A stretch of 50,067 bases of DNA from the IMG/VR virus record IMGVR_UViG_3300031673_007186, positions 1-50,067 of that record. One strand, given 5' to 3'. Each line of letters starts with the position of its first letter. Position 1 is the first letter of the stretch. Positions 1 to 50,067 of the stretch are shown piece by piece. The translations under genes and the position numbers were made by a program. The notes beneath the pieces were generated by a model that saw only the letters and a list, made by a program, of their open reading frames with translations, ran no database searches and had not been told where the DNA came from. This stretch comes from a virus.

Positions 1-3000
1 CTTCTTTTTCTTCATCCTCGTCTTCTTCATCTGTATCCTCTAACTCTTCTGGAATCTCTAACTCTTCTGGCTCCTCTACTTTAGGCTTAATCACAGGCTT
101 AGGTTTAACTGGAGCGGTTAAAGCACGCTCCATACGTTCCTGTTCGGTTTCGATTTCTTCTGGTTCCTCTTCCTCTTCAAACTCAGGATGTTCTTCCAGA
201 AACTTTCTAACCTCTTCATCATCTTTGCTTGCGCCAACCTTCCATAGTCTTTCTAACTTTGCTTGAGCTTTCTTCCAGTCAAGCAATTTATCTTTTGCTG
301 GAAGAATCTCGCCCAACATAAAATTTGATATTATGTATGCTAAATCTTCGGTTTCGTCAGAACCAACTGCGGTAAAGATCAATCCCGCTCTTTCTATTGG
401 CATACCTGTCCATAAACCCTTTGACCTCTTGATTTTACCAACAATGTCGGGCCAGCCAGTAATCTCAAGACCATTGATAACATTTGCTTCGGCAGCTAAC
501 AATGGAGCTTGTCGAATCATGCCAATAGGTTTCTTTTGTTCAACAAAGTCTATCAACAGTTGTTGAGCCTCTTTGTTTTTAGAGAACCCAACCATTCCGG
601 CTCCGCCACATACAAACAAGGCATCATATCTCTTAGATTTAATATCAGAAAGTTTTTTATCTATGCTAACAATAGCACCTTGTGTTCCCTTGGCCGTATC
701 TCCAACAGAAATAATATGAACTGTAAATCCATATTTCTCAGCAAACACTTTCCTGGAAGCAAAATATTCTGGCTCAGAAAAATCCGTCGGGGCAAGTAAA
801 ATCGCAACTCGCTTTTTAACTGAAGCGAATTTTATCTCAAGATTTTTAACAAACTCGGGATCGGGGCCTTCTTCACCCATCCAACGTCTTTTTTCCAAAT
901 GTTGCTCAAGCAACCTCTGCTTTTCTTTTTGTATCCACAACTCACCAGACGAACCATGTGGCAAACTTAATTCTTTTATTTCAGGAACGTCACTTTTTGA
1001 TAAATTACGCAGAGCCTTGGTTAACTCATATGGCATTTCATCTGGGTTGCCACTGTATAGATGTACTTCGCCATCAGTTTCTCCCTTGAAGAAAAAAACA
1101 TAGCCTCTGAAATCAACGTTTCTAAACTCTAATGATACTCCATGTTCATCGGCAAGAGAGAGGTGAGAATACATTTTTGGCTGATCCTCTCCATTTTGAA
1201 CATTCAGATGTGAAATTAATCTATTATGATCTGGATCCCAAATCCATATATATTCTCTATCTACTTCTTCACCACTCTTTTTTTTTATAGCATAGCGCTT
1301 GGAAAGAGCAAAAGCATCATCAACCGTATTATATGCGCCATGTTGGTCCACAGGGCCACGGCCTTGTGGTGGTGCTACTTGAATAATATTACTTTCAGGA
1401 AAAGGAATTTCTTGATCGTAATCATACTTATTTTCCCATAAGGGAGCATTTACATAGTTATTTTCAGCAGTGTCTTGGTTTCCTCCAAGAGTTTGCTTAA
1501 CATTTCCATTACTTTCACCAAAAGATCCAGGCACACGAATGCTGCCTTTGTTATGTAGCGTGCTTACATCGGAACGCATACCAGTGCCCTTTACGACTCC
1601 AGTAGTAACATCGTTCCAATCCTTATTAAGTTCCTCTAACAACCCTTTAAGTTCGCCTCTCAACTTATCTATTGACACTTCGCTACCAAGTTTAAACTCC
1701 ACGTGTAGTCCCGTTCCACCACTATTATAAAGTGTAGGGGTTACATCATATTTTTCTTTCAACTTGCCCGCCAACTCCTGGGCATATTTTTTGGCCTTGT
1801 CTAATGAGAAATCTCCATGTATGTCAAGATCTACAAATCCAAGATTGGTTTTGGTACCAAATACTTGATGAACCGATAACAACCTACGCTTAACCCAGTA
1901 AAAATAATTATTAGGTTGGTCATCGCCTTTGGGATCATCACTTGTGATTACAATTTCTTTTCCATTATGGTTTCTTTTGAGGATCTTTTCATTTTCCCCA
2001 ACACCAAGATATATTAGAACAGGCTTGCCCTTAACTCTGGACATAATCTTTTTCCTAACATCAGGCTTCATGTAATGCTTTTTAATCTGCCCTCGCGTCA
2101 GTTTTTTATCCTTATCAATAAGAACTTCGGACATCTTTTCTGGATCATTTTCATCATCCTCATCATCCGCAAAGTTCATGTTCAAAGGTTCAAACTCTAT
2201 AATAACGAAGCGCTTATCAGGTCCAAATCTTCTGCTAAGAGCTTTAGCCGCTCCCTTGCCATATGCTTTTTCTATGCGTGTAACACTCATAATTTTTTTG
2301 GCAAGTATTTTTACATCAGCAATATCCGCCCCAGAATAGCTTTTACATTTAACATGTTCGTCTGGTTTTACATTAATATCACCAGGTCTGATGCTAATCC
2401 TACGCTTTCCATTTTTTATATCTTCAGCATACTGCCCAGGAAAATATAATGTGCCGGGTTCTACATATGAAGCCCACTTTTGAAGTAGGATTTTAATCTG
2501 CGAGTCAGAAGATAATTGACTATATTTCTGAACCAAAGTATTTACAATCGCATCAGCAGCTTCTTCTTCTGTAAACGCATGTCCATATCTGGTTTCCAGG
2601 TCCTGTAGGACCTCAGTCATATGAGCCTTATACCATTCATATTCTTTCAGCACGTCACCATAATATTTTGTACTAACACCTTTCAATGGATCTACTACCG
2701 TTGGCTCATCCTCAAACTCTTCATCAGGATCATAACTTGGTTTTACAACCTCCAACTCACGCGTTTCCGTTTGATTTGTTGGATGCTGATATTTAACAGT
2801 AAAACCACCAATTTCCTCCGGCATAAAAGGAGCAATATTATTAGCATTTTGTTTAGATATTGTGATATATAAAACCTTGTTCGAAACATCTTTGCCAACA
2901 TATGTTATACCATAAGGAGCAAACTCAGTTATGTCTGCCTGACGATTAAGCCATTTACTAAGTAAATCTATAATAGCACCGGCCTGACCAGAATGTAATG

Positions 3001-5155
3001 GCGGAGCATCAAGATTTTCTTCTCCACGCTTACTTAAAAAAGCAAAACGTGTTTTTTTATCTGTATCTGGAAAACCAGCAAGACCACCATCTATAACGTT
3101 GGTAGAAAGGCCAGTTATCTTTTGAATATATGGATTAGCTCTTTGTAAATAATGAAGATGTGCTGGACCAAAAGGTTTTCTGTTTTGTAAAAACCTTCTA
3201 ACACGATATGGACCACTGCCATTTGTAATACACATAAGCTGATACATATTATATGCGCCTGGCGCATTGGTATTATATCCATACTTACTTACGTCCGTTA
3301 CAAGAAATCTCATCTTAGCCATAAAGTCGGATCTGGACACCCAATCGGACAACCGTTGTGCGGTTGGATTTTTTCTAATACTCGATCCAGTAAATGCTCC
3401 ATAAAACTGCTTGGAAACATCAGGATGATTTTGGGCTGACAACAATTGAGCTATCGCACTTTTTGCGACCAATGGAGTAATATATGAGTCCGCAATTCTT
3501 TGAAGGCTGGCCATATTAAGAGGTATGGGCGCAAAATCATACTTATCTTCTAATACTTTTATGTTAAGCTCCCTGCCAATATACCTATTACCAATTTGTT
3601 TAACTACTCCAGGAAGATTGCCCGGATTCATTCTTATTGTGGTTCCTTCTCGCCTGCGAACTACACTGGTAGGATTGCTTTGAATAAACTGAACAACAGC
3701 CGCCTGATCAACAGGAACCGTTTTCCATAGGTTTTTTTCTTGATTAATTTGACGCATATTGTGTTTCCAAGCATCAGATAGTTCAGCCAACTGCTGCGGA
3801 TCAATTCCAGTGACCTTTTTCAATTGTGGGTTTCTGGAAAGCCATTTCATAAAATATGGGCCATGTACTTGCGTTAAGCCAAACGAATTGCCAGAGTCTC
3901 CACGAATCCAACTTTTGCCGCCGCTTTCCAATTTAGACATGATTTCAAAACCAAGCTCGGGATCAAAGTTCATCCCAGGCGGAATAGAAGGAGCCTTCGG
4001 CATACCGAGTGGCGATGGAGCAGGACCCATAGGACGCAGCTCGCGCAACAAACCAGATGGGGTAAGTGTAGTGGCTCTTTTTGAGAGCTTAAACTCATTG
4101 TTCGCTTGAACAACCTTAAACTCATCTATGTTTTTAACATGGAATTCATTCATAGTTGCGTCTTTTGGTTTTTTGTCATCACGAAATCTTACGAATTTCT
4201 GGTGTCTTAAACCACCAGGAACTCGCTCTTGAAATCCAATTTCGATTACACAATTACCATCCTGTAATGTTCTTTTCAACAGAGCCTCATTTTCTTTTGA
4301 AAAATTACCAATGTCACTTATATGATAAAGCTTTCCTTTATAGTACTGTCCAAACAGAGCCTTAAGGTTTCCCTTATCCGTAGTTTCATAATCATATACC
4401 ACATAATCATCGGTTTCAGACTTTCCAACTCCGCCTTTGTATTTAAACATGATTCCCTTTGGTTTTGGTTCCGTTTCACCTTTAGCTTTATATTCGTATG
4501 GTTGATCTTTAAGTTTAAGCACAATGCCTTCCCCACCAGACTCAACAGCCTTATTCATAGCATCTTCCCATTCAGAAAATGGATATTGCTTGGTAAGAGA
4601 AATAAGATCGTTTGATTTTACAACAGATTGTAATGTTTTTCTTCTCTCAGAAAATGGCTTTTTAGATATATTGCTACCTTTCGACCATAACACATCATAC
4701 AGATGTAGTTTAATTTTACCAGGAAGTTCTTTGGCTTTTTGATTCGCAGTGTCTGGATTACTACCGGCTATAGATGTTACTTTTCCAACATCCTGTTTAT
4801 TATCGTGCCAATATACCAGTTCACCCTCTACCAATGTTTCATCTGGAAGAGATTTCAAAGCTTCGATCAGTTCTGGGAAGTTCTCAGTTTTTTCTTCTCC
4901 ACGACGACTATATAACTTAACAGTTCCATCAGACTTAATTGCCTGTGCTTTCCAACCATCAAGCTTCTCTTCAATAACAATATTTTCTCTATCATTGTCT
5001 TTTAATAGTTCATCGGGATCACTCACTTCTGACAGGCGCATTAAAGCAACCGGAGAAATAGAATCAGATGCATCGTTAGACATATTTTCTAACTTTTCAA
5101 TACGTTGTCTGATCTTCTCTACCTTGTTGGCGATAATTTGTGATCGTTGTGTCAA
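1..5155 (-). CDS. Giant multidomain protein: DNA ligase + lysozyme-like + ASCH + AEP primase + DJ-1/PfpI (C-terminus off window)
   Basis: This single frame is open from 5155 to the left edge, at least 1718 codons. It starts with TTG; GAGGAG lies about 7 nt upstream, and the next ATG, at about residue 25, lacks such a site. Domains seen, in order: an ATP-dependent ligase with motif I EKLDG (Lys64), motif Ia SRRGE, motif III VEGELV (about 109-114), motif IV GGEGIVLK (Glu209) and motif V FKYK (237-240), then an OB part ending in a LigD-like RHQKFVRFRDDK; an SLT/lysozyme-like segment with ESGG (Glu410) and FGLTQ (425-429); an ASCH-like segment near 899-990 (YAEDIKNGKRRISIRPGD); an AEP core with VDLDIHG (Asp1109, Asp1111), SGGTGLHV (His1151) and SIRVPGS (Arg1207); a DJ-1/PfpI fold about 1440-1640 whose nucleophile position reads GMIRQAP, Arg instead of Cys; and an acidic, proline-rich tail. 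It follows the portal operon. Domain calls come from motifs; the function of the whole is unknown. Confidence 0.9.
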   Translation of the reverse strand, partial: MTQRSQIIANKVEKIRQRIEKLENMSNDASDSISPVALMRLSEVSDPDELLKDNDRENIVIEEKLDGWKAQAIKSDGTVKLYSRRGEEKTENFPELIEALKSLPDETLVEGELVYWHDNKQDVGKVTSIAGSNPDTANQKAKELPGKIKLHLYDVLWSKGSNISKKPFSERRKTLQSVVKSNDLISLTKQYPFSEWEDAMNKAVESGGEGIVLKLKDQPYEYKAKGETEPKPKGIMFKYKGGVGKSETDDYVVYDYETTDKGNLKALFGQYYKGKLYHISDIGNFSKENEALLKRTLQDGNCVIEIGFQERVPGGLRHQKFVRFRDDKKPKDATMNEFHVKNIDEFKVVQANNEFKLSKRATTLTPSGLLRELRPMGPAPSPLGMPKAPSIPPGMNFDPELGFEIMSKLESGGKSWIRGDSGNSFGLTQVHGPYFMKWLSRNPQLKKVTGIDPQQLAELSDAWKHNMRQINQEKNLWKTVPVDQAAVVQFIQSNPTSVVRRREGTTIRMNPGNLPGVVKQIGNRYIGRELNIKVLEDKYDFAPIPLNMASLQRIADSYITPLVAKSAIAQLLSAQNHPDVSKQFYGAFTGSSIRKNPTAQRLSDWVSRSDFMAKMRFLVTDVSKYGYNTNAPGAYNMYQLMCITNGSGPYRVRRFLQNRKPFGPAHLHYLQRANPYIQKITGLSTNVIDGGLAGFPDTDKKTRFAFLSKRGEENLDAPPLHSGQAGAIIDLLSKWLNRQADITEFAPYGITYVGKDVSNKVLYITISKQNANNIAPFMPEEIGGFTVKYQHPTNQTETRELEVVKPSYDPDEEFEDEPTVVDPLKGVSTKYYGDVLKEYEWYKAHMTEVLQDLETRYGHAFTEEEAADAIVNTLVQKYSQLSSDSQIKILLQKWASYVEPGTLYFPGQYAEDIKNGKRRISIRPGDINVKPDEHVKCKSYSGADIADVKILAKKIMSVTRIEKAYGKGAAKALSRRFGPDKRFVIIEFEPLNMNFADDEDDENDPEKMSEVLIDKDKKLTRGQIKKHYMKPDVRKKIMSRVKGKPVLIYLGVGENEKILKRNHNGKEIVITSDDPKGDDQPNNYFYWVKRRLLSVHQVFGTKTNLGFVDLDIHGDFSLDKAKKYAQELAGKLKEKYDVTPTLYNSGGTGLHVEFKLGSEVSIDKLRGELKGLLEELNKDWNDVTTGVVKGTGMRSDVSTLHNKGSIRVPGSFGESNGNVKQTLGGNQDTAENNYVNAPLWENKYDYDQEIPFPESNIIQVAPPQGRGPVDQHGAYNTVDDAFALSKRYAIKKKSGEEVDREYIWIWDPDHNRLISHLNVQNGEDQPKMYSHLSLADEHGVSLEFRNVDFRGYVFFFKGETDGEVHLYSGNPDEMPYELTKALRNLSKSDVPEIKELSLPHGSSGELWIQKEKQRLLEQHLEKRRWMGEEGPDPEFVKNLEIKFASVKKRVAILLAPTDFSEPEYFASRKVFAEKYGFTVHIISVGDTAKGTQGAIVSIDKKLSDIKSKRYDALFVCGGAGMVGFSKNKEAQQLLIDFVEQKKPIGMIRQAPLLAAEANVINGLEITGWPDIVGKIKRSKGLWTGMPIERAGLIFTAVGSDETEDLAYIISNFMLGEILPAKDKLLDWKKAQAKLERLWKVGASKDDEEVRKFLEEHPEFEEEEEPEEIETEQERMERALTAPVKPKPVIKPKVEEPEELEIPEELEDTDEEDEDEEKE

Positions 5156-5158
5156 CTT

Positions 5159-5168
5159 AATCTCCTCG
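5159..5168 (-). promoter_or_regulatory. Ribosome binding site that fixes the TTG start of the giant ORF
   Basis: On the minus strand the text reads CGAGGAGATTAAG followed by TTG. The GAGGAG core is as strong as that of neighbouring ATG genes and is correctly spaced. A small stem (AACTC, TTT loop, GAGTT; 5169-5181) lies just upstream of it and could modulate access. This site is the main reason for preferring TTG at 5155. Confidence 0.7.
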
Positions 5169-5218
5169 AACTCAAAGAGTTTATATCTATAATTTGTTAC
5201 ACTAAGAACAGTAGTAAT

Positions 5219-6937
5219 TTACTTTAACCATTTCTCCCTCGTGGATGTTTTATACAGATCCTGAAGTCTGGTTATAACTGAACTTGTCTTTGGTTCTTCT
5301 TCAGCCCAACTACCTTCAGCAACTTCTATATATTGTTTTCTTTTCTCCAAATCGGTTGGCAACCATACTTTACTTACATTTTCCGTATGTCCAGGAAATT
5401 GTCTTGGGGTAGCGTTATCAAGAAACGATATAATACCAGAATCTTGAACAATTGCCCCCGTGCCAGCTCTTTCATATCTTTGCGCGGTGACTGGATATAC
5501 CTTTGTAAACCGAGTCCATAACTCACCATCTTTCTGTCTTTGTGGCCGTTTTCTCTCAATCCACAAACCTTCTCGTGGATTTTGTTTTTTCGCCAACTCC
5601 TCTGCTGGAGTTTTTTCTACTACTTCTCCGGGAGTCTCTTCAATGTCCTCTTCAGACGTATCTTCTGGAGCAACTTCCTTTTTCTTAGTAAGCGGAAAGA
5701 CCTCTTCTGTAGGAGATTTTCCAAGATCCTCTTGTGGAATCTCTGGTGTAGTTTCCTTTTTCTGAGTTAGTGGAAATATTTCTTCTTCAGGCTTTGGAAG
5801 TTCTGGAGATTTAAATCCAAGATCCTCTTCTCCCTCAGGCTCCACAGTTTCTACTTCTACTGGCGGAGCACCAACATCAGTACCTCTTGATTTTGGATAT
5901 AGAAAAACATAGTCCGTATCATAACTCATATCCCATTCATCTTCGCCCATAACATCTTTTAACTTTCCACCCATAGGTTGTTTTTGTTCTTTATAAGAAC
6001 TCCAGTAACGAACATTTCCGCGTCCATCCGTAGAAAGATGTTTGCCTAACAGATAATCAAAATATTTCTTATCAAATCTCAAACCACCACTCGAAGGATT
6101 AAAAGCTACGCTTTTTGCCAACTCGCTCCAACCCTCTTTCGCATATGGAGTCATTCTTTCCCATGAAGCTCCCTCAGGCCCAGATTCTTCTTCTGTAGAA
6201 ACCTCTTTACCAGCTTCACCTTCTGGCTTGCTGAGATCAGGTAATTTCTCAATCTGAGACTTATCCTTTTCTTTTGTTGATGGTTTGCCATCTTTGGACT
6301 TTTCACTCTTACCAGTTAATCCAAGATATTGTACGAGCTTGCCATAGGCAATATCAAACTCTCCCATAATATCTTTCGAGTCCGCAAGTTTAAGTGAATA
6401 AATTCCACCTCTCCAACCTTCAAGGTCATGATATCGCAGATCCTTTTTAATACCACTGTGGGCTTCATTAATTTTGTCTATTCTATCATCAAGGCGCTCT
6501 TGCGCTTCTTTTGCCTTGGTATAAAGTTCTCTGTAGACTTTGAAAAATATACGTTTTCCAAAACCAACCAATTTTTTAAGAAGATTTTTAAAAAGCCCAG
6601 CCTGTTTAATTAGATCGCCATCGGCTTCAGCCATTTTGATGATATAATCATCCATAAGATTGGCATTGTGAAAATCACCAATCTCATCAAATAAATCACC
6701 AAAAAGAGCTGCTTCCCGTACGGAAATAGCATCATCAGCAAATTCTATGTCTTCCAGCTTTACATCCAAATCCTCTTCCTCTTCTGGCTTTGGAGTCACA
6801 GCCTCTTCATGCTCTTGTAAGATTGTTTCAATCTTTTCGCGTAACTCAATAAGTTCGGGATTAGACATGCCATAAAGCTTTTCAGAAATGCCAGAGATTC
6901 CCAACTCCATGGCAAAAAGTGTTTTATTCTGGGTCAT
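5219..6937 (-). CDS. Acidic putative virion protein, function unknown
   Basis: This protein has 572 residues. The N-terminal 110 residues are helical and acidic and include a segment at 76-103 (AALFGDLFDEIGDFHNANLM) that resembles a helical hairpin found in other proteins of this cluster. Residues 105-160 are basic and helical. The middle is a low-complexity Glu/Pro region containing two copies of FPLT(Q/K)KKE. The C-terminal 120 residues look folded (GLWIERKRPQRQ onward). The start codon overlaps the upstream gene by 14 nt and has AGGAAA in front. Its place between portal and the giant ORF suggests a virion or assembly role. I do not recognise the family. Confidence 0.85.
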   Translation of the reverse strand: MTQNKTLFAMELGISGISEKLYGMSNPELIELREKIETILQEHEEAVTPKPEEEEDLDVKLEDIEFADDAISVREAALFGDLFDEIGDFHNANLMDDYIIKMAEADGDLIKQAGLFKNLLKKLVGFGKRIFFKVYRELYTKAKEAQERLDDRIDKINEAHSGIKKDLRYHDLEGWRGGIYSLKLADSKDIMGEFDIAYGKLVQYLGLTGKSEKSKDGKPSTKEKDKSQIEKLPDLSKPEGEAGKEVSTEEESGPEGASWERMTPYAKEGWSELAKSVAFNPSSGGLRFDKKYFDYLLGKHLSTDGRGNVRYWSSYKEQKQPMGGKLKDVMGEDEWDMSYDTDYVFLYPKSRGTDVGAPPVEVETVEPEGEEDLGFKSPELPKPEEEIFPLTQKKETTPEIPQEDLGKSPTEEVFPLTKKKEVAPEDTSEEDIEETPGEVVEKTPAEELAKKQNPREGLWIERKRPQRQKDGELWTRFTKVYPVTAQRYERAGTGAIVQDSGIISFLDNATPRQFPGHTENVSKVWLPTDLEKRKQYIEVAEGSWAEEEPKTSSVITRLQDLYKTSTREKWLK

Positions 6938-7190
6938 TTTTTTCCTGTTGCCTCCGATCTAATTTGTAACTGGCCCGCTTCTCAATCTGTATTAAACCAG
7001 CATAAGTATTTTTTAGCAAATTCACCTTAAATTTTGCGGATTTGAGACTCTCTTCCCACTGAGAAATAGCGGCTTGAACTTTACCCATCAAGTCCCTAGC
7101 TTCTTGAATCTGCCCTTTTTTCAACAATTTACTTATCTTAGTATGATAAAATTGGCAGTTTTTACGAAATTCATGATCAGACTTGTTCAT
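6924..7190 (-). CDS. Small basic helical protein, unknown
   Basis: An 88-residue, Lys/Arg-rich, all-helical protein (HEFRKNCQFYHTKISKLLKK at the N-terminus) without cysteine motifs or membrane segments. It starts at a TAATG junction with the portal stop and has AGGAGG in front, so it is translationally coupled to portal. Its 3' end overlaps the 572-residue gene by 14 nt. Its position suggests a head or neck accessory or scaffold role, but nothing in the sequence proves this. Confidence 0.8.
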   Translation of the reverse strand: MNKSDHEFRKNCQFYHTKISKLLKKGQIQEARDLMGKVQAAISQWEESLKSAKFKVNLLKNTYAGLIQIEKRASYKLDRRQQEKNDPE

Positions 7191-9175
7191 TATGGACCTC
7201 CTGGCCCCGGTCCTGGTCCAAGTGGTGGTGTAACTCCGGCGCCTTCTGGCGCTCCAGCTCCCGGAGCGCCCATCTCGCCGCCCGGCGGTGGGGCCAACTC
7301 AGGAAGGCCTCCAGGAGCACCACCCATATCTGCTCCTGGCATTCCCATATCGCCACCAGGCATACCCGCTGGTGCGCCAGCCTCTGGAGGAGTATCCTTC
7401 TCTCTTTCCTTGCTATCAATAGGCTCCATAATCGGCTTCTCAGGATCCAAAGAACGAAGCTCAGTTAATGTCATATTAGATAGAGAATTTTCTTCTCGCA
7501 TTTTAATAGCCTTATCAATAGATTCCTGCCTCATCTTTATTATCTCATCTTGATAATTAAGACCCAAACTTTTATAAAGTGTTTGAACGGCAGCCTGTCC
7601 AGCACTTACCATACCAGTAACATTACCTATGTAATCCTGTAGGTCGTATAGATTCATTTGATTCCATTCAACCTCTGGTACGATTAGCCTCTTTTCCTTA
7701 TTCTTATACTCATAAAAACCTTGGACCTCGCTGATAGGAGCAAAAATCTTATTTACTAACCATCGTGCTATCATATTACGGAAGTTAAAATATCTTTGTC
7801 GTAATACTTCCAAACCAATAGATGCTGAAGAATATACAGCACTTTCAGTATCAACAACAGCTGGCGGGACCATCAAGCCCGTATAAATGTTTTTTGTAAT
7901 AAATTCAAGGTCCGATGCTATATCAAGAACCTGGCCCTGAAATCCTACTCGCTCGACAGATATTCCTGCGTGCGTAATAATCTTCGCATCTTTATCATAC
8001 TGTGCCTCTTCAAACACCTGGCGATAAAATTCAAGATCTTCTTGAGTTGCCTTGTACTCGCCCTCAGTAGTTCCACCAACCTTAATAAGAGTGACCGGGT
8101 TTACCATTCCATCAGCCTGAGCAAACTTCGATTCTCTCAATTTATCATATAACATAAGGTCTTTAAATACGCTAACAATAACACTGGTTCCTCTTACGTC
8201 ATATGGACTGGAAAGCATTTTCAAATGCGAAACATTAAAATTATCTAATGGAATGTCCTGTCCAGAGCGTATATGATGTATGATCTGCTCAGGTATCTGC
8301 CTTCGTATTTGAGCGTCTGCCGGATTGCTACTAAACACAAGCCTTTGAAGAACGGCATCAGGTTTTAATGTAATGATTGGATCACTTGATAGAACTGTTT
8401 TCTTAACATGAATGTAGTCAGGATTTTGTATTACTATTCTGGCCCACTTACCAGTTTTCTCATTAAGTTCGGCAAATGGAAACACTTCTCCAAGTTTCCA
8501 GTATTCGAGCGAAATGTCTCCTAACGCATTCATAAGATCCATCTCTTCAACCATGTTTTCAAAAAAATCTAAAACTCTTTTATCTTGACATTTTAGATTC
8601 AATTTGCTAATTGGATATGTCGCATGTAAAGAAATAGCGTTTCTAACTATTGGATGTAATTGAAAAAAATTGCGGCACCATGCATTTATAGTAATCCTAT
8701 CACGAGGCAAATTAAGATTTGCCATTGTAAATAATGGACTATATACCTCTGGAGCCAAACGTTCATAACCAGTTCCAGACGTTCCTCCAACAGAACCGAC
8801 ACCAGAAATTGATCCCATTTTCTGTATTTTAGCCTGAGCTTCCGCAGCTTCTCTCTTTATATAAGACCCGCTGTGAGCGACAACTCCAACAGCTGGCGAA
8901 GAATTTTGTCGAATGTTGCCCCTACTACCTTCGACTCCAGGTAACCAGGAACTTCTTACAAGCCTATCACTATCAAGAGCAGCATTACGAATGTTAGTTG
9001 GGGCAGGACGATTTAAACGACTTCCGTCATAGCTTCCGCCTTCCCTTATAAGTCCGTTATCAATATCACTTTCTATGCTTGCTCTGCGATATTCTGTTAT
9101 ACCAGCAGCTCGTTTAGGAGTTATTCTTAACTGCGCATCTGGGGTCTTTGGTCTAACTCCTCTTCTATCTATCAT
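7190..9175 (-). CDS. Phage portal protein
   Basis: A 661-residue protein that would form the dodecameric ring at the head vertex through which DNA is packaged and ejected. It lies immediately downstream of the large terminase, the usual portal position. After a flexible N-terminus, residues about 140-540 show portal-like alternation of helices and strands (LHATYPISKLNLKCQ, EYWKLGEVFPFAELN, IQNPDYIHVKK, and the long helical region SIGLEVLRQRYFNFRNMIAR). The C-terminal about 75 residues are a Pro/Gly/Met/Ala-rich low-complexity tail. The ATG has AGGAG eight bases upstream. The call rests on context and fold-like layout rather than a single diagnostic motif. Confidence 0.85.
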   Translation of the reverse strand: MIDRRGVRPKTPDAQLRITPKRAAGITEYRRASIESDIDNGLIREGGSYDGSRLNRPAPTNIRNAALDSDRLVRSSWLPGVEGSRGNIRQNSSPAVGVVAHSGSYIKREAAEAQAKIQKMGSISGVGSVGGTSGTGYERLAPEVYSPLFTMANLNLPRDRITINAWCRNFFQLHPIVRNAISLHATYPISKLNLKCQDKRVLDFFENMVEEMDLMNALGDISLEYWKLGEVFPFAELNEKTGKWARIVIQNPDYIHVKKTVLSSDPIITLKPDAVLQRLVFSSNPADAQIRRQIPEQIIHHIRSGQDIPLDNFNVSHLKMLSSPYDVRGTSVIVSVFKDLMLYDKLRESKFAQADGMVNPVTLIKVGGTTEGEYKATQEDLEFYRQVFEEAQYDKDAKIITHAGISVERVGFQGQVLDIASDLEFITKNIYTGLMVPPAVVDTESAVYSSASIGLEVLRQRYFNFRNMIARWLVNKIFAPISEVQGFYEYKNKEKRLIVPEVEWNQMNLYDLQDYIGNVTGMVSAGQAAVQTLYKSLGLNYQDEIIKMRQESIDKAIKMREENSLSNMTLTELRSLDPEKPIMEPIDSKEREKDTPPEAGAPAGMPGGDMGMPGADMGGAPGGLPELAPPPGGEMGAPGAGAPEGAGVTPPLGPGPGPGGP

Positions 9176-9185
9176 ATTTTACTCC

Positions 9186-11039
9186 TTAAAAATTCTTAGG
9201 TACATAAGCAACAACTGGTTTTGGAAAAAACGTATTGCCAGGTGTTTCAACATTAATTTTGAACCCGCGCGTTTTATCAAATTTATATGCTAAATAAGCA
9301 TACATTAGAGCCATAAATCCATCGTTCTGAATTTTACCCTTAAGATATGTCTGATGTAATTGTCCTTGTCGCATAACAACTTTACTCTCCATAGAACAAC
9401 AATGGGCAACTAACCAAGAGATAGCTTCATAACTTGCCCATGGAAAACGAAACCGCCCTTTTCGTAATAACTCAAACATTTCACCAATTAGCTTGTCTTT
9501 ATCTATAACAACTTCCAATAAATCTCTATCGTATTTTTGACCGCCAGAAACCATCCCAGAACTTCTTACAGATTTATATCTTTCTCCATAAGCTCTTTTC
9601 AGCTCAGTTGACATATCATCAGCAAAACCAATGTCGCCCATGGCCGATCTAACTCCGAATAGACGAAACATATTATCTACAAAGGACATTTTGCCATCGA
9701 TATCAAGTACTTTCAACTTTTTTGCGTACTCAATTACAAATCTTTCATCATGATCTACCGATAGAATTACGCCGCAAGAAAACGATTGACCACGCTTAAT
9801 ATTATCAATATCAGGTTTTCCACCCCAGTCACAACCAAGATAAACAACCTTTGACTCTCTATCAATATGTTTAGCCATCGCTCTATTAGGATCTCTACAC
9901 ATCTGATATATTTCCTCTCGGGAAATGGGCATGCCAGCACCAGAATGGAACTCTCCCAAAACCTCATTGTTAAAAATCATCTCAGAGTTTCGCGGATTGT
10001 TTTCTGGCTTTTCTTTCATCACGATTTCTTTTGTAAAGTTTGGTATAAATAATTGATTAAAATGAAACCCTATATAGTCGGAATCTTCTCGTCCTGGTGT
10101 TGCCAACCACTTGCCTCGCTCAACAGCCTCAACCTTATCTTGTTCACAATCACAACTGGGACACTTTACTATATTTTCATATAACCAAATATCTTTTTCC
10201 CACTTATCAGATCCTGGAGTATACAAAAGAAAATATTTTCCACAATCTTGGCATCTCAAATAATAACGCCTTTGATCAGATGATTCCCATAGCCTATGAA
10301 AAAAGGTTCCTTTTTGTCGTGGCGTTCCAAAATACACTTGGACGCCGCCGGGCTTTGGTCCATGCTGAGCATGGGTAAGACACTTAATTGTCTTGGCTAT
10401 CGCAACTTCTGACATATCCTGAACTTCGTCAAAAAAGCATACATCAAATGTACGACCAAGAACTCTCGTTCCTTCGTTGCCAATAGATTCACACCACAAA
10501 ACATTTCCATTTTTAAATTGTTTATAGTATAAACTATCTGTAGAATCACGTAAACTATTTTTCTGAGCCTGCACATAAGGCTTAATTTTTCCGGGGTGCC
10601 GGCTATCATTGAAGTCTTGTATCTGCACAGATTCCGTGATCATCTTTTCTAACTTATCCTTAGAAAAACCATGCATCATATCTAAATGTGGAAAAGCATG
10701 CGTTACTCGAACTGGCGATACTCCTCCAACTCCAAACATTCCACTGGCGACCATATACAATTCTAATGCTGTGGCCAGCACAGTAGCTCCAACCTGACGA
10801 CCCTTAACAATAACAATAGGCTTTCCATTAGCTGTCATCGCTACCGTAGAAATATGACGATAGACATCAGCGATGAATTTCCAACCATTATTGGTTATAC
10901 GAAACGGCCTGCCATCAAGAGTAAGAAATGACTCCGCAAAAGAAACGGGATCAACCTTTAAGAGTTCCCGTTTCAACGATTCAAAACTATTTTCTAAAGT
11001 CCAAGCATTAAGAGAACCATTCATAACATCAAAACTCAT
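9186..11039 (-). CDS. terL: Terminase large subunit (ATPase and nuclease)
   Basis: The 617-residue DNA-packaging motor. The Walker A region reads IVKGRQVGATVLA (about 77-89). The usual GKT lysine is Ala, but Lys79 sits just upstream, as in the deviant Walker A of lambda gpA. Walker B is VCFFDEVQDM near residue 205. A zinc-ribbon-like insertion follows (RCQDCGKYF ... KCPSCDCE), again gpA-like. The RNase H-like nuclease shows YLGCDWGG, AMGDIGFADD and NDGFMALMYAYLA, supplying the acidic residues. It overlaps the upstream gene by ATGA and has GGAG in front. Terminase identity is firm; the exact subfamily is inferred. Confidence 0.96.
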   Translation of the reverse strand: MSFDVMNGSLNAWTLENSFESLKRELLKVDPVSFAESFLTLDGRPFRITNNGWKFIADVYRHISTVAMTANGKPIVIVKGRQVGATVLATALELYMVASGMFGVGGVSPVRVTHAFPHLDMMHGFSKDKLEKMITESVQIQDFNDSRHPGKIKPYVQAQKNSLRDSTDSLYYKQFKNGNVLWCESIGNEGTRVLGRTFDVCFFDEVQDMSEVAIAKTIKCLTHAQHGPKPGGVQVYFGTPRQKGTFFHRLWESSDQRRYYLRCQDCGKYFLLYTPGSDKWEKDIWLYENIVKCPSCDCEQDKVEAVERGKWLATPGREDSDYIGFHFNQLFIPNFTKEIVMKEKPENNPRNSEMIFNNEVLGEFHSGAGMPISREEIYQMCRDPNRAMAKHIDRESKVVYLGCDWGGKPDIDNIKRGQSFSCGVILSVDHDERFVIEYAKKLKVLDIDGKMSFVDNMFRLFGVRSAMGDIGFADDMSTELKRAYGERYKSVRSSGMVSGGQKYDRDLLEVVIDKDKLIGEMFELLRKGRFRFPWASYEAISWLVAHCCSMESKVVMRQGQLHQTYLKGKIQNDGFMALMYAYLAYKFDKTRGFKINVETPGNTFFPKPVVAYVPKNF

Positions 11040-11761
11040 TGTTTATCTCCAGATGACTCATCAAAAACATTTTCATTTCCATCATTATCTTCTGTAACTA
11101 TAATAGAAATATATTCTCCGGCATGTTCCTTATCATCGGGTAGAAACTTTTTGTGTTTAGAAAGACAATATCTAATATATTCTTCAAGACCTTCACCCTT
11201 TATATCAATTTCGTCATCAAACTCTTTGCGAATTCTATTCTGAATGGCGGGAGCCGAGGCATAGCCGCCACTGGTTCTACATGCGTTTTGAATAAACTCT
11301 TCTAATCCCTCATATTTTTGGTATTTTTCTGGCAGCTCTTTGACATCTTTGTCTTTGGCAAGCAATGGATCGTTCTGCAAAGATTTGATTTTCTCATCAA
11401 CCATAGACGCTGCTTTTGTTAGACCCTCATCTTCTAATGCCTGAGCAAAAGCAATTAGGTTAACTAAAAGTTTAGTCTTAGCTTGTATTTCTGTTAGTTT
11501 ACAATCATCAGCCTGCCGCTGTTGTTTAGGCGTATTTTCTACATTAACGGTAGCCACCTTTTCAATCACATCCAGACCAACTTGTTGTCGCAGTTCATCA
11601 ACACGAGCCTCTACAGCATCCAAATCATTTTTAGACTTAAAAAGCTCACGAATATCATCAAAAGGATTCCCACCTTTTTTCAGTTCGTCGTCAGCAAATG
11701 ATTGTAGCCAGTCTGGCAAAGCAGCCGCACGAGCATATTCTCTATCATCTTCAAAAGACAT
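11036..11761 (-). CDS. Putative packaging/virion-cluster protein, unknown
   Basis: A 241-residue protein. I chose the ATG at 11761 (MSFEDDREYARAAALPDW) because AGGAGATAATC precedes it. A longer TTG frame reaches 11842 but would overlap the upstream gene by about 70 nt and lacks a ribosome site. The sequence is charged and helical, with an element LVNLIAFAQALEDEGLTKAA resembling the recurring LD..G..EA hairpin of neighbouring virion proteins. The C-terminus is Asp/Glu-rich. It ends in the start codon of terL (ATGA), so it is co-translated with it. Function unknown. Confidence 0.85.
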   Translation of the reverse strand: MSFEDDREYARAAALPDWLQSFADDELKKGGNPFDDIRELFKSKNDLDAVEARVDELRQQVGLDVIEKVATVNVENTPKQQRQADDCKLTEIQAKTKLLVNLIAFAQALEDEGLTKAASMVDEKIKSLQNDPLLAKDKDVKELPEKYQKYEGLEEFIQNACRTSGGYASAPAIQNRIRKEFDDEIDIKGEGLEEYIRYCLSKHKKFLPDDKEHAGEYISIIVTEDNDGNENVFDESSGDKQ

Positions 11762-11771
11762 GATTATCTCC

Positions 11772-12575
11772 TTATGCGTAATATTGCGAAGGCCACTCGC
11801 CAAAACCTGATTCGCGGCTAGGATCCTCATCTTTCTCGCCAAACCTTAATCTATCCTTGAACTCTGGATAACCCATATCAGCCATAATTTGAAGAATTTC
11901 TAACTCTTCGCGAGGATTCATCTCGTATTTCTTTTTAGCGTCAGTCCAAAGATCATTCATGTTACGACCACCAGAAACAACACCATTAATCATACCACTA
12001 ACAATAGCACGATGGAATGGAGTGATATTAACCTGAAATCCCTGAAAAGATGGGGTTCCAGCCTCTTTGGTAAGCGTATCATCCAAATCTTCATCTGCCC
12101 TACGTCTGCGTCTTTGATTGCGTCGAGTTTGCTTCATAGCATGCAGACCATCAATGGCATCTTGAAGGGCATCCATATTGTACTCAATCTGTTGGCGTTT
12201 TTTATCTACATCATCAACATCAAGAGAACCATCAAAATCGCTCCGCATGGCTTCAGAACAATAATTGTTTAGCTTCTTCCAGCGAGCCGCAGCATTCTCC
12301 ATTTTAGATAGGTTTCCCTGCGCATGCTGAAGCGTTGGGATGTGGGACATTTGTTCATCAAGAAACTGCACAAACTGCTTAACCTCTTTCGTCTGTAACC
12401 AGCCCTGTGGTTTCTCTTGTGTCTCTGGTTGCTTAACCTCTCGCGCCTCTTGTTCTCCAGCAACATCTTGAAAATTCATCTGGTAGTTTGGAGCGTCTTC
12501 TTCAGCAACACTGATGAGTTCTTGCTCTAGTTTTTCATCTTCAGATACGGTGAAGAGTCCTTCTTCTTTAGCCAT
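11772..12575 (-). CDS. Acidic helical protein of the packaging cluster, unknown
   Basis: This 267-residue protein has an acidic N-terminus (EGLFTVSEDEKLEQEL), a helical Gln/Met-rich middle with a basic patch (QTRRNQRRRRRADED) and a C-terminal part containing PSFQGFQVNITPFHRA and MNDLWTDAKKKYEMNP. It has no transmembrane or metal motifs. GGAGG lies about 9 nt before the ATG. It sits two genes upstream of terL. The basic patch could bind nucleic acid, but that is a guess. Confidence 0.85.
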   Translation of the reverse strand: MAKEEGLFTVSEDEKLEQELISVAEEDAPNYQMNFQDVAGEQEAREVKQPETQEKPQGWLQTKEVKQFVQFLDEQMSHIPTLQHAQGNLSKMENAAARWKKLNNYCSEAMRSDFDGSLDVDDVDKKRQQIEYNMDALQDAIDGLHAMKQTRRNQRRRRRADEDLDDTLTKEAGTPSFQGFQVNITPFHRAIVSGMINGVVSGGRNMNDLWTDAKKKYEMNPREELEILQIMADMGYPEFKDRLRFGEKDEDPSRESGFGEWPSQYYA

Positions 12576-12603
12576 TATTTTAAACCTCCATAAAAGGTCT
12601 TTC

Positions 12604-13239
12604 CTATAAATGTTTATTGGGATCCCACATCTTTATCATACGATCTAATGTTCCTGGATCCGTGGTATTTTCGTCAAACTTTTGTCTACATTTACTCAAA
12701 GCCTCTACTAACTCAAATTGCTCATCCGTAGTAAGTGGCTCGTTATTTGAAATTTTCTCCAAAATTTGTTCTGGCAAAACAGCGCCGCTTTTAATAAATT
12801 CATAGGCTCTACTGCCAACTAAAGAAAACAAACCTTGAAAAAGGTTTCTACTCTCATTATTATCTGCATAAAATCCCAATGGAAAAGCATACAAGCCATC
12901 AAGTCCAATTCCACTAAAAGTCTGTGGATATAGAGGACTACCAGAAAATGCTGGCATACTCATACCGGCAGCACTATCGCCAAAATCACAATTTACAACA
13001 TTTTGCTCAATAATAACATTCGCGGCATACATACACCTATCATTGGTCTTGTAATAAATATAAACCCGCTTGTTGGCTTTTTCTATATCTTCTCGCTTTT
13101 CTTTTGGCATAGTTTCCAACGGGCACATATGTGCTACCGAATCACCAGCAAATTGACATCCTTCAACTATTGGCAAACCAAAAGGACAACTGCCTTCACC
13201 CTGATCTTTGTCAGATTTGATCCAAGCACATCGTTTCAT
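12604..13239 (-). CDS. Cysteine-rich small protein, unknown
   Basis: In this 211-residue protein the first 110 residues hold most of the cysteines (RCAWIK, GSCPFGLP, EGCQFAG, HMCPLE, DRCMYA, VNCDFG), a pattern that could bind metal. A Gly/Pro/Phe-rich stretch (MSMPAFSGSPLYPQTFSGIG) follows, then a helical C-terminus (EQILEKISNNEPLTTDEQFE). It starts at a TAATG junction with the 2H phosphoesterase gene and has AAGGGG in front. The family is not recognised. Confidence 0.8.
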   Translation of the reverse strand: MKRCAWIKSDKDQGEGSCPFGLPIVEGCQFAGDSVAHMCPLETMPKEKREDIEKANKRVYIYYKTNDRCMYAANVIIEQNVVNCDFGDSAAGMSMPAFSGSPLYPQTFSGIGLDGLYAFPLGFYADNNESRNLFQGLFSLVGSRAYEFIKSGAVLPEQILEKISNNEPLTTDEQFELVEALSKCRQKFDENTTDPGTLDRMIKMWDPNKHL

Positions 13240-14435
13240 TATTTCCCCTTACGTTTCAACAACTTCCAATATTTAATAAAATCTTCAACAGCCTTGTTGG
13301 AAGCTCCGCTATCATCGGCACTCTGAGATCTATATTTTTTGAGAAATTGTACAATAGATTTAAACATTCCGGGGCCGCCACCAGACCATAAATGTGGCTC
13401 TTTTGGAAAATCTTTAGTTTTATCTTTCTTTACATCTACGAAATGCGCTATTGACATTTTACCATATTTACTTTCCAGCCATTCTTTTACTTCTTTGTCA
13501 GTAATTCCAAACATTTCTTTATACATTTCTATGTTTTTCGCTATCAAATCAAACGCTTTTTCGCGCTCCTCATCGGTAAACTCTTCATCTTCTCCCGAAT
13601 AATCGATCTCATCAGCTTCAGATTGTGGTTCTTCTTGTGGTTCCTCTTGTGGCTTAGCCATATCTTCATAAATAGTTCCACTCAAATCAAACTTAATATC
13701 TTTGCCATCAAAAATACCAACCTTTCCTATAAGAACAGGAGGAGGGCTTTCAAGATCCACTGGGGCAGTGCCCGCAGCCAAAAGTTCATTTGAGTATACC
13801 GGAGAGGTTCCATCAGTGGCCACAGTAATATGAGGAATAGGATTATCTGTTGGAAGCTCAGAACTTACTACAACAGCCTGGCCCTTCTCATCAGAACCTG
13901 TTCCTACAACCTGAAGCCTTACATCACTCCCCAAAGGTAAAGCCATAACTTCTTCAGGAGATGGCTTAAACTTGATGGTCATATGATGCATGAATTGTTT
14001 TGGAAGAAGATCTCCTTTAACTCCGCTCCACCACTCAGCCAAAGCCTCTTTTGATTCTGGGCTAAGAAATATACCAGAATAAATAGCTTTTCGCTTGTTG
14101 CCAGCATTTTTGATGCGTTCGGCAGCCTTTTTCTTTGGGTCCCATTTTTGAAATCTTTCTTTTTGGGTTTGCCTGCGCCAGTCTACCCAATCTTTTATGC
14201 CACCAGGAAACTTTTCCATAAACTCAGATACACTGCCAAAATATGGAGAGTTCTCCCAACTGGAATAGTCCATATTTTTTCGCCACGGATTTGGAGTAGT
14301 GCCGTCATTTTTTGGCTCATAATGCCCATGTTTTTGTATAAAAGCATCAAACTGAACACAAAGGCGCTTTAAACCTAAATCATCGCCATTGCTCAGAATA
14401 TTTGCCAGTGTAAGAAATCTCAGTAATCTTCTCAT
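13239..14435 (-). CDS. 2H phosphoesterase-like protein
   Basis: In this 398-residue protein residues about 117-260 carry two HxT motifs, HHMTIKF (His151, Thr153) and PHITVA (His202, Thr204), spaced as in the 2H phosphoesterase superfamily. The local context (MHHMTIKFKPSPEE, then NPIPHITV) resembles the cyclic phosphodiesterase domain of fungal tRNA ligases. Such enzymes open 2',3'-cyclic phosphates on RNA ends. The first 115 residues are unassigned. Residues 265-398 are acidic, then helical (MFGITDKEVKEWLESKYGKM). It is coupled by TAATG to the CCA nucleotidyltransferase upstream, supporting an RNA-repair role. Substrate is inferred, not shown. Confidence 0.75.
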   Translation of the reverse strand: MRRLLRFLTLANILSNGDDLGLKRLCVQFDAFIQKHGHYEPKNDGTTPNPWRKNMDYSSWENSPYFGSVSEFMEKFPGGIKDWVDWRRQTQKERFQKWDPKKKAAERIKNAGNKRKAIYSGIFLSPESKEALAEWWSGVKGDLLPKQFMHHMTIKFKPSPEEVMALPLGSDVRLQVVGTGSDEKGQAVVVSSELPTDNPIPHITVATDGTSPVYSNELLAAGTAPVDLESPPPVLIGKVGIFDGKDIKFDLSGTIYEDMAKPQEEPQEEPQSEADEIDYSGEDEEFTDEEREKAFDLIAKNIEMYKEMFGITDKEVKEWLESKYGKMSIAHFVDVKKDKTKDFPKEPHLWSGGGPGMFKSIVQFLKKYRSQSADDSGASNKAVEDFIKYWKLLKRKGK

Positions 14436-15214
14436 TAGAACATCTCCTGTCCATCAAGCAAATGTTGAACCATATGATTTTTAGCTAACTCAAGTGTCAT
14501 CATCCTGCTTAAGGGCACAATAGGAAGTAGTTTATACTTTATAAGTAAATCTAAGGCTCTTTTTGAATTCATATCCAACATTTGATTAACCTGTTTTTTT
14601 ACGTGATTGGTTGGTATCTCGCTAATACCACCCCTGTATTTTATAAGAGCCTCTTCTAACTTTGGATCAGGTGTCAGATTAAACTTTATTATCAATTTTA
14701 CAGCTCGCAATATTCTTCTTGGATCGTATCCAATTGTTAGTTCAGGATCAACCGGAGTTCGCAAAACTTTATTTTTTATATCTTCCATTGCTTTGCCCGT
14801 AATATCAAGCGGTTCTCGCTCAAGATTCATGGGCTGAAGCAAAGTGTTTATTGTAAAGTCGCGACTATAAACCTCTTTTTCAACTTCAGATGGATTTCCA
14901 ATTCCCATCTTTTTAAGAACATCTTCTATACCAGGAAGATTAAAATTATTTGAAAAATCCAACCTAATGTTCTTAAAGTCTATAGAAGAATGACCATCGT
15001 CATATGCTCTAAAATGTGCATCCGGCCAAACTCTACTTGCTGACATTGCCAAGGCAAAAGAATTTTTATCGCCAGTTGTAATATCAATATCCGTCACATT
15101 CTGGGCGACACCAAACGCCTTATCTCTTGGCAAACCGCCAACAATATAAGGATCTGGAATATCATAATCTTTTGATATCTTTTCTAATTTCGTTAGCAAC
15201 TCAGATAATTTCAT
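14435..15214 (-). CDS. CCA-adding-type tRNA nucleotidyltransferase (poly(A) polymerase head domain)
   Basis: This 259-residue class II nucleotidyltransferase shows IVGGLPRD (24-31), TDIDITTG (41-48, two metal-binding aspartates), the SRDFTINTLL motif near 117 and YDPRRILRAVKL near 163, the series found in CCA-adding enzymes and bacterial poly(A) polymerases. It is shorter than cellular CCA enzymes and appears to keep the head and neck while lacking most of the body and tail. The expected reaction is adding or repairing the tRNA 3' CCA end; A-only activity cannot be excluded. The ATG at the preceding gene's stop has GGAG upstream. The 2H phosphoesterase follows directly. Confidence 0.88.
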   Translation of the reverse strand: MKLSELLTKLEKISKDYDIPDPYIVGGLPRDKAFGVAQNVTDIDITTGDKNSFALAMSASRVWPDAHFRAYDDGHSSIDFKNIRLDFSNNFNLPGIEDVLKKMGIGNPSEVEKEVYSRDFTINTLLQPMNLEREPLDITGKAMEDIKNKVLRTPVDPELTIGYDPRRILRAVKLIIKFNLTPDPKLEEALIKYRGGISEIPTNHVKKQVNQMLDMNSKRALDLLIKYKLLPIVPLSRMMTLELAKNHMVQHLLDGQEMF

Positions 15215-16866
15215 TATCTCTCCGGTGGTAGAGGTGGCATTTCTGCTCCAGTAGGCGGAGGTGCCTCTTTTGGTTTTACTCCTTCTTGGGGCAATTCAGG
15301 TGGCGGGCCACCTTCTTCTACTACCTCAAAAGCGGTTTCTTCCGTCTTTTTTTTACCACCAAGTTCATCCATTTCAATATCTGGTGGAGACGGTTCCTCT
15401 CCTTCCTGATCGTCTTCTTTTAAACCACCCTTTAACTTATTTATAACTTTTTCCACTCTTGTGCCAACATAAATATTTAACTCTAAAGCTTTTGCTTGTG
15501 CTTCTCCCAATTCTGGGAAGTGAGAAGCAACGCTAAGAGCATCAAGCATCATATCGACCTTAGACAAATCGCGGATAAATTCACGCTCACGCAGCTTTTG
15601 AGACAGGGGCTCCAAAATTTCCAACACATCCTGTACAGTAGCACCAGAGTATGGATTGTTTTTGGGCATCTCTTTTTCTTCTTTTGCGTCACCAGGAGGC
15701 TCTTCAGCGGGTGGAAGTTGCTCTTCTACGCCCGCAGGAGGCGCTCCAGGCAAGTCGGCCGGAGGCATCTCTTCACCGGGAGGAGGCATCATCTCGTCGC
15801 CCGGTGGGGGCATCTCCGCTCCTCCAGGAGGCATTTCCGCTCCAGGCATAGGCATCTCTGCTCCAGGCACCTCTGGTGCCATATCTTCTGGAGCCTCTTT
15901 TGGTTTTTTGTCAAACTCACGGCCAGTTAAAGCTCTTTCTATCTCAGAGGTTATATCATCTGTGGTCTGCGCAATCCTTCTTAGTTCTTCAGCACCCTCA
16001 ACAAATCCAGCAATTTCCCACATAGAAGCTGTTCTAATGATTCTATCATTCATAGATGATGCGGTTCGCATCATCGCAATCTCACGTTTAAGATCAGACA
16101 GTCCCTGATGTAGTCTATTATAAACGCTATCTGGCCAAACATGAACAAAATTATAAAGCAATCTCTCAGCAGAATATAATCTGCTTAATAAAGCTTTTTT
16201 TACATCATCAGGCGTTTTGTCTTTTTTTGGCTTCGGACGTTCTATAACAGGCTCTTCTGGTTCAAAACCTTCATCTAAAAAAGACAAAGGGAAAAGCTGA
16301 TCTTCTCCGGAGGCCACCTTGACATTATATTTTTCATGATCGCCTTTCTCATAATATCGCGCCCATGCCTCGAAATCGTGTTTTGTCATAGGACTCCATC
16401 CCTCCGTTATTCTTTTGAAAGCGCTATCACGGCTTTCGCCGTTTTTCATAGCCATATAAATTTGTGACAGTGCGCTAACCCACTGAGAAATATCTGCTTC
16501 GGGCTTGACATTCATTTCATTCACGCCAGTAGTGTTTGGATAGGCAACTTTTTTCCTATTCAATTCTCTTAAAGATCTTAGCACTGCAGCACGAATCTTT
16601 GTTAGATCAACCTTTTTAGAGTCTTTTAAATAATTAAAAGACCTTATAATAACTGGCTTTTTGTCCTTAATCTTATAACCAAATTCTTTACAAATATCAT
16701 CACAAAAATGGTCCAAATAAAACGCAAGATTACGTTGCCTATCATTGGTAACGTTAAGGTCAGATAAGAATTGTGCGTCTTCATACATCATATCACGTAG
16801 ATCTTGAGTTAAACCATCTTCGGCAAGATCACACATCATATCATCTACATAATTAGTCTGAGTCAT
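15214..16866 (-). CDS. Virion-cluster protein with Pro/Gly/Met-rich repeat region, unknown
   Basis: In this 550-residue protein residues 1-300 are helical and include TASMWEIAGFVEGAEELRRI, a variant of the recurring LD..G..EA hairpin. Residues about 330-405 are a low-complexity run of imperfect PGAEMPPGG-type repeats. A helical domain follows (VQDVLEILEPLSQKLREREF), then a Pro/Glu-rich tail ending PPTGAEMPPLPPER. The Pro/Gly/Met composition closely resembles the portal C-terminal tail. The start overlaps the upstream gene's last codons and has GAGGT in front. Probably virion- or packaging-associated; no enzyme motif is seen. Confidence 0.85.
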   Translation of the reverse strand: MTQTNYVDDMMCDLAEDGLTQDLRDMMYEDAQFLSDLNVTNDRQRNLAFYLDHFCDDICKEFGYKIKDKKPVIIRSFNYLKDSKKVDLTKIRAAVLRSLRELNRKKVAYPNTTGVNEMNVKPEADISQWVSALSQIYMAMKNGESRDSAFKRITEGWSPMTKHDFEAWARYYEKGDHEKYNVKVASGEDQLFPLSFLDEGFEPEEPVIERPKPKKDKTPDDVKKALLSRLYSAERLLYNFVHVWPDSVYNRLHQGLSDLKREIAMMRTASSMNDRIIRTASMWEIAGFVEGAEELRRIAQTTDDITSEIERALTGREFDKKPKEAPEDMAPEVPGAEMPMPGAEMPPGGAEMPPPGDEMMPPPGEEMPPADLPGAPPAGVEEQLPPAEEPPGDAKEEKEMPKNNPYSGATVQDVLEILEPLSQKLREREFIRDLSKVDMMLDALSVASHFPELGEAQAKALELNIYVGTRVEKVINKLKGGLKEDDQEGEEPSPPDIEMDELGGKKKTEETAFEVVEEGGPPPELPQEGVKPKEAPPPTGAEMPPLPPER

Positions 16867-17605
16867 AATCTACCTCAACATCTTGTATTTTCTCAGTCAG
16901 CACCATTGTTTTACTGTATATTTCTCCCATACTATCATGACGTTTCTGTTTATATGACAATTCAGAAATCTTCTCACTCAATCGTTGCATGAATCTGGTG
17001 GCCGTCTCTTGATCCATTTCCTCTTCTATGACTTCTCTTACAGCACTTCGAAGCGCGGCCATCTGATCTTCTATGACGGTTATATTAATATTAGTCTCTA
17101 TGGTTTTATCAGCAATCTTATCAACATATTTCGCCCACTGCTGAATTGTTGTGGTCCAGCTAGCAAAATATTTTTGTAGATTCGTCTCTTCATTTACGGA
17201 TAATGTTCCAGCCGAGGCTCTATCAAATAAATCCTCAACACGAGACTTAACAGTTACTAAAAGCTCTTGAAGTTCTTGTCTTACATCTACATGAACGTTA
17301 GCCGCTTTTTCAACCGCATCGCGAAACGCAGGAATCTTACGAAGTTGGGTATCTTCCTTTTTTTCCTGTTTAACAATGTGTTTTTCTTTTGTCGCTTGCT
17401 TAATAGCGTCTAAGGCCTCACCCTCCAAATTCAATTTGTCTTTTCTAAACTTCTGTAGAGTTGGCACAGACAAATGTAACTTCTTATCATTTGGATGAAG
17501 TTTTTTTAATTCCTTTGCGACTGCTCTTACTCCATGGCCCTGTGTAAGCATGCGTACAATTAAATTTTTGTCTGGATGGCCTAAAATTTTTGCGAAAGAT
17601 GTCAT
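16853..17605 (-). CDS. Helix-turn-helix protein, possible terminase small subunit
   Basis: A 250-residue protein from the ATG at 17605 (MTSFAKILGH). The ATG one codon earlier sits only 1 nt from the AGGAG site, so the second ATG is better spaced. Residues about 10-55 look like a DNA-binding HTH (QGHGVRAVAKELKKL, then LSVPTLQKFRKDKL). The rest is long amphipathic helix consistent with oligomerisation, and the tail is acidic. HTH plus helical oligomerisation, first in the operon that encodes terL and portal, fits a small terminase, which would recognise the packaging start. No sequence motif proves this; a regulator is the alternative. Confidence 0.6.
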   Translation of the reverse strand: MTSFAKILGHPDKNLIVRMLTQGHGVRAVAKELKKLHPNDKKLHLSVPTLQKFRKDKLNLEGEALDAIKQATKEKHIVKQEKKEDTQLRKIPAFRDAVEKAANVHVDVRQELQELLVTVKSRVEDLFDRASAGTLSVNEETNLQKYFASWTTTIQQWAKYVDKIADKTIETNINITVIEDQMAALRSAVREVIEEEMDQETATRFMQRLSEKISELSYKQKRHDSMGEIYSKTMVLTEKIQDVEVDYDSD

Positions 17606-17619
17606 CATACTCCTATTAC

Positions 17620-17669
17620 AAAAAAAACCCAATAGGCGCTCGTCTGGCGTTCATACGAGTACTATCGGG
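17620..17669 (-). terminator. Rho-independent terminator ending unit D
   Basis: On the minus strand, CCCGATAG (17669-17662) pairs with CTATTGGG (17635-17628) over 8 bp including one G-T pair, and an inner CTCGT/ACGAG stem extends the hairpin. Eight T residues follow (17627-17620). It lies after the stop at 17681 and only a few bases before the AGGAG of the next gene, leaving no room for a downstream promoter. Confidence 0.85.
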
Positions 17670-17680
17670 CGAGAATCAAT

Positions 17681-18553
17681 TTAATTAATTCTATTTAAAA
17701 CACTCTGGCGACTATCATAAATTCTCATTGGAATACCGCCAAAATCAGTAGTTGTTGGAGTTTGAGCTGCTATACTCCCGCCCGGAACTTGTTGCCCTCT
17801 ATAATTTGTATAACCCGTTTCGTAATTATAAACCTTTCCATCTATCGGACATTGATATATACGCTCAGAAATTCTTGTAGCCTGAACACCATTATGATCT
17901 GGGCAATATCTCGTTGACAAAGCACCCTCGCAAGGCTGTTGAATAGGCTCAACCACTTCCTCTGCTATTTTATCAAGTTCATCGGCTAATACATAAGCAC
18001 CAACTTCATCTGAAAAATTTGCCAATTTGAATATATCACTGATCAGCCCGGCCTTATGTTGTTGGGTTTTTTCCATTCTATTTATTCTGGTTATTAAACC
18101 AAACAAAAGATTTCTCAAATCTTTTACTTCTAATTGTAATTGGTTTAACTCAGAGTCGGCAGCATTCTTCAAAAACTCATCAACTTGACTTGCGAGAACA
18201 TACTCACCACACTCATCAAAAGCATCTGCTAATTTCATAAAATCTTGCGTTAGCAATTGTGCCTTGAGTTGCGAAATTCCCTCCAAAAGAGAAACTGCTT
18301 GTGGCATAGTTTGTGTATAAAACTTATTTACATTAGATCCAAAATGTATATTATATTGGGCAAGTCTGGTAAATATTTCATTGATTTTAGTACGATCTTG
18401 TACTATCTCTTCTTGTGTTAACGTTCCACCAGTTACTCTACCATATAAAGTCGCAAGCTGCTTAATATATGTAGTATAGGTATTATGAGCAGCAGCTAAC
18501 ATATTACTTGTATTTTTAATATCAATAGCAAGTTGTTTTGGATCGTCAGCCAT
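17681..18553 (-). CDS. Helical-repeat protein with C-terminal Cys/His cluster, unknown
   Basis: A 290-residue protein with a predominantly helical N-terminus. An internal repeat occurs at 106-130 (FMKLADAFDECGEYVLASQV) and 176-200 (FKLANFSDEVGAYVLADELD). Residues 208-240 hold a possible zinc site (Cys208, Cys217, His220, Cys235; RYCPDH and YQCPIDGK). The C-terminal 50 residues are polar and possibly extended. It has AGGTGA before the ATG and is the last gene before a strong terminator. Family unknown; probably a structural or assembly component. Confidence 0.85.
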   Translation of the reverse strand: MADDPKQLAIDIKNTSNMLAAAHNTYTTYIKQLATLYGRVTGGTLTQEEIVQDRTKINEIFTRLAQYNIHFGSNVNKFYTQTMPQAVSLLEGISQLKAQLLTQDFMKLADAFDECGEYVLASQVDEFLKNAADSELNQLQLEVKDLRNLLFGLITRINRMEKTQQHKAGLISDIFKLANFSDEVGAYVLADELDKIAEEVVEPIQQPCEGALSTRYCPDHNGVQATRISERIYQCPIDGKVYNYETGYTNYRGQQVPGGSIAAQTPTTTDFGGIPMRIYDSRQSVLNRIN

Positions 18554-18555
18554 AT

Positions 18556-20226
18556 TTAGTCACCTACCAAGGCCTTTGCGGTACTGAAGAAAGCCCCAAG
18601 ATGCTCTTGATCTTGTTTTGCGGCATAAGTTGACTTACGATGCCACGTGCCATTCTCATCTCTTATAAGCTCATGTGCTGGCAAACCAAGCTTCTTGTGC
18701 ATTGGATACATTGAGTTTGGAGTTCTAACAAACTGACCATCATCTTCATATGCTTGACGCATAAGATCTTTGGTATTGCCCAACTTCGAAAGAAGCTTGT
18801 GATAATCAGCAACTACAGAACGATATGTATTTTCATCAAATCTATCAGAAATAACCTCTAAAGCCTCATCGCAGGTATTAAAATCTCCCCTGGCAGCGGA
18901 CTTACTCATTGTATCTCTAAGCTCATTAAGGCTCATACCATATAGTTGAGCATCAACTCTGACAGCTCCTTCTACATAGCCGGCTTCTTTTATAGCGATA
19001 GCTTGAATATTGGAAATAGTAAAATCAGCTACATAATCATTTTTCGCAAATACAGAAGGAAGCAATGGAGCGTTCCCATTCATTTCAATTGGGATTTCAA
19101 TCTTAAGTTTGCCTTGCGGAGTGTTCAAAATAGCATCACAAATAAATCCATCTCCGGTTGGTGAGGCGACACGAACCTGCGAATTTTTGAAGCCCATTGA
19201 ACCAAGCTCAGCAATAATCATGCGTTTTGCCATACGTACAGAGGACTGTGGATAACCAACAGCCGCTTCCAGCACACTCTCTTCTATAGCAGAGGTAAGT
19301 GCCTTTAAAGCAGTAGGAACTGGAGTGCTTGGAATTTCAATATCTCTTAGAGCTTTTTGCTCAGATAGTTCCGCAAATACTCCAGGAGCAGAGAGTCCCT
19401 CGCTTCCATTGGCCACAGCCAAACTAGCAAATAGTTGTGCAAACTCTTCCTCTTTGGTAGTTTTAGGAGCAGCACCTAAGGCTTGGTCTAGAGCGTTAAG
19501 TATACTAGACACTTCAGGAAGACGATCTCTATTAAAAGCAGCAGCGTTCAAATAGTCTGACAAATTGGAGGTTGTTAGTTGCTCAAACGTATTTGATCCA
19601 ACAAAGACACTTGGGAGTTTGTCTCCGCTAGCTTCGGCAGGAATATAAAGTGGAACGGCGCCACGATTTGTGTCCATGCTTGTGATGAATATTAGGAATC
19701 TTGCGTTCCCACCAGCCAAGCGCACATGCGGATTAAAACCCATCGATTTAAGCTCAAGCTCAACCTTTTCTTTTGCCTTGGTGGCATTTTGAGGATCATA
19801 ACTTTTTGAATCGGGCCTAAATATGTTGTCGAATCCCTTTTTTACGTGTTCATCAACATCATAACTAAGAAATCCTTCTACAGGGTCTCTTCTCGCTCCA
19901 ACAAAATCTTTGTTGGTAAGGTCCGGCTCATTTTTATCTGATCTCAAGAGATCTCCCAAAACCTCTCTAAATCGAGTGTTTTTGTTTAATCCAACAAGCT
20001 CTTGATAGACCGATTCCAATTGACCTTGGGTCATCATTGAGTCTGGATCTTTGCCGTGTAAGCGTTCAATGACGCTTGCCACTGACCTAATTACAATATC
20101 TCCAGGGTTTTCGTCTGCTGCTTGACGAAGCCTTTGATTGAGATCGCCAATTCGGTATCCTTTTCCATGCTCCATTTTGGCCAGCAGGTATTCTGCCTGA
20201 GTCTTTAGAGCATTAAAATTAGTCAT
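18556..20226 (-). CDS. Putative structural protein with a duplicated domain
   Basis: A 556-residue protein containing two copies of an approximately 75-residue module. Copy 1 is at about 150-222 (KAKEKVELELKSMGF, VRLAGG, PLYIPAE, LPSVF, TTSNL) and copy 2 at about 332-407 (MAKRMIIAELGSMGF, VRVASP, KIEIPIE, LPSVF, TISNI). Between them is an Ala/Ser-rich helical linker. The C-terminus is charged and ends in AKQDQEHLGAFFSTAKALVG. GGAGG precedes the ATG. It sits between the cupin protein and the helical-repeat protein in one unit. No catalytic motif is seen; virion or assembly function is inferred from context only. Confidence 0.85.
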   Translation of the reverse strand: MTNFNALKTQAEYLLAKMEHGKGYRIGDLNQRLRQAADENPGDIVIRSVASVIERLHGKDPDSMMTQGQLESVYQELVGLNKNTRFREVLGDLLRSDKNEPDLTNKDFVGARRDPVEGFLSYDVDEHVKKGFDNIFRPDSKSYDPQNATKAKEKVELELKSMGFNPHVRLAGGNARFLIFITSMDTNRGAVPLYIPAEASGDKLPSVFVGSNTFEQLTTSNLSDYLNAAAFNRDRLPEVSSILNALDQALGAAPKTTKEEEFAQLFASLAVANGSEGLSAPGVFAELSEQKALRDIEIPSTPVPTALKALTSAIEESVLEAAVGYPQSSVRMAKRMIIAELGSMGFKNSQVRVASPTGDGFICDAILNTPQGKLKIEIPIEMNGNAPLLPSVFAKNDYVADFTISNIQAIAIKEAGYVEGAVRVDAQLYGMSLNELRDTMSKSAARGDFNTCDEALEVISDRFDENTYRSVVADYHKLLSKLGNTKDLMRQAYEDDGQFVRTPNSMYPMHKKLGLPAHELIRDENGTWHRKSTYAAKQDQEHLGAFFSTAKALVGD

Positions 20227-20288
20227 TTGTTTTCGCCTCCATTATGACTTAATAAGTTTGAGTGCCAAAGCACCATAGATAGTTTTTG

Positions 20289-21614
20289 TTAGTTCCCACA
20301 CTGACATTCTGACGGAGGTTGCCCACACACATCACATTCTGGACACCTACACGATTCTACACGTTTTTTACATTTTGGACATCTTGGCTCATTATCGACA
20401 TTTTGAGTCATATCATTACTCATATTAACCAAATCCACTCCAGAGGAATCGGCTCCGGGATGATAGAAATCAGAATTATCCTGAACATTAGCAACTAAAG
20501 AAATGCCAAGCCCGGCTTTTTTTTCTTCTGCTTTCTCAGCATCTGCTTTGGTCTTATGGATTGTTCCAGGAGGGTGGTTAGGGGGACTATATATAGTATA
20601 GAGTTGTAACAGTTCAGTATCAGAGGCATTAATCACATTGTGTTCAGTGCCAGATGGAATAACAACCCCGCCACCAGCCTTAACGCGTTTCTTTTTACCA
20701 TCCAAAACAAAAATCGCTTCGCCCTCTTCAATACGAAAAAACTGATCAACAGATTTATGTACTTCAGATCCAAGCTCTTCGCTTCCCTTCAAACTCATTA
20801 CTACAAGCTGAGAATGATCTCCGGTAAACAGAACCTTCCGAAAATTCTTGTTTTTTTCCGTTTGTGATTCTATCGGACCAACATATGGGGCTACACTTTT
20901 AGCAGTTTTTTTTAGACTCAAATCTAAAAAAGCAAGTCTCCATTCGTCGTCGGCATTAACGCCCACTACCTCTTCAGACGAAAAGTCTTCAGCCTTTTCA
21001 GACATACCTGAAAAAGCACTATCCCATTGAGCTTTCTCATCATCTTCCGGTTTTTCTTTAAATTCTGGAACGCGTTCTTCAACCAAAGCGGTAATCTTTT
21101 CAATAATTGGCTCTGTAACATCCTTACTTTGAAGCCAACTTTTAAGATCATCAAGCAATCCGGCTTGTCTTAACGCCATTCTTTTTTCTTTAGGTAGATC
21201 AGCAATCAGATGAAATATAAACTCGCCATCAGATGAAAGCTTATTAAATACAATACCTTGGAGAGTCTTGCCATCATGTGGAGTTTCGGCTCCATAATCT
21301 TTGCTGGCAATACGTGTGAGGGGCAATCCTTTGAATGAAACTGTTAAGTTAGCATACTTTTTATCAGCCAAAACCGACCAATCAGACGCTTCCGCAACCA
21401 TTTCTTCATCATCTGGCATTGAATATGTGCGAACCAAGAACTCAGCTCCATCATCATCTGCCTGAAGCTGCCACAGATCATCCGCCTCATCTCCATCTAA
21501 ACGAAATAGATCGAACGCGACCCTAATAAGCCTGCTCTCATTTCCTTTCATAGGAATTGTATTTGGGTCAAGCATATTCGCTACTTCTGTTAGATTTGCT
21601 TGGAATTTTTCCAT
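20289..21614 (-). CDS. Cupin-domain protein with C-terminal zinc ribbon
   Basis: A 441-residue protein from the ATG at 21614 (MEKFQANLTE). An earlier ATG at 21626 directly abuts GGAGG and is unlikely to initiate. After an acidic N-terminal domain of about 240 residues comes a cupin: motif 1 is SEVHKSVDQFFRIEEG (one His kept, the second replaced) and motif 2 is VVIPSGTEHNVIN, a textbook match. It ends with an SPPNHPPGTIHK-type segment seen in small mannose-6-phosphate-isomerase-like cupins. The last about 35 residues hold seven cysteines (RCPKCKKR, CRCPECDVCG, SECQCGN), probably zinc-binding. Ligand unknown. It opens unit D after a 270-nt leader containing the repeated 18-bp element. Confidence 0.85.
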   Translation of the reverse strand: MEKFQANLTEVANMLDPNTIPMKGNESRLIRVAFDLFRLDGDEADDLWQLQADDDGAEFLVRTYSMPDDEEMVAEASDWSVLADKKYANLTVSFKGLPLTRIASKDYGAETPHDGKTLQGIVFNKLSSDGEFIFHLIADLPKEKRMALRQAGLLDDLKSWLQSKDVTEPIIEKITALVEERVPEFKEKPEDDEKAQWDSAFSGMSEKAEDFSSEEVVGVNADDEWRLAFLDLSLKKTAKSVAPYVGPIESQTEKNKNFRKVLFTGDHSQLVVMSLKGSEELGSEVHKSVDQFFRIEEGEAIFVLDGKKKRVKAGGGVVIPSGTEHNVINASDTELLQLYTIYSPPNHPPGTIHKTKADAEKAEEKKAGLGISLVANVQDNSDFYHPGADSSGVDLVNMSNDMTQNVDNEPRCPKCKKRVESCRCPECDVCGQPPSECQCGN

Positions 21615-21887
21615 TATAGTTTTCATCCTCCGGAAATGTATAAGCGTATAACAAACTTATTGTAATACGCCTGTATTGATAGAAACTTACCAGTGAAATA
21701 TAGACGAGTTAGGTCTGAGCCGTTTGTTTAAATGCCAAAAAACGCTTTGTTTTCCAATACAACCAAGAAAATCCTATCCGTTATTATAGGTAAGTTCTCA
21801 AAATCATTGAAAATAATTCAAGTCGTCCTGTAATGTAGACACACTACTCCTTCGATATCATTATAGTTATAAAAAAATATTATTCAT
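21615..21887 (-). promoter_or_regulatory. Long intergenic leader upstream of the cupin gene
   Basis: This is the longest gap in the window. It contains no credible ORF over 60 codons and no clear terminator hairpin after the radical SAM stop. It holds one copy of the 18-bp element and, around it, an AAGGAG followed by a GTG frame of eight codons (MCLHYRTT then stop). The remaining roughly 200 nt before the cupin start would be an unusually long untranslated leader; I see no known riboswitch. Confidence 0.5.
21823..21840 (-). repeat. 18-bp intergenic element, copy 1
   Basis: The minus strand reads GTCTACATTACAGGACGA. It matches copy 2 (22853-22870) at 17 of 18 positions; the single change is C to T. 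Both copies have an AAGG(A/G)G run several bases upstream and AT-rich sequence downstream. It is either a phage promoter element or the core of a short leader reading frame, in which the difference is silent (Tyr TAC/TAT). Confidence 0.7.
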
Positions 21888-22775
21888 TTACTCGTCTGGA
21901 ACATCCAGAGGGGTAATACTCATATCAATACCTTTTTCTTTTAACTTCCTTAGCCACTCATCATATCCATTCTCTTTGATTAACTTATGAATATTGTTTT
22001 CATTTTCCTCATAAAGTCTTTTATGTGCTTTCCTTTCTTTAGACAATCTTTGTATCCAACACTTATACAACTCGTCTGATGGGGAAAAAGGGCACCCATT
22101 ACAAGGTAATTTTACTTCTTTTAACTCTTCCCGCCAATTTTCAGTAATTTCAATTCCTATTGTCGGATCCATACCGGGAGATGAACAGCAAGGATATATT
22201 TTGTTCCATTGTATGATGGCCAAATCATTTGCTCCCAAGCCACAAGGATTACTGTTTTCGCCACCTCTGTTTAATCTATGTTTAGATAATTTAGAATAAA
22301 TTCTAGATGGACCTTTAAAAACCCGCTTAAAATCATCTATAACTGTAACATTATTTGGACTATCAGGATAACTTGTTGCGTCATATCGTGTAATTCGAAG
22401 GTGATCATAGTGTCCCAAAATGTCGGCATATTGTACTATATTTTTTCCATTTGTTATTAACATTAACATTTGCGGATTAAACCATTCTCTAACATGCTCG
22501 GTAATATATTGAAACTCTGGATGTAATGTAGGCTCTCCACCAGATATTTGAAGCAATCTTAATCCCTGTAATTTTGGTGCTATATTTTTTATCCAATCAA
22601 CATCAACATGTTGATGTTTGTCTAAATATGGTATATTACAAATACATCCTGGGCACATTCTATCACAATAAGTTGTAATACCCAACTGAATGGAATTAAA
22701 CGGCCGGGCCGGTCCCAATCCAGAAAGGGGCTTAACTATTGGAATCTTACGAGGTGTATTGGGATTAAATGACAT
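21888..22775 (-). CDS. Radical SAM protein with extra C-terminal cysteines
   Basis: A 295-residue protein. CDRMCPGC (Cys37, Cys41, Cys44) is the CxxxCxxC that binds the [4Fe-4S] cluster used to cleave S-adenosylmethionine. QISGGEPTLHPEF is the SAM-binding GGE motif. The C-terminal half has further cysteines (NPCGLG, YPCCSS, LPCNGCPF, YKCW) that could hold an auxiliary cluster, as in SPASM-type enzymes. The last about 60 residues are charged and helical. GGAGG precedes the ATG. It is transcribed alone, between a strong terminator upstream and the long leader downstream. Substrate not predictable; peptide or nucleoside modification are both possible. Confidence 0.9.
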   Translation of the reverse strand: MSFNPNTPRKIPIVKPLSGLGPARPFNSIQLGITTYCDRMCPGCICNIPYLDKHQHVDVDWIKNIAPKLQGLRLLQISGGEPTLHPEFQYITEHVREWFNPQMLMLITNGKNIVQYADILGHYDHLRITRYDATSYPDSPNNVTVIDDFKRVFKGPSRIYSKLSKHRLNRGGENSNPCGLGANDLAIIQWNKIYPCCSSPGMDPTIGIEITENWREELKEVKLPCNGCPFSPSDELYKCWIQRLSKERKAHKRLYEENENNIHKLIKENGYDEWLRKLKEKGIDMSITPLDVPDE

Positions 22776-22852
22776 TATAGAATATCCTCCAAGATGTTAA
22801 ACTAACGTTATTATGTAAAATTATTAGTATTTATTAAAAACAATTTGAAAAA

Positions 22853-22870
22853 TCGTCCTATAATGTAGAC
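22853..22870 (-). repeat. 18-bp intergenic element, copy 2
   Basis: The minus strand reads GTCTACATTATAGGACGA, 17 of 18 identical to copy 1. It lies between the terminator that ends unit B and the radical SAM start (about 80 nt upstream of the ATG), exactly where a promoter is needed. AAGGGGG and a TTG precede it, giving a short frame that begins LRLHYRT. Confidence 0.7.
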
Positions 22871-22903
22871 GCAATTCCCCCTTATATACTTATTAAAAAA
22901 AAC

Positions 22904-22938
22904 AAAAAAAGGGCTGGGAGCGCGAAAGCTCCCAGCCC
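22904..22938 (-). terminator. Strong rho-independent terminator ending unit B
   Basis: GGGCTGGGAGC (22911-22921) and GCTCCCAGCCC (22928-22938) form a perfect 11-bp stem with a 6-nt GCGAAA-type loop. On the minus strand the stem is followed by seven T residues and then another T-rich run. It lies about 12 nt after the stop at 22950. Confidence 0.95.
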
Positions 22939-22949
22939 AAGGTTATATA

Positions 22950-23279
22950 TTATCTGAATTTAAATCCTGTCTCTACGATGTATAGAGCAATTGCTTCACA
23001 GATATATAGTATGATAGCGAGATTGTTAGCATAAAAATAACAATGCCATGTAAACTCAACAGCTTTACGTGTTGGAGCTACAACAATGCTCCAACTTGTG
23101 CCAGTATGATCTGTTCTACTACACATTTCCAACCACATTTCTTTATTACCAGTCCAGCAAGCAAGATAATGATCTTTCTTATTAATTGCCACCTCTGATG
23201 GATTGGTTGGAGAAAAACGCCTTATAGCTTTAATGGCCAGACCCGCTGGCACAAGCTTAGTTGAGTTTATTAGTCTCAC
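22950..23279 (-). CDS. Unknown 109-residue protein with hydrophobic C-terminus
   Basis: It starts with GTG inside the stop of the APS kinase gene (GTGA overlap) and has GGAGAATATTAA in front, so it is translationally coupled to it. The N-terminal two thirds is a basic soluble region (KAIRRFSPTNPSEVAINKK, WTGNKEMWLEMCSRTDH). The C-terminal segment NNLAIILYICEAIALYIVE is hydrophobic enough to be a single membrane helix. Family unknown; it is last in unit B. Confidence 0.7.
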   Translation of the reverse strand: MRLINSTKLVPAGLAIKAIRRFSPTNPSEVAINKKDHYLACWTGNKEMWLEMCSRTDHTGTSWSIVVAPTRKAVEFTWHCYFYANNLAIILYICEAIALYIVETGFKFR

Positions 23280-23815
23280 TTAATATTCTCCAATATAAAA
23301 TTCTCTAACATATCCGTCGCCTGGACCAAATCAAGAGCATCTGTATCAATCATAAGATCAGGAGCGGTTGGTTCCTCAAAAGGATCTGAGACACCAGTAA
23401 AGTTTGGAATATATTCTGGATCAACTTCTGGCAAAAAAGCTCGTCTATAAAGACCTTTAGTGTCGCGCACTTTTAAAGTAGAAAGTGAACATTTAACATA
23501 AACTAATCTCGTAGTCTCTGGTGCAAGTGCCAGCTCCTTACGAACATTGTCATAAGGATTAATAGCAGACATAATAGCAATTACACCATTTCTGGAAAGA
23601 ACCCTTCCAACAAAGCCAAGACGACGAATATTGGTATTTCTATCCTCTTTAGAGAAACCTAAATCTTTACAAAGATTTGTTCGATATTCATCCCCATCAA
23701 TAATCTCTACTCGTAACCCATTACTTTTCAATCTGGTAGCAACAGCCTGAGCAAGAGCTGTTTTCCCTGCTCCGCTCAAACCTGTCATTTGTATGAATAA
23801 ACCATTAGTCATCAT
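23276..23815 (-). CDS. cysC: Adenylylsulfate (APS) kinase
   Basis: This 179-residue P-loop kinase should phosphorylate adenosine 5'-phosphosulfate to PAPS. It shows GLSGAGKT (Walker A, 12-19), IDGDEYR (39-45), LGFSKEDRNTNIRR (52-65), a NPYDNVR loop in place of the usual SPY segment, the TKGLYRRA motif and NFTGVSDPFEEP near 140, all characteristic of CysC. Length is close to free-standing bacterial enzymes. Two adjacent ATGs follow GGAG; the second, at 23812, is equally plausible. It sits in the recombination unit and overlaps both neighbours. No sulfurylase or sulfotransferase is seen nearby. Confidence 0.93.
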   Translation of the reverse strand: MMTNGLFIQMTGLSGAGKTALAQAVATRLKSNGLRVEIIDGDEYRTNLCKDLGFSKEDRNTNIRRLGFVGRVLSRNGVIAIMSAINPYDNVRKELALAPETTRLVYVKCSLSTLKVRDTKGLYRRAFLPEVDPEYIPNFTGVSDPFEEPTAPDLMIDTDALDLVQATDMLENFILENIK

Positions 23816-24161
23816 TATCTCCAGAATTTGAAACTATATTGTTAATACTAACCATAAACTCAGCATCTTCTTTCGCCATCATTTCTCTTGGAGTCATAAG
23901 GGAAAAAGGAATTTTATATCCAGCCTCATCCTCAAAATGAATAGTTTTAATAGTCTCTTGATCAGATTCATATTCAACCTGATAATCCATATCGTCTACT
24001 GGACCTGGCATAATAATACATCTCTGATGTTCATTAGCATACTCAAGAAGAAAATCTCTCATTTTTTCCCTATCAAGAAAAAGCTCAAGTCTCATCATAA
24101 TATGCTCTTTTAAGTCTACTGCTATTACAGTATAACTTTCCGTTGGTTTCTTATACTCCAT
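23805..24161 (-). CDS. Unknown acidic 118-residue protein
   Basis: A small mixed alpha/beta protein (ESYTVIAVDLKEHIMMRLEL, RCIIMPGPVDDMD, ETIKTIHFEDEAGYKIPF) with an acidic Asn/Asp tail that overlaps the APS kinase start. The ATG follows GGAGTAACC. It has no metal, membrane or nucleotide motifs. The family is not recognised; position in unit B suggests a replication or metabolism accessory. Confidence 0.75.
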   Translation of the reverse strand: MEYKKPTESYTVIAVDLKEHIMMRLELFLDREKMRDFLLEYANEHQRCIIMPGPVDDMDYQVEYESDQETIKTIHFEDEAGYKIPFSLMTPREMMAKEDAEFMVSINNIVSNSGDNDD

Positions 24162-24163
24162 GG

Positions 24164-24661
24164 TTACTCCTCTTTGCGTCCGCCACCAAAGATGTCATAG
24201 CTGCAAGCCCACTCATCTCCACATGGAGCTTTGGCACGCAGCTCTTCCATTTCTGCTAAAATAATGGATACCTTTTCATCTTTAGCACAAATCTTCTGTA
24301 GTTTCTTTATGGCGCCTCCATAACGCTTCTTATTATTGGCGTAGTCTATATTTCCCATTAAGAGTTTATGAACAGTTGTTTGATGTATTCCTAATTGTTC
24401 AGCAATCTGTATTTGAGTTTTGCCCTGTAATCGAAGAGTTACAACTTCTTTTTGTCTCTTAGTAAGATTAAAATTTATAATTCGCAAAACCTCTTTCATA
24501 AGGCGCTGCCGCAGGACATAAAACTCCTCTGAATACTTAGCCAAATTGAGCTGCGATCCTAAACTATCAACAAACGGAAAATCATTAAACACAGAAGGAT
24601 CTACAGCAATTTCGACTATCTTATACTGATAGGAATCAGATTTATTCTTTTTACGAGCCAT
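24164..24661 (-). CDS. HTH DNA-binding protein, sigma region-4-like
   Basis: A 165-residue protein from the ATG at 24661 (MARKKNKSD), preceded by GAGGTG and lying downstream of the primase stop. A longer in-frame start would overlap that gene. Residues about 65-105 form a clear HTH (LTKRQKEVVTLRLQGKTQIQ followed by IAEQLGIHQTTVHKLL), resembling sigma-factor region 4 or LuxR/GerE-type helices. It has no region 2, so it is unlikely to be a complete sigma factor. It could act as a regulator or as an origin/primase-associated DNA-binding protein. A CGDEWAC motif lies near the C-terminus. Confidence 0.8.
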   Translation of the reverse strand: MARKKNKSDSYQYKIVEIAVDPSVFNDFPFVDSLGSQLNLAKYSEEFYVLRQRLMKEVLRIINFNLTKRQKEVVTLRLQGKTQIQIAEQLGIHQTTVHKLLMGNIDYANNKKRYGGAIKKLQKICAKDEKVSIILAEMEELRAKAPCGDEWACSYDIFGGGRKEE

Positions 24662-24680
24662 TAACGACACCTCTGTTGAG

Positions 24681-25448
24681 TTACCACAGGACTCTAATAT
24701 TGGCATAGTCCCCTCTTTGTTCTTTTAAAGCAGATAAAAAATCTTTGACCGAATGCTTAGTCAAGTATTCATCTATATCTTTAGAATCAGTATTCTTTAG
24801 TGGGTTGGCAGCAACCAATTTAACACCCTCATATTGTTTCTTGTCCACAATTTTATTAGCTCGCAGTTGTGCTTCTTCTTCGTTATCGAATAATAAAACT
24901 ATCTTATCCGTATATCTTGATAAAAGCGCCACATGTCGCGTGGATAAATATTTGCCACAAACCGCTACAACATTATCCATACCCTTTTGATGAGGAGTGA
25001 TAACATCAAAATATCCTTCAACCACATATGCTATGCCTTTCTCCAAAATACTACGCTTGGCATAATCTAAACCAAACAAGTGCTGGCTCTTTGCATATGT
25101 TGAATTCATATATTTTGCTATTTTCTTTTTTTCTCTTTCGGTTTCAGACAGAAGAGTCCTACCAGCAATGGCAATATAATCACCATATACGTTTTTTATA
25201 GGAAAAATTAAATTTTGTGTCTTAAACCTGCTCGAAGATGCGTGATAGATAACATCAGCCGCCCTTAAATCCACCGGCTCTGCGAAAGAAAAAAGTTCCC
25301 TCAAATCTTGAGGGAATAAACCAATCTCGAACTTGGCTATATACTCCTCTGTCAAACCTCTGTTTTTAAGGTATGCCATAGTTTCTTGGTCTTCCAACAA
25401 GCGTCCATAACAGAACTTGGCTACTTGTTCATATATTTTCTTACTCAT
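24681..25448 (-). CDS. DnaG-type primase catalytic (TOPRIM) subunit, without zinc finger
   Basis: A 255-residue protein. The N-terminal part matches the DnaG RNA-polymerase-domain lead-in (AYLKNRGLTEEYIAKFEIG, and RFKTQNLIFPI). The TOPRIM core has VVEGYFDVI (Glu144), a CGKYLSTRHVALLSRY segment and IVLLFDNEEEAQ (Asp188). The usual FDGDxAG is altered to FDNEEEA. There is no CHC2 zinc finger and no helicase-binding domain. The matching zinc-finger protein is encoded about 20 kb upstream (45766-46398), which implies a two-piece primase. The ATG has AAGAAGG directly before it, a poorly spaced site, so it is probably coupled to the overlapping upstream gene. Confidence 0.88.
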   Translation of the reverse strand: MSKKIYEQVAKFCYGRLLEDQETMAYLKNRGLTEEYIAKFEIGLFPQDLRELFSFAEPVDLRAADVIYHASSSRFKTQNLIFPIKNVYGDYIAIAGRTLLSETEREKKKIAKYMNSTYAKSQHLFGLDYAKRSILEKGIAYVVEGYFDVITPHQKGMDNVVAVCGKYLSTRHVALLSRYTDKIVLLFDNEEEAQLRANKIVDKKQYEGVKLVAANPLKNTDSKDIDEYLTKHSVKDFLSALKEQRGDYANIRVLW

Positions 25449-25773
25449 CCTTCTTTAGACTTTCTAAATGTAGCTTAAGTCCATGTAAAAAGGCAGGAGC
25501 AATAGGAACATGATTCCCGCACTTATCACAATAAGCCTTTCCCTCGCTTATATATAGCGAGCGGTGTGTATTACATTGTGTACAGTGTGCCTGAAATGGC
25601 TTCTTTGTTACACTACGAAGAACTTGTCCCACACTGTTAAGCGCCTTTTTGGTAAATGGCGTAATGTTCAGGATGGGGTTTCCACAAGAATCGCAGATAA
25701 CATCTCCAGTTTCTCTATTATATTTGGCTTCGGTCGTCTGTAAACAGCCTTTGGTAGTACAAGCAATAAGCAT
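25441..25773 (-). CDS. Double zinc-ribbon small protein
   Basis: A 110-residue protein with four Cys pairs: ACTTKGC (residues 5-10), CDSCGN, CTQCNTH and CDKCGNH. These form two probable zinc ribbons around a basic helix (KKALNSVGQVLRSVTKKP). AGGAGG precedes the ATG. It overlaps the start of the TOPRIM primase by 8 nt and follows recA. A role in nucleic-acid binding with the primase is plausible but inferred from context. Confidence 0.8.
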   Translation of the reverse strand: MLIACTTKGCLQTTEAKYNRETGDVICDSCGNPILNITPFTKKALNSVGQVLRSVTKKPFQAHCTQCNTHRSLYISEGKAYCDKCGNHVPIAPAFLHGLKLHLESLKKDE

Positions 25774-25782
25774 AATAACCTC

Positions 25783-26913
25783 CTAGTTATTTTCAAGATT
25801 CCATAAAGTTTTGGTATCTTCAACTTCTTCCATATTAGTTTCTTCTATCTCAAAACCTTCTTCTTTCGCTTTCTTAACATCTAACAATATCTGTGACGAT
25901 AATTCATCCTTTAACATAGCAGAATGAAAATCATCCTTACTGGTCCACTTCTCTTCTCCATAAGTATATGTTCTATTGTTTGGTCTCTTAACAACACCAT
26001 ATTTAATAGCAAGAGTGGCAATTTCAACATGTTTGTTGGCTATGCCTTCTATATACTTAACATCAAACTCACATATCTTTTTAGGAGGACCAACTCTATT
26101 CTTATCGATTCTGGCCTTTAGCGTATGCCCAATTTGTTCTCCACTACTATCGAATATCTTACTATCTTTACTCTCAGACATTAAGAAATGTACCATAACA
26201 GAACAAAAATGCTTCCACGCAGCTCCACCAGGCGTTGATGTTGGATCACCATACATTTTGCCCGGATCTGTACGAACTTGATTTATAGCAATAAATATTA
26301 CTCCAGTTTGGCTTAATAGTGGAACGATTTTTCTCAACTCTGGGGGTAAAAACCTTGCGATTAATGCCATATTACTTTTGCCAGAACAACTCGCCATTTC
26401 TAATGGCGGAGCAATAGACGCAACACTGTCTAGTACAATAATACCTAAACCAGACGCATCGGCACCTCCAAGTTCTTTAACAATATCAAGCAATCCAGGC
26501 TTTGCCTTGGGCTTGCCAGGTTCCTTGTGAGGAACCCCACATAACTTCTCAAAAATCTCTGCTCCATTATTAGAACGCAGAATACGAAGACGATCTGGCG
26601 AAACATCTACTCCTAACATTTTGGCCCACTCTAAGCTAAAACCACACTCCGCATCTATAAAATATGCCCAGTTGTGTGGTGCTAAACTTTGCCAATGTTT
26701 AATAGTCATAAGACTCATAAGTGTCTTTCCGCTGCTTTCTCTTCCCGCATATTGAACAATTCTTCCCCTGGGATTTCCCCAAGGCCCAATTATATCATCA
26801 AGGGAATAACTTCCCGTAGAAATTGTTTCTATAGCAGAAACATTGTCAAGACCATCATCTCCATATAGTTTTTCCATTTTATCAAATATTAACATGGCTT
26901 TTGACTTAGTCAT
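25783..26913 (-). CDS. recA: RecA/UvsX-family recombinase
   Basis: This 376-residue protein would form filaments on ssDNA and promote strand exchange. Walker A is GRESSGKT (57-64), Walker B is LGIIVLDSVAS, and the L2-region segment GDPTSTPGGAAWKHF and the GVIFIAINQVR strand are typical of RecA. The C-terminal 60 residues are acidic and helical. Length exceeds E. coli RecA (353). GGAGGAAAAC lies before the ATG, which overlaps the dnaJ 3' end. It clusters with RuvC, primase and SSB. Confidence 0.95.
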   Translation of the reverse strand: MTKSKAMLIFDKMEKLYGDDGLDNVSAIETISTGSYSLDDIIGPWGNPRGRIVQYAGRESSGKTLMSLMTIKHWQSLAPHNWAYFIDAECGFSLEWAKMLGVDVSPDRLRILRSNNGAEIFEKLCGVPHKEPGKPKAKPGLLDIVKELGGADASGLGIIVLDSVASIAPPLEMASCSGKSNMALIARFLPPELRKIVPLLSQTGVIFIAINQVRTDPGKMYGDPTSTPGGAAWKHFCSVMVHFLMSESKDSKIFDSSGEQIGHTLKARIDKNRVGPPKKICEFDVKYIEGIANKHVEIATLAIKYGVVKRPNNRTYTYGEEKWTSKDDFHSAMLKDELSSQILLDVKKAKEEGFEIEETNMEEVEDTKTLWNLENN

Positions 26914-27892
26914 TTTTGTTTTCCTCCAACTGTTGTTTTAGTGTTTGTAATAATTCCTTTTGCTCTTCTGTGAGATTTATTGGTAGTTGTATTTTTATTT
27001 TTACTAAATGGTCTCCAGTTTTATGTTTAAATTTCATGCCAGCTTGCTTAACTCGCAATATTGTTTCCGGCTGACAACCGACAGGAACCTTGATGTTTTT
27101 AATACCCCCGATAGTATTAGTGACAATCACACCACCTAATATAGCGGTGAACATATCTATTTCTTTTACGCTTATCAAATCAACCTTATTGTCCATAATA
27201 GTATATTCTTTATGTGGAGAATATAGTATCTGTATTTGAAGATCATTGGTAGGATTAATTTTTGCGCCATGTTGTGTTCCTTGAGGAATAGTAATGGTAA
27301 GTTCCTGATTCAGATTCTTTTTTCCTTTACCGTTACATTCTAAACACATAGAAGATATTGTTCTGCCAAATCCCTTACAAGCATTACATGTTGACGCCAT
27401 GACAACAGCACCACGCACAGAGCGTAGTTGCCCAGTACCACTACATATTGAACACTTTTCATCACTTAGTTTATGTCCGAACCCATTACAGGCTGAACAA
27501 TTTATAGTGTCAGAAATACTAATTTTTTTCTCACACCCATAATAAGCTTCTTCAAGAGAAATATATATTCTTCCAGTTTTAACATAACCTACTTTCCTGC
27601 CACGACCAAACGGATTTCCTTGTCCGAAAGCCTGTTGAAAAAGATCCTCTATGTTTATATTAACAGATGAGAATCCATTAAAACCAAAATGTCCTCCAAA
27701 GTCCTCTTGTTGCCAGTTGTTTTTCTTAAGAGTTTCATATGCGGCGCTTATTTCTTTAAACTTATCTTCGGCCTGTTTGTCTTCAGGATGTCTATCCGGA
27801 TGATGCTCCATAGCCATTTTCTTATATGCTTTTTTAATATCTTCCTCTGATGCTCCAGGCTCAATGCCTAAAATCTCGAACGGATTGCTCAT
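26906..27892 (-). CDS. dnaJ: DnaJ (Hsp40) co-chaperone
   Basis: A 328-residue class I DnaJ. The J domain (1-65) carries the HPD tripeptide (MEHHPDRHPED). A short Gly/Phe region follows (GHFGFNGFSS, GQGNPFGRG). Four CxxCxGxG repeats (CSACNGFG, CSICSGTG, CNACKGFG, CLECNGKG) form the zinc domain. The C-terminal substrate domain ends with a Glu/Lys-rich tail. It should stimulate host DnaK; no DnaK or GrpE is in the window. It starts within the ruvC stop (ATGA). Confidence 0.96.
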   Translation of the reverse strand: MSNPFEILGIEPGASEEDIKKAYKKMAMEHHPDRHPEDKQAEDKFKEISAAYETLKKNNWQQEDFGGHFGFNGFSSVNINIEDLFQQAFGQGNPFGRGRKVGYVKTGRIYISLEEAYYGCEKKISISDTINCSACNGFGHKLSDEKCSICSGTGQLRSVRGAVVMASTCNACKGFGRTISSMCLECNGKGKKNLNQELTITIPQGTQHGAKINPTNDLQIQILYSPHKEYTIMDNKVDLISVKEIDMFTAILGGVIVTNTIGGIKNIKVPVGCQPETILRVKQAGMKFKHKTGDHLVKIKIQLPINLTEEQKELLQTLKQQLEENKND

Positions 27893-28494
27893 TGTTTTCT
27901 TCCCAGTTGTATGCTATATGCCCAAGCTGCTGCTATACCATCAGATTCATCATAGGTTTCGGCAGAAACATTATCATTGCGATTTATAATGTTAGCAAAG
28001 TTTGGATCAAGATGTGCCCTAATAATATCTGGAATATTTTCCTTCTTAAATTTAGGGTCAATATCAGGATGAGCATCTCTAATTAATTTGCGTATGGTGC
28101 CAACAGAAAACAATTCTGGAGTAACACCAGTATGAACATATACAGATGTAGCAGCTATTCTATTAAACACTGCGAGTGTTGTGATAGTCTTTGCGCTCGA
28201 TAAACCCTTCATATGAAGTATTATATCCTCTATTACAATATGCGTTGGATCTATTTCATGACATAAATCGCCAACTCTCTCAAAGACATCTTCAAGTCTT
28301 TCAGTAATGTGAAACTTTGAATCTAACGGCTTAATGTGTCCATGTGCCAACAAAACAGGTATATTATCTTGTAGTGTTAACACTCCCCAACCTATAACGC
28401 TGGAGCTACAGTCTAAGCCCAATATCTTAATAGACAGATTTTCTTGATTATATACGGTTACAAACCGCATTCTTGATTTTTTAATTCGAGTCAT
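27889..28494 (-). CDS. ruvC: RuvC-like Holliday junction resolvase
   Basis: This 201-residue RNase H-fold nuclease shows ILGLDCSSSVIGWGV with the first catalytic Asp, THIVIEDIILHMKG with the Glu, and ETYDESDGIAAAWAYS with the C-terminal acidic pair of RuvC. It has an N-terminal extension of about 20 residues relative to E. coli RuvC (173). The ATG lies in the overlap with the upstream gene and has AGGTGA upstream. It would resolve recombination or packaging intermediates. Confidence 0.92.
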   Translation of the reverse strand: MTRIKKSRMRFVTVYNQENLSIKILGLDCSSSVIGWGVLTLQDNIPVLLAHGHIKPLDSKFHITERLEDVFERVGDLCHEIDPTHIVIEDIILHMKGLSSAKTITTLAVFNRIAATSVYVHTGVTPELFSVGTIRKLIRDAHPDIDPKFKKENIPDIIRAHLDPNFANIINRNDNVSAETYDESDGIAAAWAYSIQLGRKQ

Positions 28495-29092
28495 TTGTTA
28501 ATGTCACCTGATCTAACATATGAAGCATATAGCTTAACTTATGTCCAACAAACCCAATATCTTTTGAATTGACTGCTTCAAATTGTATACATCGCTGAAC
28601 TATCTCAGCTTCGTCTTTACGTTCCTCTTCAATCAGGGCATCATAAAAGTTTGTCCAAGACCCATCATAGCTTTGGTCTTTAAGCGCCGCTAAATGTTCT
28701 GGATAGAACTCATCGAGATCAATTCCTCCAAACATAGAGATATCCAACCTGCTAAAATCTATTTGTTTCGAAAAATCATTAGCGAAATCTCGAATTTCTG
28801 TCAAACATCTTTGTATTCTTTTAACATATTTATTTACAGAATTTTTACTTGGTAAAACGCCACCAATTAGAAAAGTCATTCCGGTATCATCCGGGCCTTT
28901 AAAATGTGGTGGAGAACATCCAAAACCATGCTCATGGCTTATTTCCATTAATGTAAAAATTAGTTTTTGACTAATATGATCGCGATCAAATATAATCTTC
29001 GCTTCAAGTCGTGGAGGACTGGAACAAACATGTAGAATCTTGAAGTTGTCTGAATCAATCAGTTCAATTTTGTGTTTATCACCTTTAGTCAT
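28481..29092 (-). CDS. Unknown 203-residue protein, first in unit B
   Basis: A mixed alpha/beta protein (KIELIDSDNFKILHVCSSPP, FDRDHISQKLIFTLMEISHE) with a helical C-terminal half rich in acidic residues (DALIEEERKDEAEIVQRCIQ). No known motif is seen. AGGTG at about -11 serves the ATG, only a few bases after the T-run of the SSB terminator. It overlaps ruvC by 14 nt. Function unknown. Confidence 0.8.
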   Translation of the reverse strand: MTKGDKHKIELIDSDNFKILHVCSSPPRLEAKIIFDRDHISQKLIFTLMEISHEHGFGCSPPHFKGPDDTGMTFLIGGVLPSKNSVNKYVKRIQRCLTEIRDFANDFSKQIDFSRLDISMFGGIDLDEFYPEHLAALKDQSYDGSWTNFYDALIEEERKDEAEIVQRCIQFEAVNSKDIGFVGHKLSYMLHMLDQVTLTNDSN

Positions 29093-29109
29093 ATGTGTTT
29101 ACACCTGAG

Positions 29110-29159
29110 AAAAAAGCCGGTGGGTCTCAGGTCGCGTTGAAACTGTGAGACCCACCGGC
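29110..29159 (-). terminator. Strong rho-independent terminator after the SSB gene
   Basis: GCCGGTGGGTCTCA and TGAGACCCACCGGC (29116-29129 and 29146-29159) form a perfect 14-bp stem, followed on the minus strand by six T residues. The 16-nt loop reads CAGTTTCAACGCGACC on the transcript strand. Loop plus one stem base is complementary over 13 nt to the leader of the same transcript (29982-29994). No promoter fits between it and the next start codon at 29092. Confidence 0.95.
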
Positions 29160-29165
29160 AAATAA

Positions 29166-29876
29166 CTATACCTCTTCTACGCCTTCCAGTTCCTCATCGC
29201 CAAATTCGAACTCATCATCACCAATAGCTGGCTTAACACCAGCCTTAGTATTGGAAACAGTCTTGGTTCCAACAGCATATTTCTGGCCTGCTGCTGTTGC
29301 CGCACTGCTACCACCAGAAACACCCATCTTCTCCGCTACCTCTTCAGGCGTTGGTGGCTGGGTAAACCTGGTAATGTCTATCTTGGCAAGGAATCCCTCT
29401 ACAAGACAGGTCTCCTCATCAGTGATGTCTTTCATTGTAGGACTGGGCTTTACCTGATATAGTGGCTGAGTGCCCTTTGGACCACGGCAAACATTTACAT
29501 CGTATGCCAAAATCTGTCCCCAACTCTTCTTGATTGTTTGATTCCAATCAGGATCATTCACGTAACCGCGAATTCCTCTGAAAATCTGACTACCAATCTC
29601 AAGAATCTTTGGTCTGCCACTCTTATAATCCAACACACCAATAAACCAACGAGTTTGAGCATCAGCTCCCTGTCGGCAAAGTGGACAGTTGTTTATAGCA
29701 CAACGAATCTTACGATTCTGTCCAGTAGCATCCCTTACCCAATGAACTACGAACTGATATGGATTTGTTACAATCCTTACCTTATTACTACCTTCTACAA
29801 GGCTCATGAAATCGCTAGGACCTGATACATCTCCGTCATCCCAGCTTGCTAGTTCTCCGTATTTTACTTCGGCCAT
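29166..29876 (-). CDS. gp32-like single-stranded DNA-binding protein
   Basis: A 236-residue protein. The core has KVRIVTNPYQFVVHWVRD, then RKIRCAINNCPLCRQG. His45, Cys59, Cys64 and Cys67 match the His-Cys-Cys-Cys zinc arrangement of T4 gp32, with shorter spacing between cysteines. RWFIGVLDYKSG and PKILEIGSQIF are OB-fold-like strands. The C-terminus is Gly/Ala/Ser-rich, then strongly acidic (DDEFEFGDEELEGVEEV), the usual SSB protein-interaction tail. AGGAGG is well placed. It has a 116-nt leader and its own terminator, consistent with high expression. Confidence 0.85.
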   Translation of the reverse strand: MAEVKYGELASWDDGDVSGPSDFMSLVEGSNKVRIVTNPYQFVVHWVRDATGQNRKIRCAINNCPLCRQGADAQTRWFIGVLDYKSGRPKILEIGSQIFRGIRGYVNDPDWNQTIKKSWGQILAYDVNVCRGPKGTQPLYQVKPSPTMKDITDEETCLVEGFLAKIDITRFTQPPTPEEVAEKMGVSGGSSAATAAGQKYAVGTKTVSNTKAGVKPAIGDDEFEFGDEELEGVEEV

Positions 29877-29992
29877 AATAATCCTCCTGTTTATGTTCCC
29901 TGGTACGCATTGTACATATCGGGATAATTAGTTTTTTGGATGTTTGTTGCCAAGACGATGAATCGACTGCGACACACCCACTTCAACGCGAC
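29877..29992 (-). promoter_or_regulatory. SSB leader and candidate promoter
   Basis: The minus strand holds TTGGCA, a 17-18 nt spacer and an AT-rich TAATTAT, a weak sigma-70-like arrangement about 50 nt before the SSB ribosome site. A small GTAC/GTAC hairpin lies closer to the start. The upstream end of the leader includes the 13-nt segment complementary to the terminator loop. The promoter call is tentative. Confidence 0.4.
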
Positions 29993-29994
29993 CT
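29982..29994 (-). repeat. 13-nt inverted copy of the SSB terminator loop
   Basis: The transcript strand reads AGGTCGCGTTGAA. Its exact reverse complement is in the terminator loop region at 29129-29141. The two therefore flank the SSB gene as an inverted repeat and could base-pair in one RNA. It overlaps the last codon of the upstream 100-residue gene. Confidence 0.85.
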
Positions 29995-30295
29995 ATCTTT
30001 TAATATAGATCAAACTTTTAATATAATCAATATTTTCGTATGGAATCCAAACTTCTTCATATGTTTGAGTTCCTAAAAACTGCTGAGTTGAGGTCATTTC
30101 GGGATCCAATCTTGGAACAACATTACACCAAAAACCTATTCCGTGATAAGTTTGTGGCAAAAGATACTCTCCCTTTTTAACAACAATAAAGAAGCGATCA
30201 GCAGATTTATCTGTCTTTTTCTTTAAAACAACAGCAAACAGAGGTCTGTCAGTTTGTTGTTTTTTGACATGCATGTCCATATCAAATTCTGTCAT
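29993..30295 (-). CDS. Unknown 100-residue protein upstream of SSB
   Basis: A small, mostly beta protein (RPLFAVVLKKKTDKSADRFF, IVVKKGEYLLPQTYHGIG, YEEVWIPYENIDYIKSLIY) with no cysteine motif beyond one residue. The ATG follows GGAGAGAACA. It lies 10 nt after the helical protein gene and directly before the SSB leader. Family not recognised. Confidence 0.75.
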   Translation of the reverse strand: MTEFDMDMHVKKQQTDRPLFAVVLKKKTDKSADRFFIVVKKGEYLLPQTYHGIGFWCNVVPRLDPEMTSTQQFLGTQTYEEVWIPYENIDYIKSLIYIKR

Positions 30296-30304
30296 TGTTC
30301 TCTC

Positions 30305-30826
30305 CTAGCCGTTCCAAGATTTCTCGCCCCAAGGCGTTTCTTCTTTACCTGAGGTCTCAGAGAAACCAGAGGCTGTTTGATGCCGATATTCTTCTCTAAG
30401 ACGTTGCTTCATTAAATAATGGGCATCAACAAACCATTTCTGTTTTGCCTCAAAAAACTTACGCACAGCATATGCTTCATCATATGAGTCAACAGCAGCA
30501 ACAAAGTCATCATGGCTTTCAGAATATGCCTGTCGATCCTTAACCGTTTTATGACCCTCGTTTGCCGCTTCTAAATATAATTTATTCTTTATTGTATTAA
30601 CCTTTGATTTTGCTCTACCCTCTAACAATATTAGGGTTGATAAGATCTCACTACACCTATCTGCCGCCCTGAGAAAATTTGAAGCAAGGTTTTCCGCATT
30701 TGCTAAATCTATATTAGCATCACGAGGCATAGAATCGGTTAGATTTTTAAACTCTTCTATTTCAATATCTAATGGGTTAAAGTTTTCAAGATCTAAATGC
30801 CCTCTAACCGTTAACTTATTTGTCAT
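30305..30826 (-). CDS. Helical protein, possible recombination mediator
   Basis: A 173-residue protein from the ATG at 30826 (MTNKLTVRGH), which has GGAGTTTATTA upstream; an earlier in-frame start lies deeper in the preceding gene. Nearly all helical. The layout (long helix LASNFLRAADRCSEILSTLI, then KNKLYLEAANEG, then an aromatic-rich YDEAYAVRKFFEAKQKWFVD and HYLMKQRLREEYRH) resembles the general pattern of UvsY-like or similar mediator proteins in other large phages. That comparison is from memory of architecture only. Proximity to SSB fits. Confidence 0.7.
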   Translation of the reverse strand: MTNKLTVRGHLDLENFNPLDIEIEEFKNLTDSMPRDANIDLANAENLASNFLRAADRCSEILSTLILLEGRAKSKVNTIKNKLYLEAANEGHKTVKDRQAYSESHDDFVAAVDSYDEAYAVRKFFEAKQKWFVDAHYLMKQRLREEYRHQTASGFSETSGKEETPWGEKSWNG

Positions 30827-31097
30827 TAATAAACTCCGCAACCCACCTTTCAAGTCGCCTTATTCTCTGATTAATCATAAGATTTTGTAAAAAGAATATA
30901 GCAGCCCATGCCATTTGTTTTTTTAATGGTGGTTTTATTAAAGTTATACAACCCTCACCATCAACCTCAAATGTGTCATGAAACTGTTCTTTTCCAGAAT
31001 ACGTCACATCAGAAAAAGTCTCGACGATCTGTTGATAATACAAATACTCTTCCTCTGTCATATCAACTTTTTTATAGTCTATTATTCTGGCAGGCAT
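30816..31097 (-). CDS. Unknown 93-residue protein
   Basis: A small protein with an acidic N-terminus (DYKKVDMTEEEYLYYQQIVE), a short strand region (CITLIKPPLKKQ) and a moderately hydrophobic helix (MAWAAIFFLQNLMINQRI) that could be a membrane or packing helix. It starts at the stop of the zinc-ribbon gene (TAATG) with AGGAG upstream. Function unknown. Confidence 0.75.
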   Translation of the reverse strand: MPARIIDYKKVDMTEEEYLYYQQIVETFSDVTYSGKEQFHDTFEVDGEGCITLIKPPLKKQMAWAAIFFLQNLMINQRIRRLERWVAEFINDK

Positions 31098-31714
31098 TAA
31101 CTACTCCTACGGAACAGCCCCTGTCCACCACCGTTCATAGCCTGTTGCTGTTTTGCCAATCGTGCCATTCGTTCACGTTCGAGAATCGGACTGGATCCAC
31201 CCTCTGAAAATATTGAATCGTTAGTTGTTACTAACGCTTGGCTCTCTTCCATGTCATCATTTATAAGAGAATCGGCCTGAACTTGGTCGACAATGTTATA
31301 TTTCTCACGAACAGCCTGTTCAAAAATCTGATCACGTTCTTTATCAGATACTCCATCTGGAACTTCTGGAGCTTGTATAATTCCTGGATGCATGGCTTGT
31401 TTCATAGCACTTGGCGGCGCAATTTTACGAGCAACCTGTGCTTTGTTGCGTATTGGTGCTGTGCCATGAACAGGAACTTGTGTCATATCAGATTCTTTAA
31501 TACCAATATCATATCTGGTTACTAATGCTACCGCAAGATTATGGGCAGTCTCTTCACGCACAGCAGCCTCACTGCGAATAGTGCTTTCTACATCCTCTAT
31601 AAGAGCCAGATATTCTTCATCAAATATCTGCCCGCCGCAGCCGGGACATTCATTTTGGGCAATTGCGTGCTTAAAAGTCTCCAAAATTGGAGTTCCACAA
31701 GATCTACACTGCAT
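31097..31714 (-). CDS. Zinc-ribbon protein, unknown
   Basis: A 205-residue protein that begins with a zinc ribbon (CRSCGTP at 3-9, ECPGCGG at 23-29). An acidic helix and a long polar, Gln/Ala-rich, probably disordered region follow, ending QQQAMNGGGQGLFRRSS. GAGGTG precedes the ATG. It is 60 nt downstream of the polymerase gene. It may be a transcription or replication accessory; no family is recognised. Confidence 0.8.
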   Translation of the reverse strand: MQCRSCGTPILETFKHAIAQNECPGCGGQIFDEEYLALIEDVESTIRSEAAVREETAHNLAVALVTRYDIGIKESDMTQVPVHGTAPIRNKAQVARKIAPPSAMKQAMHPGIIQAPEVPDGVSDKERDQIFEQAVREKYNIVDQVQADSLINDDMEESQALVTTNDSIFSEGGSSPILERERMARLAKQQQAMNGGGQGLFRRSS

Positions 31715-31773
31715 AAACTCACCTCTCTAATTACTAATTTAAACCTTATTAATAGATTGTCAAGAGAAAATCG

Positions 31774-34700
31774 TTATTCTCCGTAAACTTTTTGTAATTC
31801 CTTTAGCATTAGCGTTTTTCCACCATTAAAATCACTGACTTCGCAGGTTGCCCTAATAGGTTTTCCTATGGCCATTCTTCGCTTTGCTTCAGCATATTCA
31901 CTTGGCCAAACAGTAAGCTCTACCTCAGAATCCATAGTATCCTGTACTAAATACTTAGCCATTTTGTGTCCAGCATACTTTCCCTCTTTAATCTTAAATT
32001 CGCGTAGAAAACTCTTAACAATAACTTCTACTACGATTCTATGTCTATTTGGAAGAACCTTAAGCTTGGAAATCATGGTAATGCCACTATTAGTAAAAAA
32101 TCTGGGGAAAAGATCATTAATGTTACCTGATACTAATTCCCCCAATACTTCTTGTTCATACCGCAATTTCTCTTGTTGCTGCCACTCATTGCCAGGCATT
32201 TTAAGAGGAAAGTCTTCAATGGCCATGTCTATGTCATATCCATCTTTTTCTTTTTTACGAAGAAAAGTGTTCATTTTATCTCGTATTTTCTTACCCTCAT
32301 CATGAACATCCTTTCTATTAATGTTAAAAGAATCAAAACAACCTGCTTTGGCCAATGCCTCAATTTTGCCCTTATTTATAATTCGGCCATCAACTTTGTA
32401 AAGAAATTCAATAAAAGATGAAAATACCTGCTTGTCAATAACTTCTATTAAAGCTTTATCACCCATACCTTTTACAGCTCCAAGGCCCATAAGAATGGTT
32501 GTATCATCCAAAACCTCATATCCGGACTTACTGCGATTAATGTCTGGAGGTATAATTCTAATTCCTAATCTACGACATTCTTGTTTGGCTCCATTTATCT
32601 CGTCTTCTTTATTAACACCGCCCTTGAACGTTTTAACCTTAAGATAGGCCGCAAGAAATGCTGCTGGATAATGACATTTCAAATATGCCGTAATATATCC
32701 ATTTATAGAGTAAAATACCGCATGAGATAAATTGAAGCCATAACCGCCAAATCCGGCAACATACTTGTCCCAAATATTCTTGGCCAATTCATACTCTACA
32801 TTGTGAGTTTTCATCATACCTTCAATAAATTCTACTTCCAGCTGTAAAGCTAATTCTGGCTTTTTACCCTTAAGTTTTGTAAACTTCCTCAGCCCATCGG
32901 CCTTGTTTAGATCCCATCCAGCAACAGTACGGGCAACACCCATAAGTTGTTCCTCTGTAATAGCCAAACCATATGTTTCTCCTAAAGTTTCTTTTAGTGA
33001 AGGATGAGGATAGGTTACTTTTTCTTTACCAGTTCTTCGGTCTATGTATATATCTCTTGTTCCCTTTTCACCAGGTTTGCCTTTCGCTGCTGGCCTACCA
33101 AGAGCATTAATCATAGCAATATCAAGAATGTTCTTTGGCCTAATCTTTTTACATAATGCGGCCATAATACCAGACTTACCCAATTGAAATACACACTTGG
33201 TCTGCCCTTTTTGGATCATTTCATATGTTGCGAGATCATCTAATGGTATATCCTCCATTTTTCTTGGAGCATCTTCTATGTTTAAGTTGCGGATATTCTT
33301 AAAGGCTTCATCAATTATGTCCAGAGTGGAGATAGCTAAAAAGTCCATTTTAACCAATCCCTCTGATTCACATCTGTTTTTCTCATATTGAACAGCAGCT
33401 GTACCATTCTTATCAATCCGTAGCGGAGCAAATTCATAAATCGGAATATCAGAAACTACCATACCAGCAGCATGAGTTGAAAACTCTTTTGGCATTCCAA
33501 CAATAAGATCCGCATATTTCATTAAGTCTGGGCACCCATCAGCAAAAGCGCGCAGTTTTGGAGACAACTCCATTGCTCTTTCCAAAGTCTTAACCTTGTT
33601 GCCATCAGCATCCATATCTGGAATTGTGGCTTTAATAGCATCTGCCACAGTTACATAATAGGTTCCTTCTGGTATTAATCCAGGCATAACATTTCTCATA
33701 GATTTTACAAGATCTGGAATAACATTCTTTGGAGTATACGTGTTAATATTGGATACTTGAGCACAGTTATCACGGCCATACTTGTTCCGTACATACTCTT
33801 GAACCTTATCTCTACCTTCTGATGTAAAGTCAGTATCGATATCTGGAAGATCTTTCTTATAGGCATTTTGGAATCTTTCAAACAACAGTCCATAATCAAA
33901 TGGATCAACTCCATGAATGCCCAATAAATACGCTATGATGCATCCGCCAACTGATCCGCGCCCAACACCTACCAATATGTCGTTATCCTTTGCCCATTGA
34001 ATCATATCAGATGTAATTAGCATATAGGACGAAAAGTTATTTCCCTCTAAAATCTTAAGTTCATGCCTAACTCTATCCCATCTTTTTTTACGTTCTTCGC
34101 CCCTTAAATGACCAAACTTCTTTACAAATCCCTGAACAATACGAAAGCGCATATAGGCTTTATCTGGAGAAAGATCGGCAGGAATATTTGACTTTTCCTT
34201 CCATTTTATAAACTCTGCATGATCTAACTCCCCACTTGGATTAAAAACTGGCAAGTGATTCCCCTTACTTTCCATATAAGTTGGAGGCTCACATCTTCCA
34301 GCTATAGCAAGCGTGTTGGCGATTGCCTCATCAGCAGCTTCTTTGCCATGATACTTTACAATAAAGTCATAGACTTCGTCACCATCTTTTACATAAAACT
34401 CATCAATTCCATAACTATGTCGGTCGGGATCATCCACGGCCTTTTTGGAGTTAATGGCCATTAACACATCATGAATCTTCTCATCTGATTTGGTCAAATA
34501 ATGGGCATCAGTAGCCACTACCAAAGGGATTCCTAGTTCCTTTGACATTTTGATAAGCCGATTGTTTAAGTTTATTTGACTAAACGATTCATCTTCAAGC
34601 GCATGTGGTTGAAGCTCAAGATAAAATCTATCTTTAAATATGTCGGCAAGTTTTTTAGCATATACTATGGCCTCATCATATTTATCTTGAAATATAGCGT

Positions 34701-35163
34701 TTGCCAAAATTCCATTACCACATGCAGATGTCGCAATGATTCCTTCATTATATTCCTCAAGAATTTCCCAACTAATCCTTGGGAAAACTCGTCCCATGCT
34801 AATTACATTCTGCTTAAAACCCTCATAATTAATTTTCAATAAGTTTTTATAGCCAATTTTATTTTGTGCTAGCAATACAATGTGTTTACGTTTCTCTGTT
34901 TTCCTTCGTCCCTTGCCATTTTCTGGTTCTATAACATCATATGAATGAACGAAATATGCTTCACATCCTGGTATAAACTGAACACCAGTTCTTTTAGATG
35001 CTCTATACGCATCAAAATGTGCAGCCAAAGTTCCGTGATCTGTGATTGCCAATGCTTTTTGCCCTTTTAGGTTAACTAAATCAAACAGATCGTCTACACT
35101 CTGAAGGGCATCTAACATGGACCCAAGGTTCGTATGGGTATGAAGATGTACAAAATCCTTCAT
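31774..35163 (-). CDS. dnaE: DNA polymerase III alpha subunit (DnaE type)
   Basis: The 1129-residue C-family replicative polymerase, close to E. coli DnaE (1160). The N-terminal PHP domain keeps its metal-site residues (HLHTHTNLG, ITDHGTLA, GCEAYF, KHIVLLAQN, ATDAHYLT), so a PHP exonuclease may be active. The palm has VGRGSVGGCIIAYLLG and LPDIDTDFTSEGR with the catalytic aspartates near residue 440, and a third Asp in VKMDFLAISTLD. Fingers, a helix-hairpin-helix region (GLGAVKGMGDKAL) and a C-terminal OB domain follow. AGGAG precedes the ATG. It is likely the phage replicase; no clamp or clamp loader is in view. Confidence 0.97.
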   Translation of the reverse strand: MKDFVHLHTHTNLGSMLDALQSVDDLFDLVNLKGQKALAITDHGTLAAHFDAYRASKRTGVQFIPGCEAYFVHSYDVIEPENGKGRRKTEKRKHIVLLAQNKIGYKNLLKINYEGFKQNVISMGRVFPRISWEILEEYNEGIIATSACGNGILANAIFQDKYDEAIVYAKKLADIFKDRFYLELQPHALEDESFSQINLNNRLIKMSKELGIPLVVATDAHYLTKSDEKIHDVLMAINSKKAVDDPDRHSYGIDEFYVKDGDEVYDFIVKYHGKEAADEAIANTLAIAGRCEPPTYMESKGNHLPVFNPSGELDHAEFIKWKEKSNIPADLSPDKAYMRFRIVQGFVKKFGHLRGEERKKRWDRVRHELKILEGNNFSSYMLITSDMIQWAKDNDILVGVGRGSVGGCIIAYLLGIHGVDPFDYGLLFERFQNAYKKDLPDIDTDFTSEGRDKVQEYVRNKYGRDNCAQVSNINTYTPKNVIPDLVKSMRNVMPGLIPEGTYYVTVADAIKATIPDMDADGNKVKTLERAMELSPKLRAFADGCPDLMKYADLIVGMPKEFSTHAAGMVVSDIPIYEFAPLRIDKNGTAAVQYEKNRCESEGLVKMDFLAISTLDIIDEAFKNIRNLNIEDAPRKMEDIPLDDLATYEMIQKGQTKCVFQLGKSGIMAALCKKIRPKNILDIAMINALGRPAAKGKPGEKGTRDIYIDRRTGKEKVTYPHPSLKETLGETYGLAITEEQLMGVARTVAGWDLNKADGLRKFTKLKGKKPELALQLEVEFIEGMMKTHNVEYELAKNIWDKYVAGFGGYGFNLSHAVFYSINGYITAYLKCHYPAAFLAAYLKVKTFKGGVNKEDEINGAKQECRRLGIRIIPPDINRSKSGYEVLDDTTILMGLGAVKGMGDKALIEVIDKQVFSSFIEFLYKVDGRIINKGKIEALAKAGCFDSFNINRKDVHDEGKKIRDKMNTFLRKKEKDGYDIDMAIEDFPLKMPGNEWQQQEKLRYEQEVLGELVSGNINDLFPRFFTNSGITMISKLKVLPNRHRIVVEVIVKSFLREFKIKEGKYAGHKMAKYLVQDTMDSEVELTVWPSEYAEAKRRMAIGKPIRATCEVSDFNGGKTLMLKELQKVYGE

Positions 35164-35483
35164 TATTTCTCCTTTACACTTTCCACATATTTGATAAGAG
35201 CATCTTCAAAAATATCAAGTATGCCCTTTTTTTCTTTCTTTATTGTAAATCTAATCTCCCTCAACCTTCTTATGCCAGTTATTATAAGCGATGGGTTTTC
35301 TATTTTCAGAATGGAGGTTTTCTTAAAATCAAACGCAGGTTGCCCCAAGGGTTCAAGAAACTTAATCATACGTTCATCTAATTTTGTTGGAATTGTATAG
35401 ATAAAAGTGTGCTGCCCACATTGACAACTTGGGGTATACCTGCGCAAGATGTTGTTTTGCTTTAGTTTTACATTCTCATCCAT
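35163..35483 (-). CDS. Unknown 106-residue protein
   Basis: A basic alpha/beta protein with a possible partial metal site (SCQCGQHTFIY at about 19-29). It is coupled by TAATG to the gene before it and to the polymerase gene after it. The Shine-Dalgarno site is weak (CGGAA), consistent with translational coupling. Family not recognised. Confidence 0.75.
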   Translation of the reverse strand: MDENVKLKQNNILRRYTPSCQCGQHTFIYTIPTKLDERMIKFLEPLGQPAFDFKKTSILKIENPSLIITGIRRLREIRFTIKKEKKGILDIFEDALIKYVESVKEK

Positions 35484-35866
35484 TATTCCGATCGCTGCAT
35501 CGTAAGTTCTACAAGATTACGCTCTCCTTCAGAAGCGGCATGAACCCCCAAAGCCTTAAGCATATCGAAATCATCTGTTGTTGTGGTTGATAATACCAAA
35601 CGGATCTTATCTTGCTTTACAGCAAAACTGGTTACAACAAATTCATAAGGAGTAGATTGTTCATCTTCAGCAGATCTTCTTAATGCAACACTTACAGTAG
35701 ATGTGTCCGCGGCGGTCGAATGTAATTCCAAAGACTCAAGAACATCAGAAATGTCACCATCACCAGCTCTTATATCATCTTTACTACCACTTAACACTAC
35801 TTTAACATCTTCACCCTTACAGGTAAAACTCATAACTCCAAAACCTTGGACTACTCTTACGGCCAT
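35483..35866 (-). CDS. Unknown 127-residue beta-rich protein
   Basis: Strand-rich (MAVRVVQGFGVMSFTCKG, DVKVVLSGSKDDIRAG, YEFVVTSFAVKQDKIRLVLS) with Ser/Thr-rich turns and no catalytic motif. AGGAGAAAAT precedes the ATG. It lies between trigger factor and the small gene before the polymerase. No family recognised. Confidence 0.75.
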   Translation of the reverse strand: MAVRVVQGFGVMSFTCKGEDVKVVLSGSKDDIRAGDGDISDVLESLELHSTAADTSTVSVALRRSAEDEQSTPYEFVVTSFAVKQDKIRLVLSTTTTDDFDMLKALGVHAASEGERNLVELTMQRSE

Positions 35867-35875
35867 ATTTTCTCC

Positions 35876-37252
35876 TTATCCTAGTGGATCCTCTGGGATC
35901 TCATGTGACTCATTATTAACCTGCGGCTCGTCGCCTTCAACTGAAATTTGAGCTTGGCTAATAATAAAATTCAATATCTTTCTGTGCTTAACAAGTCCAA
36001 AAACACCATCCAACATTTTTTGGTCTTGCAGATCTTTCTTCAACACAAGTGTGCTAATCTGCTTTTTAGCAGCCTCTTGCTCCAACCACACATCAAACTC
36101 TTCTTTGGTAACCTTAAGACTGGGTTCAGCATCATATACTGCTTCCAGCACAAATGTTCGTTTTACATTGCGGTCTGCCATTTGCCGAATATGCTTGCTT
36201 ATACTTTCGTCTATTTCTCCCCTTATCCCAAGCTGGCTGGTCAGATACTTTTCTTCATCAGATACCCATCCAGCAGGAACATCAAAACTATGTAGTTCTA
36301 ATAACTTCGTAACGACACCCTCTTCTAATGTCTGCATTTCTTTTGCAGTGGCCTCTTGTTCTGCGCGCTTAGAAAATGCTTCCATAAGCTCATCATATGA
36401 TGGAGCTTGCATAGCACTAACAAATTCTTCATCACTTGGTGGAATTCGCTCAAAAACAGATTTTATTGTTGTGTGAACATTAGCAAACTCTCCGCCAAAT
36501 TTCTCTATTTGTTCTGGCAATGTAATACTTTCTATAAAGCTTTCGCCAACTTTCTTACCAACAAGGTTTTCTCCAAAAGGAGGCTCTTGCCCGGCATTTA
36601 TCATAAAGTTATGATCCTTACCTTCTGAAACTTGTTGTTCATCTACCGTAATAACTTCGAAGTCCAAAACTACAATAGACCCAATCTTTACCTCTTCAAG
36701 AGGAACCTCTATCATATGTTCAGACTTTGCCTCTTCTATTAGCTTATTTAATATTTCTGTGCGATCAACTTTTGGCTTTGTTAGTTGAAGTCCAACATAG
36801 CCGGTAGCCTCTATAGTGGGCTTTACTTCTAAAGTAATATCACAAGTAAAAGTGCCATCGATATGGAACTCTGCGTTATCTGTTTTTGGCTCACCAAGGG
36901 GTTGAATTTTTTGCTCATAACAGGCATGTAAAAATCCCTCTTGGGTTAGTAAAGAAGATGCTGACTTTTCAATTTCTTCTCTACAAAAAGTCTCTACTAA
37001 TGGCTTTGGTGCCTTTCCCCTACGAAAACCCTTTAGCTGAACTCTCTTGCTAATAATCTCACACGATTTATCAAGAGCCATACCTACTGCTGTCGTATCA
37101 TATACAATATGAAGTTTACGACTTAATGCTCCCAAGTCTTCTACTGTTACGACATGATGCCACTCCTCGCTTTTTGGTTCTACCGCTGTGTTGCTCAATT
37201 CCATAACGGGTTGTTGTTCTATCCTCTTAACACGTCTTTTTTTCTTTGCCAT
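35876..37252 (-). CDS. tig: Trigger factor (ribosome-associated chaperone)
   Basis: A 458-residue protein, slightly longer than E. coli trigger factor (432) because of a basic N-terminal extension (MAKKKRRVKRIEQQP). Residues about 33-150 form the ribosome-binding domain with the signature GFRRGKAP (75-82), which docks near the exit tunnel. Residues about 185-270 match the FKBP-type PPIase (IGSIVVLDFEV, GENLVGKKVGES). The rest is the helical C-terminal chaperone part. AGGAG precedes the ATG. It probably folds nascent phage proteins on host ribosomes. All three domains appear present, so it does not look decayed. Confidence 0.93.
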   Translation of the reverse strand: MAKKKRRVKRIEQQPVMELSNTAVEPKSEEWHHVVTVEDLGALSRKLHIVYDTTAVGMALDKSCEIISKRVQLKGFRRGKAPKPLVETFCREEIEKSASSLLTQEGFLHACYEQKIQPLGEPKTDNAEFHIDGTFTCDITLEVKPTIEATGYVGLQLTKPKVDRTEILNKLIEEAKSEHMIEVPLEEVKIGSIVVLDFEVITVDEQQVSEGKDHNFMINAGQEPPFGENLVGKKVGESFIESITLPEQIEKFGGEFANVHTTIKSVFERIPPSDEEFVSAMQAPSYDELMEAFSKRAEQEATAKEMQTLEEGVVTKLLELHSFDVPAGWVSDEEKYLTSQLGIRGEIDESISKHIRQMADRNVKRTFVLEAVYDAEPSLKVTKEEFDVWLEQEAAKKQISTLVLKKDLQDQKMLDGVFGLVKHRKILNFIISQAQISVEGDEPQVNNESHEIPEDPLG

Positions 37253-37260
37253 TCTTGCTC

Positions 37261-39255
37261 CTATAACATAATGGTAATGCCAACTTCTTCTCTGGCTTTT
37301 TCAACTCTATGTTTCCAAGCTTGCCAAAACTCCTGATTTGATTGGCCGGTTCTTTCTTCAGTTAAAATCCTATTTATGATGTTCTTAAAAAATACAGATC
37401 GCAAACGCAAAATACGTTGAATCGGCGCATGTGTTGGGTGGTTTGACATTACTAAAGCCTCTATTAACACTTTATCGCCAGGATTTAGATCTGTAGTGGA
37501 TTTTAATTTTATTGCTTGCCACTCCACTACTTCTATCTGATCAGAACAATCATTTCCATCTTTTCGCATCGCATGTACTCTCGCCAAACGAGGAATGTTT
37601 TTTGATCTCCTTTCTCTAATTGGCGTTTTATTTACAATTCTTTTACGATCATCAACTGTAGAATAAAAAAGTGTTTCTGGTCCACCAGAGAACTTTGGAT
37701 AACGACAAAACCAACCAAAATCTTTAAGTGATCTTATCTTAGAATCTAACTTATTAAAACCACCAATGTTGTTCTCCAGAACAGTCATCCATTCGTGAAA
37801 AATAGCCTGATGTACGGCCGCCTCTTGGCCGCGAGTATTTTTAGTAATTTTTTTCTTTGTTTGACCAGGATATTTTACTTTTTCTATATCAGTCATTTCT
37901 CTCTCTGTTATTTCACAATTAAAAAAGTAGGTATTTGCGTCTTCATTATATTTGGCCATCCAAGTTATAATTGACGCCAAAAAACACCACGTTGATAGGC
38001 CGGAAACCGTTTTCTTATTAATTTTAGACATTTGAAGAACCATTTCACCAATCAGTATATTAATTCGCTGTTTAGTTATAATATTATCATCAGAATATTG
38101 TGGAGTAGCAGCCAACTGATCTTTAAAGCTTTCTCCATCGGAATTGTCATCATATACTCTGTGTGAATCTAAAATTACATCTTCTTGTTTAATCCATATT
38201 CTAATAGAAGGAAGTCCGGTCAAAAAGCCGGATTTTCCTCCAAAACCAGAAGCTGATTGTAATGCGGTTCTTGGTGTGAAATTAGTCCCACAATATGGAC
38301 ACGTCAAGGGGAAATCTAACATTGAGTCAGGAGGTTGATATAATATTTGAGTATTTTTACCAACGGCGAAATTCTTAAGCGCACCTTTGAAGTTGAAATG
38401 TCGGCCTAAACGAGACTGATTAACGCACGAGAGTGGGACAAAATGACCAACACAATCATCCGATGGGCACACACATGTAATGCCAAGAAATTTTTCAAAT
38501 TTCTTTCGTGTTTGTTGTGTGAGAAGAATCTTCTCAAGTTCCTCTTTATTGTTTAACTTTCGTAATGATTCGGCCTGAAGCTCAAGGTTATCCGCTATAG
38601 ATTTACATCTATCGCAAGAATAACTTCGATGTTGGCAATTTGTGAGTGGAATTTTAGCAATAGGTTTATATGTTAAACAATATGGGCAGGCTGGGACATT
38701 TTTAAATTTATATCCCATATCTGTGCCGATCTCTCTAACAAATTCGTTCTTTAAAGAGTCTATAATATATCCGCTTGGATTTTTATCATTACCACTATAC
38801 CATTTTCCTTCCAAATAAGTACGCAACACAACAGAGATTTTTTCTACAATTTTAGCAATCTTTGCTCGACCTTGTGGTGTGTTTTCTATATTACCAGATC
38901 TTTCTTCTTCAGTAAATAAAGGAAACGAAATACCTCTTGAAATTGAGTTTCTTCTTTTCACTCTATCGAACCATAATTTGCCGAAATGTAAAACGGCATG
39001 CGGAAGAATCCACTTCTCAAAGAGTTCTGTAGTGTTAAGAATTGTATGCCAATTGATTGGATTTCCAACGATATTGTTAAAAGAAGCCGCGTCTTTTATG
39101 TCCGCAAAAACGCCTAAGTCTTGTATTTCTTGTGGCACTGGCCAGCTACCATCAAATAGTTTTTGTTTTGCCTCTTCAGAAACAAGCTCTTCTGGGCCTA
39201 TTTGATCGGCATGTTGCGCGAGCCACTCTCTTACCTGCTCGTCCGTTTCTTTCAT
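37261..39255 (-). CDS. Large multi-zinc protein, unknown
   Basis: This 664-residue protein has at least three Cys clusters in the middle third: ACPYCLTY with NCQHRSYSCDRCKS, then CVCPSDDC with a nearby Cys, and TCPYCGTNF. An all-helical N-terminal region precedes them and a helical C-terminal half follows, with EREMTDIEKVKYPGQTKKK and a basic RKRIVNKTPIRERRSKN. The AGGGT site is modest. It lies 4 nt downstream of the sigma factor gene, so a transcription-associated role is possible. I do not recognise the family. Confidence 0.8.
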   Translation of the reverse strand: MKETDEQVREWLAQHADQIGPEELVSEEAKQKLFDGSWPVPQEIQDLGVFADIKDAASFNNIVGNPINWHTILNTTELFEKWILPHAVLHFGKLWFDRVKRRNSISRGISFPLFTEEERSGNIENTPQGRAKIAKIVEKISVVLRTYLEGKWYSGNDKNPSGYIIDSLKNEFVREIGTDMGYKFKNVPACPYCLTYKPIAKIPLTNCQHRSYSCDRCKSIADNLELQAESLRKLNNKEELEKILLTQQTRKKFEKFLGITCVCPSDDCVGHFVPLSCVNQSRLGRHFNFKGALKNFAVGKNTQILYQPPDSMLDFPLTCPYCGTNFTPRTALQSASGFGGKSGFLTGLPSIRIWIKQEDVILDSHRVYDDNSDGESFKDQLAATPQYSDDNIITKQRINILIGEMVLQMSKINKKTVSGLSTWCFLASIITWMAKYNEDANTYFFNCEITEREMTDIEKVKYPGQTKKKITKNTRGQEAAVHQAIFHEWMTVLENNIGGFNKLDSKIRSLKDFGWFCRYPKFSGGPETLFYSTVDDRKRIVNKTPIRERRSKNIPRLARVHAMRKDGNDCSDQIEVVEWQAIKLKSTTDLNPGDKVLIEALVMSNHPTHAPIQRILRLRSVFFKNIINRILTEERTGQSNQEFWQAWKHRVEKAREEVGITIML

Positions 39256-39259
39256 TTTT

Positions 39260-39832
39260 TTACCCTAATGCTTGAGCCTCCAGAAGTTTTCTGCGCATTG
39301 CTCTGGTTAGACCCCAAGGAGTCATATCCTCATCGTGTGCCACATCACAGATGTTATCTTCATTGATGAATACTCTAAATATAGCTCGACGCCATTTTTC
39401 ATCCCAACATTGTATTCGTTTAATAAGATCGATCTTTTCAACTGGATCAAGAGGATCATAATAAAAACCCTCAACATCATCGTACATAACCATATGTTTC
39501 AACCTGCCGCGAAGTGGATCTTTTTTTCGGGAGTTATCTATTAAACGATTTTTGATAAATCTATGAAGGAACGTAGAAAGTGATGCTCCCTTGTCAGGAT
39601 TATATTTTGGTATGCCTTCTAATATTAACACATATATATCTTGTCTAATATCTTCACTCGAAGACCAATAGCATAATGATAATCCAAAACGCGCCAACAT
39701 ATGTACATAGGATTCCATTAGTTCAAAAATCCTATGAAAACCAGTTCCATCAGCAACATCAATAAACACAGTTTGATTCTTCACTACCACGAAACCGGCA
39801 AACTTTTTTCTCTTGCTGTTTATAGTCCTCAT
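39260..39832 (-). CDS. Sigma-70-family RNA polymerase sigma factor
   Basis: A 190-residue protein. Region 2 is recognisable: SSSEDIRQDIYVLILEGI, then KYNPDKGASLSTFLHRFIKN and RLIDNSRKK, the helices that bind the polymerase clamp and the -10 element. The C-terminal VFINEDNICDVAHDEDMTPW followed by GLTRAMRRKLLE looks like a degenerate region 4. There is no region 1.1, so it resembles small ECF-like or phage sigma factors. AGGAG is well placed. It would redirect host RNA polymerase to phage promoters; its targets are unknown. Confidence 0.88.
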   Translation of the reverse strand: MRTINSKRKKFAGFVVVKNQTVFIDVADGTGFHRIFELMESYVHMLARFGLSLCYWSSSEDIRQDIYVLILEGIPKYNPDKGASLSTFLHRFIKNRLIDNSRKKDPLRGRLKHMVMYDDVEGFYYDPLDPVEKIDLIKRIQCWDEKWRRAIFRVFINEDNICDVAHDEDMTPWGLTRAMRRKLLEAQALG

Positions 39833-39839
39833 TAGACTC

Positions 39840-40607
39840 CTACCACGTTGTTAGGCATGGATCCTTAAAATCACACCAATCACAGAGTCTTGAGGGTTTA
39901 CACATCCACTTTCCCTCGTCCATGATGCGAGTAGCATACTCAATAAGTTCTTTCTTACACTTTTCCACATCTTCTTTATTAAAGTCATATGAGACATATG
40001 AACCACCAAATCTCATCATAATATATGAAGCTCTAAAACGATCGATGTCTGGAAACTTATTCAATAAATAGATTCCATACACACGAAGTTGAAAGGAATC
40101 CATATACTTTAAACTCTTGTTGGTTTTATAATCTTTGATATGGTAAACACCATCATTATCAAGGTCGACTCGATCAACATAACCCATAATGCTAAACTCT
40201 TCTGTTAGTGGGATATCGAAATCATCTTCCAAAGAAATAATGTTTGATCCTATACCGTCAGTTTCCATTTTATTAAGATATTCTAAAAGAAGATTTCTGG
40301 CTTCTAACAGTGTGTCATCAGCCAACGATTTTTCTTTTTCCATCTCGTCTCTTTTAATCTTAAACGATAGTTTCATCATACGTTTAAGATTTAGATCGGA
40401 TCCATCTTTTTTGAAATCTTCATGAAAATGCTCTAATGATCCGTGGACTAATGTGCCCAAATCAAAATGCGGCCAGTCTTTTCTCGGCAATTTTTCAATA
40501 TAATTGTAATAGTATTTTCTTGGACATTGTTGAAAAGTTTTTACTCTGGATGCTGAAAGAGTGAGAATTGTTTCTTTTTCTTCCGCAGGTTCTTTTTTCT
40601 TTGTCAT
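39840..40607 (-). CDS. Cas4/RecB-like PD-(D/E)XK nuclease with iron-sulfur cysteines
   Basis: A 255-residue protein. LSASRVKTFQQCPRKYYYNY holds the first cluster cysteine. LGTLVHGSLEHF supplies the RecB-family His, IMGYVDRVD the Asp, and HIKDYKTNKS the DxK-type motif. The C-terminus LCDWCDFKDPC supplies three more cysteines, the layout of Cas4 and AddB [4Fe-4S] nucleases. It should be an ssDNA or end-processing exonuclease. No cas1 or cas2 and no CRISPR array is seen, so a recombination role with SbcCD and RecA is more likely than adaptation. Confidence 0.9.
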   Translation of the reverse strand: MTKKKEPAEEKETILTLSASRVKTFQQCPRKYYYNYIEKLPRKDWPHFDLGTLVHGSLEHFHEDFKKDGSDLNLKRMMKLSFKIKRDEMEKEKSLADDTLLEARNLLLEYLNKMETDGIGSNIISLEDDFDIPLTEEFSIMGYVDRVDLDNDGVYHIKDYKTNKSLKYMDSFQLRVYGIYLLNKFPDIDRFRASYIMMRFGGSYVSYDFNKEDVEKCKKELIEYATRIMDEGKWMCKPSRLCDWCDFKDPCLTTW

Positions 40608-40614
40608 TTGATTC

Positions 40615-41511
40615 CTATATCATTGAACGTTTATTATAAATCCATTTAAACACAAGTGGGCCACCAAATTGTCGTCTATCTCCAATTCCTTGCGGAACAA
40701 TGCTGGGATCAAAGCTCTGAATGCTCTTAACCCATCTTGTTTCATTATGATTGAAGTAATAGGCACATGCGATGCCCTTTCCATCTTTTATGGCATAAAA
40801 AGTCTTAACATGACCTCCAGCCACATATGGATCTGGCTCATACATAGATTTACCTTGTAAATATTTTACCATATCCATTGTATCGCCATATGGTCTGTTA
40901 ATAATGTAAACTGATTGATCTTCATATCCATCTCTACCATCTATTACAATATACATAGATCGTGGATTAAAGTAAACGTTTTGATTGTTGGGAGAACTGG
41001 CTCGCGGATCAATTTCTGGCACTCCGCCAACCACCGGGCCATTAATAATAGCCGTGCCTCTGCCCTCACCACCAGGGCCAGTTCTTGAAAATTGTATCTG
41101 TAAATCACTAAGTTCATAATCCGAATACCTTGCTGGCACGTTTACAACCATTTGCGCATTAGGTTTATATCCATCTAACAATACTGGAATAACATTATAA
41201 GCATCAACTACTATGCCCATACCGTATCCATCTACACGTCTGGGATAAGATAAATCGGAAGAGTTTGTGCTAAATGTTATATCCAAACTGCCGCGATCAA
41301 GTCCGCTAAGTGCCCATGCCCTAAGTCTAACAGACATATTTGTTGGCATTAGTATGGCAGAAATATACACATTAGATAAGATAGTTGGAGCACTACCATC
41401 CAGAGTATAGAATATTGTAGCCGGCACATTAGTAGACAGGCCCACCAACTGAGGAATACCTGAAATAAGTTGTGGGCCAAGTCCAGTAGCAGTTATAGTG
41501 ATAACAGCCAT
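40615..41511 (-). CDS. Putative virion (tail/fibre-like) protein with chitobiase-type beta domain
   Basis: A 298-residue, strongly beta-rich protein. The N-terminal approximately 90 residues contain VPATIFYTLDGSAPT, the signature of the chitobiase/beta-hexosaminidase C-terminal-like Ig fold often seen in phage structural proteins. The remainder has GYGMGIVVDAYNVIPVLLDG, GPGGEGRGTAIINGPVVGG and many Tyr/Gly turns. AAGGATAAATA precedes the ATG. It sits alone among replication genes, away from the packaging cluster. Structural identity is inferred from composition and that one domain. Confidence 0.75.
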   Translation of the reverse strand: MAVITITATGLGPQLISGIPQLVGLSTNVPATIFYTLDGSAPTILSNVYISAILMPTNMSVRLRAWALSGLDRGSLDITFSTNSSDLSYPRRVDGYGMGIVVDAYNVIPVLLDGYKPNAQMVVNVPARYSDYELSDLQIQFSRTGPGGEGRGTAIINGPVVGGVPEIDPRASSPNNQNVYFNPRSMYIVIDGRDGYEDQSVYIINRPYGDTMDMVKYLQGKSMYEPDPYVAGGHVKTFYAIKDGKGIACAYYFNHNETRWVKSIQSFDPSIVPQGIGDRRQFGGPLVFKWIYNKRSMI

Positions 41512-41693
41512 TATTTATCCTTTGGTTCTGGTCCCCTGTATATTATAAAATATTCATCATCTTGTTTCTTCCACGTACATTTGCTGAAGAATTTTATAAG
41601 GGCACAATCATCCTTGAAATACTTATACCAGTAATCTAACATTTTCTTAATGGCTTTTTTCTTCTCTAAAGCTGTAAAGGTTTTTACGATCAT
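41511..41693 (-). CDS. Small basic protein, unknown
   Basis: A 60-residue protein from the ATG at 41693 (MIVKTFTALEKKKAIKKMLD), which has GAGGAGG before it; an earlier in-frame start lacks a site. Lys-rich and aromatic (YWYKYFKDDCALIKFF), probably helix then strand. It is coupled by TAATG to the structural gene. Function unknown. Confidence 0.7.
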   Translation of the reverse strand: MIVKTFTALEKKKAIKKMLDYWYKYFKDDCALIKFFSKCTWKKQDDEYFIIYRGPEPKDK

Positions 41694-41717
41694 CTCGTAC
41701 CTCCTCTTTTGTGGGTA

Positions 41718-41772
41718 TCTGATGATCATTAGGCATCAGACACCCCAACTACAGTGACATAAACTGTCGGGG
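41718..41772 (-). other. Two adjacent hairpins in the intergenic leader
   Basis: TCTGATG/CATCAGA (41718-41724 with 41734-41740) forms a 7-bp stem. A second hairpin pairs CCCC with GGGG (41743-41746 with 41769-41772) and an inner ACAGT with ACTGT. Neither is followed by a T-run, so this is not a standard terminator. They lie between the kinase stop and the strong ribosome site of the 60-residue gene; an attenuator, RNA processing site or protein-binding site are options. Confidence 0.55.
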
Positions 41773-41776
41773 TCCA

Positions 41777-42331
41777 TTAAATACCTCCAATTTGTTGGTA
41801 AAACACTTTAAATCCTTCCCGTGCTTCTTCTACAGTATCAAAATCATTATTAAATTCGAAAAAAACATCCTTAAATTCTTGTAAATAACTATAAATCCAT
41901 CGATTAGGTATCCTTGTTTCTGGGAAACATTCATGATAAAACTCAATTTCAGTTGGATCATAATCTCTCATAATTATTATGATTTTTGTATCTGGACTTA
42001 ATATTCTCGTAAGTTCATCTGGAGTCCTAATATCAGTTATTACAGTATTGGTGTGTTTGGATATCTCTTCTATAACAGGATCTATAAAAAAATATGGGCC
42101 CTGCTCAATGCGCATTTTATCGCTAAACTCCCATAATCCTTTACGAATTTTCTCTTCCTCTGGCGTTCCTCTACAAGATTTAAAATGTTCATCTGTTATG
42201 CCAATATCAGCATAATAACACTTTTTAATCTGATCGGCAAAAGCAAATCGAACAAAGCCTTGTGTCTGTAGAACATGTGCCACTACATCATCTTTGCCCG
42301 CACCAGGAGTACCTATTAATCCAATTTTCAT
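41777..42331 (-). CDS. P-loop (deoxy)nucleoside monophosphate kinase-like protein
   Basis: A 184-residue protein. Walker A is GTPGAGKDDVV (7-17); the Asp after Lys is typical of dNMP kinases such as T4 gp1. FAFADQIKK and ITDEHFKSCRGTPEEE resemble the acceptor region and GLWEFSDKMR follows. TVITDIRTPDEL and TKIIIIMRD are consistent with the core sheet. It would supply dNDPs for replication. The ATG has AGGAG upstream. It is smaller than T4 gp1 (241), so substrate range is uncertain. Confidence 0.8.
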   Translation of the reverse strand: MKIGLIGTPGAGKDDVVAHVLQTQGFVRFAFADQIKKCYYADIGITDEHFKSCRGTPEEEKIRKGLWEFSDKMRIEQGPYFFIDPVIEEISKHTNTVITDIRTPDELTRILSPDTKIIIIMRDYDPTEIEFYHECFPETRIPNRWIYSYLQEFKDVFFEFNNDFDTVEEAREGFKVFYQQIGGI

Positions 42332-42368
42332 ACTAAACTCCTTTAAATATCAGATAATTGATAGTTTT

Positions 42369-44570
42369 TTATTGCTTGAGCACGCTCCCAGATGCTCCTT
42401 TTTGTATAGTAATAATATTCTCAAATTTCTCTTTCATGGCTTCATTGTGTGTAATCACCAATATCTTCAGGTTTTTAGAAAGAGAAAGAATCGCTGTTGA
42501 TAGGGCATCAATTCCTTGACGATCAAGAGCCTGATCAACTTCATCTAAAAGTAGAAACTTAACATTACTTCCTATTCGTCTCATAAGAAGCTGGCTTAAA
42601 GCTAATCTAAGTGCTATAGATATCCTTACTTGTTCCCCTCCACTTAAATCATCAAAGTCCAACTCACTACTGCCAATAGAAATTTTGATGTCAAACTGCT
42701 CTTTCCATGACCCAACACCAGTTTGTTTTTGTGTGACAAAATCAAGAGTCATCGGATCATTACAGATTTGTTTTAGCACCAAATTTGCGTATTTCTTAAG
42801 ATCCTCGGTAACATTCTCCATAATGATGGCTTGTATTCCATCCTTACCAAATGCTTTTGATAGATTTTTATAGACGTTTATTTCTCTTAAAACCATTGAA
42901 AGTTGATTATTGATTACAACTCTTTCCGAGTTTCGTCTTTCTAACTCTTCACCATATCCTTTTACCATACCATGTTGAATGCTTAGCTCCAATAAACCTT
43001 TCTTACAAATATCTATTTTTTGAGAAATGTTATTACGCTCTGTTTTAACCTTCTCTAATTCAACATAAATATCCATGTCTTCTTTTATGGCGTTTAATAT
43101 ATCTTTTGTCTTGTCATATTCTTCTCTTAACTTTTTCCATGAAATGCCAAGATTTTTAAGCTCCATATGAATAACTTCATTTCTATGGGTGGCATCTGAA
43201 TATACAGACATTTTTTTATCTATCATCAGCTCTGTTCGTTCTAATTCTACCAACGCCTCTTTCGCCCTCTCTATAACAGCTTGCTCTTTGCCAATATCAG
43301 TAGACAGTTTTTCTACTATTACTTCTTCTTCCTGTATTTGGGACTTAATAACCTTTTTACGATCCTTACGTCTTTGAGCAATATCTTTAGGGTTGTCTAT
43401 TGTAGATAAACAGGTCGGGCATTCTTTGCCAGGCTTAATAGTATTAATGTTGTTGAGATCTTGTCTCAAAGCATTTAATGTATCTCTATGTTCCAGCAAA
43501 CTGTTCCTTTTCTTATCTAATTCTGTTTGACTAAGCTGACTGTCTGAACTCTTCTCTATCTTAAACTTAGCGAAAATCTCTTGAATCTTTTTATCTCCAA
43601 GACGAGATACTTTTGATACCTTTTTAGAAAGCTTTATTAGCTTCACACCTAAGCCCTGACATTCCTCTGTGGTTTTAAGTATAGCCTCGTTATTAACCTT
43701 AACCTGTTCTTTTAGTTCGCTACGCTTTTGTTTTATCTCATTTGCTCTAAAAGAAATGCTTTTCTTTTCTTCTTTAAGCTTTAAAAGATCAAACCCACCT
43801 TTCTGTGCGATTACAGTTTCCAGATTACTAATTAGTTGCTTTTGTTTGTTCAGCCCAACATCTAAAGCCTCTATTTCTTTGTTTGCTTTATCAACTTGTA
43901 TCTCTAACCCTTTAACTTTAATAACATTCTCTTCCTTCTGTAAATCAATATTTCCAATAATCTTGAGACGTTCCTCCAAGTTATCGCGTTGTGTCTCATA
44001 TTGTTTCATGCTCTCTTTGGCCATTTGTTGAAATTCATCCCAAATGCCAATTTGAAGAACCTCTTTGAGAATTTCTTTTCGTTTGGCAGTTGTGGCCGAT
44101 GCGAATCCTGAAATATCATTTTGTTTAAAATAAACCGAATTAACAAATGTATCATCGCTCATTTTAATAATTTCAGTAATCTTTCTATTGGTTGCTGTTG
44201 GAGTATCACATGTCAGACCGTCATCTTCCCACTTTTCTCCAACTTTTTTATAAAAACTTACATCGGTAATTCCTGATAGTTTATTTATATGACGCACAAT
44301 TCTGTATACTTCATCGTCAATTATAAATTCAAAAGTCACTTTACAAAGTGCCTTGCCACGTTTTACTACCTTATCTTTGGTATTAAAACGACTCTTATTA
44401 GTAAGCGCCCACCTCATACCATCAAAGATTGCTGATTTTCCTACTCCATTAGAAACATATGGATTGCCACTATGTGCGCCTACTAACAAAGCCGCATCAA
44501 ATTTACTAAAATCTATTTCGGAATAAACGTGAGAGATGAAGTTTTCTAAAACCAGTCTCGATGGAATCAT
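42369..44570 (-). CDS. sbcC: SbcC/Rad50/gp46-type recombination nuclease ATPase
   Basis: A 733-residue SMC-like ATPase. The N-terminal lobe has VSNGVGKSAIFDG (Walker A). Two long coiled-coil arms flank a zinc hook, GKECPTCLS near residue 383. The C-terminal lobe has DDLSGGEQVRISIALRLALS (ABC signature), KFLLLDEVDQALD (Walker B and D-loop) and LVITHNEAMK (His switch). It is longer than T4 gp46 (560) and shorter than E. coli SbcC (1048). It overlaps sbcD by ATGA, and the two should form an end-processing complex that feeds RecA. Confidence 0.96.
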   Translation of the reverse strand: MIPSRLVLENFISHVYSEIDFSKFDAALLVGAHSGNPYVSNGVGKSAIFDGMRWALTNKSRFNTKDKVVKRGKALCKVTFEFIIDDEVYRIVRHINKLSGITDVSFYKKVGEKWEDDGLTCDTPTATNRKITEIIKMSDDTFVNSVYFKQNDISGFASATTAKRKEILKEVLQIGIWDEFQQMAKESMKQYETQRDNLEERLKIIGNIDLQKEENVIKVKGLEIQVDKANKEIEALDVGLNKQKQLISNLETVIAQKGGFDLLKLKEEKKSISFRANEIKQKRSELKEQVKVNNEAILKTTEECQGLGVKLIKLSKKVSKVSRLGDKKIQEIFAKFKIEKSSDSQLSQTELDKKRNSLLEHRDTLNALRQDLNNINTIKPGKECPTCLSTIDNPKDIAQRRKDRKKVIKSQIQEEEVIVEKLSTDIGKEQAVIERAKEALVELERTELMIDKKMSVYSDATHRNEVIHMELKNLGISWKKLREEYDKTKDILNAIKEDMDIYVELEKVKTERNNISQKIDICKKGLLELSIQHGMVKGYGEELERRNSERVVINNQLSMVLREINVYKNLSKAFGKDGIQAIIMENVTEDLKKYANLVLKQICNDPMTLDFVTQKQTGVGSWKEQFDIKISIGSSELDFDDLSGGEQVRISIALRLALSQLLMRRIGSNVKFLLLDEVDQALDRQGIDALSTAILSLSKNLKILVITHNEAMKEKFENIITIQKGASGSVLKQ

Positions 44571-45769
44571 TCTTCACTCCTACTGCTAATGATTCTACTA
44601 CCTCTTATTCTCATAAGTTCTCTCATTTCCTCATTTTCAATGAGTGTAAGATACTCTTCAAATGATTTTGCCGGACCAATACGTTCGGTTATAGTAGATT
44701 TCCTAAGCTGTCTTTTAGAGACCACTTGTGTATGAATGCTTACACAATTATGTATATGAAGATCTTTCTTTAGATAGGTTTTGATTTTATCCTTATCTAA
44801 ATCATATACGCCTCGCTCATTTATCAAAATACTCAGTCTAATAATACTGTCCGCCATCTTATGCTTTTTCGCGAACAGACCAAGCTTCTCAATACATTGC
44901 TCGGTAGCTAATTTGCCATTATTTGCCGCAGATAGATCAAGTTCTATATCATATAATGGACGCACCGGCAGCTTTTCAAATTGATATACTAACTTATCTT
45001 TTTCAGAATTAACAACAAGAAAATACTTCAGATGCCCGCCATCCCCAAAATCCTTCCTTTCCATCGAACCCACATAAGCAACTAAAGGACTCTTTTGTAC
45101 AATATGATGCGGATGGATATGACCCATAATAGCACCATCAAGATCTTTAAACATTTCAGTGGGTAAAGAGATCTCTCCGGTATGATTCTCTATAACTATA
45201 TTACCAAGCATTGTTCCTTGTAACATAAAATGTCCCACTAAGATTTTATGACCATTACTAATTCCACGGATCTCATATTGTAAACGATCTGATAATCTTC
45301 GTACGGCAGCATCATTTGTAGAACAATCCAACATTTGCCTGGTTCTAAATGGAAAGAAAATAAGATTTATAGAACCGCCAGAACCATCTTCACATTTTAC
45401 ACTATCTATATCTGTATAGATATGAACCATTGGCAATTTAAGTCGATCAAGAACATCTATTGTCGTGGCACATTGATCTCTAATCATATCATGGTTTCCG
45501 ATTACAATGTGAGTATGAACTCCAATTTCTGACAAGCGCTGAAGCTTTTCAGAAAAAAGACTAAGCTCTGAGGCTTGTGGCCGTCTATACTCAAAAACAT
45601 CTCCTGTAATCGCAAAGTGCTTAACATTGTTTGCTTTTATATAATCGATTACATGATCAAAAGTATTAGAAAAATCGATAAGGCGACTGTTTAATTGTCT
45701 ATACGAGTTGATAGTGCCTAACGAGAAACCGCCGCCAAAATGAGTGTCTCCTAAAATTACTAATTTCAT
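44567..45769 (-). CDS. sbcD: SbcD/Mre11/gp47-type nuclease subunit
   Basis: This 400-residue calcineurin-like phosphoesterase carries the metal motifs LGDTHFGG (7-14), FAITGDVFEYRRP, IVIGNHDMIRDQ, VGHFMLQG and MGHIHPHH in order. The C-terminal part would be the capping and SbcC-binding region. It starts inside the stop of the primase zinc-finger gene and is followed by sbcC with a 4-nt overlap, implying stoichiometric expression. Confidence 0.95.
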   Translation of the reverse strand: MKLVILGDTHFGGGFSLGTINSYRQLNSRLIDFSNTFDHVIDYIKANNVKHFAITGDVFEYRRPQASELSLFSEKLQRLSEIGVHTHIVIGNHDMIRDQCATTIDVLDRLKLPMVHIYTDIDSVKCEDGSGGSINLIFFPFRTRQMLDCSTNDAAVRRLSDRLQYEIRGISNGHKILVGHFMLQGTMLGNIVIENHTGEISLPTEMFKDLDGAIMGHIHPHHIVQKSPLVAYVGSMERKDFGDGGHLKYFLVVNSEKDKLVYQFEKLPVRPLYDIELDLSAANNGKLATEQCIEKLGLFAKKHKMADSIIRLSILINERGVYDLDKDKIKTYLKKDLHIHNCVSIHTQVVSKRQLRKSTITERIGPAKSFEEYLTLIENEEMRELMRIRGSRIISSRSEE

Positions 45770-46398
45770 TTTTCACCAGCTTTAGCCCTACTCTTAATTT
45801 TTCTGGAAAGTTTATCACGTAACTTTTGTGCATCTTCCCAGTCTTCATGCCCGATTTGTTCAAGATATGTATCAAGCTGCCTTCCAACCTTTTCTATCCA
45901 TTTTAGTTCCTTTTCAAACTCATCAGTTTTAACAAAAGCCTTAATGTAATTTCTTATTATACTACTCATTTCAAGTATAAAAGGCTCAATTGTTTTGGAA
46001 GGATCAAATGTAAAATCAGCCTGAGCATCTACCTGTAGTTCATCCCATTGTCCATCTTTTTGTATTATACCAATATCTTTTGCCAATTTTTGTAATGCTA
46101 TGATTGGAGGCGTTCCATCCATCAAACTTACAAAAGTAATTGGATCACCACTAACACCACACCCAAAACAAAAAAATGAATTTGTTTTCTGTGATACAAA
46201 CATAGAAGGAGTGCGCTCGCGGCCTCCATTTTTACCCTTATGAAACGGACAGTGAGTTCTATGGGTAAAATCTTGTCCGGTTTGCTTCTCCTCTAACTCC
46301 AAATTGTATTTTTTCATAAGATCTATGAGGGATACTTTGGAGTTTACTGTGTTTTTAAATTTCCACGCCCTATTTGGATCCTGATCTAAGAACTCCAT
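45766..46398 (-). CDS. CHC2 zinc-finger primase subunit (DnaG N-terminal half)
   Basis: A 210-residue protein from the ATG at 46398 (MEFLDQDPNR), which has GGAG 6 nt upstream; an ATG five codons earlier has a poorer site. The zinc domain reads THCPFHKGK then SMFVSQKTNSFFCFGCG, the CxxH...CxxC of DnaG and phage primases, followed by the usual SGDPITFVSLMDG. The C-terminal 100 residues are helical and charged, with no TOPRIM. It should recognise template for the TOPRIM subunit encoded at 24681-25448. Confidence 0.9.
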   Translation of the reverse strand: MEFLDQDPNRAWKFKNTVNSKVSLIDLMKKYNLELEEKQTGQDFTHRTHCPFHKGKNGGRERTPSMFVSQKTNSFFCFGCGVSGDPITFVSLMDGTPPIIALQKLAKDIGIIQKDGQWDELQVDAQADFTFDPSKTIEPFILEMSSIIRNYIKAFVKTDEFEKELKWIEKVGRQLDTYLEQIGHEDWEDAQKLRDKLSRKIKSRAKAGEK

Positions 46399-47447
46399 AT
46401 TCTGCTCCACCATGTTTTCTTCTTTCGAAGGTTAAAAGTTATATCTTCTTCGGATATATAGGATCCTTTAAATCTTACAAAATTGTATTCGCTACAATTA
46501 ATAATCGCATCGCCATTTCCAGAAAGCCTTTCAGCTCCGTTTCGATCCAGCAAAATACGACTATCAATCGCAGAACTAACCTGGCAACTCAATCTGGCAG
46601 GAAAATTTGCTTTTATAAGCCCCGTTACAACATCTACGGAAGGTCTTTGTGTGGCTATAATCAAATGGATTCCACAAGCTCTGGATTTTTGTGCCAAACG
46701 ACAAATATAACCCTGAGTCGATTTCTTGGACACCATCATCAAATCCGCAAGCTCATCTATCACAACCACAATATATGGCATTCTGCCCTTATATGAATTT
46801 ATATCTCTGACGCCTGCCTTCTCTAATTTGGCAAATCTGTTTTCCATTTCTGCCACAAGACGTTCAAGCAAACTCATCGCCCCATCAACATCTCTCGCTA
46901 CAGGTCCATATAATTGAGATAAAGAATTATAATATGAAAACTCAACTCTTTTTGGATCTATAAGAGCAAAGTTTATAAATTGTTTTTCATTTATCAATAA
47001 ACTATTTATAATTGTTTGTAGCATTATAGATTTTCCAGAACCAGTGGCTCCACCAACTAATAAGTGAGGCATGGCAGCTAAATCTACTATAATAGGTTCA
47101 CCAGTGCGATTTTTACCCAGCGCCAAAGGCAATTTTGCCCGTGACTCATTGAAAACATCAGACGATACAATATCTTTAAAATACACGTTTCCCGGCTCGG
47201 AGACTGTGATCTCCATACGAATAATTCCTTCTTTTGTGACCGGATAAATTAGAGGCTCTGAGAGAGCTTTTAAAGATAAAGCAATTTCGGTTGAGAACTG
47301 TTCCAATCGTCGAAATGTGCCACCTGGGTTAAGTAATATATCAAAGATTAAAAAATTTCCTTCTCGTACACTTTGTTTAATTTCTGCCTTAATTTTGAGC
47401 TGCTCAAAAAGTCTTACCAGGGCTTTTTCCGCAGCAGTTTTCTCCAT
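46386..47447 (-). CDS. ftsK: FtsK/SpoIIIE-family DNA translocase motor
   Basis: A 353-residue soluble motor. Walker A is GGATGSGKS (132-140), preceded by the typical KNRTGEPIIVDLAAMPHLLV segment in two parts. Walker B is IVVVIDELADLMM. ATQRPSVDVVTGLIKANF and SAIDSRILLDRNGAERLSG are very close to cellular FtsK/SpoIIIE. There is no N-terminal membrane region and no C-terminal gamma (KOPS-reading) winged helix. It starts at a TAATG junction. Roles could include chromosome handling or packaging support; it is separate from terL. Confidence 0.93.
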   Translation of the reverse strand: MEKTAAEKALVRLFEQLKIKAEIKQSVREGNFLIFDILLNPGGTFRRLEQFSTEIALSLKALSEPLIYPVTKEGIIRMEITVSEPGNVYFKDIVSSDVFNESRAKLPLALGKNRTGEPIIVDLAAMPHLLVGGATGSGKSIMLQTIINSLLINEKQFINFALIDPKRVEFSYYNSLSQLYGPVARDVDGAMSLLERLVAEMENRFAKLEKAGVRDINSYKGRMPYIVVVIDELADLMMVSKKSTQGYICRLAQKSRACGIHLIIATQRPSVDVVTGLIKANFPARLSCQVSSAIDSRILLDRNGAERLSGNGDAIINCSEYNFVRFKGSYISEEDITFNLRKKKTWWSRIWSS

Positions 47448-47641
47448 TATACCTTATCTTCATTTAGCAATTCCTGTCTTATTCTTTTACACAAATTAAT
47501 TCTTATAATATGGAGAAGTTTTGCGTCTGAATCAGATTTCCCATAGAACTTAGTATATAATTTTTGATATTCTCCATGTTCCGTATCCAGCTCCAACATA
47601 ATACCAGATATAATCTCATCATATTTTTTGTCTTTAGCCAT
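47447..47641 (-). CDS. Small charged helical protein, unknown
   Basis: A 64-residue protein, nearly all helix (KYDEIISGIMLELDTEHGEY, then LLHIIRINLCKRIRQELLNE). It has GAGGATTAAG before the ATG and is coupled to the FtsK-like gene by TAATG. It could be a small partner of the motor; there is no direct evidence. Confidence 0.7.
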   Translation of the reverse strand: MAKDKKYDEIISGIMLELDTEHGEYQKLYTKFYGKSDSDAKLLHIIRINLCKRIRQELLNEDKV

Positions 47642-47643
47642 TC

Positions 47644-48246
47644 TTAATCCTCAATGTTTATTTTAAGTCCGAGTTTTTCTGCTTGTTCGATTAAAAACTG
47701 TTTCTCTTTGGCCTTTAGATCCTCTTTGGGAGGTTCAATGCCAGCAGCCTTTTCAAGTTGAGTTATTCTTTTTTCTAATATGGACATTTTATGTAACTGT
47801 GTATTATTAGCATTTCTTAAAGATAATGAGAGTCTTGTGGCAAAAACACACAAGCTCATCATGCCCTCGCCCCTTTCCAATCTCTCAACCGATTGAGCAG
47901 AACGTATTAGTTCATTAATAACCAAAGTTTCTTCTTGTTTTTCTCTTTCAGACTTATTTTCTGTAAGTGTGTGATCACCAAGCAACCTACTAAAACTACG
48001 CATAGCTTCAATCAGCGCCTGTTTTGTGGCGTTAATTTGGGATATTAACCTAGCTGCCTCTTCTGTTGGAGGCTCTATGTTTTCCAGAGACGTGTTTGGC
48101 GGCAGCTGGACGTTTTGTACCACCCTTTGCTCCTGTTGTTTTGGCCTTGGCTGAGCTGGGTTTTTGGACTTCATCTTTACTCCTCCCGCTGCTGGCCTGA
48201 TCTCTTTTAGTTCTTTGTTTTTTAATACCCTTGGCTGATCGTCCAT
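47644..48246 (-). CDS. Coiled-coil protein overlapping its upstream gene, unknown
   Basis: A 200-residue protein with a Pro/Gln/Lys-rich disordered first 60 residues, then long helices (LISQINATKQALIEAMRSFS, LHKMSILEKRITQLEKAAGI). The ATG at 48246 has AAAGGAG 7 nt before it. A second in-frame ATG at 48174 (MKSKNPAQPR) has an even stronger GGGAGGAG, so two products are possible. The first 197 nt overlap the upstream gene in another frame. Function unknown. Confidence 0.75.
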   Translation of the reverse strand: MDDQPRVLKNKELKEIRPAAGGVKMKSKNPAQPRPKQQEQRVVQNVQLPPNTSLENIEPPTEEAARLISQINATKQALIEAMRSFSRLLGDHTLTENKSEREKQEETLVINELIRSAQSVERLERGEGMMSLCVFATRLSLSLRNANNTQLHKMSILEKRITQLEKAAGIEPPKEDLKAKEKQFLIEQAEKLGLKINIED

Positions 48247-48817
48247 CTATGATCTCCTTTAATATTGGAATATGCTTATCCATTCTTTTACACTTATCAC
48301 AAGAGTTTCCAAATGAAAAATCCTCACTAAATATGCGAAATATACAGGAAATGTTGTTCACAAATTGATGAGTATCTGGACAGAAAAAGAATGACATAGG
48401 AATGCGCTTTTCTAAATCGTCAGCTAACGAAGATTCTATATGTTTTGTGATTAGTTCTTTTTGGGATTTTTGATTTTGCTGTTGGACTCTTTCTTGTTTC
48501 TTTTCTTCTTTATCCCTCTTTCTACGCTCTCGTTCATTTTTTCTTCGCTCTTTTTCTGCTTGGACTTTTTGTTTCTCTTTTTCTTTGTCAAGTTTTTCTT
48601 TTTCTTTTAGATTTTTCTGTCTGGTTGTCCACTTTAGCCACTTTGTATCAACCTTTGCCATTCGCCGCATTATTTTAAGTGCCTTAAGCGTTGGAACCTT
48701 GGGCATATGTTGCTCAATAAGCGCTAATCTTTCTTGCGTATCAGTTCCTTCTTTCCAACATTCATATAGAATATCTAATTGATTTTTTGTAAGTGAAGCT
48801 TTCTTTTTACGTGCCAT
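48050..48817 (-). CDS. Highly charged coiled-coil protein with Cys pair, unknown
   Basis: A 255-residue protein. The N-terminal 60 residues are helical (SLTKNQLDILYECWKEGTD). A Lys/Glu/Arg-only stretch of about 50 residues forms a probable single helix. A compact region then has SFFFCPDTHQF and NSCDKCKRMDKH, a possible zinc site. The C-terminal approximately 65 residues, encoded in the overlap with the next gene, are basic and Ala/Gly/Ser-rich. The ribosome site is weak (GAGTG). Function unknown. Confidence 0.75.
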   Translation of the reverse strand: MARKKKASLTKNQLDILYECWKEGTDTQERLALIEQHMPKVPTLKALKIMRRMAKVDTKWLKWTTRQKNLKEKEKLDKEKEKQKVQAEKERRKNERERRKRDKEEKKQERVQQQNQKSQKELITKHIESSLADDLEKRIPMSFFFCPDTHQFVNNISCIFRIFSEDFSFGNSCDKCKRMDKHIPILKEIIDGRSAKGIKKQRTKRDQASSGRSKDEVQKPSSAKAKTTGAKGGTKRPAAAKHVSGKHRASNRRGS

Positions 48818-48831
48818 ATTTTTTTCACTCT

Positions 48832-49356
48832 CTATGCTTCCAAGCCAACATCCGCGAACAACTTGTGATGAAATTCTCCACCATTCGGGCCAGCTTCAAG
48901 ATTACCAACATATCCTACTATAATGTGACTAACTTCATGTCGAAACAAAGAAGCCAATCTTACCATGGATGCCTGACTCTTGCCTTTAGGAAACGTAGAG
49001 ACTTCAATAAGAAATGTGCTGGGCCACACCAATCCGCTAACCTTATAGCCATTTCTTTCCAAATATTCGGCATCAAATATTTCAATCTCTGTTTGAGAAA
49101 GTTTTTGGTAACATTGTTCTTTGTCCCATCCATTTTTCTCAGCCCAAAAACAAACAACACTCTCAGTCCACGCCTCAAAAACACTTACCGAAACGTTTTT
49201 CGTTTGTGGACTTAATATAATTCTGGTTCCATAGCACGTCGCATAATCATATATCTTTTCTTCATTCTTTTTTAAATATCTTATCAAAAAGAAAACGCCA
49301 GCTCCAATAGCAGAAGCTAATACAGAAACAAGAATAATTATCTCTACGACGCTCAT
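48832..49356 (-). CDS. Membrane-anchored minimal zinc metalloprotease (zincin)-like protein
   Basis: A 174-residue protein. Residues 5-27 form one hydrophobic helix followed by a basic stretch (RYLKKNEEK), giving an N-terminal anchor. The C-terminal third contains FRHEVSHIIVG, an HExxH zinc motif (His140, Glu141, His144), with a candidate third ligand in GGEFHHKLFADVG (Glu161, His163 or His164). The size suggests a minimal gluzincin-like domain. It may cleave envelope or virion proteins. The GAGG site is distant (about 12 nt). Its neighbour is a lipoprotein. Confidence 0.75.
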   Translation of the reverse strand: MSVVEIIILVSVLASAIGAGVFFLIRYLKKNEEKIYDYATCYGTRIILSPQTKNVSVSVFEAWTESVVCFWAEKNGWDKEQCYQKLSQTEIEIFDAEYLERNGYKVSGLVWPSTFLIEVSTFPKGKSQASMVRLASLFRHEVSHIIVGYVGNLEAGPNGGEFHHKLFADVGLEA

Positions 49357-49365
49357 GATTATAAA

Positions 49366-49755
49366 TTACCTCACATTAGTGATTTGACACACGACAGATC
49401 CAAAACCTACTGACGATTTTCCTAATCCCCAAACAACAAATGTGGCGTCATCACGCTTATTAACCACTGCCGTTTGCTCTCCAAATAATAACTTTTCTGG
49501 CATGTGCAGACATTTTACAGTAACTCGCACATCTCTATACTTTTTATTAACCACTCTAACAGTAATTGAACGCCATGAAGAACTACATGTTCCATTTACA
49601 ATAGGACCAATTGGACACTGATTAGTCCAAGAATTTTGTGGGTCTATGTAAACATGATCCGCTGGTATAGTTGAGTGAAAGGATGGCTTACTAACAACAC
49701 ATCCAACAAGCATAATAGACATTAATAATCCAAAAATAATAAACAAACTTTTCAT
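49366..49755 (-). CDS. Predicted lipoprotein
   Basis: A 129-residue protein. The N-terminus MKSLFIIFGLLMSIMLVGC has a short basic start, a hydrophobic core and a lipobox LVGC with Cys19 for lipidation. The mature part is a single beta-rich domain with two cysteines near residues 47 and 57 that could pair, plus VKCLHMPEKLL and SVVCQITNVR. GGAGG precedes the ATG, inside the desulfurase stop. It is probably envelope-located; superinfection exclusion or lysis roles are possible but unproven. Confidence 0.8.
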   Translation of the reverse strand: MKSLFIIFGLLMSIMLVGCVVSKPSFHSTIPADHVYIDPQNSWTNQCPIGPIVNGTCSSSWRSITVRVVNKKYRDVRVTVKCLHMPEKLLFGEQTAVVNKRDDATFVVWGLGKSSVGFGSVVCQITNVR

Positions 49756-50067
49756 TTTTTAACCTCCGCGTTAACGGTTCTAACTGCTTGTTTGATAAGA
49801 GCCGCAGCATTACGAATCTCCTCAAACGTATTAAACCTGCCCACACATATCCTAACAGATCTATGTGACTCTTCTTCATCTAATCCTATAGCCTTCAACA
49901 CTCTTGATGGCTCATTATTAATAGACATACAAGCACTTCCTATAGAAAATGCCACTTCATTTGCTAATGTGCCCATTAAAAATGACATATCATCACATGG
50001 CAACGCAACATGTACGCACCCCGGAACCATTTTAGAAAAAGAATGATGTTGAACACCAGGTAGTTGT
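49752..50067 (-). CDS. Cysteine desulfurase (NifS/IscS family), C-terminal part only
   Basis: The frame is open through the right edge, so only about the last 104 residues are visible. LPGVQHHSFSK and CVHVALP correspond to the strand region after the PLP lysine. FSIGSACMS is the active-site loop with the catalytic Cys. PSRVLKAIGL and RSVRICVGRFNTFEEI are conserved C-terminal signatures. Cysteine desulfurases move sulfur from cysteine to a persulfide for Fe-S or thio-nucleoside synthesis. The N-terminal PLP domain would lie beyond the window. Its stop overlaps the lipoprotein start (ATGA). Confidence 0.9.
   Translation of the reverse strand, partial: QLPGVQHHSFSKMVPGCVHVALPCDDMSFLMGTLANEVAFSIGSACMSINNEPSRVLKAIGLDEEESHRSVRICVGRFNTFEEIRNAAALIKQAVRTVNAEVKK

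Follow-up and report, generated by a model that had tools for sequence, protein, structure and literature searches.

Two questions are raised by the low end of this viral record: whether the very long open reading frame found there encodes one genuine protein, and why a phage would place DNA end-processing domains among its head genes. The window, by which we mean the whole stretch of DNA analysed, is a complete virus record of 50,067 bases. The ORF lies on the minus strand and the record ends inside its frame, so the protein is incomplete. Its features, with amino acid (aa) positions in brackets, are:

2..5155, minus strand: giant polyvalent-type ORF, TTG start at 5155, 1718 aa in the window, C-terminus lost at the contig end
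5162..5167, minus strand: GAGGAG ribosome-binding site, 6 bases 5' of the TTG start
4121..5065, minus strand: LIG, ATP-dependent DNA ligase, nucleotidyltransferase plus OB core (aa 31-345)
3056..3973, minus strand: LYS-like module with conserved ESGG...GDxGxSFGxTQ (aa 395-700)
2159..2470, minus strand: ASCH domain, nearest solved fold YqfB ac4C amidohydrolase (aa 896-999)
1511..2134, minus strand: POL, LigD-type AEP primase-polymerase, D1109/D1111, SGGTGLH 1145-1151 (aa 1008-1215)
836..1267, minus strand: X domain, present in some relatives only (aa 1297-1440)
320..817, minus strand: DJ-1/PfpI domain (aa 1447-1612)
2..238, minus strand: start of an acidic linker; relatives continue with the MID domain and then the LigD PE domain, outside the window

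The original prediction had described a single stop-free frame, and this was recovered at 1718 codons, together with the motif positions given for KLDG (K64), EGE (110), DLD (1109-1111), SGGTGLHV (1145) and SIRVPGS (1205). The remaining frames contain 95 and 205 stops on the minus strand and 53-114 on the plus strand. Unusual size and a contig end inside the ORF might point to a chimeric assembly or frameshift artefact, but this is extremely improbable, given that contig L003 is 100% identical to the window ORF over aa 1-921, that the fusion recurs in relatives of 38-71% identity on independent contigs, which refutes an assembly join, and that third codon positions diverge by 47-70% from the homologue in L002, against 6-30% for second positions, in all modules and linkers. 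This bias is seen in every module and indicates purifying selection along the whole frame.

The N-terminal module is a DNA ligase, as had been predicted. K64 sits in EKLDGW and motif VI reads RFRDDKKPKDAT. The module matches Pfam PF01068 at 1.6e-29, against 3e-5 for an RNA ligase profile, and NCBIfam TIGR02779 at 3.5e-22, with general ligase models scoring slightly higher; a ten-sequence family profile matches archaeal DNA ligases in the PDB at 5.8e-28, motif VI included. The length of the segment, which starts straight at the nucleotidyltransferase domain, suggests a minimal ligase lacking the N-terminal DNA-binding domain. A host or prophage origin of the ORF was rejected, as a genome scan gave only distant ligases (23-25%). 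LIG is the sole DNA ligase found in records G004, G006, G008 and G009, and the accompanying search found no NAD-dependent ligase. Being the only one found in the 301-kb contig, it could serve replication there; record G007 carries a second ligase, which weakens a simple replicative reading.

The polymerase module was likewise recovered, the AEP triad by position and the AEP fold by structural comparison and a weak profile. Among polymerases, the module matches the M. tuberculosis LigD PolDom best (Foldseek 2.2e-4, probability 1.00), with an rmsd of 1.5 Å over 97 columns. The modelled core is beta-alpha-beta-beta-alpha-beta, with core blocks at about 58-84 in a model of low overall confidence, and D1196 probably supplies the third acidic residue. 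The LigD Prim-Pol profile PF21686 picks out the POL site in seven of seven records, always below its curated cut-off. The profile and structure-prediction check suggested with the original prediction therefore returned both enzymes, the ligase by profile and the AEP by fold plus weak profile.

The remaining modules fared unequally. The ASCH-like segment stands, by its fold (E. coli YqfB, Foldseek 1e-5) and by a weak profile match (PF04266 at 0.0034 in relative L004, below cut-off). The segment called lysozyme-like is strongly conserved at E16, D26, G28, S30-F31-G32 and Q35 (segment numbering), and its fold is modelled with a pLDDT of 92. A PDB profile search and a Pfam search with ten family members gave no significant lysozyme or transglycosylase match, however, and Foldseek against the PDB and viral structures found nothing significant for the modelled fold; phiKZ gp144 and an LT_GEWL protein turn up solely as insignificant matches. 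We therefore rejected a lysozyme identity and retain the label as a motif-level lead only. The DJ-1-like C-terminus was confirmed as a member of its family (PF01965, 7.4e-22) but not as an active enzyme. The PfpI nucleophile motif is RQAP in the window (Arg-Gln at aa 1548-1549), CHAP in L002, L009 and L011, CHGP in L008 and NNAV in L006; because Arg-Gln replaces the catalytic Cys-His, the domain is probably a pseudoenzyme in the window virus.

What lies beyond the contig end is indicated by relatives, which were drawn from IMG/VR contigs, several of them huge phages (301,683 and 340,392 bases). Full-length relatives reach 3474 aa. In the 3178-aa homologue of L002 the C-terminal order is an acidic linker, a MID domain of ~870 aa, which in the relatives stands between PfpI and PE, and a terminal LigD 3'-phosphoesterase (PE; PF13298 at 2.4e-22) interrupted by a LAGLIDADG intein. 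PF13298 is present in 11 related records, and PE Pfam scores among relatives run from 2.4e-22 to 1.8e-27. The catalytic residues are kept as His, His-x-Asp and His-Pro-x-x-Tyr, and His42, His48 and Asp50, the residues named in a review of LigD (PMC8656161), have clear counterparts. PE was missed in the window because the contig ends before it; judging from the relatives, the window virus itself may well encode one.

LIG, POL and PE occur within a single ORF in L002, L006, L008, L011, L095 and L103 and in adjoining ORFs in L007, L009 and L014. L095 is a compact form of 1362 aa (LIG-LYS-ASCH-POL-X-PE). L093 retains LYS-ASCH-POL, whereas no LIG or PE was detected over its 98.9 kb; the LigD set is thus not an obligatory feature. 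The original prediction had drawn a parallel to bacterial LigD from the joining of ligase and AEP; this parallel is stronger than first seen, since the relatives also have the LigD phosphoesterase, and we regard it as highly probable that the domain set is of LigD type. The lack of Ku noted for the window extends to its relatives, PF02735 being absent from the 13 records searched, several of which are fragments. The PE, MID and LYS-like parts had no relative in 50,697 deposited phage records.

The MID domain also occurs by itself:

37261..39255, minus strand: standalone MID paralogue, 664 aa, zinc-cysteine-rich (hmmsearch 1.7e-39)

By eye, its middle part resembles sigma-70 region 2, and a sigma-like gene adjoins it (39260-39832); copies outside the head block are also found in G004, G006 and G008. 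At L007:14210-14232 a stop and restart divides the MID domain over two ORFs, either a true gene split or a frameshift. The intein of L002 (L002:7926-17462) lies within the PE active-site motif (AG^C...N^SHFDLR), and the portal genes of L002, L006, L093 and L095 contain intein-like insertions, some portals being about 1400 aa. A small Cys-rich module (CSWCK...HGMCxxC) opens the polyprotein in L006, L007, L008, L013 and L093, and is missing from the window, L002 and L009.

The genomic setting agrees with the late, structural context that had been claimed from the neighbouring portal and terminase genes. The genes next to the giant gene are:

5219..6937, minus strand: acidic 572-aa protein, preceding the giant gene here and in relatives
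7190..9175, minus strand: portal protein (phrog_16240, 1e-64), nearest cultured relative Bacillus phage G gp14
9186..11039, minus strand: terminase large subunit, TerL (phrog_675, 6.1e-57)

In all loci that reach far enough, terminase, portal and acidic protein are encoded upstream of the giant gene. In the 301-kb contig, the gene for a protein of 1353 aa that matches a head maturation protease (phrog_18299, 1.9e-13) lies about 9 kb downstream of the giant gene, and the companion ORFs in between encode a topoisomerase IB, a 2H phosphoesterase, a HExxH zincin-like segment and a tyrosine-phosphatase-like domain. Topoisomerase IB was rejected as a constant companion, being present in just three of seven records. 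The window portal compares with that of Bacillus phage G at 36%; no match to the giant protein was found around the portals of Bacillus phage G and Rctr197k, which have the portal in common. The zincin-like segment is followed by the phosphatase-like domain in companion ORFs of G004 (208.9-211.8 kb) and G007 (185852-187345), and in G004 topoisomerase IB and 2H lie before them.

Modules are swapped among the relatives, namely ParB-like, topoisomerase IB, 2H, zincin and phosphatase modules. The ParB-like module is placed after PE in L006 and L011, after LIG in L103 and after POL in L093. The 2H module follows PE in L009, lies between POL and PE in L110 and is part of the companion ORF in L006, and topoisomerase IB has an ORF of its own in L002 and L006 and is fused downstream of PE in L014. 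Module junctions are marked by a short motif with the consensus FxLSKRA. In the window we find:

4073..4087, minus strand: junction motif LSKRA, before the LYS-like module (aa 357-361)
3023..3037, minus strand: junction variant LSKRG (aa 707-711)
2468..2488, minus strand: junction variant LLQKWAS, directly before ASCH (aa 890-896)

The last of these joints reads SKRA in L004, L008, L093 and L103. All 32 occurrences of strict SKRA lie outside modules and none inside, where 39% of residues are outside (p 7e-14), a value that overstates the case because orthologous joints are not independent; the joints span at least six joint types. SKRA often stands 0-6 residues ahead of a module or N-terminally in a companion protein (MFYLSKRA). 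Strict SKRA exceeds shuffled sequences in G004 (5 vs 0.26), G006 (6 vs 0.2) and G008 (4 vs 0.16), these matches being in the head block, and shows a weak excess in G007 (3 vs 0.46). Joints that lack SKRA retain a looser hydrophobic-x-K-x-A (LLQKWA, EIKFA, LWKIA). Other proteins of the head block are enriched in this looser motif in four large contigs (27 vs 6.9, 22 vs 8.5, 17 vs 4.7 and 15 vs 5.1; p 5e-9, 8e-5, 8e-6 and 3e-4), with little or no enrichment elsewhere in the same genomes (p 0.02-0.2); the test is a partial hold-out only, because the motif was defined after viewing the giant proteins and some head proteins. Enrichment in the window's own head block was not significant (6 vs 2.8, p 0.07). 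The distribution suggests that the junction motif may be a prohead-targeting signal, a head-protease site, or both. A helical motif, LAxxLDxxGxxxEADxLDxLI, is also repeated across many head-block proteins, often N-terminally (window 17681-18553, 11036-11842 and 5219-6937 (-); L110 ORFs at 5206-12947), and is perhaps another head-targeting element.

We favour, at somewhat below even confidence, the view that the giant ORF encodes a late-expressed polyvalent cargo polyprotein of huge phages, with a LigD set, which matures inside the head and enters the host along with the DNA. The computed basis of this explanation consists of the domains, their recurrence in relatives, synteny, module shuffling and the junction motif, from which we infer packaging, cleavage and injection. 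Taken separately, it seems rather probable that the modules are virion cargo, while cleavage at the junction motif is evenly balanced. The earlier suggestion that the protein is virion-borne and ejected is plausible, and is strengthened by head-operon synteny, the shared motif, the nearby head protease and the precedent of polyvalent proteins (PMC5512222). A role in DNA-end repair would follow from domain content.

In LigD, the PE, POL and LIG domains heal, fill and seal DNA ends (PMC8656161). In the phage, the FxLSKRA-type motif would send proteins into the prohead, be cut by the head protease, or both; if it is cut, the polyprotein would fall into its modules and these would be separate proteins in the mature head. 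The modules would then be injected together with the genome, where PE may heal 3' ends, POL fill or add (ribo)nucleotides and LIG seal, so that incoming DNA ends could be repaired or joined without phage-encoded Ku. Lacking a phage Ku, such end joining would require host Ku, annealed ends or another tether. The fuller proposal, that the head protease cuts at FxLSKRA-type sites to give swappable injected enzymes, including a complete LigD set joining or repairing the incoming genome without phage Ku, is more tentative and appears possible rather than probable. The phage protease sites in the papers cited here end in Glu, unlike SKRA, which counts against cutting.

In another reading the motif is a tag that is never cut. 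The SKRA-type motif would then act in capsid targeting or scaffold binding, with the protein packaged and injected whole, like the N4 virion RNA polymerase, a giant protein that goes into the particle unprocessed (PMC5512222); the frequent position of the motif at the extreme N-terminus (MFYLSKRA) agrees with this. But a single tag accounts less well than cutting for the repeated presence of the motif at many internal junctions and for modules that are also encoded as ORFs of their own, and we think an uncut tag unlikely. Of similar, low likelihood is a late intracellular enzyme that is not packaged at all, its place in the head operon reflecting late expression only. The LigD domains would repair nicks and breaks in phage DNA during replication or packaging, with the other domains as regulators. 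Ligases are ordinary parts of phage replication (PMC7824862), and LIG is the only ligase found in four records, as described above; left unexplained are the motif common to head proteins, the PfpI, LYS-like, phosphatase and zincin companions, and the second ligase of G007.

Less probable still is injected cargo for counter-defence or RNA and nucleotide repair in place of a DNA end-joining kit. PE, 2H, ASCH (YqfB-like), ParB-like and phosphatase modules would target damaged RNA, nucleotides or host proteins, with LIG and POL mending restriction damage. The presence of 2H, zincin, ASCH and phosphatase modules in the same or neighbouring ORFs is consistent with this, and polyvalent proteins are usually read as conflict effectors (PMC5512222). 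However, the ligase fits the DNA ligase profile far better than that of RNA ligase (1.6e-29 vs 3e-5), and the POL core is nearest the LigD PolDom.

Comparison with described systems places the cargo polyprotein between several of them. With bacterial LigD (M. tuberculosis, P. aeruginosa, B. subtilis) it shares LIG, AEP POL and PE in one polypeptide, in six relatives, and conserved PE and POL active-site motifs. It differs in its order (LIG-...-POL-...-PE), in the unrelated domains in between, in its length of 1362-3474 aa, and in its location in phage head operons with no phage Ku; in the present record PE is outside the window. We thus regard it as a LigD toolkit by content but do not class it as an orthologue of LigD. 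Polyvalent proteins are the nearest described kind. These proteins of phages and conjugative elements join many disparate domains in one late-gene polypeptide, are believed to be injected and often include a processing zincin (PMC5512222); the phage family has several disparate domains per polypeptide and a late or structural neighbourhood, and its relatives include 2H, ParB-like and zincin-type modules. The text of that paper contains no LigD, ASCH or DJ-1, with Primpol in conjugative elements only, and the LigD set is the new element by comparison. The family also differs in carrying the head-block motif at its junctions, and no HExxH is present in the window ORF, whereas HExxH marks candidate zincins in companion ORFs and within the polyproteins of L107 and L110.

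For packaging and maturation, the closest likeness is with the T4 internal proteins and Alt and the SPN3US and phiKZ ejection proteins, which are head-targeted, cut by the head protease and injected (PMC7411985, PMC5694885, PMC13282480). The T4 proteins have a capsid-targeting sequence of 10-20 residues that is removed by the head protease, and the SPN3US ejection proteins are likewise processed (PMC7411985, PMC5694885). SPN3US and phiKZ sites end in Glu (AXE, SXE), whereas those proposed here are of Lys-x-Ala type and the cargo is a multi-enzyme polyprotein. N4-type phages package and eject a giant enzyme of ~3500 residues (PMC12633501); it is an RNA polymerase, not an end-repair protein, and is packaged unprocessed. 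Mycobacteriophages Omega and Corndog, as cited in PMC7719229, use NHEJ machinery for infection, but they bring Ku and use host LigD, whereas the present family brings LigD domains and no Ku.

The claim that no protein with this architecture had been described also held, in that we found no paper naming it. About 3,000 actinobacteriophages searched by others had no NHEJ parts (PMC7719229), LigD is unmentioned in the main text of a 224-genome survey of jumbo phages (PMC7824862), and the literature examined, these two papers included, yielded no phage with a complete LigD set. The protein family is real, conserved and striking, and the core of the original prediction was good, incomplete rather than wrong. 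If the modules are virion cargo, phages would carry their own end-repair kit at entry. On the fuller, more tentative proposal, virion-delivered end joining would be combined with a modular cargo-loading code common to head proteins. The junction motif would supply a direct, testable rule for proteins that are loaded and cut in the head, and would also let cargo be predicted in uncultured giant phages.

Two further loci in the window deserve mention. At 13239-15214 (minus strand), in the head gene block, a tRNA-ligase-CPD-like segment (PF08302, 2.9e-4) is found beside a poly(A)-polymerase/CCA-enzyme head domain (PF01743, 9.7e-8). At 20289-22775 (minus strand) a cupin-domain protein and a radical-SAM protein adjoin the structural genes.
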